A DNA stretch of 64,000 nucleotides from Cymodocea nodosa (Eukaryota > Streptophyta > Magnoliopsida > Alismatales > Cymodoceaceae): assembly GCA_036874045.1 (NCBI GenBank), contig JAZBRI010000011.1, positions 3,410,001-3,474,000 of the forward strand, read 5' to 3'. Under the pieces are notes generated by a model. The model searched no databases. It saw only the letters and a list, made by a program, of their open reading frames with translations, and was not told the DNA's origin. A program made the position numbers and the translations under genes. Below, piece after piece: positions 1-64,000 of this stretch (positions are counted from its first letter, which is position 1; each line of letters opens with the position of its first letter).

Positions 1-161
1 TTTAACTTAGTATAATTTCAGATCCAATATAGACAAGTATTTATATCAGTAAACCTTTTCTATATTAATTGATGTCCTTAATTTACTTTCACAAACAATA
101 GTAATTGAGCAAATATGATTACATTCATTTAGCACACATCATCAAAACAAAATACTCAACA
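1..161 (-). repeat. Sirevirus-1 3' LTR, partial (window edge)
   Basis: The end matches the ends of the LTRs at 1361-2998, 17073-18639, 19366-20941 and 49812-51393, finishing in ACTCAACA. On the minus strand this is the LTR start (TGTTGAGT). It is followed at once by a C-rich tract, the polypurine tract on the minus strand, which marks it as the 3' LTR. The rest lies outside the window. Confidence 0.9.
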
Positions 162-604
162 ATCTCCCCCTTTTTGATGATGAAAAAACCATATTAAATC
201 AATTATGAAATATATTTAACTCAACAAAGCACCTCTGTTGGGTTAATTTTTAATTCAACAACTAAGTTTGTTGACTTAAGTTCACTTAAGCTCATTTCTA
301 TTGTTTGTGTAAAATTCACCTCTCAGAAATAAAACTTTTAGATTTCAATAACCACATAATCATCATCTCCCTTTATAATATATGCATTTAAACTCATAAT
401 CATCTCCCCCCTTTTGTCATTAATCAAAAAGATGATTACATAGAATATTACTCGAGAGACATATTTACAACTAAACTTTCAGTAAACATTAATAAGAATG
501 AAATCATTTACAGTAAAATGTACTGTTCAAATAATCAATCAAGAAATACAAACATTACATTTTGTATTCAAACACAAGTAAATAGACAAATGACTTGACA
601 TTTA
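162..604 (-). promoter_or_regulatory. Multiple polypurine tracts and 3' noncoding region of Sirevirus-1
   Basis: The plus strand shows ATCTCCCCCTTTTTG at 162-176 next to the LTR, a weaker ATCTCCC at about 365 and ATCTCCCCCCTTTTG at about 402-416. On the minus strand these are A/G-rich tracts that can prime plus-strand DNA synthesis. Repeated polypurine tracts upstream of the 3' LTR are a known Sirevirus trait. A weak AGTTAA/TTAACT-type inverted repeat lies at about 235-295. No ORF is seen here. Confidence 0.75.
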
Positions 605-3600
605 TCTATTCCTCCTAAGGATATCACTAATAGCATTACAAATTTTATCTCCTAGATGCCTAATTTCATTTCTGATGTCATTGAGCGCTGCATCTAGGTC
701 AAGAGGTAGCTCAAGTTGCTATTGTACTTGATCTGAATTGCTTGGCTGTTGTGATTGTAGGTGTTCTGTATAGTCAGGTTGTTGTTGTTGTCGTTGTTGT
801 GGCATGGCCTGGTATTTTTGCAAATCTTTGATACTAAAAGCTCTCATGCCTTTAGTTTCAGAGGGCTAGTTGGATAAAATTAATTGGTTTGCAAGAAGTC
901 TACATACAACATCACCAAAAAATAACTTTGTACTCATATGTTGTAGTTGAGAAATGAAAACATCAAGCCAATTAATTTGAATTCTATTCAGGAGGTGATA
1001 AGTTGCATATAAACAACTTCTATTGACTTCCAAATTATGTTTGACTCTCTGAAATAAATTGGCATGCAGAATATTTGCAATAAACCTTGCCTCTACATTT
1101 AGATTTTCCATTAATCTCATTTTAGTGTATACACTTGGAACCTGTGATAACAATTGAATGTCCCATTCCAACTGTCTAATAATGTCAAATCTGTTCGTAA
1201 CAACAACACCTTCATTTCTTAATCCTAAAACTTCAAAAATCAATTCAGGAGATAAATTGAACTCCTGTTGATTTATTTGAGTTGTTAATATATTATCATT
1301 CTTGACCAAATTGTTGTTAAAAGCTGTAATAAGCTCTTTATATTGTTTCCATTTTGTTTCTGTAAGATCGTATGGCTACACAAGAGGGGGTGAATTGTGT
1401 TTTTCAACATTTTTGATTATAATTAAAACTTCAAAACTTAAAAAAAGTCGAGACACTATTTTCATAAAATAATTTTTATTCAAGGTTTCAATTACAATAT
1501 ACAATTCAATTCTCCTCAGAAATTGTAGATACAATTATATATTGATACCATGTTTCATCTATACAATTTCATAACTACAAATAAAGAAAACTAATTTGTG
1601 GAATTTAAAACATTTCTCCCTGTTTGAGATCTTTCTTCTTCTTCTCTTTCTTCTTCAGCAATTCTTCAGGAACGAATATCTAGTCTTTCTCTACTTCATC
1701 GAATTGCTTTCTTCTGATACTTCAAATCTTTAGTGACATAAATCTGACCTTTTCTGCTTCACTAAATTTTCTTCCATTTGAGACTTCAAATCTTCAGTGA
1801 CATAAATCTAACATTTTCTACTTCATTTAATTTTCTTCCATTTGAGAGCTTTTCCCCGAAGAGGTGTTTTTGATCCCTAAAAAGATTTTTCATTTGGTGT
1901 GCAAGGACAACTGATCAACGAGAATTCTATGCTTTTTATACTGTATCTTCATTTCATGCATATCCTCCACATTTAATCACTATCAGTCTTCCACTTCTTC
2001 ACGTCTTTTCTTTTTCCTTCATCGAAATACACACATTCTAAGCCACGTTTACATTTTGAATTTTCTTTAATCATCAATCCTAAATCTCTGAAAAATTTCC
2101 TGCAAAATAAACATTCTCATCCAAAATCTTTCATCAAGTGTAATAAGAAGTCGTTACTTTAATGCTAACTAAACGAGTAAAACAATTAGATATATAACTT
2201 AACATTTCTAACTTAACGAGTTCCTCATGTGCCAACTCACGTGACAAGTACTGTAGCTAACTCAACGAACTAAGTCTGTGGTGTTACGCTAACTCAACGA
2301 ACCATCTCCATGGTGTTACGATAACTCAACGAACCATCTCCGTTGTGTTACAGATAACTCAACGAACCAGTAATAAACAAATGTTTTTATAATAAGAATT
2401 TTACCACGTACAAAAATAACAACTTAAGTTTTTATAACGCTAACCAAACGCGTTGCCTTAGTGTTCAATATAGCAACTCAACGCGTTTAGTTATGTTAAC
2501 TTAACGAGTTAAACATGTGCACCTCACATGATACAATATAGCATTCATAACTTATAATTTCACCACGTGTACAACACTAACTTAACAAGTTCATCTCTTC
2601 TTTTACTCACTAACTTAACGAGTTCTCACGTGACCTATTTTAACCTTTAAGCCTCTAACTTAATGAGTTCTCACGTGATCTTTATATAAATAACACTCTA
2701 ACTTAATGAGTTGTCTAAAAGTGCACTGTTTATGATACAGAAGATATAACTTTAAAACATATCATGCTTTTCAATAAAAACACACATTAACTTAACGTTT
2801 AGTTAAATGAGAATTTACTGCAACAAAATGACTAGTTATTAACTTAGTATAATTTTAGATCCAATACAGACAAGTATTTATATTAGTAAGCTTTTTCTAT
2901 ATTAATTGATGTTTTTAATTTCTTTTCACAAGCAATAGTAATTAAGAAAATATGATTACTTTCATTCAGCACACATCATCAAAACAAAATACTCAACAGT
3001 TCCAACTAGCAAGAATTGCATTAAGCCTTGAAACTCAAATAAACCTTTTATTTCCAATAAATTTTTGAACTTTATTGGTCAAGCATGCAGAATCTAGCAT
3101 GTAATCAAATTATTGTATTTCTGCAATGCTTCCTCAAACCTAAAATATATTGAATTTCCTTGAATATGTAGTACTCTATACATACAAGGCGATACTTGTA
3201 ACCTTGATTCAGAATTTAATTCATGTTCAGGAACCTCTTCTTCAAAATGAATGTCATGTTGTTCCTTTGTTAAAAAATTTTCTTGAAGCTACTTAGGTAG
3301 GCTTGATTCTCCAACTTCAACAATGTAAGGAACATTTTCAATATCTACTACATCCATTAATTCAGTCTCTATAGAATGTGTAGAGTTCAAATTTTCCATA
3401 AATTCTATAGCCTACGTATCTATCTGTAATACTACATTTTCTTCAACAGATATTTCCATTGGTACATGCTGTGAATTCTCAAACTCTAGTTCTATATATT
3501 TTGAAATAGGCTTATTAACATTAAGCTCTTTTGGAGTCTTATCTTTTTCAATATCTACTACTCTAGACAATCCAACCTTTGAACTAGTTACTGCTCCAAT

Positions 3601-4553
3601 ATTGTCAAGTATATCTGCAATAACTTGTTCAATATCAGTTGCCTGATGCTCTGATTGTTCAATTTCCTTATCATCAAGGCTTGAAACGATAGAAAAACTT
3701 GAACTAATATGTTTCTCTTATTTCTTTTCAAGTTTTCTAGAAAGAGAGAATAAAGTCTCATTATCATCATCAATTTCAGTGTGTTCTAAACTGATGAGTT
3801 TATCAGATGCATTGAAAGGCACAATGTTTAGACATACATTGCCCTTTGGAAATAAATCCTCATCTGATTTTTCTTTTCCAACAACCTTTGTTTCCTTAGA
3901 AATAATTTTTCTAACTCTTTGTCTCTTATAACAAGTCAGCTTCTCTTCTACTAGTATTGCTGTTTTCTTCTGTATTTGTTCTATAAAAGTTTTCTGTTGT
4001 AATTCTTCTAAGGTACTTTCTATTGCTATTGCCTTTCGAAGACCTTCAACTTTTCTTTGATCAACAGCAATATTTGTTTTTTTTCCTTTGTTAATAAAGG
4101 TGTAGGTATTGTAGATTCATGTTCTTCCTCAAATGACTATAGTCTAATTCCATTTATGGGTGTTTGAGGAATTCTATTTGATGAACCTATGCCTTTTTCC
4201 AAATATTGAGCATATTGTTCCAAGAATGCAATTTCAACTCATTTCATTCGATATTCTCTGTCAAATTTACTTCTCATACCCATGTACTGAATACTTTCAA
4301 TAGTATTTTTAAGTTCTTGCCGAACTTCATAAAGTATTCCTTCAGAAAAGAAATAGTCACTATAGATTTGAGCTAACCTTTTGTCAACTTGAAATATTTT
4401 CTTAAACCATGTATGTGGAACATCATCTTCATCTATTTCTTTGCCTTTTCCATTTCCTCTACCTCTTCCTTTTCCTCTGCCATGCCCTTTGAAGAACTTG
4501 AAAACCATCATCGTAGGTTGTAATAGGAACAAGCAGGAAAGATTTTCAAACAC
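602..4553 (-). pseudogene. env-like ORF of Sirevirus-1 (plant transposon protein-like), split by a solo LTR
   Basis: On the minus strand a degenerate reading frame begins near 4553 with a Gly/Arg/Lys-rich stretch, continues through an acidic region (about 3800-3250), then enters a segment with a FEFQGL motif near 3040. It resumes after the solo LTR at 1309-866 with an NRIQINW-VFIS motif. It ends in a Gln-rich, then coiled-coil tail at about 602-790. The FEFQGL and QINW-VFIS parts match the env-like ORF of Athila-1 (31145-33361) in the same order. Stops and at least one frameshift break it. Sireviruses and Athila elements both often carry an ORF here. Envelope function is unproven, and I see no convincing membrane anchor. 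Confidence 0.65.
1361..2998 (-). mobile_element. Solo LTR, Sirevirus family, inside the env-like ORF
   Basis: It begins TGTAAGATCGTATGG and ends AATACTCAACA on the plus strand, like the 5' LTR at 17073-18639. It is flanked by the near-perfect 5-bp duplication gtttc (1356-1360) and gttcc (2999-3003). No internal sequence remains, so it is a solo LTR left by LTR-LTR recombination. The core (about 2160-2720) is packed with TAACTCAACGAA and CTTAACGAGTT half-sites and CACGTG. Confidence 0.9.
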
Positions 4554-6109
4554 AAAGTTTATGAGATAACCTATGTTTCCATGTAATAAGTGTTTAAATA
4601 AGGTTTTAGTCGACTAACGCAATGAGTATATTAGACGGGTATGGAATTTAAATGAATATTGAATACAATTTATTTAATCAAGGTACCCAAAATATTTAAG
4701 CATAACTCATTGAGTTAACTAACCTAATGAGTAAAACACTATCTAGAGGCAATTTTACACGTTACCTTACATAACATAACGTCTAATTAGTATACTTTAC
4801 CAAACAAACAAGTTTCAGATGTTTTCAAGTGAAATCTTCCGAAGATAACACACAAGCTATAATTAACATATATAAAACATCATCTTGAGAGCATTGTAAA
4901 CTATTCTAATATTCTTTTTATGAATCTAAAATAGTTTGTTTGTCTTTTAAATTGTTTCATCAAGATCTAAAGAGGACTAAACTTAGATTAACCAAGATCT
5001 ATATTTTGAATGATATTAATCTATTTTGGACATTGTAATTCCTCCCCCTACAAATATACTTCAAATATATTCAATAATATACAAAATATACTTATATAAA
5101 AATAGGTGTTAATTATAACTATACTTTAAATTTTCATTTCAGAATTGTCTTATCATCCTAAATTCATAAAAAATGATTTCAAGAATCAACTCCAACCCTA
5201 TATGAATCAAAACATAACTTTAAACTTAATATGATTAACTCAAGGAGAATAAAAGAATGTATCTCAAATAAACATTTTCAAAAGTACTAACGTTGATTCA
5301 ATAAATCAATAGTCATATTGGTAGAAACTATATTTGATTCAAAGATATCTATATTTAACGAAACAACTTTTATCTTTTCAAAATAGTAAATATTGATAAT
5401 TTTCTTTAAAAGTTAGTTTGAAAAGCTTGAATCATACAAGAGCTTTCTAATGTACCTGTATAATGAGCTTTCAGTCAACAATCTCAGGTCTGATCAGGAC
5501 CTTAGGTTGCTAGATTTAAAGAGTCCTTTTTCAGGACAACAATCCTTACATATCTATCTACTCAAGTAGAAGAGTCTCGTGATCAAACTAATCAATAAAC
5601 TCTCAAAGATTTTCACTTAGTAAGCACTTTCATTTTAAGTATAGTATATATGTACTTCATTTAATACAAATGCAATAAAACACAAATCTCATACAATCTT
5701 TACGTCTATGATTTTACTAAAAATATGAATCAATTTCAATAAGCTCATACTTTTGATTAGTAGTTTAATATGATTTACATATAAATTATTCTACAAGTTT
5801 AATCAATCAAGTCAAACTCATTCTTGATCAAATGCACTTTCATTGATCCAAAGAAAATCACTTAATCAAAATTTCAGGATATCAAAGGAATTTAATGTTT
5901 TTCATTGACACTTCCACTTAAAATTTTGAAAACCATTAAACTTAACAAAATAAGTAAAATCAATAAGATACTACTATAATTTTACCATAAATGCATAGTA
6001 TCTTATGCAGCAGTTTAGATATTACTTAGATATTTATAATAAGTATATAATATCTATGAGGTAAACAACATCATCAACAATATTTATCTTTTTGTGGAGT
6101 TTAAGTATT
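4554..6109 (-). other. Noncoding spacer between pol and the env-like ORF, with an Athila-like tail segment
   Basis: No credible ORF. From about 4900 to 6040 the sequence aligns, on the minus strand, with the noncoding tail that precedes the 3' LTR in Athila-1 (37560-38640) and Athila-2 (45510-46470). The match includes the strongly conserved block at 5460-5590 (GTCAACAATC repeats, TGATCAGGA). At 4690-4740 is a TAACTCATTGAGTTA palindrome followed by a further half-site. Either an Athila fragment inserted here and lost its LTRs, or the two families share this module. Confidence 0.6.
5455..5600 (-). other. Conserved noncoding segment, candidate structured RNA (copy 1)
   Basis: This is the most conserved part of the Athila-like tail and recurs at 38010-38160 and 45900-46035. 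It has two GTCAACAAT repeats about 70 bp apart, a TGATCAGGA core, and outer arms (GAGCTTT and a CTCGTG region) that can pair in the Athila copies. This copy's outer stem is weaker. Function unknown. Confidence 0.5.
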
Positions 6110-6590
6110 TTACAAATCACATAGCCTACAAATACCTAAATTTAATCTAATGTTGCATAATGTATTTTCGTCTAGAGGTTTTGTAAATATATCAGCTAAT
6201 TGATTTTTACTAGACACAAATTCTAATTTAATTTTTCCTTTAATTACGTTATCTCTTAGAAAATGATGTCTAACCTCTATATGCTTTGCTCTTGAATGTA
6301 ATACAGGATTTTTGGAAATATTTATTGCAGAACAACTGTCACAATAAATCTCAGTTGTATCATAAGATAATCCAAAATCTTCTAAAGTTTGCCTTATCTA
6401 CAGAATCTGAGTGCAACACAGTGCAGCAGCAACATATTCAGCTTCTGTAGTAGAAAGTGCTATACAATTTTGCTTTTTACTAAACTATGACACCAAATTA
6501 TTTCCCAATAATTGACATGTGCCACTGGTACTCTTTCTATCAGATTTAGATCCTGCATAATCAGCATTAATATATCTTATAAGATCTATT
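6110..6590 (-). pseudogene. Copia RNase H domain, Sirevirus-1
   Basis: The minus-strand frame continues from RT. It shows the family block [14 protein letters not shown] near 6550, then after an in-frame stop at about 6486 the ALSTTEAEYVAA block (about 6430), YCDNCSA, RAKHIEVRHHFLRD and ADIFTKPL close to the end. The stop codon is at 6110-6112. RNase H removes the RNA strand during reverse transcription. The single stop inside it is among many that inactivate this pol. Confidence 0.85.
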
Positions 6591-7906
6591 GAACTATCCT
6601 TAGAATAATACAGTCCGAAATTTTTAGTTCCTTGTATATATCTAAATATTCTTTTAACTGCAATTAAGTGTGATTCCTTAGGATTAGATTGAAATCTAGC
6701 ACAAACACACACAGCAAACATAATATCAAGTCTACTAGCAGTCAAATAAAGTAAAGAACCAATCATACTTCTGTATTTTCTTTGATCTATAGATTTTCCT
6801 ATGTCATCAATATCTAACTTTAAAGTAGTACTCATAGGAGTTCCTCGAATCCTTGTATCATTAAAATTAAATTTCTTAAGCATTTCATCTACATATTTTT
6901 CCTGATTTAAAAATATACCTTTATCCATTTGCTTAATTTGAAGTCCTAGAAAATATGAAAGTTCTCCTATCATACTCATTTCAAACTGATTAGTCATCTC
7001 TTCAGAGAATATTTCTATCAACTTATCAGAGGTTGCTCCAAAGATTATATCATCCACGTATATTTGAACAACAATCTGATCTTTACCATCTCTCTTAATA
7101 AATAGAGTATGATCCACTTTTCCCATGATATAGCCTTTTTCTATTAAAAAAGTAGACAATCTTTCATACCATGATCTAGGTGCTTGCTTCAAACCATATA
7201 AGGCTTTCTTCAATTTATACACAAAGTCAAGATTTTTAATATCTTCAAATCCAGGTGGTTGTTTTACATAGACTTCTTCTTTAATTAAACCATTTAGAAA
7301 TGCACTCTTTACATCCATTTGATATAATTTAAAATCCATATAATAAGCATAGGCCAATAATATTCTAATACTTTCTAACCTAGCCACGGGAGCAAATGTT
7401 TCATCATAATCTAATCCTTCTTCCTATGTATACCCTTGTGCAACTAATCTAGCTTTATTCCTTATAATTTGACCAGTTTCATTAGTTTTGTTTCAAAAGA
7501 TCCACTTTGTACCTATTATGGACTGATTTTCTGGTGGAGAGACTAATTCCCATACATCATTTCTAATGAATTGATTTAGTTCTTCTTGCATTGCCACTAT
7601 CCAATTTTCATTAGATAATGCTTCTTGTATATTCCTTAGTTCCACCATAGAAACAAACATACACATACTATTTAAATTTACTGAAGCTCTAGTTTTAACT
7701 CCCTCATTAATATTACTAATGACTTGAGTAATGGGATGTGATGAAGAATAATGCCAATTTCTCTGATTTTCCTCAATATTCTCATCAACATCTGAAAGTC
7801 CATCACTTTCATCGTTAGTTTGATCATTTAAGTTCATATTTTTGATTTTTTCAAATAAATCATCAATCTCTCTATTGATCTCTAACTCATTTGGAAAATT
7901 GATCAT
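6485..7906 (-). pseudogene. Copia reverse transcriptase, Sirevirus-1
   Basis: Minus strand. The first part (7906-7493) ends with the RT entry block (AMQEELNQF, then WELV and GTKWIF). A short broken stretch at 7492-7388 reads as the ARLVAQGY region with stops. The long piece from 7387 has DVKSAFLNG near residues 25-33, [13 protein letters not shown] at 62-74 and the catalytic YVDD at 110-113 (nt 7049-7060). The region just upstream is acidic, Asn/Asp-rich linker. The catalytic motifs are intact, but at least two stops separate the pieces. Confidence 0.92.
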
Positions 7907-7927
7907 ATCATCATTATCAGCTTTAGA

Positions 7928-8962
7928 TTAAGATTCTCTAAGAGAATTTTCATTGAAGCTTACATGGAGGGTTTCTTCAATAGTCCTAGAAGTCTTGTTA
8001 TATACTCTATAGGCTTTACTTCTAGTAGAGTAACCTACAAAAATTCCTTCATCCGATTTGGCTTGAAATTTATCCCTTTTATCCTTAGTATTAAGAATAA
8101 AATACTTGCAGCCAAATGGTTTCATATAGGAAATTTTTGGAACCCTATTAAACATAATTTCAAAAGGAGTTTTATTAACATGAGGTCTTAAATGACTTAT
8201 GTTAATAACATAACAAGCTGTATTTACTACTTCAGCCCAAAGATTTTGAGGTAACTTATGTTTATTCAACATAGTTCTGGCCATTTCTTGAAGTAATCTA
8301 TTCTTTCTCTCAACAACACCATTTTGACATGGTGCTCTTGGAAAAGAAAATCTGTGATCAATGTCATGCTCATTACAATAGTTATCCATTTGATCATTAT
8401 CAAATTCAGTTCCATGATCACTCCTAAGTTTTTGAATAGAAACACTTTGCTCATTTTGAACAAAATTGCAAAACATTTTAAATTTTTCAAAAACTTCTGT
8501 CTTAGATGCTAGAAAATATACCCAAGTGTATCTAGAGAAGTCATCTACTAAAACAAATACATACCGTTTACCACCAAGACTCATGATTCTTGTTGGTCCA
8601 AATAGATCCATATGTATAAGTTCTAAGACTCTCTTGCTTGATATATCAGTTTTGGATTTAAAAGAGTTTTTGTGAAGTTTACCTAACTCACATGCATCAC
8701 ACATAAAGTTCTTTGAGTATTTAATCTTTGGTAAACCTCTCACTAAATGTTTTCTAGATAGTTTATGTAACAGTCTCATATTTATATGCCCAATCCTTCT
8801 ATGCCATAGATATGCATTACTAGTTTCAACTAGCAAACATGAATTTAAATCAACTACACCAGAAGGTAAAGATAAAATACATACAGAACCTTTTCTTTTA
8901 GCAATAAACTTAATTTCATCTGTATTTTTATCAATTATTTTGCATACATTATCTTCAAACAC
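7928..8962 (-). pseudogene. Copia integrase, Sirevirus-1
   Basis: Minus strand, 344 codons open. The zinc-binding HHCC head is complete (H54, H59, C88, C91), with the GAG-pre-integrase motif LWHRRIGH. The core carries the DD35E triad at D119, D182 (RSDHGTEF) and E218 (NGVVERKN). It inserts the cDNA and leaves 5-bp duplications. Stops separate it from protease upstream (8963-9001) and RT downstream (7907-7927). It is the best preserved domain of this element. Confidence 0.93.
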
Positions 8963-9001
8963 TACATAATATCCATTTTCAATTAGTTTTATGACACTCA
9001 G

Positions 9002-9226
9002 CTAATTAAATCCTAGGTTTTCTACATATAGTACATTTGAAATAACACAAGTAGGAGTTATTTGAACATTGCCCATACCTATGATTTTATCTTTGCTTTT
9101 GTTTCCAAATGTTACACTTCTTTTCATGGTATTTGTAAAATTTTGTAATAGACTTTTTTGTCCGGTCATGTGACTTGACGCTCCACTGTCCAATATCCAT
9201 TTTGATGTTGTTTCCTCCTGCAACAC
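9002..9226 (-). pseudogene. Copia aspartic protease, Sirevirus-1
   Basis: Minus strand. It has the copia protease signature WILDSGASSHMTG with the catalytic Asp at residue 13 of this open stretch (about nt 9188-9190), followed by the FGN...G.G...I pattern typical of the family. Protease frees gag and pol products from the polyprotein. Upstream (9227-9351) the frame is broken but still reads as gag-protease linker with a WVPRKS-type motif. Confidence 0.88.
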
Positions 9227-9351
9227 AAATTAAGAAAAACTTTTTCTTGGTACCCAATGTTGTTGAGGACCAAGTTCATTAAACGCATATTTCTTCTTTT
9301 TGTTTAAAAATAGTTTAACATTATCATTTATATTCTTATTAGTTGTAAGTA

Positions 9352-10389
9352 CTATTGATTTATCATTAGCTTCATACTCACATTAGCATTATTGCTTTTG
9401 CAATCATTCTTTTTGTTTTTAGATGTAGTATAATCAAGACCAAACATATTTTTATCAGATGTTAATTTATTTTGGTCATGCTTATACATTTTTGTAAGTT
9501 CATACCAAGATTTTGTACTTGTATTAACACTTTCCGTACATACAAAATCTTTTTCTGCACAAGAATTTTTTGTTTTATCACATGCAGAATGAGTAATTAG
9601 TCTAATACCAGTGTATTGAATTACATGCTCAGGTTTCTGAATTTTCAGTTTACTACAATTATCTGAAATTTTAGAAACATTAGAAACTGAATTTCTAGAA
9701 CAAGAAACAAGATTTTTAGAAACATTTATAGTCATGTTAGAAGTACAATTTGACAAATCACATTGATTTATATTATTAGTGCATGATTCATCCCTTGAAG
9801 TACCTACTTCTACATATTTATTACCTTGTTTCATAATAAAAGGAATTTTAGTCTTAGATTTACTTGAACTGCAACTAATAAATCCTTTATTGGCTTGAGA
9901 TTCAGGATAATCAAATCCTAAGCCAAATTTATAAGACACCGCAAGGGTACTAGTTAGTTTGTCTAACTTAGTTTGACTTAAATTCCATTTCTCAAAGGTA
10001 GAATTTAAATCTTGCTCTCTCAGTTTTAATTTTTCTATCTCTAATTCAAGTTCATTTATATTGTTTCTCAACATTTCATTTTCAGATTCTATCGTTAATT
10101 TTTCAGCATTTATATTCTGTATTTGTTCATGCAAGATACATTCATTAAATATAAATTTTTGCAAATCTCTAGCATGATTTTCATTATCACATTTAAACTT
10201 TTCTATAGTAGACAGGAAACAATTTTCTTCTTCCATAATGGATGAAGATTTTCTAATATTCTTATTTTCCAGTTTACATACTTTAAGTTTTTGTAATAAT
10301 GCATGATAAGCACATAATAATTCATCAAAGTTGAAATCTAAATGACTTTCAGGATCAGATATTACCTCAGACTCATCTGCCATGAAGCA
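9352..10389 (-). pseudogene. Sirevirus gag-pol linker, coiled coil
   Basis: Minus strand, open for 343 codons from 10383. The first half is heptad-rich (Glu/Lys/Leu/Asn) and predicted by eye to be a long coiled coil (residues about 20-140). The second half is Ser/Asn/Lys-rich. The segment FDELLCAYHALLQKL recurs at 18827-19093 in the second gag copy, where it directly follows the zinc-knuckle region. The apparent ATG at 10383 is therefore internal, and the upstream gag has been pushed away by the insertion at 10390-15781. The last bases, aagca (10385-10389), are the target duplication. Confidence 0.75.
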
Positions 10390-13129
10390 TGCTAGTCCCT
10401 AGCAAGTATTCAAGTATATAAACTAGAAAATGATTAGAATGACAATTACTAGAAGCTTTTATTCAAATACAAAACAAAACCAAAGGGAAATCCTAACTAG
10501 TGCTCCTTTTCGTAGGCGTAACGACTACATTTAGCATATGTAGTAAGTCATTAAACCCCTAGGCTACCCTAGTGGCAGAGTTTTGTCTCTAGAGGGTTTT
10601 CAGTAGATACACCCACAAAGTCCAAATCAAAATAAAAAGAAAACACAACTAAAAACAATCAAAAGACAAGTAAATAAGATACACAACAAAACAAAGACAA
10701 AGATCAGACTCGAATGAGAAATTATTAAGCTCAATGGTGCTATAAGGTCAATAGGCATAATGGTGGCTCAGTAGAAAAGAAACCTCACTAGTTCTTTAGA
10801 TTCCAATAAGCCCATATTAGAGTGTAAGAAGAGTCACTTTATCAAAAGGACCATCTGCCTTGATACAATAAGAATCTCACCCTCACTACACATAAGAACA
10901 TATAATGCACATGACTATGAATATGCAGTAATAACCAAATAATAGGTAGTGACTACAACTCCCTCTCTTCTGTTGAGAAATGTTGGAAAATGTCTAGTAC
11001 AAGTTACAAAGGTACCAACTACATAGCATGCCAAACACCCATATGCATAAAAGAAGGGAAAGCTAAGAATTGAAGAAAGTTAGCTACTTTCTTTCTTCCC
11101 ATATGATCTTTAAGGTCCCTTTTCAACGTTACTTGCTTCTTCTTTCTTTTCTTTTCTTTTTTTTTCTTCTTTTTTTTCACATGACCTTGATTCCCAACAA
11201 AACTTGCTTAGCATGCTAGTAATGATAACCTTGGTACTTTCTTAGGCATATCCTTCAAAATCTCATAAAAGTTTGGGAGGATCCTAAATAAAAATCTCAC
11301 CTTAAGGTTACATAATATGCAAACCTCTTTGTGGTGGCACTCAGCTTGGGATCACTCAAACAAGGCATTAATCCTAGTGATAAAGAAGACTTCACTCAAG
11401 GCACAACTAACATGAGACTCATCTTTCTCTAAAGAACATAACAATAGGTCCACGCTTTAGGTTTTGGAGTCCACTCAAAAAGTAATGGGGCTAAACCCAT
11501 AAATCCTAATAGCATTTCTTGAGTTTCAAAATCTCATCACTTGGGTCTAACCAAAACACAATGTAAGAACAATAACAACAAAAATAACAAGAAAAACACA
11601 TGAAAATTCACTAACATCACAAAAAATACATGAAAACACAATAAAAATAATGAGAACAATCTACATGCCACCCCCCCACACTTAAATGATGCATTGTCCT
11701 CAATGAATCTATTATGAAACTTAAGTATGGAAATGTTATGCATGTAGATGATCTATTATTACACTGAACAAATAAGAAGTAAAAGGCAAGGCAAACAGAT
11801 GTCTCTTCAAGATATGCAAACATAAGCATAAAGCATATAAAGTTTCATTCCTAAAGACATGCAATGGAGATTGCATAGCATATCCATAGAAAAATGTATA
11901 CTATAAAATTCGTGCAAATGCAATAGAGAGTAGAGAGATGTACCATTGCGTACCTTGCTCTTGGACACACAAAGGAAACTACAAAACTAACAAACAGATC
12001 AAAACTGAAGAAAATAGAATACAAAGCATATGAAATATAGACATATAAAGAAAAAAGTTTTATTTGATTATTATTTTTATTTATTTATTTATTTTTACAT
12101 ACAATTTATGGCTTTATGTAACATAAACATGATAAGGTCTAAAATAGGGACATTCTTATGCTAAAGTGTCTTAGAAATGCCACAATCTCTAATTGACAAC
12201 AATAATGAAGTCATTTTACAACTAGGAAAATAGTTATAACATGACTGACTACAAATTCTTAAATCATGCATATCTATTTCAGATCAGCCTGCATAACAAT
12301 GAATAACAATTAAAGGCTTATCAAAAGGATATTTAAGCATTTATCTTATTCACAAACATAACTTTGGATGAAAGGGTTTTACAACATATATGCATGTGAC
12401 TAAATTAACGCATAGAATTTATTAACTTAGCAAGATCAATCCATGTAATTCATGTAAATTTGTAGTCCTACTTTGTGCAAAAGTATGCATAAAATTTTAA
12501 AAGACTATCAATTTCTAAAGTGTAATGTACTCTATCTTGAAATCTGTCTCATCTATCAACTTTGAAAATTTACACAGAAATTTCTACACATCAAAATTTA
12601 TTGCAAAAATACTCAAATTATAGATAAAGAAGTGTACTTTCATAGAAAAATAACTACTAGAAACTTGAATCATGGTGTTGCAATGTTTTCTCAGAGGAAA
12701 AACTTTAGTTAGGTTAGTTTTGCTCTGAAACTACATAACACCATCATCTTCACAAATTCATAAATCTCTCAATACAATTCCAAATTCAACAAATATTGAT
12801 TTAAATGAAACTTTAAACATTTTAGCAACTCAGGAAAATCATGAAACTCAGATTTTACATCTAGCATCAAACCAGAAAAGTTTTTCAAATCACATTCTTA
12901 AAACAATTTTGTACTAAAAATCATATAACACTATGAATTGACTACACAAAGATTATCATTTCAATTCCAAAAGAGATTCACACCATCACTTAAATATATA
13001 TATATTTAGCTCATATGGTGTTTCCAAGAAAAGAAAGAAAAGAGAAAATAAAATATTTAGAAGAGAAATACAATACACAAAGGAATATATTCACTAAACA
13101 CAATTTTGAACACTGTTAAAACACCAAGC
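10390..13129 (-). other. Noncoding internal region of the one-LTR gypsy element
   Basis: I see no ORF with gag or pol similarity. It holds a CT-rich tract (about 11130-11185), the Athila-type ATTGAGGACAATG with adjoining G tract on the minus strand (11671-11705), a TTTA microsatellite at about 12070-12100, and otherwise AT-rich sequence. The element would have needed proteins from a related autonomous copy. Confidence 0.6.
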
Positions 13130-13147
13130 TCCCCGGCAACGATGCCA
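13130..13147 (-). promoter_or_regulatory. Primer binding site, tRNA-Asp type
   Basis: The minus strand reads TGGCATCGTTGCCGGGGA six bases after the LTR end. This matches the 3' end of plant tRNA-Asp except for one or two bases and resembles the site at 26069-26086 of Athila-1. It fixes the LTR/internal boundary and the element's orientation. Confidence 0.85.
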
Positions 13148-13153
13148 AAAACT

Positions 13154-15781
13154 TGTACAGAATTTTTTTGTATTTAGAATTAAAACACGAAAATCCCAAA
13201 TTTTACATTTATAAACCGCAAGCGCACGGTACCTATTGTATTAAGCATATGCAAGAGCGGGTCGATCCACAAGAAGCTTGTCTTAAACGAATTCAAGGAA
13301 ATAAATGCTTAGCAAAATATTCACATCACTAAAACCATGATAAAAAAATTTAATTACATATTAATAGGTAATAAATACATAAATACGATAAAGAGTTCAA
13401 GTATCATCATAAATCCAAGAAGCTCCTAAGGTTAAACCTTAGGAAACTCAAGAAAATTAATGAGTTTCGTCTCTGAAATTACAGAAATTAAGCTCTACTT
13501 CTAACTCTCCTTACATCCAACCTGGACATTGAAAAATCCAGAGAAAATATTGGCTGGAAATATCCTCGAGTTATCTTCGAAATGGCAGTAATTTCATAGA
13601 CTAAATCATTATAAAAGTCTAGAAGTGTTGTATTTACTGACAGGGCGCAGAACCGTTATGTAAACTTTCCAGAAACGCACCTTTGTTGCAAAAATCATAA
13701 CTCGGTCAAAACTCCATGAAATCCGGCGAAATAAAAGGGCTTTAAACAAAGACTCGTACTACTAATATAAAAAATTAATAGAACAGCTATCCATAAATTT
13801 TGCAGTGCAGGAAACACTAAGGCGTCAAGCACTGAAACTGGAAGCCGAATAGGAATTCAAAACTGCTGCGACCTCTGATAAAAAAAATCAAAAACCAACG
13901 AAATACATTCTAAAAAAAATACAAAAATTACATGACTGTAATCTACACGAAATTTATTACAAAATAGAATCAAGAAACACTAAAAAAATCTACCAAAAGC
14001 ATCTTTTATGAAAGGAGTAATGTAGGGCAGGATTCTGTTTGGCTAGAATCCAGAACTACAAAAATTCGCTCCCTTCCTAACTTGTTCTCCGAAATCACAG
14101 AAAATATCTCTACTTATAATAACGATTTCTCCCAACATTGGAATTGAAAAATCATGTAAACATATGAACTGGAAAGGGTTTCAAGTTATCTAAAAGTACA
14201 CGGTGATTTTACAGTCTAAATCATCTTCAATTGAAAATAACATTAAGCCCTAGTAAGGTGCGCAAAACGATCTCGAAATAATGCAAAACACGCACTCACA
14301 GTAAAAACTCGATAACTTTATCAATTCTTCATAAAAATCTATGAAATCACTGCTGAACGAAAGTAGACTTATCAATCTAATAAAAACATTTTACAGATCT
14401 TAAAAACATACTGCACAGAGGGAGAAATTGCATTAGACATTTCCGCAAAACTACTGACCGAAAATGTGATTTCGAACTGAGAATACACTCTTCGTATAAA
14501 ATGGAAAAATCAAACCAAACATGCTCGAAAAATTAAACAAAGTATACAGAAAGAATCATCTTTTATTTCTCTACAAAAACGAATTAAGAATCGATGAGAA
14601 ACATTGAGAAAAACTCAATTTACAAAGAAAACAACACAAGGAAAGTTCTGTCTTTACAGTAAACGAACACCTTGACTACATGTATTCACATATCTACACG
14701 AAAATCATTCATTTTCAGAGGCAAGTTTCATTAAACGAACTAATAGTTTTACAACATAAAAATGAAGATTATACTACTAAAAATAAACCTAAACATGCAA
14801 AGACATATGCAATACAAAAACAACATCAAACACAATGATAAGACACAACATATGCAAACATAATGTTAGTTTTTGGTCAACCCACTCCAAGTTATACCTT
14901 TAAATCTCCAACACCTTGAAGTAAGCTCCTGAAGTTGGCCTCCCTCACGTCCTCAAGACTCAAACATGGCTTGTCACACCACGTTTTCCTCTTGAAATAC
15001 TAAGGGGCTTCAAGATTTCACCAAAGGATGAAGGCAACAAGCTTCCTTCTCATGGACGTCCACCAACCATGCCCTAGTTGGCTCCTTCCTTGCTTTCTCC
15101 ACACATATCACCTCCAAACCGGATGAAGAGGCCTCTCCATAAGAGGTTCCTACTGTCCTCCACGCAAGAAAGTTGTACACCGAAGAAGAAGGAGAGTTGC
15201 ACCCAACAAAATCACCTTCTATGCATCCATGTCCTTCCTTGGAGCTTCCACGAACACACCTCCCTTGGGTCCAACTTGCTCTCTCCACGCACCACCGAAA
15301 TCAGCAACACCGGAGAGGAAGTGACTTGCTTCCAAGGAGCTTTGGCCACCGGTAATCCAAGGAGAAGAAGGAGCCACGTTTTTGCTTGGAGAGAAGAAGA
15401 CAAAACCTAGTTTTGGGTTGTCCTTCCCTTTAAATAGACTTGGTAGTTGATCTCTTCCTTGGTAGATCCAACGGTTGAGATTCATCCATCTTATTTCCTT
15501 TAGATAACCTTTAAAACTTAAGCAAACAAATTAAAATATAACAAGAAGAAAACATCTAAGACATCTAAGTAAATAATCACTATTCATTCCCATGATCATT
15601 AAGTCAATAATTAACAAAAGGGCTAAGTTGTGCAAATTTAAGTCATTAAATCTCATAATCATGCATACTCATGTAAATACCTATGTGATGATATTTCAAT
15701 TATAATTGTGCATTATTTAACATTTAAGTCATAAGAAGCACAAATAATATCACATAAAAATGCACAATTTTACTCCTTACA
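13154..15781 (-). repeat. 5' LTR of the one-LTR gypsy element
   Basis: It runs from TGTACAG (13154) to TTACA (15781) on the plus strand and is related at both ends to the solo LTR at 21659-23838. Shared parts include the CCGCAAGCGCACGGT block (about 13215), the TCCAACCTGGACATTG stretch (about 13515) and a GC-richer segment (14880-15480) corresponding to 22780-23340. Small ORFs in the GC-rich part exist on both strands and are not convincing genes. Confidence 0.8.
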
Positions 15782-15786
15782 AAGCA

Positions 15787-16872
15787 CACATGTGCAACGT
15801 CTTCTAACTCTTGTTCTCCTTCTGAATGTGAAGATTTTGATGCTGATTCCTCAGATTCAGACTCTTCAGACGTGTCATCCCAAGTGACCTTCAAAGCCTT
15901 TTTCTTGTAAAACTTTTTCTAAGTTTTCTGAGCCGTCTTCTTCTGATTTGTCCTACTTTGCTTTTCATTTTTCCTCATAAGACAATCTGGAGAAAGATGT
16001 CTAGGTTTCTTACAGTTGTAACATACATACTTTCTGGATGAAGAATTCTTGTCATTCAATGATTTTGACGTTGAGGGTTTATCATTTTTGTTCCTTTCCT
16101 GTTTCCTAGCTTTCCATGCTTTCTTGAATTTCCTAGTTAGCAAAATCAAATCCTCGTTAGAATCAGTAGATATATTAGAATCTAAATTAATTTCGAAGGC
16201 TATTTCTTTCTTCATTTTTAGTTTGTTGTGACTCAGTAATTCATTTAATTGAACTTCATAAGCTGTTAAATTTCCTATAAGTTCATTCATAGTATAAACA
16301 TTTAAATCTCATGATTCCTCAATTGATGTTACTTTCTAAGACCATTTAGAACTTAGGGATCTGAGAATTTTCCTCACCAAATCCTTCTGTTCAAAATTCT
16401 TTCCTAAACATTTTAAAGAGTTTATGATATCAAGAAATCTGGAAAACATCTCAGAAATATTTTCGTCTTCATGCATCTTAAAGAGTTCATACTTATGAAT
16501 CAACATGTTTATTTTTGTCTCTTTAACTTGAGAAGTACCTTCATGTGAAACTTCTAATGCATGTCACACCTCATAAGTAGATTTATATGCCGATACTTTA
16601 CTGAACTGTTCATAACTCAATGCAAAAAATAAAATATTTAAGTCCTTAGCATTTAGAGTTTCATTTTCTTTTTCAGTAATTGTCCAAGTATTATAAGGAG
16701 TAGTTAACGGAGTATATGGTTTAGAAATCATGAACCACAATTTATGATCTATACTTTGAAGAAAAATAGTCATCCTATATTTTCAATATTCAAAATGTAT
16801 TCTATCAAATAAAGGAGGATGATTAAGATTTTGGCCTTCATATAAAGAAAAATTACCATTTCCAGTAGCCAT
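15787..16872 (-). pseudogene. Sirevirus-1 gag (UBN2-type capsid and zinc knuckle)
   Basis: Minus strand. The likely start is the ATG at 16870-16872 (MATGNGNF), followed by a copia gag capsid motif (PPLFD..FEYWK) and the open pieces at 16773-16564 and 16290-15919. The nucleocapsid zinc knuckle is complete, C-x2-C-x4-H-x4-C at residues 90-103 of the last piece (about nt 15980-16023). It is followed by a Ser/Glu-rich linker that runs into the insertion point. Gag packages the RNA in virus-like particles. Two stops/frame breaks (about 16300-16560) inactivate it. The remainder continues at 10389. Confidence 0.88.
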
Positions 16873-17058
16873 TTTACCTTAGATTTTTCAACCTATTTGA
16901 TTTTAAACAGTCTAAAAACTTTAAAACAACTTGAGACTTAAATCAATAGAGTTAAACGTATGCTCAGATATTAATTTCCGTTTAAAAATAAGGAAGGTAG
17001 AATAAGCAATGATATTAAATAAGTTGGTATCGATTTTATATCAAAGATTATTCACAAA

Positions 17059-17070
17059 GCTCTAATACCA
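17059..17070 (-). promoter_or_regulatory. Primer binding site, tRNA-iMet type, Sirevirus-1
   Basis: The minus strand reads TGGTATTAGAGC, one base from the canonical TGGTATCAGAGC, two bases after the LTR terminus. It defines the 5' LTR boundary and the orientation. Confidence 0.9.
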
Positions 17071-17072
17071 CT

Positions 17073-18639
17073 TGTAGGATCGTATGGCTACATAAGAGGG
17101 GGGTGAATTGTGTATTTTTAATATTTTCTGAAATATAACTGAAACTTTAAAACTCAAAAACAAGTCGAGACATTGTTTTCATAAAATCATTTTTATTCAA
17201 GGTTTCAATTACAATATACAATTCAATTCTCCTCAGAAATTGTAGATGCAATTATATTTCTATACCATGTATCATCTAAACAATTTCATAACTACAAATA
17301 GAGAAAAATAATTTGCGAAATTTAAAACTTTTCTCCCTATTTGAGATCTTTCTCCTTCAGCAATTCTTCAGTGACAAATATCTTGTCTTTTCATGCTTCA
17401 CCGAATTTGCTTTCTTCTAATACTTCAAATCTTCAGTGACGAAAATCTTACCTTTTTATGCTTCACTGAACTTTCTTCCCCTTGAGAGATTTTTCCTGAA
17501 GAGGTGTTTTTGATCCCTGAAAAAGATTTTTCTTTTGGTGTGTAGGGATGGTTTGATCCTTGAAAAGATTTTTCTTTTTGTGTGCAAGGATAAATTGATC
17601 AACGAGAATTCTATGCCTTTTATACTGTATCTTCATTTCATGCATATCCTTCACATTTAACCACTACTAGTTTTCCACTTCTCCACGTCTTTTCTTTTTC
17701 CTTCATCGAAACACACACGTTCTAACCCACGTTTATATTTCGAATTTTCTTTAATCATCAGTCCTAGATCTCTGAAAAATTTCTTGAAAATAAACTTTCT
17801 CGTCCAAAAATTTTTCATCAATGTAATAAGAAGTTGCTACTTTAATGTTAACTAAACGAGTAACACAAGTATATATATATAACTTAACGTTTCTAACTTA
17901 ACAAGTTTACCATGTGCTATTTCACGTGACAAGTACTGTAGCTAACTCAACAAACTAAGTCTGTGGTGTTATGCTATCTCAACGAACCATCTCTGTTGTG
18001 TTATGATAACTCAACGAACCAGTAATAAACAAATGTTTTTATAATAAGAATTTTACCACGTGCAAAAATAACAACTTAAGTTTATAACATTAACCTAATG
18101 CGTTGCGTTAGTGTTCAATATAGCAACTCAACGCGTTTAGTTATGTTAACTTAACGAGTTAAACATGTGCACCTCACGTGATACAATACAACATTCATTA
18201 CTTATAATTTCACCACGTGTATAACACTAACTTAACGAGTTCATCTCTTCTTTTACTCACTAACTTAACGAGTTATCACGTGACCTATTTTAACCTTTAA
18301 GCCTCTAACTTAACGAGTTCTCACGTGACCTCTATACAAACAAAACTCTAACTTAACGAGTTGTCTAAACGTGCACTGTTCATGATATAGAAGATATAAC
18401 ATTAAAATATATCATGCTTTTCAATAAAAACACACGTTAACTTAACGTTTAGCTAAATGAGAAATTAATGCAACGAAACGACTAGTTATTAACTTCAGAT
18501 CCAATACAGACAAGTATTTATATCAGTAAGCTTTTTCTATATTAATTGATGATTTTAATTTCTTTTCACAAGCAATAGTAATTGAGCAAATATGATTATT
18601 TTCATTCAGCACACATCATCAAAACAAAAATACTCAACA
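17073..18639 (-). repeat. Sirevirus-1 5' LTR
   Basis: It runs from TGTAGGATCGTATGG to AATACTCAACA on the plus strand. The end near the primer site carries the GGGGGGTGAATTGTG motif. The core (about 17850-18440) is an array of CTAACTTAACGAGTT / TAACTCAACGAA palindrome halves interleaved with CACGTG boxes (for example TCACGTGAC repeated near 18180, 18270 and 18320). Known Sirevirus LTRs carry conserved palindromic arrays, so this is expected for the lineage, though the motif differs from the maize type. Confidence 0.92.
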
Positions 18640-18884
18640 ATACTCACCTTCTTTGTATACAGTATTACAAATTCAAGGTAATTCAATTTATTTTAGATTT
18701 GAGGAAGCAGTGTAGAAATACAATAATCTGATTACATGTTAGATTCTACATGCTCAACCAATAAAATTCAAAAATTTGATTGATATAAGAGATCTATTTA
18801 AGTATCAAGGACTCATTCAATTCTTGCTAGTTGGAACGAAATCGAAGCAATACAAAGAGCTTATTGCATCTTTTTATTTCAATA
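18640..18884 (+). pseudogene. Fragment of an env-like ORF, opposite orientation
   Basis: This is an inverted copy of 3000-3190. The plus strand reads the same FEEAV, YNNLITC and LFKYQGL motifs, then continues into the ENLV..FYAN-type region matched in Athila-1 near 32700. It joins a minus-strand Sirevirus gag-linker at about 18885, so the junction is a rearrangement. It was also the target of Sirevirus-1. Confidence 0.65.
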
Positions 18885-21653
18885 TCACATTTAAACTTTT
18901 CTAAAGTAGTAGATAGGAAACAATTTTCTTCTTCCAAAATGGACAAAGAGTTTCTAATATTCTTATTTTCTAGTTTACAAACTTTAAGTTTTTGTAATAA
19001 TGCATGATAAGCACATAATAATTCATCAAAGTTAAAATCTGAATGACTTTTAAGATCAGATATTACCTCAGAATCATCTACCATGAAGCACACATGAGCA
19101 ACGTCTTCTAACTCATGTTCTTCTTCTGAATATAAAGATTTGATGATGATTCCTCATATTCAAACTCTTCTATCGTATCATCTTAAGTGACCTTCAAAGC
19201 CTTTTTCTTGTAAAACTTTTTCTAAGTTTTCTGATCCTTCTTCTTCTGATTTGTCCTACTATGCTTTTCATTTTTCCTTATAGGATAATCTCGAGAAAGA
19301 TGTCCAGGTTTCTTACAGTTGTAACATACATATTTTATGGATGAAGAATTCTTGTCATTCAATGATATAGGATTGTATGGCTACACAAGAGGGGGGTGAA
19401 TTGTGTTTTTCAACATTTTCGATTATAATTGAAACTTCAAAACTTAAAAACAAATCGAGACACTGTTTTCATAAAATCATTTTTATTCAAGGTTTCAATT
19501 ACAATATACAATTCAATTCTCCTCAGAAATTGTAGATGAATTATATATCGATACCATGTTTCATCTATACAATTTCATAACTACGAACAGAGAAAACTAA
19601 TTTACAGAATTTAAAATATTTCTCCCTGTTTAAGATCTTTCTTCTTCTTCTTTTTCTTCTTCAACAATTCTTCAGTGACGAATATCTTGTCTTTCTCTAC
19701 TTCACCGAATTTGCTTTCTCTTGATACTTCAAATCTTCAATGACATAAATCTTACCTTTTTCTACTTCACTGAATTTTTTTCCACCTAAGAGCTTTTCCT
19801 CGAAAAGTGTTTTTAATCCCTGAAAAGATTTTTCATTTGGTGTGTAGGGATAACTGATCAACGAGAATTCTATGCCTTTTATACTATATCTTCATTTCAT
19901 GCATATCCTCCACATTTAATCACTACTAGTTTTCCACTTCTTCACGTCTTTTCTTTTTCCTTCATCGAAATACACACGTTCTGACCCACGTTTACATTTC
20001 AAATTTTCTTTAATCATCAATCCTGGATCTTTGAAAAATTTCCTACAAAATAAACTTTCTCATCCAAAATTTTTCATCAAGTATAATAAGAAGTTGTTAC
20101 TTTAATGTTAACTAAACAAGTAACACAAGTACATATATATAACTTAATGTTTCTAACTTAACGAGTTCCACATATGCCAACTCGTGTGACAAGTACTGTA
20201 GCTAACTCAATGAACTAAGTCTATGATGTTACGCTAACTCAATGAACCATCTCCATGGTGTTACGATAACTCAACGAACCATCTCCATTGTGTCACAGAT
20301 AACTCAACGAACCAGTGATAAACAAATATTTTTATAATAAGAATTTTACCACGTGCAAAAATAACAACTTAAGTTTATAACGCTAACCTAAAGTGTTGCC
20401 TTAGTGTTCAATATAGCAACTCAATGTGTTTACTTATGTTAACTTAACGAGTTAAACATGTGCACCTCATGTGATACAATATAACATTCGTAACTTTTAA
20501 TTCACCACGTGTACAACACTAACTTAACAAGTTCATCTCTTCTTTTACTCATTAACTTAACGAGTTCTCACGTGACCTATTTTAACCTTTAAGCCTTTAA
20601 CTTAACGAGTTCTCGTGTGATCTCTATACAAATAACACTCTAACTTAACGAGTTGTCTAAATGTGTACTATTCATGATATAGAAAATATAATTATAAAAC
20701 ATATCATGTTTTTTTAATAAAAACACACGTTAACTTAACGTTTAGTTAAATGAGAAATTAATGCAATGAAATGACTAGTTATTAACTTAGTATAATTTTA
20801 GATCCAATATAGACAAGTATTTATATCAATAAGTTTTTTTTGTATTAATTGATGTTTTTAATTTCTTTTCACAAGCAATAGTAATTAAGCAAATATGATT
20901 ACTTTCATTCAACACACATCATCAAAACAAAATACTCAACAAGTGATTTTGATGTTGAGGCTTTTTCATTTCTGTTCCTTTGTTGTTTCCTAGCTTTCCA
21001 TGCTTTCTTGAATTTCCTAGTCAACAAAATCAAATCCTCATTAGAATCAGTAGATATATCAAAATCTAAATTAATTTCAAAGGCTATTTCTTTCTTCATT
21101 TTTAGTTTGTTGTGACTCAATGATTCATTTAATTGAACTTCATAAGTAGTTAAGTTTCCTATAAGTTCATTTATGATATAAACATTTAAATCTCGTGATT
21201 CCTCAATTGATGTCACTTTTTGAGAGCATTTAGAACTTAGGGATCTGAGAATTTTCCTCACCAAATCCTTCTATTCAAAATTCTTTCCTAAGCATTTTAA
21301 AGAGTTTATGATATCAAGGAATCTGGAGAACATCTTAGAAATACTTTCATCTTCTTGCATCTTAAAGAGTTCATACTTATAAATTAACATGTTCATCTTA
21401 GTCTCTTTAACTTGAGAAGTACCTTCATGTAAAACTTCTAATGCATGCCATACCTCATAAGTAGATTTATATGCCGACACTTTACTGAAATGTTCATAAC
21501 TCAATGCACAAAATAAAATATTTAAGCCTCATTCAGAGTTTCATTTTCTTTTTCAGTAATTGTCCAAGTATTATAAGGAATAGTTAATAGAGTATAAGGT
21601 TTAGAAATCATGAACCACAACTTACGATCTATACTTTTAAGAAAGACTGTCAT
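18885..21653 (-). pseudogene. Second Sirevirus gag (Sirevirus-2), broken by a solo LTR
   Basis: Minus strand. Pieces at 21504-21271 and 21264-20942 (capsid) and, beyond a solo LTR, 19365-18885 (zinc-knuckle region, then the FDELLCAYHALLQKL linker) are colinear with Sirevirus-1 gag. Because its linker is uninterrupted, it shows what the 10390-15781 insertion site looked like before insertion. The N-terminal part resumes at 23844-23867 after another solo LTR and is then cut by Athila-1. Several stops make it a pseudogene. Confidence 0.82.
19366..20941 (-). mobile_element. Solo LTR, Sirevirus family, in the second gag
   Basis: It starts TATAGGATTGTATGG (terminal TG changed to TA) and ends AATACTCAACA. 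The flanks aatga (19361-19365) and agtga (20942-20946) are the 5-bp duplication with one mismatch. Joining the flanks restores the zinc-knuckle-to-linker sequence seen at 16047-16075. Confidence 0.9.
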
Positions 21654-21658
21654 CCTAT

Positions 21659-23838
21659 TGTAACGCTTTTATGTGTTGTTAAATTAACGGCAAAAGTGCA
21701 AATTTTACATTTATAACCGCAAGCGCACGGTGCCCATTGTAATAAGCATGTGCAAGTACAGGTCGAATCCACAAGGAGTTTGTCTTAAATAATTTTATTA
21801 CAATGATTATTTGATAAAACATCCACTCTATTAATTCCAGAATTAAAACTCTAATTACATGCAATTAAGTTACAATTTACAAAAATACAATAAAGATTTC
21901 AAAGGTAGCATAAAACTTGTTAATTGCTAGAGCTAATAGCTAGAAAACTCAAGAAAATCTTAAGTTCAAATTTTTGGAATCACAGAAATTAGTCTGAATT
22001 CTAACTCTTCTTCCTTCCAACCTGGACATTGAAAAATCCAGAGAAAATATTGGTTGGAAAGGTCATCGAGTTATCTTTAAAATGGCAGTGATTTCCAGAA
22101 CTAATTCACTCTAGGTTGCTGCCAAAGTCGGATATAAAAACAGTGCGCAAAACGATTCTGAAAACTTTCCAAAAACACATCGTTGGTGTAAAAATCATAA
22201 TTCAATAAAATATTCATGAAATACCACGAAATCACCGTGCCTTGAAAGATAACTCGTTTCTCTAATCAAGAAAATTTATAGGAAAACATTTCGGAACGCA
22301 CAAAAGCAAGGCAACAGAAGGCGTCGAGCACAATTTCTGTCGCTCGACTAGTAAAACAGAGCAGATGCTACCTTCGAATGAAAAATCGAAAAACTAAAGA
22401 AATGCATTCTAAAAAATTCCAACAATACTACATACGTATTGTACACTTAAATTACTTACAAAAAAAAGCTATAACATAACATATAACTCAGAGAAATCAA
22501 GTCATACAACATATAACAAAACAGAACATGCATTGGAATTTACAACAAATAGGATATACACGCATTCACAAGGGTTAAGAGTTGGTTTTATGCACAACAT
22601 TCACATATTCACATGAAGCAACTATATTCCATGAGATCTAATCTAAAACAACTATTTAAATTAAAGAAATAAAGATTTAACAAAGATCCTAAATGTGCAT
22701 ACATTTATAAATTAAAAATACCTAAATACTCATACACATTTGATATAAAAATATGTTTACAAGTACGAGGATCTCTCCCTTCTCTTTTACCTTTAATTCA
22801 TCCACTTCTCTTCAAGCATTTGATCCCTATTTGATGATGAACCACTTTGTTCGCTCCTCTACAAGGCTGTCACCACTTGCAAATCACGTCCAAAGGGGAA
22901 CTACCTATGTTTGCTTTGGAGAAAATGGGTTGCACGTCCTCAATCCACTTCCAAGATATACGGATTTGTTGGCTTTCCTCTCAATTTTGATGCTTCCTAT
23001 TACCTCATCTTGAAGATCACGTCCCAAGCTCTTTCAATGCTACACACGTGCCTCCAATACCATCGATTTCACCCGTGGAGGTCCTTCCGTATGTCGGCTT
23101 GGAGTGGAGAGAAGGAGGTCTTCTAGTATGAGGGGGAAGGCGCCTAAGCTCACCAATCTTGGAGGAAAACTCTTCCAAAATCTTGGGTGGAAGAGGATGG
23201 ACGAAAATTGGAGTTGGAGTTCTTGCCCTTGCGTGGAGGAGAAAGAGGAGAATCTTTCCTTTGGCCAACCATCCTCTTTTATTTTCCATTGTCATCCATC
23301 TATGGAAATATTTCAAACACCTTCCAATTTGTGGCCTCTAATTTAGGCAAGCTTTAATCATTGATTGATTGATTGGTGGATTGATTTGGAGTTTGAATTG
23401 GACGACCATGAGTTGTTGATTTCCCATGATTTAATCCAAGGATCCACGTCCTCACCTACAACAACTCAAAAGATAACATTAAATGCATATGCACATTACA
23501 CATAAATTGCTACACAATTATAAAGCAAAAATGAAATGTGCATAATATATTGCTTGCTCAATTGAGGATTATTTGATTTCATATCTTAATGATAATTCTT
23601 TTAATAAATGCATGAAATCAATATATAAATTACTTATATCTACACATGGGCTAATTGACTAAGTGTTAATTTAATAAAGGATAAATTTGTGCATTATTGA
23701 CTATTTAACCAATAAAACATGCATAGTTCTAAAATATGATTTTCATGTAATCTTTCATAAGAACATATATATTGATGACTTATAATCCTTAATATGCATG
23801 AATTAACATATATAAAATGCACAAATTGATACTTTACA
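21659..23838 (-). mobile_element. Solo LTR, Athila/Tat-like gypsy family, in the second gag
   Basis: It starts TGTAACGC and ends CTTTACA, with the perfect duplication cctat at 21654-21658 and 23839-23843. The uninterrupted gag is at 16770-16800. It is related to the LTR at 13154-15781 (CCGCAAGCGCACGGT block near 21718, CCTGGACATTGAAAAATCC near 22020). The GC-richer part is at 22780-23340. ORFs there overlap on both strands and I do not regard them as genes. Confidence 0.88.
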
Positions 23839-24039
23839 CCTATATTTCCAATATTCAAAATGTATTTTGTTTAGAATGAAAAAGTGCATATTATTAATGG
23901 TTAAATGATGGTTAATTGCATAATACTTAGCTTATCATATGAGAATTAAGTCATTATGTTATAATTGCACTGTTATAAGCTTTAATTAAAGAATCTGCTT
24001 AAATTGGGGGAATTAATGTCAATTTAGTACATTTCTGAA

Positions 24040-24720
24040 TTGTCGGTAAGTTGCAGGCTGTGAAATTCTTAAGTATCCAAATTTTCTGATATTTCAGACA
24101 GTTATGTTTAACATACCGATCATATTTCAAACAGTTATGTTTAACAGACCGAACATGTCGGATAGTTATGTTTAAATTGCCGAACAGTTATGTTTTGAAA
24201 GAATATTTTATTATTTCCTGAAGTACACGTGTCAAAACCATAATGCATGACTTAAGTGAACTTTCGGTGAGTTATCTATAACTATCCGAAATTGCAGCTG
24301 GACATCAGATAGTTATATGTGTAACTCTCCGAAATATCTTTTTATTTATAAAATAGCTGTGGACACGTGTCATGTTATGGGAAAGTGACTTAAGTGGATT
24401 TTCGGTGAGTTATCTCTAACTATCTGAAATGCATCTCGGATAGTTAGACCTGTATTCTCTAAAATGTTTATTTTATTATTAAACTGCTGTTGACAAGTGT
24501 TGAGATCTGGTAGATTTACTTAAGTTATATATCAGTGAGTTATCTGTAACTATCCGAAATGCATCTAAGCATCAAATAGTTAAGTTTGTAAGTATCCGAA
24601 ATGCATCTGAGCATCGGATAGTTAAATTTATGCACGTGTTTTATAGTTAAATCAACGAAGAAAGTCCGTTGAGTTATCTGTAACTCCACGGACTATTTAT
24701 TTTCTAATATGCCATTGTAG
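24040..24720 (+). promoter_or_regulatory. Palindrome array of the Athila LTR, probable U3 control region
   Basis: It repeatedly shows CACGTGT, then GACTTAAGT, then TTTCGGTGAGTTA-n-TAACTATCCGAAA, then a second hairpin of the TCGGATAGTTA/TAACTCTCCGA type. The arms match over about 12 of 13 bases with loops of about 4-8. The last unit is GTCCGTTGAGTTA-n-TAACTCCACGGAC. The position upstream of the GC-rich, probably transcribed segment suggests promoter control. Binding proteins are unknown. Confidence 0.6.
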
Positions 24721-25689
24721 CGGTTGTAGGAACAGAACAGTTGGAAGAAAAACCACGATTGCACGTATCGCGTAGGGAGAAGAAAGCATCATCGTTGATA
24801 TGAATGAAGGAAATCCTACCAACCATTCAAGCAGAAGCAGTTACTACTGAAGAAATATAAAAGAAAAGAAGAAAAAGAAGAAAAGTGTGTGATCGATGGA
24901 CGGCCAGTGTATACAGAGGAGGAGCATCGAGCTTTCTACTGGTAGTATCGGTAATTCTCCAAAGTACCACACCAACCATCGTTACCACCACCATAATCAC
25001 CAACCATCGAAGGTCTGTGAGGATACTTTCTTGATGTCGGGTTGATTCCGAGCCAAACATAGCGCCTAACAACCACTGTGAGGAGTGATCGCGTCGCAAG
25101 AAGGGAAGCCATTTTCACCAAGCGCTAACTCATATTTCAAGAGATCATAAAGCTTTTAGCATTGGCTTCGGGTTGATGCCTGTATGCTGAAGAGGAGATC
25201 ATCTTGCAAATCTGGACTCGCGATTCTATAGGGAGAGGAGACAGAATTGTAAGTAGTTTAATTTTCAGTGGTGTAATCTATTGCAAGTAGTGACAGAAGT
25301 ATTTACTGTCGAGTGAGATTACTTTACATTTCAACTTTCGCCCATTTCCATGTTCATATGAAAACAAAAATACCAAAAACAATTTATTTGTGTTTGTATG
25401 TTGTATTTGAGTGTTGTATTGTTTGTGTTGTATCATGATTAATGTTATCTTTGTTAATATTGTGATTGTTTTATGTTTGTTTTAGTTTTACAGTTTACTG
25501 AAATTGGTTCGTTCAAAAGACTTAAATATTTTAATGGTTACTGTTTGAATTATCTGAATGTTAGTATGCTTAATGATAAATCCAGTGTTTACTAACATTA
25601 AATAGCTTAATTGATGTTATTTACAATCTGTGGAATCGCCCAATGGTTGGCCGAATTCCTTTGTAAATAGCAGTATTTAAAAAGAAAAG

Positions 25690-25790
25690 ACAGGCTCGTG
25701 GAGTTAACTTAAGTCCACGAGGTTAGTCCGTTGAGTTAGCCATAACTCAACGAACTTTGTCCGTTGAGTTAACTGTAATTCAATGGAGGG
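25690..25790 (+). promoter_or_regulatory. Second palindrome cluster in the Athila LTR
   Basis: Three inverted repeats in succession: CTCGTGGA/TCCACGAG around GTTAACTTAAG, then CGTTGAGTTA/TAACTCAACG (perfect 10-bp arms), then TCCGTTGAGTTA/TAATTCAATGGA. The same cluster is in the solo LTRs at about 44535-44625 and 62935-63025. It lies downstream of the GC-rich segment and upstream of the first ORF. Confidence 0.6.
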
Positions 25791-26068
25791 CTTATCGAAG
25801 ATACAAATTTGATTGTTAACAAACGGACAGTTCTCAGTTCTTAAGCAATTCCCTATGGGATCGACCTATACTTGCACATTGATACAATAGACACTATGCA
25901 CTTGCAGTAAAAGTACAAATTGGAATTAATATCTAAATTGTATTAAAAGTTGTTTGTTTACTTCTAAAAGAAAAAGAATAGGCATAAAGCTAAATTAACT
26001 AAGTAAAAATAGAAGTAACAAATCAAAGTTTTTCTGGTGTCATGCTGGGAGAAACCAAACAAGTTTTA

Positions 26069-26086
26069 TGGCACCGTTGCCGGGGA
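26069..26086 (+). promoter_or_regulatory. Primer binding site, tRNA-Asp type, Athila-1
   Basis: TGGCACCGTTGCCGGGGA begins seven bases after the LTR end. It differs by one base from the complement of the plant tRNA-Asp 3' end. This is the usual primer of Athila elements. Confidence 0.93.
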
Positions 26087-26151
26087 ATTGAATTGAATTG
26101 GATTAATGTAAGCAACTGTTAGAGCTGTTTCATTTTAATAGCCAGAGTTTT

Positions 26152-27200
26152 GTGTTTTCTTCTGTGATTAAGAATATGGCATATGCTTATGCTCAAAGAT
26201 TTCTGAAACCTGTAATTAGCATATGTGAATTATGCAATTCTGAAGGACACGACATTTCTGATTGTTTGAGACTGAGACGTATACAGATGGTTAGATCCCA
26301 TGAACAACAAATGAATTATCCTCAATATAATAGAGCCAAGTATGAGAATACTATAGTTTACCCAACTGATTGTTAGTATAGAATGTGTAATATGTTGAGA
26401 GACACTGAAGTTTGGGATAGGTATGACAAATTGGAGCGTAGTATAGAGCAAAACCTAGACAAACTAGAATACTTTATGTGTCAGCAACAAGAAGTCAACC
26501 AATTAAACTATAAGGAAGCATATTCAGAACCTTAAAAGGATATAATTTACGAAATTGAAAAAACCATAATGAAAATTGATCAAAAATTGAATGCAATGAG
26601 ATTAGATGATCTAGAAAGAAAATTAAAAGCATTAGATGAATATACAATGAAAATACAGGTTATGCAACAGGACAATGAAAATTATAATGTTATAAATCTG
26701 CATAATTTGCAAAATATACAGCAAACAGAAAATATTAATGCAAGAGAATTTAAAGAATGCACTTTAAAACTAAAAACAATTGAAGATCATAATCACGAAA
26801 ATGATATACAAAAACATCATAAGAGTAACGAAAATCTGGAAGATGTATGTGTAACATTAAGATCTGGAACTGATATACCACTAAGAACTCAAAATGAAAA
26901 TAATATGAAGGTGGATAAGAGTAAAAATCAAAATGATAATGAAAATGTAGTAGCTGAAAATCTAGAAATCACTGAAGAATAATCTGAATCTACTAATGAA
27001 GCTAAAAATGATCAAGCAAATCAAATGAAAGAAAAAGAATCTTTTAAATCAAAATCTTTAGCTCCATATCCTGAAAGATTACAACAAACAATACCTGAAA
27101 AATAAGAAAAAATCAGAGAAATTTTTGAAAAAATACAAGTTAACATTCCTTTGTTAGATCTATTGCAGAAAATGCCACCTTGTGCTAAATTTCTGAAGGA
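26152..27200 (+). pseudogene. Athila-1 nucleocapsid and gag-protease linker, without the capsid part
   Basis: The first ORF after the primer site holds a complete zinc knuckle, CELCNSEGHDISDC (C-x2-C-x4-H-x4-C). A Lys/Glu/Asn-rich linker follows (open again at 26569-26982) with VTLRSG at about 26860, the conserved gag end in this lineage. Then come YPERLQQ and AKFLKDW (to 27200), normally just before protease. No capsid domain precedes the knuckle; a capsid gag is instead at 34350-35646. In-frame stops at about 26374 and 26980 break it. That the first ORF begins almost at the knuckle suggests the capsid part was moved or lost. Confidence 0.75.
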
Positions 27201-27746
27201 TTGGTGTACTTAGGATTAGAAGGCTTAACTCCTACTAGTACAGTTATTCAATTAGCTGATAGAAGTATAAGATACCCTAGAGGAAAAATAGAGGATGTCT
27301 TAATTAAAATCAAAAACTTTATATATCCTATTGATATTGTAATTTTGGATTCCCAACAAATTAAGCATAAAAATAGTGATACATTTTTAATTTTGGGAAG
27401 GCCATTTTTAGCAACATCAGAGGCTGTCATAAATTGTAAAACTGGAGTAATGAAGTTAGCATATGGTAATGAGGATACTCAAGTAAATATTTTCAAACTA
27501 GAAAGATTTGAGGAGTTAGAAATGTCCTTACATACCATAGACTTTTTAGAGGATGAAGGAGATATGTTAGATGATGTGATTCAAGAAGAATTAAATAGGC
27601 AAATCAATTCTGAAACTTTAGAGGAAAGTGAAAGCATAAATATAGAAGGAGATTTGGAAGAAACTAATTTAGAAAATGATGATGTTCAATTAGGAGCTCT
27701 AGCTTCTGATGGGCAACATTTAGAATTAAAACCTTTACCTCCTTAA
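27201..27746 (+). pseudogene. Athila-1 protease remnant lacking its active site
   Basis: It starts abruptly at VYLGLEGL and shows the second half of the Athila aspartic protease (IQLADRS, RGKIEDVL, FLILGRPFLATS), then an acidic spacer up to LKPLPP. In this family the catalytic D-(S/L)-G-A motif lies before VYxxLGL. Here AKFLKDW runs directly into it, so a segment of roughly 60-80 codons with the catalytic Asp is missing. The protein could not cleave. The stop at 27744-27746 is in frame with RT. Confidence 0.8.
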
Positions 27747-28874
27747 TTAACCTATATATTTTTGGAAGATAAACGAACCTGTCCAATCATTATTACTTCA
27801 GATTTAAAAAAGGATCAAATAGCTAAATTAAAAGATGTAGTAAAAAGTTATAAAGAAGCAATAGGATGGACTATGACTGATATAAAAGGGTTAAGTTCAA
27901 CTTTATGCTATCACCACATATATTTAGAAGAGAATGCTAAACCTGTTAGAATTCCTAAGAGGAGATTAAATCCAAACCTTAAAGAAGTAGTCCGGAAGGA
28001 AATAGTTAAATGGTTAGAAAATGACATAATTTATCTGATTTCTGATAGCTCGTGGGTTAATCCAATCCATGTAGTTCTCAAGAAATCAGGATTAACAGTT
28101 ATTAGGAATGAAATTCAAGACTTGATACCTACTAGAATTCAATAAGGCTGGAGAGTATGTATAGACTATAGAAAGTTGAATGTTGTGACTAGGAAAGATC
28201 ATTTTCCCTTACCTTTTATAGATCAAATGTTGGAAAGATTAGCAGGGCAAGAATATTTTTCTTTCCTAGACGGGTATTCAGGTTATAATCAAATTCCAGT
28301 AGCATTAGAGGATCAAGAGAAAACAACTTTCACCTGTCCTAACGGAACTTATGCTTTTAAGAGAATGTCATTCGGATTATGCAATGCACCAGATACCTTT
28401 CAAAGGTGTATGTAGGGCATATTTACTAGAATGACTGAAGATTTTTTAGAAATATTTATGGATGATTTTACTGTATATGGCAACTCATATAAAGTCTGTT
28501 TAAGCAATTTAGACCAAATATTAAAATGTTGTGTGGAAAAAAATCTGGTTTTAAATTGGGAAAAATGTCACTTCATGGTTAAACAAGGAATAGTCTTAGG
28601 GCATGTTGTTTCTAAGAAAGGGTTGGAAGTAGATAAAGCTAAAATAGAAGTAATTTCTAATCTACCAGAACCTAAATCAGTAAAAGATATTAGATCATTT
28701 CTAGGACATGCTGGTTTTTATCGAAGATTTATTAAAGACTTTAGCAAGATAACTAGACCTTTAACTAATCTATTAAAAGATGTTCCATTTAACTTTGATA
28801 AAAATTGCAAGGAAGCATTTTTCAGACTTAAAACTAGCTTAATTTCAACTCCTATAATTCAAGCACCTGATTGA
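27747..28874 (+). pseudogene. Athila-1 reverse transcriptase
   Basis: It is in one frame with the protease remnant and with RNase H/integrase. It reads CIDYRKLN, FPLPFIDQMLERLAG, FSFLDGYSGYNQI, FKRMSFGLCNAPDTFQRCM, the catalytic FMDD (nt 28455-28466), GIVLGHVVSKKGLEVD and RSFLGHAGFYRRFI. Stops at about 28143, 28413 and 28872 replace Gln or Trp codons, consistent with C-to-T or G-to-A change. It is otherwise well conserved. Confidence 0.92.
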
Positions 28875-29260
28875 AGACATCCATTTGAATTAATGTGTGA
28901 TGCTTCTGATTTTGCTGTAAGAGTAGTGTTAGGATAGTAGATAGAAAAATCTCCTAGAGTGATTCATTATGCAAGCAAAACCTTAAATGATGCTCAAGTT
29001 AATTACATAACTACTGAAAAAGAATTATTAGCTATTGTGTTTGCCTTAGAAAAGTTTAGATCATATCTAATTGGAGCTAAAGTAATAGTATACACGGATC
29101 ATTCAGCTCTAAAACATCTAATAAAGAAAAAAGAGACTAAACCTAGATTGATCCGATGGATATTATTATTGCAAGAATTTGATTTAGAAATTAAAGATAA
29201 AAAAGATTGTGAGAATGTAGTAGCAGATCATTTATCAAGATTACAAATAGAAAAATCAAA
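28875..29260 (+). pseudogene. Athila-1 RNase H
   Basis: After a stop at 28872 the frame reads PFELMCDASDFAV, two adjacent TAG codons (about 28935), then [37 protein letters not shown] and VADHLSRL. The catalytic residues expected for gypsy RNase H (D of CDASD, E of EKELLA, D of TDH, D of ADHLSR) are present. Only the stops inactivate it. Confidence 0.9.
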
Positions 29261-30620
29261 TATTGAAATTAAGGATAATTTTCCTAATAAACAATTAATG
29301 ACCATCAATACAATACCTTGGTATGCAGGCATAGTTAATTACTTAGTTACTAGTCTAACACCTAAGGATTGGAATAGACAGGATAAGAAATTGTTTTTCT
29401 CAAGAGTAAAATATTACTATTGGGAAGACCCATACTTATTTAAGAAATGTCCTGATCTGATTTTAAAGAGGTGTGTTTCAGAAACTGAATATCCGAGCAT
29501 ATTATCTTTCTGTCATGACCAAGCTTGTGGAGGGCATTTTGGTTCAGGGAAAACTACTGCAAAAATTCTGCAATGTGGGTTTTATTGGCCAACACTATTC
29601 AAAGATGCTCATAAATATTTCTTAAGTTGTTTAAGATGTCAACAAATAGGAAGAATATCAAAGAGGAATATGATGCCTCTTAATCCTATTGTTGAGGCTG
29701 AAATCTTTGATGTGTGGGGAATAGATTTTATGGGTTTATTTCCTAAGTCTAATCAATTTAATTATATATTGTTGGGGGTGGATTATGTTTCTAAATGGAT
29801 AGAAGCTATTCCTAAAAAAACTAATGATAACAAAGTAGTAATACAATTTATAAGAACAAATATATTTGCTAGATTTGGAATACCTAAAGCTATTATCAGT
29901 GATAGAGGAACTCATTTCTGTAATAGAAGTTTTGAAGCCTTAATGAAGAAATATGGAGTAAACCACAAAATTGCTACATCATATCATCCGCAAACAAGTG
30001 GACAAGTAGAAAGTGCAAACAAACAAATTAAGTTAATCTTAGAAAAAGTAGTAAATCCTACTAAAAGAGGTTGGGCTAATAGATTGATAGATGCACTTTG
30101 GACTTATAGAACTACTTATAAAACGAGCTTAGGTATGTCACCTTTTAAGCTAGTATATGGAAAAAGTTGTCATTTACCAGCTGAAATAGAACATAAAGCT
30201 TATTGGGCATTAAAAACTCTGAACAGTAATTTAAATCAAGTTGTTGAAAATAGAAAAATGCAATTAATTGAATTAGAAGAATTTAAAAATGAAGCTTATT
30301 CGAAGACTATAAGAGAAAAAGAGAAAATGAAATTCTGGCATGATAGAAAAATTATTCCAAAAAGCTTTGAAATAAGACAAGAAGTATATCTTTATATGGC
30401 TAGACTCCATAACCATTCAAGAAAATTAAGATCTAGATGGGCAGGACCTTACATAGTTCGAAATATTTATCCTTATAGAGCTATTGAAATTGAAAATCCA
30501 AAAAATCAGAATATATTTAAAGTAAATGGACAAAGACTTAGACCTATTTTGAAAACACCAAAAAGCTCCTTTGGAATTATAGAAGAAGTCAGAGTAGAGG
30601 ACTACTCGAGCATTACTTAG
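29261..30620 (+). CDS. Athila-1 integrase (intact part of a dead pol)
   Basis: It belongs to a 553-codon open stretch from 28959. Using that numbering, the zinc head is H186, H193, C224, C227. The catalytic DD35E triad is D256 (GIDFMG), D315 (SDRGTHF) and E351 (QVESANK). The Athila block [17 protein letters not shown] follows near 397-413, and a C-terminal SH3-like tail has [17 protein letters not shown]. No stop interrupts the domain, unlike the rest of pol. It would bind LTR ends and insert cDNA. Without translation through upstream stops it is not expected to be made. Confidence 0.9.
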
Positions 30621-31144
30621 TAAGAAATCAGTTTTTATGTTTATATATAAAAAAAAACATTAAAAAAATATAAAATATAAAAATCGTTGCGGTTCAATCA
30701 AATGGATTCATCGGTATGACCGGAACATAAAAAATATGTATATTAATTTTCAGAAAAAATGTTGGTTTTACCGAAACATAGTATCGGTTCAACTAGAAAA
30801 AATTAGGTCTGACCGAAACATCGTATCGGTTAAACCGGTAAAAAAATAGAAAAACTATTATCTTAAGTATTTTTATTATTATATCTATTTGTACGAGAAG
30901 TCTGTTGAGTTACGCTTAACTCAACGAGCTTACTCCGTTGAGTCTTGAGCTAGTCAACGGAGTATTATAGCTAAGACTGTGGATGAGAGAGCAATAGTTG
31001 GTTCGGGAAATAACCCGATTACCTGCCTAAACTTAGGGCTTATTTAAACTAAAACCTAGGGTTTTGGGGGCGTTATCCGACAAATCATTTAGAATCTAGA
31101 ACAGTAGAAATCAGAGCATTTCCATGCTGTTGTGTAACTCCACG
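30621..31144 (+). other. Spacer between pol and the env-like ORF: CCGAAACAT repeats, palindromes, telo-box-like motif
   Basis: At 30685-30840 lie three to four diverged repeats around ACCGAAACAT and TATCGGTT. At 30905-30965 are TCTGTTGAGTTA-n-TAACTCAACGAG and CTCCGTTGAGT...TCAACGGAG. At about 31050-31066 is AAACCTAGGGTTTTGG, which contains the AAACCCTA-like box common in plant promoters and leaders. No ORF. The layout resembles an internal promoter/leader for the ORF at 31145. Confidence 0.55.
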
Positions 31145-33361
31145 ATGAGGAAGATGACACCTAAATTCTGGGAAGATGTAGTTGGCACTACATAGTTTCT
31201 GAAGGAATCGAAAGAATGGCACATGTGGCAAAAGATTCGGAATACAACAAGAAAGAAAGAGCTACAAAAGGTAGAATCAGAACTCTTTAACTTAAGGAAA
31301 GTTTTGGTTGAGTTAGATATACAAATACCATAGATAATGGAGACACGAATCAGAATGGAAACAGAAATTGCAGTTAGTAAAGAAAGAAAAATCCGGCCGA
31401 ACAACGAAGTAGCCTTAGAGCTAATTCAGCGCAAAGCCAGATTGTGGTTTAAAAAATGCATTGCTGGTCATGGAAGTTGGGTAATATGAAAGCAGCAACG
31501 AGCAGGAGAATAGGAAGAGCCGACTGCTGAAAGACTTGTTCCTGAGGAATAGCAGTTAGGACCTCCAGTTCAGCCAACAGAGCCATTGCCACGAGTAGCA
31601 TTTGCTTGGCCGAGAACTGAAGAAGAAGAGAAAGAATTTACTAGCTTGGTCAAAACAACAAGAGACCAAGGTGATACTCAAGAAATAGCTACGACTAAGG
31701 CACATATTTTATATGATGCCATTAAGAAAAAAAGGGTAGAAGAAAAGATGAGGGCCTAGTACAGAATTAAGGTTGAATAGCATCAAGCAGCAACTAAATC
31801 AAGTGTTGCAGGAGAAGTTGAGGCTGGTCCTTCGAGACCAGTAATTATAGAGAGAATTAAACAGGAAGAGCCAGTACCTGTGGCTCGAAGGCTTGCAGAG
31901 CCTACTTTTGTAGATTTAATTTCAGAAGAAGAAGAGGAAGAGCAAGCACAATTAATTAAAAAAAGGAAAGGAAAAGAAAAAGTGCCTGAATATAGAGAGG
32001 AAATTAAATCTGAAGTTCCAATTTTAATAAGGCATGTGGAGCCAATATTTATAAACCTGCTATCTGATTCTGAGGAGGAGCAGGAGCTACAGCAACAAGA
32101 GCAAAGAGAAGAAGAAAAATAGGCTAAAATTAGTCTGCAACCTGTACAAGAAGAAAGAACAGAAATTAGGGTAGAAACTGAATTGCCCGTGACTCCATCC
32201 CAATCTGTTACAGAATCAGAAAGAACAGTGACAGAACAGATTGGTAGTCAAGAGGAAGAAGAAAGAGCAGAAAATGAAGAGGCTGAAAGAAGCCATTTGG
32301 ACAAAAATAACTTTACAGATTCCACTAAAGAGCAAGAAACTCTTTAGCAATTTATGAAGAGAATTCAAGACAAAGTGGAGAGTTCTACCAGCTCACCACC
32401 ACAGACAAAAGCAAAAGCAAAAATTTAGGAATCTATAGAGAATGTTCAAATGCAGCCTATATATGAGGAATATCAAGAACAAACCCCTTTGGAACAACAA
32501 AGTCACCCTCCTAACCCGACTAAAACAACAATTTTAAATGAAGTACATTTTTGGAGTCAGGAAGCTTATACCAAATATCAAGAGATTAGGGGTTATGATA
32601 TTATTTACAATAGACCAGTAAATTAGGATGGAATGCAAGAAATCAAAGATTTATTTGAATTCCAAGGTCTACTAAAGTTTATTTCTCAAGAAAGAGGGCA
32701 TGCAGTATATGAGAATCTAGTGCCCTATTTCTATGCAAATTTAAGAGAAGGTGAAGGAGGATTAATTTCCAACATGAAGGAAGCAGATGTACAGATAACA
32801 CCAGAGCTTCTCCACAACATTTTTGAATTAAAGAATGAAAGACTAAAAATTTTTGAAGACACAACTGCAATTGAGTGGACAGAATAGGAAATCAAAGATT
32901 GTTTAGCTATCAATCCTATTGTGCCTTTATTAAACAGATTGAAGTATTTAAATGGTAAACCACACATAGTAGCTAATATTCTGATTAAGAATGTCTATCA
33001 ACGACAAGGCCATGACATAGAATTAAGTCAATTTGTCAAATAGGCTATGTTTGTAATTGTAAATAGGATTCAAATAAATTGGTCTACAGTTTTTATCTCC
33101 AAGGTGACAATAGTAAAGAAGAAATTGTTTTATAGAGATTTGATTCCACTACTGATGGTGGATTGTATTGATTTCACGAAATGGGCATAAAAAAGGATCA
33201 GATCTAGAACCATTTCAATGAAAGAATACAGAAATTTTGTAGCTGCAGAGCTAGCTGTACCTTCTAGATGAATTACAAGAGCTGTAGAAAGAATTAATCA
33301 ATTAGAACTTCAGTTAGAAAAACTCTAGAAGGAAGTAGATGAACTTAGGAATAGAGATTAA
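31145..33361 (+). pseudogene. Athila-1 env-like ORF (plant transposon protein-like)
   Basis: One frame runs from an ATG at 31145 to TAA at 33359-33361 (about 738 codons) with more than ten in-frame stops. The first part is Lys/Glu/Gln-rich, with acidic Glu runs at about 31920-32110. From about 32560 a conserved domain has EIKDLFEFQGL, ENLVPYFYANL, LLNRLKYLNG and NRIQINW-VFIS. It resembles the uncharacterised plant transposon protein domain common in Athila-type elements. It ends in a short coiled coil. The same domain occurs in Sirevirus-1 (602-4553) and at 18640-18884. I do not see a clear signal peptide or membrane anchor, so env-like is positional only. Confidence 0.65.
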
Positions 33362-34337
33362 ATTGTATTGTTCATCTACTTGTATAAAATTGTATGAAAA
33401 TGTCTGATGTATTTCTAATGTAAATTGATTCATATTAATGAATATAATTTTTTAGAGATACTTTTCATACGTGTTTTGAATGTGAAATGAATAGAATGTA
33501 TTGAATGTTATATAATTTGTGGAACTTTATGAATGAATGTTTAACAGATTTACAATTTGCTGAATGAAAGGATAAATGCTTAAAAATTTCTGCATGTTGC
33601 AAGGTAAAATGTAAATTCTACATAACATAAAATGACCTACAAGTTAAATCTTTATATAATGTTCAGATTAAAATGAATTTTGATTAGAATGATGCATTAA
33701 TGACATAGATTTAACTTTATTTCAGTTAAGCAGAATGAAAAAGAAAAAAAAATAGAGAGGAATTTACGAGAAGTAAAACTTAGAGGTTGCTAAGTGTTAA
33801 CTCAATGAAGTTTGTTGAGTTAAATGTAACTCCACAAGGTCAGTAATATAATATAAGGTCACTCCGTTGAGTTATCTGTAACTCAATGAAGTTAGTCTGT
33901 GGAGTTAGCAACAGTAACCAACTATGTTCTGTTGAGTTATCTGTAACTCAACGATGTTAGTTCATGGATTAAGCAGAACGGTTATTCTTTTAACCACGAA
34001 CGAAACTTTGTCGGTTTAGCGGTTACCAAAATTTGAAATTAATAGTGATACACATACTCATAAAAATAGGAACCACGATGCACGTTACAAGACACATTCT
34101 TGCAACAAGATTTATTCACTTTATGGATGTGCATTATATATATAAAACAGAATGTTATTTACGAGTTACCAGCACTTTTAAAAGAAAGGAGAATGCGTTG
34201 GAGGAACTGGAAGGAGAAGCAGCTGATTCAACTTCATCCGACAACAAATATTTATTGAATGGAAAGCTTTAGACTGGTATGTAATTAATCTTCTGCTATT
34301 TATTTATGAGCACATGGACCTGTTCTCTAAGCACTAA
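33362..34337 (+). other. Spacer between env-like ORF and capsid gag, with palindrome cluster
   Basis: 33362-33780 is AT-rich with nothing recognised. At 33790-33985 are palindromes: AACTCAATGAAGT, TTGAGTTA-n-TAACTCCAC, CTCCGTTGAGTTATCTGTAA and CTGTTGAGTTA-n-TAACTCAACGA. At about 34068 is AACCACGATGCACGTTA, close to AACCACGATTGCACGTAT in the Athila LTR (about 24750). The stretch therefore looks like a piece of LTR control sequence in front of gag. A 79-codon ORF at 34033-34272 is not recognised. Confidence 0.5.
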
Positions 34338-34349
34338 ATGATTAGTAAG

Positions 34350-35646
34350 AACACCTACCCAGGAATTTTCATCGCAGAGGAATACTGAAAAATTTTCTGA
34401 ACTAAACTTTAACGAAATTCTTTGGGGTGTAGCTAACCTTTCTTTAAAAGAGAATGTAGAGATGGCTGCTCTAGTAGAAAAACCATTAGGAGAAATTCTG
34501 TATCCTGAATTAGTTGATGAACCTTCATGTATTCGATTGCCAAACTTTGAGGGAGATAGGTTTGAATTTAAATCTAATTATATTAGTCAATTGCCACATT
34601 TTCATGGATTAGAAAGAGAGGATGCCTATTATTTCCTTAGAAAATTTAATGAAGTTTGTCAAATGATGAAAAAGCTGAACATGAGTATAAATGCTATTAA
34701 ACTTAGATATATTCCTTTTTCTTTAAAAGACAGCTAAGAGATGGTTATATACTCTATTGTCTGATTCAATTTCTACATGGACTGAATTTTGCTCTGTTTT
34801 TCTGGAAAAATATTATCGAACACATCAAACGATTAAAAAGAAGAAAGAAATATTAATGTGTAGCCAAAAATAGGGTGAATCATTTTGGAAATATTTTGAA
34901 AGATTTAAAGATTTACTGACTCAATGTCCACATCATGCAATGAGTAAAGCACAATTAATAGGTATAATTTATGAAAGCATAGATGTTTCAACAAAATCTT
35001 TATTATAATCTACTTGTCAAAATGGATTTTTAAAATTATGTAATGAAGAATCATGGGCATATTTAGAAAACTTTGCAAAAAAAATTGCATAGTGGGAAAA
35101 CTCGGCTGAAGCTATTGCAGATAAAAAAATATTGCCAAGAGGAATGCATGAAATAGATTCAAGTACTATGCTTGAGGTGAAATTAACTGAATTAACAAAG
35201 AAAATAGAAGAGTTATCATTAAATCAAAAGCTAGCAAAAAAGAATGCAAACATAAATGATTTAGATATTATTTATGCTAGAAACCAGAGAGATAACTTGG
35301 GAAATTCTTATAATCCTAATTGGAGAAATCACCCGAATTTATCTCGGAGAAACAACAATTTCCAAGGAGGAGAAAATGTAAATGAGAAGAATATAAGTTA
35401 TGAAGCATTAATTGAACAAGGATCTAGAATAGAGAAATTAGAAAAGATAATCCAACAATTAAACAATAGTCTAGATTTTGTATTTGGAAGTGCTACAATT
35501 CAAAATCAGAATAGAAATAAACCACTTAGACAGAAGGAACCAATGGAAGTTAGACCTACTGGAGGATTGCCAATACAAGCAATACCTAACCCTATCAATA
35601 AAATTGTTAATGAAATTGATACCTCTTTTGGGAGGGTAGCTGAATG
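34350..35646 (+). pseudogene. Athila-1 capsid gag, located downstream of pol
   Basis: This is retrotransposon gag of the Athila type. It shows FELKS-type FEFKSNYISQLP, FHGLEREDAYYFLRKFNEVC, IKLRYIPFSLKD (in the piece from 34462), then after a frameshift at about 34735 KRWLYTLL, STWTEFCSVFLEKYY, QKxGESFWKYFERFKDLL and CPHH. The C-terminal piece (35132-35646) has YNPNWRNHPNLS and a short coiled coil, and stops without a zinc knuckle. Capsid is normally first after the primer site; here it follows integrase and the env-like ORF. A matching gag tail precedes the F-box ORF in Athila-2 (48535-49203), so gag followed by the F-box ORF is not unique to this copy. Confidence 0.82.
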
Positions 35647-35836
35647 AAGTAGCATATCTGAAGCAACTACCTATATATATATATGTTTTTATTTATAGTT
35701 AATAGTATCATAGAGTTAGTCCTTAACTCAACGAACTTAGTCTATTGAGTTATGCCTTAACTCCACGAGGGTGTGCAGTAGTTATGTTAATTTTTATCTC
35801 TACTAAATATTTGTTTGTGTTATACAGAATCGACAA
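35647..35836 (+). promoter_or_regulatory. Palindromes upstream of the F-box-like ORF
   Basis: The spacer is only 190 bp. At 35712-35770 it reads GAGTTAGTCCTTAACTCAACGAAC, in two overlapping halves, then GTCTATTGAGTTA-n-TTAACTCCACGAG. Athila-2 has the same at 48385-48445. A (TA) run lies at about 35672-35685. Confidence 0.5.
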
Positions 35837-36970
35837 ATGGAATTGATGCAATTACCGTTGGATGCACTAAGGGAAGTATTGAGTAATTTATCAGCTAAAG
35901 ATCTATGCAGGCTGTGTAGTGTATCAAAAGAAATTAAAGACTATATTGAAGAAAAATATTTTCAGGGACTACAAGCTGCAAAAATGACTAAGATTAGAGA
36001 TGGATTCATATGGAGGTCATTTAATCGTAGTTCAATTAACCATAAATATCTTGCTATGGAAGAAACTACTAGAATTCCACCCAATACATTAGAAGGAATA
36101 GATCATATTAAGGGGATAGATAAAGGATTAATCATATACAGGACGAGACCAAGGTATGCAAGTTTATTACCTGATATTTTGATAAGAAATCCTATAACAA
36201 GAGAAGAATGGAATATAGGAAGACCTAATAGATATGAAGTACCAACTATAAATTGTGGGTCGGTTTTAATATTTTCTGATAAAAATTCTGCAATTCCTGA
36301 AAAATTATATTATTGGAGACCTATAGGAAATTGGGATGAAGATTTACGCTTAAGTGTGTATAATTTTCTAAATAGATCTTGGAATGAAAATATTATGATA
36401 TATCTAGGACAAAAATCATTAATTAACCAAACACATGTCATACTTGATGGATATATATATCTAGTCACAAATATATCAATAGCATTTGGATCTGATTTAT
36501 ACATAGTGAGCATAGACAGTTATGATGAATTTATAGAAATTTTACCTATACTGAGAGAAATAACTAAACCACCATTTGTAGAATTTAATAAAATTCAAAT
36601 AGGAGTGTGGTATAATGAAGAAGATGATCCTACTTTATGTCTGATAAGATGGTGGGATGAATTGATGAAATTTCAAATATGGATTATGAAAGACATTAAT
36701 GAATGGAAGTGGGAAGAGGAATATATTGAAATAGATGTAGAAATAGAAACTACAACATTACCCTGGAATCAAAAAGGATCCCTTTCTGCATTTCATATCA
36801 TTAATGGTAATACATTTGTATTTGGAATTTATAATATATTACACGTTTACAAATTAAGAAGGAACAGGAAGTGCATTAAAACAAAATTAATAGCAACAAC
36901 TATACCTAAAAAGTTTGCTTGGACTGATACATTTATTCCATTTGTTCCTACTTTTCAATCATGTTCTTAA
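35837..36970 (+). CDS. F-box/FBA-like protein carried by Athila-1
   Basis: Fully open, 377 codons, ATG at 35837, stop TAA at 36968-36970. Residues about 5-45 fit an F-box (LPLDALREVLSNLSAKDLCR, then CSVSKEIKDYIEEKYF). About 100-340 resemble an F-box-associated domain: ILIRNPITREEW (cf. WNPxTRE), VILDGYIYLVTNIS (cf. LNGxLYW), FGSDLYIVSIDS and KFQIWIMKDINEWKWEEE (cf. VWVMKE...W). In plants such proteins are substrate adaptors of SCF ubiquitin ligases, binding SKP1 through the F-box. Here it sits between gag and the 3' LTR. A decayed homologue in the same place in Athila-2 (47185-48314) shows it belongs to the element. It has no stops while neighbours have many. Homology is judged by eye. Confidence 0.72.
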   Translation: MELMQLPLDALREVLSNLSAKDLCRLCSVSKEIKDYIEEKYFQGLQAAKMTKIRDGFIWRSFNRSSINHKYLAMEETTRIPPNTLEGIDHIKGIDKGLIIYRTRPRYASLLPDILIRNPITREEWNIGRPNRYEVPTINCGSVLIFSDKNSAIPEKLYYWRPIGNWDEDLRLSVYNFLNRSWNENIMIYLGQKSLINQTHVILDGYIYLVTNISIAFGSDLYIVSIDSYDEFIEILPILREITKPPFVEFNKIQIGVWYNEEDDPTLCLIRWWDELMKFQIWIMKDINEWKWEEEYIEIDVEIETTTLPWNQKGSLSAFHIINGNTFVFGIYNILHVYKLRRNRKCIKTKLIATTIPKKFAWTDTFIPFVPTFQSCS

Positions 36971-38704
36971 GTTGTAATTTTGTGTGTTTAATGTTGTGTG
37001 TATTATATGTTTATTTTTAGAAAAATTTTAGTTTTCAAGTTTATTTTATAAAAGAAGAAAAACAAAATATCAATCTAGTTTGTTGGTATCTATTCTAGGA
37101 AACCAACTAGCTTGCTTGTGAGCCACCAAAGGCATAGGAGTCTGGGTTCCACACAAGACACTGATTTATCAATATCTGTTAAATGTTATTTTGTTTTATA
37201 TTCTGCTTTTATCTGTAATTAAAAAGTTTTTCAGAATCAAAAATCAAAATATGCAGAAGGAGATACAAACGAAACAAGGTATGTAACCAATTACTTATCC
37301 TAAATTTTAAATCAAACAAAACTATATTCATGTCTGCTACAATTACTGTACTTATTGTCAAATCTTTTACATTGAGGACAATGCAAAATGTAGGTATGGG
37401 GGGGAGGTAATTAAAGTAACAGTCATGTAAGTTTGTTAATTAAAGGAATTAAAATGGTACTGCAAAGTTTTGTGGAAATTGAAAATTTTTATGAACTTGC
37501 TGTAATTACTCGATAATTGAGACTGTAAAATTTTTATAAACTGTAACTTCTTGAATGTTATATTTAGAAGGCTATATAAGATGCTATAGAATTTACTATT
37601 TATGCAAATCTAGATATAGTATCTTATGTTTTTTCTGAATTTCATGAGTTTAATAGTTTCACGATTTTAAAATGAAATCAGAATGCTTAAGGAAAAATCA
37701 GTAAATTATCTGAAGTCCTAAAGGAGCTGAGATGTGAATTCTAGATTAAATGAAACACATATGATTAAAGATACATTTAATTTGACTAATTGAACTTATA
37801 GAATGATTTATGTGTAGATCTTATTAAACTATAGAAAAAGTATGAGCTTATTGTTATGGATTCATATTTACAGTAAATGATAAAAGCAAGACTATATGAG
37901 ATTGGTGATTACTGCATCTGTATTAATGAAATACATACATATACAGTATGTGATTAACGTTTTGTTTTATGTTTGTATTTTGATTGAAAAAAAAAAAAGA
38001 GGAAAATTTGAGAGTTTATTGACTTGTTTGATCACGAGCCTTTTGTACTTGAGCAGATAGGTATGTAAGGATTGTTGACCTGAAAAAGGACTCTTGAAAT
38101 CTAGCAACCTAAGATCCTGATCAGATCTGGGATTGTTGACTGAAAGCTCGTTACATGGGTACATTAGAAAGCTCTTGTATGATTCAAGCTTGTCAAATTA
38201 ACTTTTAAAGTACAAAAAAAGAAAAAAAAAATATACATATACTATTCTGAAAAGATACAAGTGTTTTGTGAAATACAGATATCTTATGAATCGAGTATAT
38301 TCTCTATTATCTAGAATTGCTGTAATATGAATCTAGAATTGACTTTTGAAGTTGTTTAATGGAGATACAATTCTTTATTCTACTTGTCTTAATCATATTG
38401 AATTGGATTGTACTTTGATTCATATGTTGTTGAAATTTCTTCTAGAAATCTTATTGGAAAATTCAGGATGGCAGATGATGAAAAGAAGAACAAACGATAA
38501 TATAATTAACACCTATGTGATGATGATATACTTTGTATGTAATTTACATATATTCTAAGTATATTTGTAGGTTGACTACTGAAACATATAAAATATATAT
38601 TCTTATGCTGAACAGAAGAAAAGAAAAAAAAATAAAATTAATTCTAGCACTTTTTGAAAGACCAATTAATTAGATCTTAGTTTGCTAAGGGACTAGCAAA
38701 ATTT
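36971..38704 (+). other. Noncoding tail of Athila-1
   Basis: No credible ORF. At 37371-37407 is ATTGAGGACAATG followed by a GGTATGGGGGGGAG tract. The ATTGAGGACAATG motif is shared with the one-LTR element (11671-11705) and Athila-2 (46655-46692). The G tract resembles the real polypurine tract at 38705 and could be a second plus-strand start. The structured segment at 38010-38160 follows. The tail aligns with 45358-47180 and partly with 4900-6040. Confidence 0.65.
38010..38160 (+). other. Conserved noncoding segment, candidate structured RNA (copy 2)
   Basis: Outer arms ACGAGC (38034-38039) and GCTCGT (about 38145-38150), each beside TTT/AAA, can pair to close a domain of about 115 nt. Inside are two direct GGATTGTTGAC copies and AGATCCTGATCAGATCT, itself nearly palindromic. 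It is conserved with 45900-46035 and 5455-5600 while surrounding noncoding sequence has drifted. It could be a packaging, dimerisation or RNA-processing element; this is inference. Confidence 0.5.
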
Positions 38705-38718
38705 AGGTATGGGGGAAG
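38705..38718 (+). promoter_or_regulatory. Polypurine tract, Athila-1
   Basis: AGGTATGGGGGAAG directly precedes the 3' LTR start TGTTTAG. It is the primer site for plus-strand DNA. Athila-2 has the mirror image at 45342-45357. Confidence 0.9.
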
Positions 38719-40184
38719 TGTTTAGAATGAAAAATTGCATATTATTAACAGTTAAATGATGGTTAATTGCATAATATTTAGCTTATCATATGAGAATTAA
38801 GCCATTATGTTATAATTGCACTATTATAAGCTTTAATTAAAGAATCTGCTTAAATTGGGGGAATTAATGTCAATTTAGTACATTTCTGAGATGTCGGTAA
38901 GTTGCAGGCTGTGAAATTCTTAAGTATCCGAATTTTCTGATATTTCGAATAGTTATGTTTAACATACCGAACATATTTCGAACAGTTATGTTTAACAGAC
39001 TGAACATGTCGGATAGTTATGTTTAAATTGCCGAACAATTATGTTTTGAAAGAATATTTTATTATTTCCTGAAGTACACGTGTCAAAATCATAATGCATG
39101 ACTTAAGTGAACTTTCGGTTAGTTATCTATAACTATCCGAAATTGCAGCTGGGCATCGAATAGTTATATGTGTAACTCTCCAAAATATCTTTTTATTTAT
39201 AAAATAGCTGTGGACACGTGTCATGTTCTAGGAAAGTGACTTAAGTGGATTTTCGGTGAGTTATCTCTAACTATCCAAAATGCATCTGAGCATCGAATAG
39301 TTAGACCTGTAACTCTCCGAAATGTTTATTTTATTATTAAACTGCTACTGACACATGTCGAGATCTAGTAGATTTACTTAAGTTATATATCATTGAGTTA
39401 TCTGTAAGTATCCGAAATACATCTAAGCATCGGATAGTTAAGTTTGTAAGTATCCGAAATGCATCTGAGCATCGGATAGTTAAATTTATGCACGTGTTTT
39501 ATAGTTAAATCAACGAAGAAAGTCTGTTATCTGTAACTCCATGGACTATTTATTTTCTAATATGCCACTGTAGCGATTGCAGGAACAGGACAGTTGGAAG
39601 AAAAACCACGATTGCACGTATCGCGTAGGGAGAAGAAAGCATTGCCGTTGATATGAATGAAGGAAATCAAACCGACCATTCAAGTAGAAGCAATTACTAC
39701 TAAAGAAATATAAAAGAAAAGAAGAAAAAGAAGAAAAGTGTGTGATTGATGGACGGCCAATGTATACAAAGGAGCACTGAGCTTTCTACAGGCAGTATCG
39801 ACAATTCTCCGAAGTACCACACCAACCATCATTACCACCACCATAATCATCAACCATCAGAGGTCTGTGAGGATACTTTTTTGATGTCGGGTCAATTCCG
39901 AGCCAAACACAGTGTTTGACAACCATTGTGAAGAGTGATCGCGTCGCGAGAAGGGAAGCCATTTTCACCAAGCGCCGACTTATATTTCAGGAGATCGTAA
40001 AGCTTTTAGCCTTGGCTTCGGGTTAATGCCTGTATGCTGAAGAGGAGATCATCTTGCAAATCTGGACTCGCAATTCTATAGAGAGAGGAGACAGAATTGT
40101 AAGTGGTTTAATTTTCAATGGTGTAATCGTGTTGCAAGTAGTGACGAAAGTATTTACTGTCGAGTGAGATTACTTTACATTTCA
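38719..40184 (+). repeat. Athila-1 3' LTR, truncated
   Basis: It matches the 5' LTR from its first base to about LTR position 1465, then switches at CATTTCA (40178-40184) into a Sirevirus LTR. About 730 bp of the LTR, its 3' target duplication and flanking gag are missing. Both partners contain CATTTCA at the join. Confidence 0.9.
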
Positions 40185-41295
40185 TGCATACCCTCCACGT
40201 TTAATCACTACTAGTTTTCCACTTCTTCACATCTTTTCTTTTTCCTTCATCGAAATACACACATTCTAACCCACGTTTACATTTCGAATTTTCTTTAATC
40301 ATCAATCCTAGATCTTTGAAAAATTTTCTGCAAAATAAACTTTCTCGTCCAAAATTTTTCATCAAGTGCAATAAGAAGTCATTACTTTAATGTTAACTAA
40401 ATGAGTAACACAAGTATATATATAACTTAACATTTCTAACTTAACGAGTTCCTCATGTACCAACTCACGTGACAAGTACTGTAGCTAACTCAACAAACTA
40501 AGTCTATGGTGTTACGCTAACTCAACGAACTAACTTTGTGGTGTTACGATAACTCAACAAACCGTCTTAACCTTTCTTTCGAAAGGTTAAATGCTAACTC
40601 ACTGAAAACAATTTAAGTATCAGATAGTTAAGTTTTCTAAGTATCTGAAAATCTGATAACTCACCGATCTAGTAATAAACAAATGTTTTTATAATAAGAA
40701 TTTTACCACATGCAATAATAACAACTTAAGTTTATAACGCTAACCTAACGCGTTGCCTTAGTGTTCAATATAGCAACTCAACGTGTGTAGTTATGTTAAC
40801 TTAACGAATTAAACATTTGCACCTCTCATGATACAATATAACATTCGTAACTTCTAATTTCACCACGTGTACAACACTAACTTAACGAGTTTGTCTCTTC
40901 TATTACTCACTAACTTAACGAGTTCTCACGTGACCTATTTTAACCTTTAAGCCTCTAACTTAACGAGTTCTCATGTGAACTCTATACAAATAATACTCTA
41001 ACTTAATGAGTTGTCTAAACATGCACTGTTCATGACACTGAAAATATAACTTTAAAACATATCATGTTTTTCAATAAAAATACACGTTAACTTAACGTTT
41101 AGTTAAATGAGAATTTAATCCAATGAAACAACTAGTTATTAACTTAGTATAATTTCAGATCCAATGTAGACAAGTATTTATATTAGTAAGCTTTTTCTGT
41201 ATTAATTGATGTTTTAATTTCTTTCACAAGCAATAGTAATTGAGTAAATATGATTACTTTCATTCAACACACATCTTCAAAAAAAAATACTTAAC
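40178..41295 (-). repeat. Sirevirus LTR fragment (5' LTR of Sirevirus-2)
   Basis: It lacks about the first 560 bp (plus-strand sense) and ends ATACTTAACA. Its orientation and position fit the 5' LTR of the element whose gag is at 18885-23867; the segment between was deleted. At about 40560-40670 it differs from other copies by holding GTATCAGATAGTTA...GATAACTCACCGAT, the hairpin type otherwise seen in Athila and family-B LTRs. Confidence 0.8.
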
Positions 41296-44200
41296 AAATA
41301 TTAAGTCCAATTTGTATTTTAACTACAAGTGCACAGTGTATATTGTATTTGTGTGCAAGTACAAGTCGATCCCACAAAGATTGAGTAAGAATTGTGTATT
41401 ATTTTTTATTTTTATATTGGAGTTTATATGTGTTTAGTTGAGCACTCCATTGAGTTACAATTAACTCAACAAACTTAGTTCGTGGAGTTATGGTTAACTC
41501 AACGGACTAACCTTATGGACTTAAGTTAACTCCATAAGCCTACCTTTCCAATTAAATACTGTTATTCACAGAGGAATGCAGCCAACCATTAGGCGGTTAC
41601 ATAGAATGTAAATAACATCAATTAAGCTCTTTAATGTTAATCTAAGATTTGTCATTAAGCAACACTAACATTCAGATATTTCAAATAGTAACCATTAAAA
41701 TCTTTAAGTATTTGGGATGAATCAATTTCAGTAAACAATAAAACTATTTTCTATTTTTCTAAATCAAACAAACATAAAACAACCACAATACTGACAATGA
41801 TAACATTAATCACAATACAAAACAAACAATAAAACACTTTAATACTAAATGTAAACACAGATAAGTAGTTGTTTTTGGTATTTTTGTTTTGATATGTTCT
41901 TGAAGATGAGTAGAAGGTGAAATGTAAAAATCTCTATCGACAATAAAAACTTCTGTCACTACATGCGACGCGATTACACCACTGAAAACATAATCACTTA
42001 CAATCTTGCCTCCTCTCTCTATAGAGTCGCGAATCAAGAATTGTAAGTTGATCTCCTCTTCAGCATACTGGCATCAACCCGAAACCAAGGCTAGAAGTTT
42101 TACGATCTCTTGAGATATGAGTCAGTGCTTGGTAAAAATGGCTTCCCTTCCTATAGCGTGATCACTCCTCATAGTGGTTGTCAGTCACCATGTTTGGCTC
42201 GGAATCGACTTGACATCCAGAAAGTATCCTCACAGACCTCCGATGGTTGGTGATTTTGGTGGTGGTGTGGAGCTTTAGGGAACTTCCAACGCTTCCTACA
42301 GTTAGCACGGTCCTCCACCCATACAACACACATTTTTCATCATTCTCCTTTTCTTTCATATTTCTTTCAGTAGTAAATGCTTCTACCTAAATGATCAATT
42401 AGATTTCCTTCATTCCTATCAACGATAGTGATTTTTTTTTTCATTTCATGAGTGAATTTGTACGTGATACGTGCAATCGTAGCTTTCCTTCGAATTTCCT
42501 ATTTTTGCAACTGCTACGATAGCATATTAGAAAATAAATGGTCTGTGGAGTTAGTGTAACTCAATGGACTTACTTCGTTGACTTAACTATAAAACATATG
42601 CAATAAAGAAATAAGCTTATAACACTAACACAATACATTACCTTAATGTATATTCAAGTAACTCAATGTGTATAGTTATGCTAACTTAACGAGTTATACA
42701 TGTATAACTCACGTGACATAGTAAAGCATTTAAATTCAACATATGCATTTAACGAGTTATACATGTGCAACTCATGTGACATAGTAAAGCATTTAAATTC
42801 AACACGTGCATAATTATAACTTAACGAGTTCAGATATACAACTTACAATTTTTACTCACTAACTCAATGAGTTCTCACGTGATCTTTTTACACCTTTAAA
42901 TCTATAACTTAACAAGTTAGCATGTGATCTGTTTAGAATGAAAAAGTGCATATTATTAACGGTTAAATGATGGTTAATTGCATAATATTTAGCTTATCAT
43001 ATGAGAATTAAGCCATTATGTTATAATTGCACTATTATATGCTTTAATTGAAGAATCTGCTTAATTTTGGGGAATTAATGTTAATTTAGTACATTTATGA
43101 ACTGTCGGTAAGTTGCAGGCTGTGAAATTCTTAAGTATCCGAATTTTCTGATATTTCGGACAGTTATGTTTAACAGACCGAAGATGTATCGGATAATTAT
43201 GTTTAAATTGCCAAACATTTATGTTTAGAGAGAATATTTTATTATTTCCAGATGTACACGTGTCGAAACCAGAATGAATGTCTTAAGTGAATTTTCGATG
43301 AGTTAGCTGTAACTATCCGAAAATGCATCTGAGCATCAGATAGTTAGACCTGTAACTCTCCGAAATGTTATTTTATGTTTAAACTGCTGCTGACACGTGT
43401 CAAGATCTAGTAGATTTACTTAAGTTATAACTCATTAAGTTAGCATAACTATACGTGTTAAGTTACATGAATATACACTAAGGTAATGCGTTAGGTTAGC
43501 GGCTTATTTCTTTATTGCATGTATTATATAGTTATTTTCCAAAATGCCACTATAGCGGTTGTAGGAACAAACAGTTGGAAGGAAAAACCACGTTTGCACG
43601 TATCACGCAGGAATTCAATCGCGCACGGAGAAGGAAACATCGCCGTTGATCTGAAGGAAGGAAATCCAACCGATCATTCAAGCAGAAGCAGTTACTACTG
43701 AAGAAATATAAAAGAAAAGAAGAAAGTGTGATTGATGGACGGCCAGTGTATACAAAGGAGGAGCACTGAGCTTTCTACAGACAGTATCGGCGATTCTCCG
43801 AAGTATCACACCAACCATCGTTATCACCACCATAATCACCAATCATCGGAGGTCTGTGAGGATACTTGCCTAATGTCGGGTCGATTCCAAGTCAAACACA
43901 GTGCCTGACAACCACTGTAAGGAGTGATCGCATCACGGGAAGGGAAGACATTTTCACCAAGCGCCGACTCATATTTCAGGAGATCATAAAGCTTTTAGCC
44001 TTGCCTTCGAGTTGATGCCTGTATGCTGAAGAGGAGATCATCTTGCAATTCTGGACTCGCGATTCTATAGGGAGAGGAGATAGAATTGTAAGTCATTTAA
44101 TTTTCAGTGGTGTAATCGCGTTGCAAGTAGTGTCGGAAGTATTTACTGTCAAGTGAGATTACTTTACATTTCACCTTTCGCCCATCTCCATGTTCACATC

Positions 44201-45341
44201 AAAACAAAAATACCAAAAACAATTTATCTTTGTTTGTATGTTGTATTTGAGTGTTGTATTGTTTGTGTTGTATCGTGATTAATGTTATCTGTATCAGTTT
44301 TATGATTGTTTTATGTTAGTTTTAATTTTACAGTTTACTGAAATTGGTTCGTACAAAAAAACTTAAAGATTTTAATGGTTACTGTTTGAATCATCTGAAT
44401 GTTAGCATTGCTTAATGATAAATCCAATGTTAACTAGCATTAAAAAGCTTAATTGATGTTATTTACAATCTATGGAATCGCCCAATGGTTGACCGAATTC
44501 CTCTGTAAATAACAGTATTATAAAGAAGAGACAGGCTCGTGGAGTTAACTTAAGTCCACGAGGATAGTCCGTTGAGTTAGCCATAACTCAATGAACTTAG
44601 TCCGTTGAGTTAACTGTAACTCAACGGAGTGCTTATTGAATATAAATTTGAATTGTTCACAATCAAACATTTCTTAAATTCGTCAGCAATTCCCTGAGGG
44701 ATCGACCTGTACTTGCACACTGATACAATAGACATTGTGCACTTGCAGTTAAAGTACAAATTGGAATTAATATCTAAATTGTATTAAAGGTTGTTTGTTT
44801 ACTTCTAAAAGAAAGAATAGGCATAAAGATAAATTAACTAAGTAAAAATAGAAGTAACAAATCCAAGTTTTTCCAGTGTAGTGCTGGGAAAAACCAAACA
44901 TGATCTTTCAATAAAAAGAACACTAACTCAACGAGTTGTTACTCTGCACCTGTACATGATATAAATATATGCAAATAAAATAGATCATGCTTAATACTAT
45001 AAAATCACACTTAAATCTGGTTTTCAGATCACAACACATGTACTCCAAGAAATAATAAAATATTCTTTCAATGTTTAAAACATAACTGTCTAGTACGTGA
45101 AATATAACTCTCCGAAATAATAGACAATTTAGATACTTAGGAATTAAAAAGCCTATAACTTACCAACAATGCAGAAATATACTTAATTAACTATAATTCC
45201 TTGAAATTATACAAATTCTTTCATTAAAGCATATAACAGTGCAATTATAATATAATGGCTTAATTCTCATATGATAAGCTAAATATTATGCAATTAATCA
45301 TCATTTAACCCTTAATATTATGCACTTTTTTATTCTAAATA
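41296..45341 (-). repeat. Athila-2 3' LTR, chimeric core, interrupted by a solo LTR
   Basis: Both ends are Athila: on the plus strand it begins in the U5 block (ACAAGTGCACAGTG at about 41322) and ends TTCTAAATA at 45341. Its core (42601-42929, resuming 44906-45015) is colinear with the Sirevirus LTR core (18081-18440): the start of TTATAAC.CTAAC, AGTTATG.TAACTTAACGAG, CACGTGATC, and CATGATATA...ATCATGC. Other Athila LTRs have the TCGGATAGTTA array there. At 42679-42800 a unit of about 80 bp with CATTTAAATTCAACA is duplicated. Confidence 0.8.
42930..44900 (+). mobile_element. Solo LTR, Athila family, inside the Athila-2 LTR
   Basis: It runs from TGTTTAGAATG to ACCAAACA with the perfect duplication tgatc at 42925-42929 and 44901-44905. 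At 43430-43515 it also holds a short piece of Sirevirus-like core (CTAAGGTAATGCGTTAGGTTAG), in the same orientation relative to the LTR as in Athila-2. Confidence 0.95.
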
Positions 45342-45357
45342 CTTCCCCCATACTTAA
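45342..45357 (-). promoter_or_regulatory. Polypurine tract, Athila-2
   Basis: The minus strand reads TTAAGTATGGGGGAAG directly before the LTR start (TATTTAGAAT, terminal TG decayed to TA). It is the counterpart of 38705-38718. Confidence 0.85.
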
Positions 45358-47184
45358 CTTTTGCTAGTCCCTTAGCAAACTACTAAGATCTACTAGTTGG
45401 TCTTTCTAAAGTGCTAGAACTAAGTCTTCATTTTTTCTTCAGAATACATAGATTAGATTAATGTAAAGATATTCTGTATTAATTCAGTAATCTAATTTAA
45501 CATTGTTTTCTCCTCTCTAACCTACAAATATATTTAAAACATATGTAAATTACATACAAAATATATTAGCATCACATAGGTAGTAATTATATTATCATTT
45601 TTTTCTTTCCAAACATTTGTTATCCTGAATTTCCCAATATGATTTCCAGAATAAATTTCAACTACATATGAATCAAAACATAATCCAACTCAATATGATT
45701 AAAACAAGTAGAATACTAAATTGTATCTCAGATAAACAACTTCAAAAGTCTAATCTAGATTCATACTTTAGTAATCATAGATAATAGAGAATATACTCAA
45801 TTCAAAAGATATCTATATTGCACAAAACACTTTTATCTTTTCAAAACAGTATATGCATATTTTTACTTTAAAAGTTAATTTGAAAAGCTTGAATCATATA
45901 AGAGCTTTCAGTCAACAATCCCAGATCTGATTAGGATCTTAGGTTGCTAGATTTAAAATGTCCTTTTTTAGGTCAACAATCCTTACATACCTATCTACTC
46001 AAGTACAAAAGGCTCGTGATCAAACAAATCAATAAACTCTAAGTTTTTTCTCTTTTTTCCTCTTTTTCCTTTTCAACACAATATATATATACGTATTTCA
46101 TTAATACAGATGCAATAAAACACAAATCTCATATAATATTCCCTCTATAATTTACTGAAAACATGAATCCATATCAATAAGCTCATACTTTTTCTGTAGT
46201 TTAATAAGATTTACACATAAATCATTCTACAAGTTTAATCAATCAAATTAAATGTATCCTTGATCATATGTATTTCATTTAGTCCAAAAATCAACATTTC
46301 AGCTCTTCCAAGATTTCAGATAATTTACTAAGTTTCAGTTAAGCATTCTAATTTCTTTTTAAAATTGTGAAATTGTTAAACTCATAAAATTCAACAAAAG
46401 CATAAGATACTATATCCAAATTTGTATTAATAATAAAATTTTGTAGCATCTTATATAAGATTCTAAATATAACATTCAAGTAGTTACAGTTCTTTAAAAA
46501 AAAAAATTTCAATTTCAATTATCAGATAGTTATAGGAAGTTTCGATGAGTTACAACAAATTCAAAAAAAATTTAGTTTCAGTTTCCACAGAAATTTGCAG
46601 CACCATCTTAGTTCCTCTAATTAACAAGATTACTTGGATTTCAATCTAATTACCTCCCCCCCCATACCTACATTTTGCATTGTCCTCAATGTAAAAGATT
46701 TTACAGTAAATACAAAAAATATTAGCAGGCATGACTATTGTTTCGTTGACTTAGCACCTAACTCAACGAACTAAATTTGTTAAGTTAATGAATAACTCCA
46801 TGAACTAAGTTTGAGTGTAAATTCAAAATTAGTAATTAATTACATACCTTGTACTTTTGTATGTCCTTCAATATCTTTTGACTTTTGATTCTCAAAAACT
46901 TTTCATTCACAAATAAAAGCAGAATATATAACAACTGAACAACAAAACATAAATTGTTAAATCAGTGTTTTGTGTGGAACCCAAGCTCCTTTGCCTTTGA
47001 TGGCTCACAAGCAAGCCAGTTGGTTTCCCAGAATAGATACCAACAAACTGGATTGATATTTTGTTTTTCTTTTCTTTTCCTTGTAAATAAAATAAAACAC
47101 AACTAATGTTTTTTTTCTTCTTTTTTTTCTTTTTTTAAAAATAAATGCAACATATACACAATATTAAAAGTACAAAATCACAAT
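45358..47184 (-). other. Noncoding tail of Athila-2
   Basis: It aligns with 36971-38704 in reverse. It contains the conserved block at 45900-46035 and the C-rich tract with GCATTGTCCTCAATG at 46655-46692. It also has a palindrome pair at about 46740-46800 (CCTAACTCAACGAAC and a TAAGTTAATGAATAACTCC region) that Athila-1 lacks at this point. No ORF. Confidence 0.65.
45900..46035 (-). other. Conserved noncoding segment, candidate structured RNA (copy 3)
   Basis: This is the reverse counterpart of 38010-38160. It keeps both GTCAACAATCC copies, the AGATCTGATTAGGATCT core and outer arms GAGCTTT / AAAGGCTC that can pair. It lacks the short ACATGGGTACATTAGAA insert next to the stem. Confidence 0.5.
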
Positions 47185-48314
47185 TTAAGAACATGATTGA
47201 AAAGTAGTGACAAATGGAATAAACATATCAATCCAAGCAAACTTTTTAGGCATAATTCTTCTTACTATCAATTCTGTTTTAATGCAGTCTGCTTGCCTTT
47301 TTAATTTGTAAACTTGCAATATGTTATCAATACTAAATATAAGTGTATTACCATTAATGAATTGAAATGTAGAAAGGGATCCTCTTCTATTCCAAGATAA
47401 TGTAATTGTTTCTATTTCTACATGTATTTCAATATATTCCTCTTCTCACTTCCATTCATTTAGGTCTTTTATAATCCATATTTGAAATTTCATCAATTCA
47501 TCCCACCATCTTATCAGACATAAAGTAGGATCTTCATATTCATTATACCATATTCCTAATTGAATTTTATCATGTTCAACAGATGGTGGTCACTAGGTAT
47601 AGGTAATATTTCTATAAAGTCGTCATCATAACTATTTATGCTTACTATGTATAAATCAAATCTAAATGCAATTGATATATCCATGACTAGATATATATAT
47701 CCATCAAGTATGACATGTATATTGTTAACTAATGCTTTCTCTCCTAGATATATCATATTATTTTTAGTCCAAGATATATTCAGAAAATTATACACACTTA
47801 AGCATAAATCCTCATCCCAATTTCTAGTTAGTCTCCAGTAATACAATTTTTCAAGAATGGTCAAATTTTTATTAGAAAATGTTAAAGCTGACCAACAATT
47901 TTCAATTCGTACTTCAAATCTATTAAGCCTTCCTATATTCTATTCTTCTCTAGTGATAGGATTTCTAATCAAAATATTGGGTAACAGAATTGCATACCTT
48001 GGTTTGGTTTTGTAAATAATCAATCCTTCATCTATCCCCATAATATGATATATTCCTTCTAATGTATTAGGTGGAATTCTAACATTTTCTTCCATATTCA
48101 GATATTCATAACTAATTGAACTATGATTAAATGACTTCCATAACAATCCATCTCTAATATTAGTCATTTTTGTAGCCTATAGTCTATGAAAATATTTTTC
48201 TCTAACACATTCTTTAATTTCCTTTAACACACAATACAATCTGCACAGATCTTTAGTTGATAAGTTACTCAATACTTCCCTTAGTGCATCTAGTGGTAAT
48301 TCCATCAATTCCAT
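47185..48314 (-). pseudogene. F-box/FBA-like pseudogene of Athila-2
   Basis: Minus strand, start codon at 48312-48314 (MELMELPLDALREVLSNLS), colinear with the intact ORF at 35837-36970. The F-box is preserved, then stops near 48180 and 47940 and a run of stops after about 47600 destroy it. Recognisable pieces are ILIRNPITREE, NWDEDLCLSVYNFLN and VILDGYIYLVMDIS. It establishes that the F-box-like gene is a standing part of this lineage. Confidence 0.78.
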
Positions 48315-48534
48315 CTATTATAATTCTATATAACATAAACAAAATTTAGCAGAGATAAAATTAACATAGCTACTTACTTACCCTTGTGGAGTTAGGTCAT
48401 AACTCAACAAACTAAGTTCGTTGAGTTAAGTAATAACTCTACGATACTACTAACTACAGTTAAACTTACATTTTTTTTTCTTTCTATATTTTTCTACTTA
48501 CTATATTATACATAGTTACTTCAGTTATACTACT
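48315..48534 (-). promoter_or_regulatory. Palindromes between gag and F-box ORF, Athila-2
   Basis: At 48385-48445 the plus strand reads TTGTGGAGTTAGG, TAACTCAACAAAC, GTTCGTTGAGTTA and TAACTCTACGA, the counterpart of 35712-35770. The rest is AT-rich. Confidence 0.5.
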
Positions 48535-49203
48535 TCATTCAGTTTCCCTCCCAAAGGAGGTATGAATTTCATTAATAGTTCTATTGATAGGGTTAGGCAC
48601 TACTTGCATTAGCAATCCTCTAGTAGGTCTAACTTCTAATGATTCTTTCTGTCTAGGGGGTATATTTCTATTCATATTATGATTCTGAATGGCATCATTT
48701 CCAAATACATGATCTAGACGATTGTTTAATTATTGAATTATCTTTTCCAACTTCTCTATTCTAGATCCTTGTTCAATTAATGCTTCATAACTTATATTTT
48801 TGTCATTTGTATTTTCTCCTCCCTGGAAATTGTTATTTCTCCAAGATAGGTTCGGGTGATTTCTCCAATTAGAGTAATAAGAATTTCCAAAGATATCTTT
48901 CTGGTTTCTAGAATAATAATATCTAAGTCATTAATATTTGCATTCTTTTCTGCTAACTTTTGATTTAATGATAACTCTTCTATTTTCTTTGCTAACTCAG
49001 TTAATTTAACTTCAAGCATAGTGCTTGAATCTATTTCATGCATTCCCCTTGGCAATATTCTTTTATCTGTAATAACTTTAGCTGAGTTTTCCCACTAAGT
49101 AGTTCTTTTTGCAAAGTTTTCTAAATATGCCCATGCTTCTTCACTACACAGTTTTAAAAATCCATTTTGACAAGTAGATTCTAATAAAGATTTAGTTGAA
49201 TTT
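48535..49203 (-). pseudogene. C-terminal part of Athila-2 capsid gag
   Basis: Minus strand, colinear with 34990-35646. The open piece 49055-48792 begins MPRGMHEIDSSTMLEVK as in Athila-1. The WRNHPNLS region is present but shifted in frame (about 48840-48880). It ends at TCA (48535-48537). It is cut at 49203, where copia gag begins without a visible duplication. Confidence 0.8.
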
Positions 49204-51790
49204 AGTTTGCAGAGACATCTTCCTTTGAGTCTAATGAGCTACTAGAGCTGCTAACATCCTATGTGGCTTCAAGGCCATTTTCTTCTTATTCTTCTTCTTC
49301 CATTTGTGTTTGTCCTCCTCCTATTGGAAAGGACAGTAGAGTTGAATGTCCCTCAATTTTTTGCACTTGTAGCATGTGGGAACTTTTGATCTTGAGGAGC
49401 TGGCTTTACCTCCTTGTCTTATCATCTTTCTAAAATTTTTGGCCAATAGTAAAACTTCATCTTCATCCAAGCTTGATTGGTCTTCTATTGAGGGAAACAC
49501 TAGTTCTTTCTTTTTCTCAAGCTTTCTTTTAGTGGCTCCCTCTTCTTCTTTACATTCCTTCATCTAGACTTCATGAGCAAGAAGATTTCCCAACAGATCT
49601 TCTACTGAATAGTTGTTTAGATCCTTTGAATCTTGTATGGAAGTAAACTTTTGTTTCCATTCAACTATCAAACTTCTTAGAATCTTTTGTACCTATTCAC
49701 GATTAGAAAAATCCCTTCCAAGGCCTCTCAATTCATTCACAATTTCAATGAATCTTGAAAACATTTCAGTAATACTTTCTTTTTCAAGCATTTTGACTAA
49801 TTCATATTTTCTGTAGGATCGTATAGCTACACAAGAGGGGGGGTGAATTGTGTATTTTTAATATTTTCTGAAATATAATTGAAACTTTAAAACTCAAAAA
49901 CAAGTCGAGACATTGTTTTCATAAAATCATTTTTATTCAAGGTTTCAATTACAATATACAATTCAATTCTCCTCAAAAATTGTAGATGCAATTATATTTC
50001 GATACTATGTATCATCTAAACAATTTCATAACTACAAACAAAGAAAACTAATTTGCGGAATTTAAAACTTTTCTCCCTGTTTGAGATCTTTCTTCTTCTT
50101 CTTTTTCTTCTTCAGAAATTCTTCAGTGACGAATATCTTGTCTTTTCATGCTTCACCGAATTTACTTTCTTCTGATACTTCAAATCTTCAGTGACGAAAA
50201 TCTTACCTTTTTATGCTTCATTGAACTTTCTTCCACTTGAGAGATTTTTCCCGAAGAGGTGTTTTTGATCCTTGAAAAAGATTTTTCTTTTGGTGTGCAG
50301 GGATGGTTTGATCCTTGAAAAGATTTTTCGTTTTGTGTGCAAGGATGAATTGATCAATGAGAATTCTATGCCTTTTATATTGTATCTTCATTTCATGCAT
50401 ATCCTTCATGTTTAACCACTACCAGTTTTCCACTTCTCCACGTCTTTTCTTTTTCCTTCATCGAAACACACACGTTCTAACCCACGTTTATATTTCGAAT
50501 TTTCTTTAATCATCAGTCTTGGATCTCTGAAAAAATTCCTGCAAAATAAACTTTCTCGTCCAAAAGTTTTTCATCAATGTAATAAGAAGTCGTTACTTTA
50601 ATGTTAACTAAATGAGTAACACAAGTATATATATAACTTAACGTTTCTAACTTAACGAGTTCCTCATATGTCATTTCACGTGACAAGTACTGTTGCTAAC
50701 TCAACGAACTAAGTCTGTGGTGTTATGCTATCTCAACGAACCATCTCCGTTGTGTTATGATAACTCAACGAACTAGTAACAAACAAATGTTTTTATAATA
50801 AGAATTTTACCACGTGCAAAAATAACAACTTAAGTTTATAACGCTAACCTAACGTGTTGCCTTAGTGTTCAATATAGCAACTCAACGCATTTAGTTATGT
50901 TAACTTAAGGAGTTAAACATGTGCACCTCACGTGATACAATACAACATTCGTAACTTATAATTTCACCACGTGTATAACACTAACTTAACGAGTTCGTCT
51001 CTTCTTTTACTCACTAACTTAACGAGTTATCACGTGACCTATTTTAACCTTTAAGTCTCTAACTTAACGAGTTCTCACGTGACCTCTATACAAACAAAAC
51101 TCTAACTTAACGAGTTGTCTAAACGTGCACTGTTCATGATACAGAAGATATAACATTAAAACATATCATGTTTTTCAATAAAAACACACGTTAACTTAAC
51201 GTTTAGCTAAATGAGAAATTAATGCAACGAAATGACTAGTTATTAACTTCAGATCCAATACAGACAAGTATTTATATCAGTAAGCTTTTTCTGTATTAAT
51301 TAATGATTTTAATTTCTTTTCACAAGCAATAGTAATTGAGCAAATATGATTATTTTCATTCAGCACACATCATCAAAACAAAAATACTCAACATTTTCTT
51401 AACAAAATGCTGATTTTAGTATCTTTTACTTGGCTGGTTCCTTCATATGTAATTTGAAGGATCTTCCAAGCCTCATGAAAAGATTTACAAGTAGATATTT
51501 TATTATACTGTTCACTAGTTAGTGTACAGTAAATGGAATTAAGCTCACGAGCATCCATCTAGATGATTCTTTCATCCTCCTCAGTCTAGTCACTTTCATG
51601 ACTGATTGGAATTGGTGTACCATGTACAATCATTCTCCAAAGTTTTACATCTGTACTCCTGAGAAAACACTCCATCTTGTTTTTCCAGTAGCTATAATTA
51701 CTACCATCAAAGAGGGGAGGTCGATGGATATTTTGTCCCTCTACAATGTGGAAAGTTATGATCTCAAATGGTTAAATCTATTAATGAGAT
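49204..51790 (-). pseudogene. gag of a third copia element, split by a solo LTR
   Basis: Minus strand. From about 51745 it reads PPLFDGSNYSYWKNKM, VKLWRMI and YEGTSQVKDTKI (UBN2-type gag). After the solo LTR it continues with MFSRFIEIVNELRGLGRDF, a Lys/Glu-rich part and a knuckle CYKCKKLRDIQLYC. In that knuckle the zinc-binding His is replaced by Asp, so it is C-x2-C-x4-D-x4-C. Several stops are present. It is joined to Athila-2 at 49203. Confidence 0.82.
49812..51393 (-). mobile_element. Solo LTR, Sirevirus family, in copia-3 gag
   Basis: It runs from TGTAGGATCGTATAG to ATACTCAACA with the perfect duplication ttttc at 49807-49811 and 51394-51398. Removing it joins the gag frame across ISILLRKYELV. 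It is close in sequence to the Sirevirus-1 5' LTR, including the changed segment near the first ORF-like stretch (17463/50218), so it is probably of the same subgroup. Confidence 0.95.
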
Positions 51791-51797
51791 CAACGTT

Positions 51798-51809
51798 GCT
51801 CTGATACCA
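51798..51809 (-). promoter_or_regulatory. Primer binding site, tRNA-iMet type, copia-3
   Basis: The minus strand reads exactly TGGTATCAGAGC, two bases after the LTR end TCCTAACA. It sets the boundary of gag and 5' LTR. Confidence 0.93.
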
Positions 51810-51811
51810 AT

Positions 51812-53240
51812 TGTTAGGACCTAATGGCTTACCAGAGGGGAGGTGAATGGTAATGTTTTGATTTCTTAAATGTAAATTTAGGAGATTAACAATGAATAAC
51901 TAATTGACAATGTAATTTAGCAAGCACATAATAACAAATAATGCACACAAAGATTTTAGGTGGTTCACCATTAATGGCTAGTCCACCCCCAAGGGATACT
52001 TGGGCTTCACTAAGCTTTCACAAACTTACAAACACTTGCCTTAAGGTCAAAGCAAGAACCAACCAATCAAACTAAGCTTTCTAGTCATAGCTCCACCCAA
52101 CCTATCACTAAAGTTTTTAGTTGGTGCACTTCAGTAAACCACTAGCTTGAAGAAATCAGAATTTATTGCGTGGAGAGCTTCTAGACTTGAGTTTGCATTT
52201 GCTGAATATTTGATCTTGAAGATGTTCTACTATATGCATGAAGTTTGGTGTATGAATTTGTATGTTCAAGAAGTTGTTTAACTCTGTTGTCTGCAGTTTG
52301 TATTTATAATATTATGCATAACGATCATATTTTCTTCCAACAGATGTATTCTGCTATACTTACTGAAATTGTAGAACCAAATATGGTAAGTTACCATTCT
52401 GTATACTGTCCAGCTTGTAACCTTCCGATTCTCTTTAATTTTTGGATGGTTAACTATGTAACTCTTCAAAGGACAATCGTAACTTACCGATAATCCACTT
52501 AAGTCCTTTTTGTCTGTGTCACGTGGGACTTTAAGTCATACATGTGAGGTGTCATAAGTTTGGATGGTTATAACTATTAACTTACCAAAATAGTTCAACT
52601 TTCGGATAGTTAGCTACAGTAACCTTCCGATTCTCCTTAAAAGCTTCCAACTGCTTTCATATTTCTGCACATGCAAAATAGGATGACTTAAGTTTTAGAT
52701 AGTTAAGTCTATAGCCTTCTGAATCTTCTGGTTTTTCAGATAGTTAGCTTTCTAACTCTCTGAAAAGTCCTTTTAAGCTTCTGTTCTAAATTTCTACACA
52801 TGGGAAATTTAATGACTTAAGTTTTGAATAGTTAAATCTGTAACCTTCCAAACCTTCTGGTTTTTCAGATAGTTAGCTTTCTAACTCTCTAAAATGTCCT
52901 TTTAAGCTTCTGTTCTGAATTTCTACACATGGGAAATTTAATGACTTAAGTTTCAGATAGTTAAATCTGTAACCTTCCAAACCTTTTGGTTTTTCGGATA
53001 GTTAGCTTTCTAACTCTCCGATTTTCCATATAGCCATCTTTCTAACTCTCCGATAGAATTCCTACTGCTTTAAACTGCCTTCCAAATACCTAAGCCTGTA
53101 ACTGTCTGATTTTCCTGTAGCTCTATAGTAGCAATTTCTAAACTACTTGTATTTGTTTATCTACCTCCTGATTTTGCTGAATTATCTTAATTGTGAAATA
53201 CAATTTGATTCCTCACATTAATGTTTGCATTATCAAAATC
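51812..53240 (-). repeat. 5' LTR of copia-3 (family B), truncated
   Basis: It begins TGTTAGGACC and is related throughout to the solo LTR at 57463-59251 (AGGTGGTTCACC, CTAGTCCACCCCCAAG, TTGGGCTTCACTAAG, hairpin array, TTTGCATTATCAAAAT). It ends early at about 53240, before the expected GGGTTCTAACA. The array at 52350-53110 has about ten TCGGATAGTTA/TAACTCTCCGA hairpins. Confidence 0.85.
52641..53030 (-). repeat. Tandem units of about 129 bp in the family-B LTR
   Basis: Three consecutive units, marked by AAGCTT at 52641, 52775 and 52904. Each holds CACATG, AATGACTTAAGT, one hairpin (GATAGTTAAATCTGTAACC) and a second hairpin (GATAGTTAGCTTTCTAACTC). Units 2 and 3 are almost identical, so local amplification is recent relative to the LTR. 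Confidence 0.8.
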
Positions 53241-54062
53241 TAAGTTCATTGAGTTTCGCTAACTCCATGAACTAGTTATTTCTCGACGATCATGCAGTGA
53301 GTGGTTGCAGGAAATCTAAAAGAGAAAGAACATGTTGTAGGATCATGTGTAGATAGTTAGATTTTCTCAATGTAATATAAATTGAGTGAAATCAATGTTT
53401 GGAAGTGAGTTCCCTTTCAACAAAAACTCCAAAGAAAAAATTCTAAGAAGACTTGAAGATACATGGAGAGCGAGAGTTGAAAGTCATTAGAAGGAACTCT
53501 ATGGCAATAAAGCTATTACCTAAAGATTTAAGTGTTGTCATATCTACAAGAGGAAAGTTTTATTATGTTTATGCTTTCATGATTAATTCCTCTTTGCATT
53601 ACATTGTTTAATTGAAAAAGAGAACCTATCCACAAGGGGTGTTGTGGAAGAAACTCTAAAAGGTGATCTTTTAGAAGAGTTTCGAGGAACTTTACGAGAG
53701 CACGTAAAGTTGTGTAGATAATTATAAGAAGGCTGGTATAGTTAGCACAATAATTGTATAAGGGTTCGTACAGTTAGAAGGAGAACTTGACAAAGGATTG
53801 GTGTCTTGTCAAGCTGATTTTGCTTTGAGTAAAGCTAGAGACCTTAGGTTTTGAGTGAACCAAAAACTCTTGAAGATAGTGAATTCTTAAGTAGGAACTC
53901 AAGGAATGAACATACCCAGGTTAAGGGGAACCACTATAAATTGTCTACGTGTTTTAATCTTTGTTTTATTTTCACAGTACCAAGATTTAAAAAGGGACCA
54001 AAAATAATACAAAATTTGCAGTGTACTTAATTCACCCCCCTCTTAGTATAAACCTTTCTTAA
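53241..54062 (+). repeat. Remnant of another copia LTR (family D)
   Basis: No ORF. The 3' end TTCACCCCCCTCTTAG...CTTAACA matches the ends, in element orientation, of the Sirevirus and family-B LTRs, so this is a copia LTR on the plus strand ending at about 54062. The beginning contains CATTGAGTTTCGCTAACTCC and GTGGTTGCAGGAA, close to the Athila LTR near 24690. Its left end abuts family B at 53240 without a visible duplication. It lies in the RNase H fragment that resumes at 54063. Confidence 0.55.
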
Positions 54063-54441
54063 CACAAAACTATGTCACCTTATCAACTACTAAAGCTAAA
54101 TATGTTGCTGCTACACTATTGTATAGATGATATTTGTGCACATTTTTATATGATAATTCATGCATTCTATGCCTTGAAACTCAAGTTATATGCACTTATA
54201 CAAGAAATACATGTTAATCACATTTTTATGACATTGCATGAATATGTGCACAAATGCACCCCTTTAATGTAATTTTCACGAAACCTACTATATGTTCATA
54301 TGCTTGAATGTATGATTTAATAATTCTTAGGCCAAGAAAGAGATTTTAAAGGTCATCAAGGTATTGAAATAATTTGAGATGGCCACATATATTTTACACA
54401 CTATGGTTATGAACTTGTGGACATTAAATGCAATAATGTGA

Positions 54442-56293
54442 TATTTAGAATGAAAAAGTGCATAATATTAAGGGTTAAATGATGGTTAATTACATAATAT
54501 TTAACTTATCATATGAGAATTAAGTCATTATGTTATAATTACACTGTTATATGCTTTAATGAAAGAATCTGCATAATTTCAGGGAATTAATGTTAATTAA
54601 GTATATTTCTGAATTATTGATGAGTAGGCTTTGAAATTCCTAAGTATTCGAATTTTCTATTATTTCGAAGAGTTATATTGCATGTACCGGATAGTTATGT
54701 TTTAAACGCTTGAAGAATATTTTATTATTTCCTAGAGTACACGTGTTGAAACCGTAATGCATGACTTAAGTGAATTTTTGGAAGGTTAGGTGCTAACTAT
54801 CCGAAATGCATATAAGTTTCGGATACTTATAGTTGTAACTATTTAAAACATCTGAACTTGTTATTTCTTTATTGCATGTGTTTTATAGTTAAATCAACGA
54901 AGTAAGTCCATTGAGTTATCTGTAACTTCATGGACCTTTTATTTTCTAATATGCCATTGTAACAGTTGCAGAAACAGGAAATTCGAAGGAAAACCACGAT
55001 TGCACGTATCACATAGGAATTCACTCGTGGAATGAATAAGAAATCACCATCGTTGATATGAATGAAGGAAATCCAACCGATCATCTAAGCAAAAGCAATT
55101 ACTACTAAAAGAAATATAAAAGAAGAGGAAAAAGACAAAGAAAGTGTGTGTGTAGAGGTGGAGAACCATGCTAACTATAGGAAACGTCGGAAGTTACTTG
55201 AAGTCCACACCACCACCAAAATCACCAACCATCAGAGGTCTATGAGGATACTTTCTAGATGTCAGGTCGATTCTGAGCCAAACACGGTGGTTGACAATCA
55301 CTGTAAGGAGTGATCGCGTCACGGGAAGGAAAGCCATTTTCACCAAGCACTAACTCATATCTTAGGAGATCGTAAAGCTTCTAGCCTTGGTTTCAGGTTG
55401 ATGCCAGTATGCTGAAGAGGAGGTCATCTTACAATTCTTGATTCGCGATTCTATAGGGAGAGGAGGTAATATTGTAAGTGATTAAGTTTTTAGTGGTATA
55501 ATCACGTCGCATGTAGTGACAGAAGTTTTTACTATCGATAGAGATTTTTTACATTTCATCCTTCACTCATCTTCAAGAACATTCAAAACAAAAATACAAG
55601 AAAACAACAAATTATCTGTGTTTACATTTAGTATTAAAGTGTTGTATTGTTTGTTTTGTATCAGAATTAATGTTATCATTGTCAGTATTGTGAATGTTTT
55701 ATGCTTATTTGATTCAGAAAATAGTTTTATTATTTACTGAAATTGATTTATTCCAAATACTTAAAGATTTTAATGGTTACTATTTGAACTATCTGAATGT
55801 TAGTGTTGCTTAATGATAAATCTAATATTAACTAACATTAAAGAGCTTAATTGATGTTATTTACATTCTATGGAACCACCCAATGGTTGGCCGAATTCCT
55901 CTATGAATAGTAGTATTTAACTGGAAAGGTAAGCTCATGAAGTTAACTTAAGTCCATGAAGTCAGTCCATTGAGTTAGCCATAACTCCACGAACTAAGTC
56001 CATTGTATTAACTGTAACTCAACAAAGTGCTTACTAAACAAATATAAACCTCAATATAAAAATCGAAACAATACACAATTCTTACACAATCTCTATGGGA
56101 TCGACCTGTACTTGCACATAAATACAATATATATTATGTACTTGCAGTTAAAATACAAATTAGAATTAATATCTAATTTGTGTGAAAGGTTGTTTGTTTA
56201 CTTCTAAAGGTAATTATTGATATAAGCATAAAAACAAATCCAAACAAGTTTTCTGGTGGCACCTAACAAATAGAAATTAACAAATCCAATACA
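54442..56293 (+). mobile_element. Solo LTR, Athila-like, nested in LTR C
   Basis: It runs from TATTTAGAATG (TG decayed) to CCAATACA with the perfect duplication tgtga at 54437-54441 and 56294-56298. It is a divergent Athila LTR of the Athila-2 subgroup (the TTCATCCTTCACTCATCTTC stretch corresponds to 41900-41930). Unlike Athila-2 it keeps the hairpin array (54690-54850) and lacks the Sirevirus-like core. Confidence 0.88.
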
Positions 56294-57462
56294 TGTGACA
56301 TTGGTTATGAGTGATTTTAAATGCATGTCACTAATTGATTCATTCATGGATGAACTTACATTTCACATTTGTAAACATGTTAAAATGAATGTTACGTACC
56401 TTAGAAATAAATACATCTCAAGTTCATAACTAGAGTTATTTTTGGCATGTATTACTAACATTACATGCATAAGTTCAATGGAATTTGTTATAAATGAATG
56501 TTGGCCCTTGGATCAAGCTTTGGGATCATCAACTCTTGGATAATCAAAAATCTCTATAAATAGGCCTTGTATCCCATGAGCTCACCCCCTCTCCCACTCC
56601 ATTTTCAAATTTCACCTTGAAGTTACAAGCAAGGAGAAGGTCGAGCTCCCCTCTTGGTGTTCTCTCCTCCAAACGGCTCTTGAAGGTAGAGATCTTCATC
56701 TTCTTGTCTTCTTCACTTCTAGCTCTGGCATTCTCTATCTTAGGGAGGTGGAATTGCTACTGCAATCCCCTCTTTGTGGTTATGAATCTATGGAGAAAGA
56801 AGCATTGGAGATCCACTTGAAGGTGTGGAAACTTGCTTTCAAGAGTGCTCTTCACTTGTTCTACATGTTGCTGCATTCTCTCTGGCGTTGGACCTCCAAT
56901 CCATGGAGGGAACAAGCTGCTTTGGATGTGGAGAATAGCTGAAGAAGGTAGCCACCTCAAGTGGTGTGAAACAAGGAAGTGACATCCCTTGTGTTCAAGC
57001 CATTGGAGGTGTGATCTTAAGGTAATAGGAGTAAGCATTTGAGTGGAGATGGAGTTGTAACTTTAATTTCAGTAGTATATGTTTGTGAATTCTTATTATT
57101 TGTGTTGTCCATGTGATTTCCCCTTACTGTAATGTTGAATTCTTGTGGTTATATCAATGTTTTTCAATTCTAAGTTTAGTTTGAGTTTTGTGCCCTCTAT
57201 GTGTTTGATTTTATGTTTCTTTGTGTGGATTCTTCTCAAATGTTTGTTCCTCTAACTCTAACATAGTTTAAATGTTTTTTTACTTAACTCTAATCTCCTG
57301 ATTTACTTGATTTTGATTGTATATGGCTTATACTTAGTAAATTAGAGCATACATGGAGTTAGATGTATGGTTATAAGTCCATGTATGCTAATTTTGTAGT
57401 AGAATTAGTAGTTTGATATAGTATAATATTATTTTCTATTTTTGTACTGTAATAATTATTGT

Positions 57463-59251
57463 TGTTAGGATCGGTAGGCTCACTAGAAGGGGGTTGAATG
57501 GTGAAAGTGTCTAGTTTTTAAAATTCTTTTGATGTTGAATCGAATGATTCAACAGAAATGTAATGAGATAAAATTAAACGAATGCAAATTAGAGAGAAAA
57601 GAAACACATAGCAAATTTTTAGGTGGTTCACCAACTAGGCTAGTCCACCCCCAAGATTCACTTGGGCTTCACTAAGTGTTTCAACACTTACACACTTGCT
57701 TTCAGGTCAAAGCAATAACCAACTACATAGAAGTTTTCAAGTATAAACTTCAGTAAACCAACACTGAATGTAGCTTTCAGGTTGAAGCCACGAACCAACA
57801 ACTTGAATCTTTCAATCAGAGTTTTGGTGCACAGAGCTTTTTCTATAGTAGGTCTTTAGACTATTCTTCACTGTTTGTAGACTTGAGTGTAATTGGAATT
57901 GGAGTGTAGCTCACTATATGTGGTATATCCGTTATCTCTGTCTTTTCCTTTTTTAAACTTCTCATATTTATACCAAAGGTATAACGATCATATTTCTCTG
58001 TCAACGGATGTATTCTACTGTACTTGATTAGACACCAGTCAAATACGGTAAGTTACCATTCAAAAAGTTATTTCAAGATGTCTTACCGATTTTCCTAACC
58101 TTTCGGATAGTTAGCTGTGTAACTCTCCGAAGAAAATCTGTTACTTACCGAAAGATCACTTAAACCTGTCTGCTAGGTAGGATTCCAGAATATTTACTAC
58201 AAGCTGTCATTCAGTCGGATACTTATAACTGTAACTCACCGAACAGTTATATAATTGTCGGATAGTTGGCTACAGTAACCCTCTATTAACTTTCTGATTG
58301 CTCCAATTCAACATGTGCATAAAAGGCTGACTTAAGTTTCAAATGGTTATCCCTGTAACTCACCGAAACACTTCAAGATTTTGGATAGTTATCTTTCTAA
58401 CTCTCCGAAAACTTATTTGAGCTTTTCTCTGGAATTCTACACATGAGAAATTCAATGACTTAAGTTTCAGATGGTTATCCTTGTAACTCACCAAAACACT
58501 TCAAGATTTCGGATAGTTATCTTTCTAACTCTCCGAAAACTTATTTGAGCTTCTTTTTGGAATTTTGCACATGGGAAATTCAATGACTTAAGTTTCGGAT
58601 AGTTAAACTGTAACTTACCAAAACTCTCTTTGAAATTTCGGATAGTTATCTAACTCTCCGATTTTTCCTTTTAAGCTTTCAATTGTCGGCTTCTCCATTT
58701 TGCACGTGCGTAATAAAATGACTTAAGTTCTGGAAAGTTATACCTGTAACTTATCGAAAAACTCGAATAGTTATCTAACTCTCCGAAAAGAAAATTTGGA
58801 TAGTTATCTAACTCTCCGACAAGTCCTTTAAGCTTCCGTTCTGTATTTCTACACGTGATTTATTAAATGACTTAAGTTTCGATAGTTAGCCTTTCTAACT
58901 TTCCGATTTTCCTTTTTTTCTTTCTGATAGTTAACTCCTTAACTCTCCAATCATTCAACCAACTTAGCTGTCCGATTATTTAACTCTCCAAAGGCTTTGA
59001 AAAATTCGGATAGTTATCCTTCTAACTGTTCGATAGTCTTACAGCTGTTTTACTCTTCAGATACTTGGACCTGTAACTGTCCGATTTTCCTGTAGCTTTA
59101 AGGTAGTATCTTCTAGAACTTCCTCCATCTGTTCGTCTGTTTGGAATTTGTTCTATCTGCCTTCTGATCTAATGTTGTTCTGACTTAATTGTGAAATACA
59201 ATATGTTTCCTCACATAGGTTTTGCATTATCAAAATACTCGGGTTCTAACA
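57463..59251 (-). mobile_element. Solo LTR, copia family B, nested in LTR C
   Basis: It runs from TGTTAGGATC to GGTTCTAACA with the perfect duplication attgt at 57458-57462 and 59252-59256. It is the complete form of the LTR truncated at 53240. The hairpin array spans 58060-59080. Two units of about 128 bp (centred near 58350 and 58480) each hold CACATG, AATGACTTAAGT and two hairpins. Confidence 0.93.
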
Positions 59252-59868
59252 ATTGTGTGTTGCATTCTCTTAAGTGATGGATAGAGGGGGACATGAATGA
59301 GGTTTCTCATTACTGATTCAACTCTATATGAAGTTATTTCTAGCATATCCATGATTGTTAAGGCAATCATGTGAGGAGAATGCCTTTACACAAGGCATAT
59401 CTCTATACTCTAGTGAATTTTATTTTTAATTGCTGGTCCCTGTGGACTCGACCTATTCTTGCATGCTTTCTATAATTAACTCCATGTGCTTGCAGTTATA
59501 AATATTAAAACTCAATTGCATGTTAATTTCTTAACATATAAACCTTGAAACCTATGTTGTGCATAAATTCTTTAGATAAAATAGACTTTGAAAGATTATG
59601 AAATTAAGTATGGAATAACTCCTATAAATTGTGATAGTAATAGTGCAATTAGTTTGTCTAAGAATTCTGTGCTACATTCTCAAACAAAACATATTGAAAT
59701 CAAACATCATTTCTTAAGAGATAATGTTATGAAAGAAAATATTGAATTGAACTTTTTACCTATTCATGAGTAGTTGGCAAATATTTTCACAAAGCCTCTT
59801 AAAGAAAAATAATTTATCAAATTGAGAAGAAACTTGGGAATATGTTGCCTAAATGATTTCTAATAATT

Positions 59869-60902
59869 ATTGATTTCTATATTCTCTACATCTTTCTATT
59901 TTGTTTACTATTTTCTTTTAAGTTATTTTTGGTTGACTTATTTTCTTTCTTCTAAATCATTTTAAATCAAAACAAATATATATATATATATAGAAAAACT
60001 AAAAATTTTCTAATTTGAGATTTCTTACTAAGTTTTTTTTATATCCTACGATAATATTATACATAAATATTGAAACAAACTTAAATATTCTGCCAAATTA
60101 CTGAAGTTTAGAACTCCACAAATAGAATAATGCCCATATAAAACTTAGAATGGGGATCTAAATTTGAAAAATAGTCAAGTTATCTTATTGATTCAGTAAT
60201 TATATTCTTCATAGCTAGACTTAATGTTCACTAATTAGAATTTTTAGAATAGTCTAATATGTTAGGGTGAAAAATAAGAAAAAGTAGTTGGAAGCAATAA
60301 TACTCAAGATATTTTTGTCTAACCTTGTCTTAATGTATTTAACTTTTTAAATCTATCTCATTTCTTCTATTATCAGTACTATAAAACAATTTTCCAAAAA
60401 AAAAAAATTCTAGGATATTGTTGCAAAGAGCAACCAAAAAAAACCCTCAAGTTTGGCTATGTGATACTAATAGTGCATTAATCTCTATCTTTTTCTCAGT
60501 TTTATATATCACAAGCATTGTTAAGGAAAAATATATCTTAAGGTTGCTTCATGAAAATCTAAAACTAACTAAAGAGAGTATATTAAATGATTCTAAATTT
60601 TCTATTCTAAAAACCTTAAGTTGTAGTATTGAAGTTTATGAAAACTGATTATTAGGGCTAATGAGGTGAAATTTAAGATTAAGTCTTCATGATAAGTGAA
60701 TTGTGTAAAATTAAACTAAATGTGGGGACTTGAAATCTTCAATAACCTTATCTAAAGAAAAAATATTTTACAAAGACATAATTATCTACAGAATATCATG
60801 CTCTATACTACATAAATAAAAAAAATTTAAATATCTATTGATTTTATCAAGTTTCCATTTTTTTGGTTGATCATTTAAACAAAGGGAGTTTATTCATTTC
60901 GT
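59869..60902 (+). other. AT-rich noncoding stretch after copia RNase H
   Basis: This is probably the 3' region of the copia element whose RNase H precedes it. It holds a (TA) microsatellite at about 59975-59992 and AAACAAAGGGAGTTTA at about 60878, which could be a polypurine tract. A 76-codon ORF at 60418-60648 matches nothing I know. A GATACTAATAGTGC segment within it recalls the RNase H CDSNSA region, so it may be a decayed duplicate. Confidence 0.4.
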
Positions 60903-61272
60903 TGTGCGGAAAGATCAAACAAATGTGGAGCATCTAGGGGTGGCGTGGAGAAGATATCTGCGTGGAAGAGAGGATTGCAAGTAGAGAATTCGAATAACAA
61001 CAAATTTACGTGGTTCCCCAACACGGGTACGTCTACGGGTGATCAATCTATCATGATTCCTTGCTGTATGGTTGCTGGTACAAAGAAGGGGGAGAACGAA
61101 ATCAATGGATGGTTTGGCATGGCATCCCTTGGACGTGGATGACCCCTTACATATATAGGGGCAACGGTTGGTGATATACAAAAGACAACTTTGCCCTTAT
61201 ACAAATTATCAAAGAAATACAACCATATACAAAGGCACATACATATACTTGATGGAAGACACATGCATCACA
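60903..61272 (-). repeat. Probable 3' LTR of a Tork/Tnt1-like copia element
   Basis: A short LTR, TGTGCGGAAAG to TGCATCACA, GC-richer than its surroundings. On the minus strand it follows an AAGGTGGAGATT polypurine tract, which supports the 3' LTR assignment. The left boundary is set by TG and the composition change. No second LTR is in the window. Confidence 0.65.
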
Positions 61273-61285
61273 AATCTCCACCTTG
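61273..61285 (-). promoter_or_regulatory. Polypurine tract of the Tork-like element
   Basis: The minus strand reads ACAAGGTGGAGATT directly before the LTR start TGTGATGC. GGTGGAGATT next to the LTR is typical of Tork/Tnt1-type copia elements. Confidence 0.75.
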
Positions 61286-61324
61286 TATTTCATCAATCTT
61301 CACCACGAACAGGTGATGGATCAC

Positions 61325-63296
61325 TGTTTAGAATGAAAAAGTACATATTATTAACGGTTAAATGATGGTTAATTGCATAATATTTAGCTTATCATATAAG
61401 AATTAAGTCATTATGTTATAATTGCACTGTTATATGCTTTAATTGAAGAATCTGCTTAATTTGGGGGAATTAATGTTAATTTAGTACATTTCTGAACTGT
61501 CGGTAAGTTGCAGGCTGTGAAATTCTTAAGTATTCAAATTTTCTAATATTTCGAACAGTTATGTTTAACATACAGGACATATTTCGGATAGTTATGTTTT
61601 GAGAGAATATTTTATTATTTCCTGAAATACACATGTCGAAACCATAATGAATGACTTAAGTGAACTTTCGATGAGTTATCTATAACTATCTGAAATTGTA
61701 GTTGGGCATCGGATAGTTATTCCTGTAACTCTCTGAAATCTCTTTTTATTTATAAAATAGTTGAGGACACGTGTCATGTTTTGGGAAAGTGACTTAAATA
61801 GATATCGGTAAGTTATTTGTAACTATCCGAAATGCATCTAAGCATCGGATAGTTAAGTTTATAAGTATCCAAAATGCATCTGAGCATCAGATAGTTAAAT
61901 TTATGCACGTGTTTTATAGTTAAATCAACGAAGAAAGTCCGTTGAGTTATCTGTAACTCCACGGACTATATTTTTTCTAATATGCCACTGTAGCGGTTGC
62001 AGAAACATGATAGTTGGAAGAAAAACCACGTCTGCACGTATCGCGCAGGGAGAAGAAAGCATCGTTGTTGATACGAATGAAGGAAATCCAACCTACCATT
62101 CAAGTAGAAGTAGTTACTACTGAAGAAATATAAAAGAAAAGAAGAAAAAAAGGAGGGTGTGATCGATGGGCAGACAGTATGGGTAAAGGAGGATCAGCGT
62201 CGCAATTCTCTGAAGTACCACACCAACCATCATCATCACCACCACAATCACCAACCATCAGAGGTCTGTGAGAATACTTTCTTGATGTCGGGTCGATTCC
62301 AAGCCAAATACAGTGCCTGACAATCACTGTGAGGAGTGATCGCGTCGCGGGAAGGGAAGCCATTTTCACCAAGCGCCGACTCATATTTCAGGAGATCGTA
62401 AAGCTTTTAGCCTTGGCTTCGAGTTGATGCCTGTATGTTGAAGAGGAGATCATCTTGCAATTCTGGACTCGCGATTCTACAGGGAGAGGAGACAGAATTG
62501 TAAGTGGTGTAATCGTGTTGCAAGTAGTGTCGGAAGTATTTACAGTCAAGTGAGATTACTTTACATTTCACCTTTCGCCCATTTCCATGTTCATATTAAA
62601 ACAAAAATACCAAAAATAATTTATCTATGTTTGTATGTTGTATTTGAGTATTGTATTGTTTGTGTTGTATCGTGATTAATGTTATCTTTGTCAGATATGT
62701 GATTATTTTATGTTATTTTAGTTTTACAGTTTACTGAAATCGGTTCGTTCAAAAGACTTAAAGATTTTAATGGTTACGGTTTGAATTATCTGAATGTTAG
62801 TATTGCTTAATGATAAATCCAATGTTAACTAACATTAAAGAGCTTAATTGATGTTATTTACAATCTGTGAAATCGCCCAATGGTTGGCTGAATTCCTCTG
62901 TAAATACCAGTATTAAAGAGAAAAGACAGGCTCATGGAGTTAATTTAAGTCCACGAGGTTAGTCCGTTGAGTTAGCCATAACTCAACGAGCTTTGTCCGT
63001 TGAGTTAACTGTAATTCAACGGAGAGCTTATTGAATATATAAATTTGATTATTAACAAACGAATAGTTCTCAAGTTCTTCAGCAATTCCCTATGGGATCG
63101 ACCTGTACTTGCACATTGATACAATAGACACTGTGCACTTGCAGTTAAAGTACAAATTGGAATTAATATCTAAATTGTATTAAAGGTTGTTTGTTTACTT
63201 CTAAAAGAAAGAATAGGCATAAAGATAAATTAACTAAGTAAAAACAGAAGTAACAAATCCAAGTTTTTCTAGTGTAGTGCTGGGAAAACACAAACA
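61325..63296 (+). mobile_element. Solo LTR, Athila family, inside the Tork-like element
   Basis: It runs from TGTTTAGAATG to CACAAACA with the perfect duplication atcac at 61320-61324 and 63297-63301. It is close to the Athila-1 LTR and to 42930-44900, with the hairpin array (61500-61970), GAATTGTAAGTGG (about 62497) and the second palindrome cluster (62935-63025). Confidence 0.95.
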
Positions 63297-63301
63297 ATCA
63301 C

Positions 63302-64000
63302 CAAGACCCAACTTGGGTCAGCAGCAGCAATAGACATTAAGTCTAAGCAATGCTTGAACTTGCTTTCAACAACGCCCTTTGTAAACATATCAGCCGGATT
63401 GTCCTTTGTGTTGACCTTCATAATCTTTATCTTGTCTTCATTCCTAAGGAAGTGATACTTAACATCAATATGTTTAGTTCTATCATGAAAGATATTATCT
63501 TTGGAGAGGCAAATAGCACTAAGACTATCACAAAAGATATCAACTTTATCAATGAGCCAACCAAAGTCTCCAAGTAAGCCTTTCAACCAAATCTCTTCCT
63601 TTGCAACTTCTGTCGTAGCCACATATTCAGCCTTAGTTGTGGACAGAGATACTGTAGGCTGAAGAGTTGATTTCCAACTCACAATAGAACCTGCAAATGT
63701 AAAGACATAACCAGATAATGATGTCCTTCTGTCAACATCACCTACATAGTCTAAGTCTGTATAACCAGCCATAGTACAACCCTGATCTGCTGCATACATC
63801 AAGCCAACACCTGGAGTTCCTTTCAAATATCTGAATATCCTTTTAACTGCTTTCCAATGTTCCTTGCCCAGATTGGACATGAACCTCCTAACAACACTCA
63901 AAGGATATGCCAGATCAAGCCTAGTGCATACCATAGCATACATAAGACTTCCAACTACCTGTGCATAAGGAACTCACTGCATATCAAGCTTTTCAAAATC
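63302..64000 (-). pseudogene. Tork/Tnt1-like copia RT end and RNase H, partial at window edge
   Basis: Minus strand, entering from beyond 64000 and open from 63943. It shows [96 protein letters not shown] and KHCLDLMSI. The ending KHCLDLM is typical of Tnt1/Tork rather than Sirevirus. The catalytic first Asp block reads DLDYVGD where DADYAGD is usual. The C-terminus runs into the Athila solo LTR. It is the least mutated pol piece in the window apart from the Athila-1 integrase. Confidence 0.9.

Follow-up and report, generated by a model that had tools for sequence, protein, structure and literature searches.

A gypsy-type Athila LTR in the window (the whole stretch of 64,000 nucleotides of Cymodocea nodosa DNA analysed here) carries in its middle a block that matches the core of a copia-type Sirevirus LTR. 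The gypsy and copia lineages are regarded as separate, the LTRs of each evolving along with its own coding regions. Our preferred reading, to which we assign a probability of roughly 55%, is that the Athila block (up to ~440 bp) is a Sirevirus U3 core, likely captured once by recombination, and a predicted exchangeable enhancer. The phenomenon is real and is a new form of modular LTR evolution, exchange within superfamilies being already known.

Results

The host LTR, A41298, lies on the minus strand and consists of a 3' part (41298–42929, delimited by self-BLAST and junction sequence) and a 5' part (44901–45341), with a polypurine tract, GGGGGAAGT, ahead of the 5' end at 45341 and immediately outside it at 45342. 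It is of the Athila type at both sides, as the first-pass annotation had proposed: the halves match Athila LTR 54442 at 86.9% (41298–42614) and 87.7% (45032–45341) in self-BLAST. The TATAAAAG present in other Athila LTRs is missing, and an S-I LTR fragment (40178–41297) truncates the LTR at its far side. The two parts are separated by a plus-strand solo Athila LTR (42930–44900), a later insertion with the target duplication TGATC, which interrupts the block. The solo LTR itself retains ~85–90 bp of the block (43423–43511, plus strand, nhmmer E 6.4e-11), with an identical right junction; this agrees with the ~85 bp previously placed at 43430–43515.

The block was identified by alignment and nhmmer as a larger (42607–42929) and a smaller piece (44901–45015), both on the minus strand, and was aligned as 44901–45015 plus 42607–42929, skipping the solo LTR. 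One edge had thus been placed correctly at 45015, and the other shifts from 42601 to 42607. The block and positions 200–574 of the S-I LTR align in the same orientation (sense). The alignment contains 293 identities, 78 mismatches and 75 gapped positions; the Athila copy has a tandem duplication of 63 bp (42686–42811, minus strand) that accounts for much of the gap. The score was 150, against a mean of 19.8 (sd 2.7, maximum 30.5) for 500 dinucleotide shuffles and 23.5 for the opposite strand. The claimed colinear match in the same orientation is thereby established, and scattered motif similarity is ruled out. All five S-I LTRs in the window aligned to the block (scores 129.5–150): the 5' LTR at 17073–18640 (matching core 18065–18440) and the copies at 1357–2998, 19368–20941, 40178–41297 (truncated) and 49808–51393, found by self-BLAST and alignment, all on the minus strand and all with the core present. 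The block edges correspond to about positions 200 and 576 of the 1,568-bp S-I LTR. Neither a Sirevirus LTR end nor a target duplication is found at these edges, which rules out a whole inserted Sirevirus LTR, or a fragment with its own ends. Columns of the palindromes and G-boxes were 87.5–93.8% identical and the spacers 70.0–72.6%; in five of five comparisons no shift equalled this excess of motif over spacer conservation. In the window, matches with E below 1e-10 were confined to S-I LTRs and two Athila LTRs, while weaker hits fell in other parts of S-I LTRs, at one Sirevirus-II position and in the block itself. RNA folding of the block was weak (z −1.6 and −1.3; controls 0.0 and −1.1), and the reading of the block given here does not use it.

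The family assignments were derived from gene order and sequence landmarks. Athila shows the gypsy gene order, with RVT_1 (28146–28871) followed by RNaseH and rve (28959–30620), and its primer-binding site (PBS) TGGCACCGTTGCCGGGGA follows 26062. This PBS is of the Athila type, and the lineage name is presumably correct on the strength of the first-pass naming and this PBS type. The Sirevirus assignment was made from gene order, polypurine tract (PPT), PBS junction and palindromes rather than from RT phylogeny. S-I has the copia gene order on the minus strand (rve 7928–8962, then RVT_2 6485–7387) and, at the 3' LTR, the PPT octamer AGGGGGAG followed by AT/TG (171–160, minus strand), a motif given for Sireviruses in PMC2829016. 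Sireviruses may carry several identical PPTs close to the 3' LTR; a single additional octamer lies on this strand of the window, at 5042. The 5' LTR/PBS junction reads ACA/AGTGG/TATTAGAGC, in agreement with the Sirevirus form CA/ATTGG/TATCAGAGC, in which G is allowed at the second position, the PBS being one base off. S-II is a second Sirevirus family, unrelated to S-I, with the junction CA/ATTGG/TATCAGAGC at 51798 and with CGG-CCG palindromes in CGGATAGTTA...TAACTCTCCG arrays. It is represented by a solo LTR of the Sirevirus type (57463–59251, taken as 57467–59252 in the computed comparisons; minus strand, target duplication ATTGT) and by a second LTR (51814–53245, minus strand) adjoining the PBS junction ATTGG-TATCAGAGC. 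The S-I palindrome, AACTCGTTAAGTT, does not have the CGG-CCG core. In the accessible part of PMC2829016 (Table 3) this core is found in the palindromes of 12 of 13 listed Sirevirus elements; the signature is not obligatory, because Tnd-1, like S-I, is without it.

Other Athila LTRs hold a different hairpin array in the same slot, as had been noted; we call the S-I-like block state 1 and the alternative array state 2. What had not been recognised is that state 2 also matches a Sirevirus LTR, namely S-II, in inverted orientation. The plus-strand arrays with this match are located at 24038–24625 (Athila LTR 23868), 38931–39483 (LTR 38719), 54689–54929 (LTR 54442, a short array) and 61549–61959 (LTR 61325). 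In 58 of 60 comparisons the inverted orientation scored higher than sense, and RNA folding was stronger than for the block (z −3.8 and −5.8). Judged by these alignments, cross-superfamily sharing is visible in two modules, of which state 2 is the weaker. The inverted match is at odds with a simple switch of template on the sense strand.

Copies were then considered across the genome. The best 40 of 7,461 candidates were scored, and all 40, the window copy among them, cross the block/Athila junction. A 34-bp junction pattern occurs at 1,458 genome sites, versus 0 for the reversed control; a pattern built as a composite of the motifs in the first-pass annotation gave 0 matches in the genome. Among copies fetched from outside the window, the Athila 3' flank adjoins the block in 29/29, and the 5' flank was also detected, by the criterion of the script, in 27 of these, so that there are several chimeric LTRs in which Athila flanks enclose the block, the support asked for at the outset. 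For 20 of the 29, the right block edge corresponds to S-I position 576 (range 550–584). One of the loci, L012, contains an S-I LTR too. With three queries, the best 40 matches of each were all Athila-flanked or S-I copies. The solo LTR and A41298 have a common junction and differ alike from S-I in 11 of 80 columns, with 8 and 4 private changes, respectively. Gene conversion of a single copy by the neighbouring Sirevirus LTR is ruled out, because the solo LTR has the same junction and 11 derived bases, and many copies have the junction as well. Searches of viral, genome-contig and plasmid collections, and a protein search with an F-box ORF, gave no match in collections with few or no plant sequences.

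Two of the 29 loci, L026 and L013, are block-bearing LTRs that lie 18.5 kb apart and bracket Athila RT, RNaseH and integrase stretches (88–91%). The LTRs are identical at 1,640 of 1,785 positions, and one junction variant is restricted to them among the 29 loci. L013 is cut and is absent from the top three BLAST matches of L026; its raw alignment scores with L020, L023 and L004 exceed the one with L026, although identity to those three is lower. Since the block is present at both LTRs around Athila genes, it was very likely mobilised together with the Athila element, as far as this arrangement can tell.

Discussion

The first-pass annotation had proposed the replacement of a control module across superfamilies. 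The chimeric LTRs with shared Athila flanks stand as observed; the donor superfamily and the control role are what we infer. The donor would be a Sirevirus LTR, given that this genus is described as typically having palindromic arrays in its LTRs, with repeated motifs genus-wide in the accessible part of Bousios et al. 2010 (PMC2829016). Capture may have occurred by strand transfer during reverse transcription or by DNA joining at short matches, after which the module would have spread with Athila and, in some copies, have been shortened from the left side. The block is a putative transcription control module, whose dyad sites, arrayed upstream of the TATA box, would be recognised by a host transcription factor common to both families.

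A different route from the same donor would begin with a Sirevirus inserted in an Athila LTR; recombination would have reduced it to a solo LTR, which then lost sequence at either end until only the core was left. Nesting and LTR fusion do occur here, Athila and S-I LTRs being joined at a 7-base match (40178–40184). However, the bare block edges described above argue against this route, and the block occupies the slot of a like array in other Athila LTRs instead of interrupting that array. We regard it as unlikely, though worth keeping in mind.

The age of the blocks bears on transfer in the reverse direction, of an Athila LTR core into an S-I ancestor that then expanded to thousands of copies. 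Mean block identity was 90.0% among Athila copies versus 97.4% among S-I copies, and by this lower identity the Athila blocks are the older and more diverse. In a midpoint-rooted block tree, for which the Athila flank served as anchor of the Athila rows, S-I forms one clade nested among Athila copies that are themselves paraphyletic (support 0.08). At face value this tree would favour the reverse direction, as does the absence of CGG-CCG from the S-I palindromes; the direction is not settled by the tree, however, since midpoint rooting is unreliable with decayed Athila copies. Moreover, the accessible part of PMC2829016 describes palindromic arrays in LTRs throughout the Sireviruses, and the block is present in all five S-I LTRs of the window, whereas the Athila slot has alternative contents. 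Overall, we consider reverse transfer rather unlikely.

A third source, with host sequence or another mobile element giving the block to both families, is improbable: every copy in the window with E below 1e-10 lies in an S-I LTR or in one of two Athila LTRs, and the best 40 matches of each of the three queries are Athila-flanked or S-I. Convergence on short palindromic motifs selected by a shared host factor, to which the AGTTA/TAACT half-sites common to several hairpin types in these LTRs might point, is highly implausible, as the colinearity extends through the spacers far above shuffles and the S-II array matches better inverted than in sense.

With capture of a Sirevirus U3 core as the preferred reading, a broader proposal can be made tentatively, at slightly less than even odds: palindromic U3 cassettes may form a common gypsy/copia pool, from which the Athila slot would have been filled at least two times, in sense from one Sirevirus family and inverted from another, unrelated one. 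Promoters of the two superfamilies would then evolve as exchangeable parts independent of coding regions. Because gypsy and copia have a block in common at more than 1,000 junction sites, classification by LTR similarity can go astray, both superfamilies may respond to one host factor, and a retrotransposon can acquire its promoter from a rival. Within one genome it can be asked whether Athila copies with different cores are active in different tissues, in each case resembling the Sirevirus with the matching core.

Relation to known systems

Searches of the literature on LTR recombination and exchange found no gypsy/copia exchange of an LTR core. The feature of LTR swapping that parts from two parents are joined at shared breakpoints is seen in the Athila block copies, and the partners here are gypsy and copia rather than members of one family or superfamily. 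In soybean, LTR swapping (Du et al., 2010) is said, by its title, to exchange LTRs between elements, reportedly among gypsy-type partners. The recombinant LTR at both element ends in L026/L013 corresponds to inter-element recombination. Chimeric LTRs or elements that proliferate after such recombination or template switching are described in the accessible parts of PMC4079200, PMC1950507 and PMC5668417; unlike here, the partners there belong to the same family or close subfamilies. Arabidopsis Athila likewise exchanges parts among lineages by recombination, 4 of 13 lineages being recombinant (Marco and Marin 2008, PMC2410132), but the partners are all Athila, and copia is not mentioned in the accessible portion of that text. 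A fast-changing LTR regulatory part beside conserved coding parts is also known from the modular U3 evolution of Tnt1 (PMC1838419) and from the plastic 5' CpG islands of gypsy Del LTRs (PMC4029996), although the available parts of these papers describe no donor from another superfamily. There is a further likeness to the Sireviruses of Bousios et al. 2010 (PMC2829016, accessible part), which have many dyads per LTR in arrays upstream of the TATA box, with CGG-CCG as in the S-II motifs; there the arrays belong to copia Sireviruses, whereas here the same arrays are also found in gypsy Athila LTRs.

Results

The window, a repeat-rich plant region on contig C11 (3,410,001–3,474,000; genome 374.6 Mb, 28 contigs), holds two Sirevirus-type copia families, S-I and S-II, both on the minus strand. 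S-I is represented by a 5' LTR (17073–18640) adjoined by a PBS junction, a 3' LTR starting at 161 (PPT AGGGGGAG-AT/TG), and further LTRs at 1357, 19368, 40178 (truncated) and 49808. For S-II there is a solo LTR (57463–59251, target duplication ATTGT) and a second LTR (51814–53245) that adjoins the exact published Sirevirus PBS junction. Athila-type gypsy LTRs, named here by their start (A), are found at 23868, 38719, 42930 (solo), 54442, 61325 and, on the minus strand, 41298–45341 (A41298). The lineage names are based on gene order and junction motifs, and for Athila additionally on the PBS, which we take to be of the Athila type.

The flanks of A41298 are 86.9 and 87.7% identical to the Athila LTR at 54442. 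Its core (the block, 44901–45015 plus 42607–42929) runs in the same sense as positions 200–574 of the S-I LTR, to which it aligned with 293 identical, 78 mismatched and 75 gapped positions. The alignment score was 150; 500 dinucleotide shuffles gave a mean of 19.8 (s.d. 2.7, maximum 30.5), and the opposite strand scored 23.5. These values bear out the first-pass annotation, which had claimed a colinear Sirevirus core in the same orientation within an Athila LTR. All five S-I LTRs of the window matched the block (scores 129.5–150). In a joint alignment the block was 70.7–74.6% identical to S-I, and the S-I copies were 90.9–96.2% identical among themselves. The later solo Athila LTR (42930–44900) is inserted within the palindromic block at TGATC (42925–42930/44900–44905), adjacent to a palindrome and to a site resembling a G-box; PMC6911290 reports that Athila weakly prefers palindromes as insertion sites.

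A genome query with the block plus the adjoining Athila flank gave 7,461 first-look candidates, 40 of which were scored; all 40, including the window copy, spanned the junction (77–100% identity). Of thirty fetched loci, 29 lie outside the window; among these, the Athila 3' flank directly adjoins the block in 29/29 and the 5' flank is found in 27/29. Multiple chimeric LTRs with the block between Athila flanks, as the earlier annotation had proposed to look for, are thus present. In 20 of the 29 loci the right edge of the block falls at S-I position 576 (range 550–584), immediately ahead of a CACGTG at 578. On an S-I reference cut to 180–590, the left edge is variable (190, 200, 220, 270–276, 309–320, 333, 371–375, 400, 421 and 459); several left edges lie near palindrome starts (278, 321, 366, 399), to which no weight is given since alignment ends tend toward shared motifs. 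A 34-bp pattern (≤3 mismatches), which reports junctions and not entire LTRs, found 1,458 sites (755 + 703; reversed control 0). This count is too low, since A41298 (12 mismatches) and 5 of the 29 fetched copies escape the pattern; its distance from the 30 fetched S-I loci is 13–15 bases. The S-I core joined to its native right flank gave 5,938 sites (control 0), and the identity of the 40 scored S-I matches to their query was 97–100% in one search and 93–100% in another. This abundance and uniformity across the genome (loci L034–L063) suggest a recent expansion of S-I. At two of the chimeric loci, L015 and L020, the Athila 5' flank together with part of the block is repeated two or three times, suggesting unequal exchange within the LTR core.

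Each Athila LTR was compared over its first 850 bp with S-I and S-II, using 100 shuffles each. A41298, with its score of 150 for S-I, stayed close to background for S-II, at 16.5 inverted (shuffle maximum 21.5) and 21.5 sense (shuffle maximum 19.5). The other Athila LTRs had been described as carrying a different array, which holds in so far as they do not match S-I (scores 13.5–21.5), but that array also resembles a Sirevirus LTR: it matches S-II in inverted orientation, with scores of 45 (A54442), 58.5 (A61325), 73 (A23868) and 82.5 (A38719). The sense scores of these Athila LTRs for S-II, 32–42, serve as a built-in control for shared hairpins, because hairpins are palindromic. Over 15 S-II loci, the window's own included, inverted exceeded sense in 15/15 for three Athila LTRs and in 13/15 for A54442; S-I controls scored ≤22.5. 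The solo LTR scored 39 for S-I (sense) and 39 (sense) and 41 (inverted) for S-II. Against each other, the S-I and S-II cores scored 17.0 and 14.5 (this pair without shuffles). From copy to copy, the Athila slot thus contains sequence common to two Sirevirus families with non-matching cores. The sharing with S-II is more diverged and repeat-based than that with S-I, and less certain.

The solo LTR retains 85–90 bp of the block (about 85 bp in the first-pass annotation), at the same right junction as A41298. Across 80 columns comparable between A41298, the solo LTR and S-I, 57 agree in all; 11 show a change that A41298 has in common with the solo LTR and that S-I lacks, and private differences number 8 in A41298 and 4 in the solo LTR. 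The common junction and the 11 common changes fit one origin of the block inside Athila better than two separate captures or a local conversion.

Two fetched loci on C2, L026 and L013, lie on the same strand 18.5 kb apart. A PBS-like sequence follows L026 (read by eye; a stricter script pattern flagged none) and a PPT precedes L013, the far end of which is cut. They are identical at 1,640 of 1,785 aligned bases (91.9%; K2P 0.088, 127 transitions, 18 transversions), the highest identity of either against 28 other loci among the comparisons listed, and one junction variant is confined to them (2/29 loci). By raw alignment score L013 is closer to L020, L023 and L004 than to L026, and in BLAST with L026 it falls outside the top three matches. 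The interval between the two loci contains protease, RT and RNaseH-integrase stretches of Athila (88–91% identical to the window Athila) and an F-box-like stretch (84%). As this pair brackets Athila coding stretches and both members carry the block, the block very likely predates integration of the element, although one LTR may also have acquired it afterwards through conversion by the other.

The F-box protein gene lies downstream of pol in Athila (35837–36970, plus strand; 47185–48314, minus strand; L033, 3252–4391). Its ORF of 377 aa has a Pfam F-box match (E 1.7e-9), and the stretch is 84% identical in the second window copy, as in the C2 element. It looks like a host gene retained as part of this Athila family.

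CACGTG is the plant G-box, recognized by bZIP and bHLH factors, and half-sites containing AAC resemble MYB sites. Between the Athila block and S-I, palindrome and CACGTG columns are 87.5–93.8% identical and spacers 70.0–72.6%; circularly shifting the motif mask never reached this difference in any of the 5 comparisons. For the S-II-like array the values are 81.7–89.5% and 67.1–69.8%, and 1/477, 1/505 and 5/367 shifts reached the difference. TATAAAAG lies downstream of the modules in 5/6 Athila LTRs; A41298 is without it. The better conservation of motif columns and the position of the modules upstream of TATAAAAG fit an array of transcription-factor sites that would be maintained by selection in both families, and the modules are predicted to act as enhancers. 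S-I LTRs have a further, third kind of hairpin, CGTTGAGTTA...TAACTCAACG, in common with Athila LTRs and internal regions (scores 20.5–40, shuffle maxima 13.5–20). Similar hairpins occur inside Athila at 30903, 33813–33953, 35733–35743, 46768 and 48419, one group about 100 bp upstream of the F-box ORF.

Discussion

We prefer a passage of the block from Sirevirus to Athila, because published work presents arrays of palindromes in the LTR as a feature of Sireviruses (PMC2829016) and the Athila slot has alternative contents. Transfer from Athila to S-I is unlikely by comparison; it draws on the greater diversity of the Athila blocks (mean identity 90.0%, against 97.4% in S-I and 78.3% between the sets) and on a midpoint-rooted block tree that places S-I as a clade within a paraphyletic Athila set (support 0.08). 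The Sirevirus-to-Athila transfer could have proceeded by strand transfer during reverse transcription, a recombination route treated in PMC1950507, or by DNA joining at short matches. A fusion of truncated Athila and S-I LTRs at a 7-base match is visible (40178–40184, fusion region 40160–40205). For the S-II module, the inverted match points to a DNA route.

In the literature searched, with subscription papers mostly outside its coverage, we found no report of an LTR core common to a gypsy and a copia family, and we rate this sharing as a new form of modular LTR evolution. Known cases, as far as the accessible portions of the sources go, are recombination between Athila families (PMC2410132), between centromeric gypsy subfamilies (PMC4079200) and within Onsen (PMC5668417), and modular U3 change in Tnt1 (PMC1838419). 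The Athila hairpins before the F-box ORF recall the RM boxes that precede the envelope gene in Sireviruses (PMC2829016).
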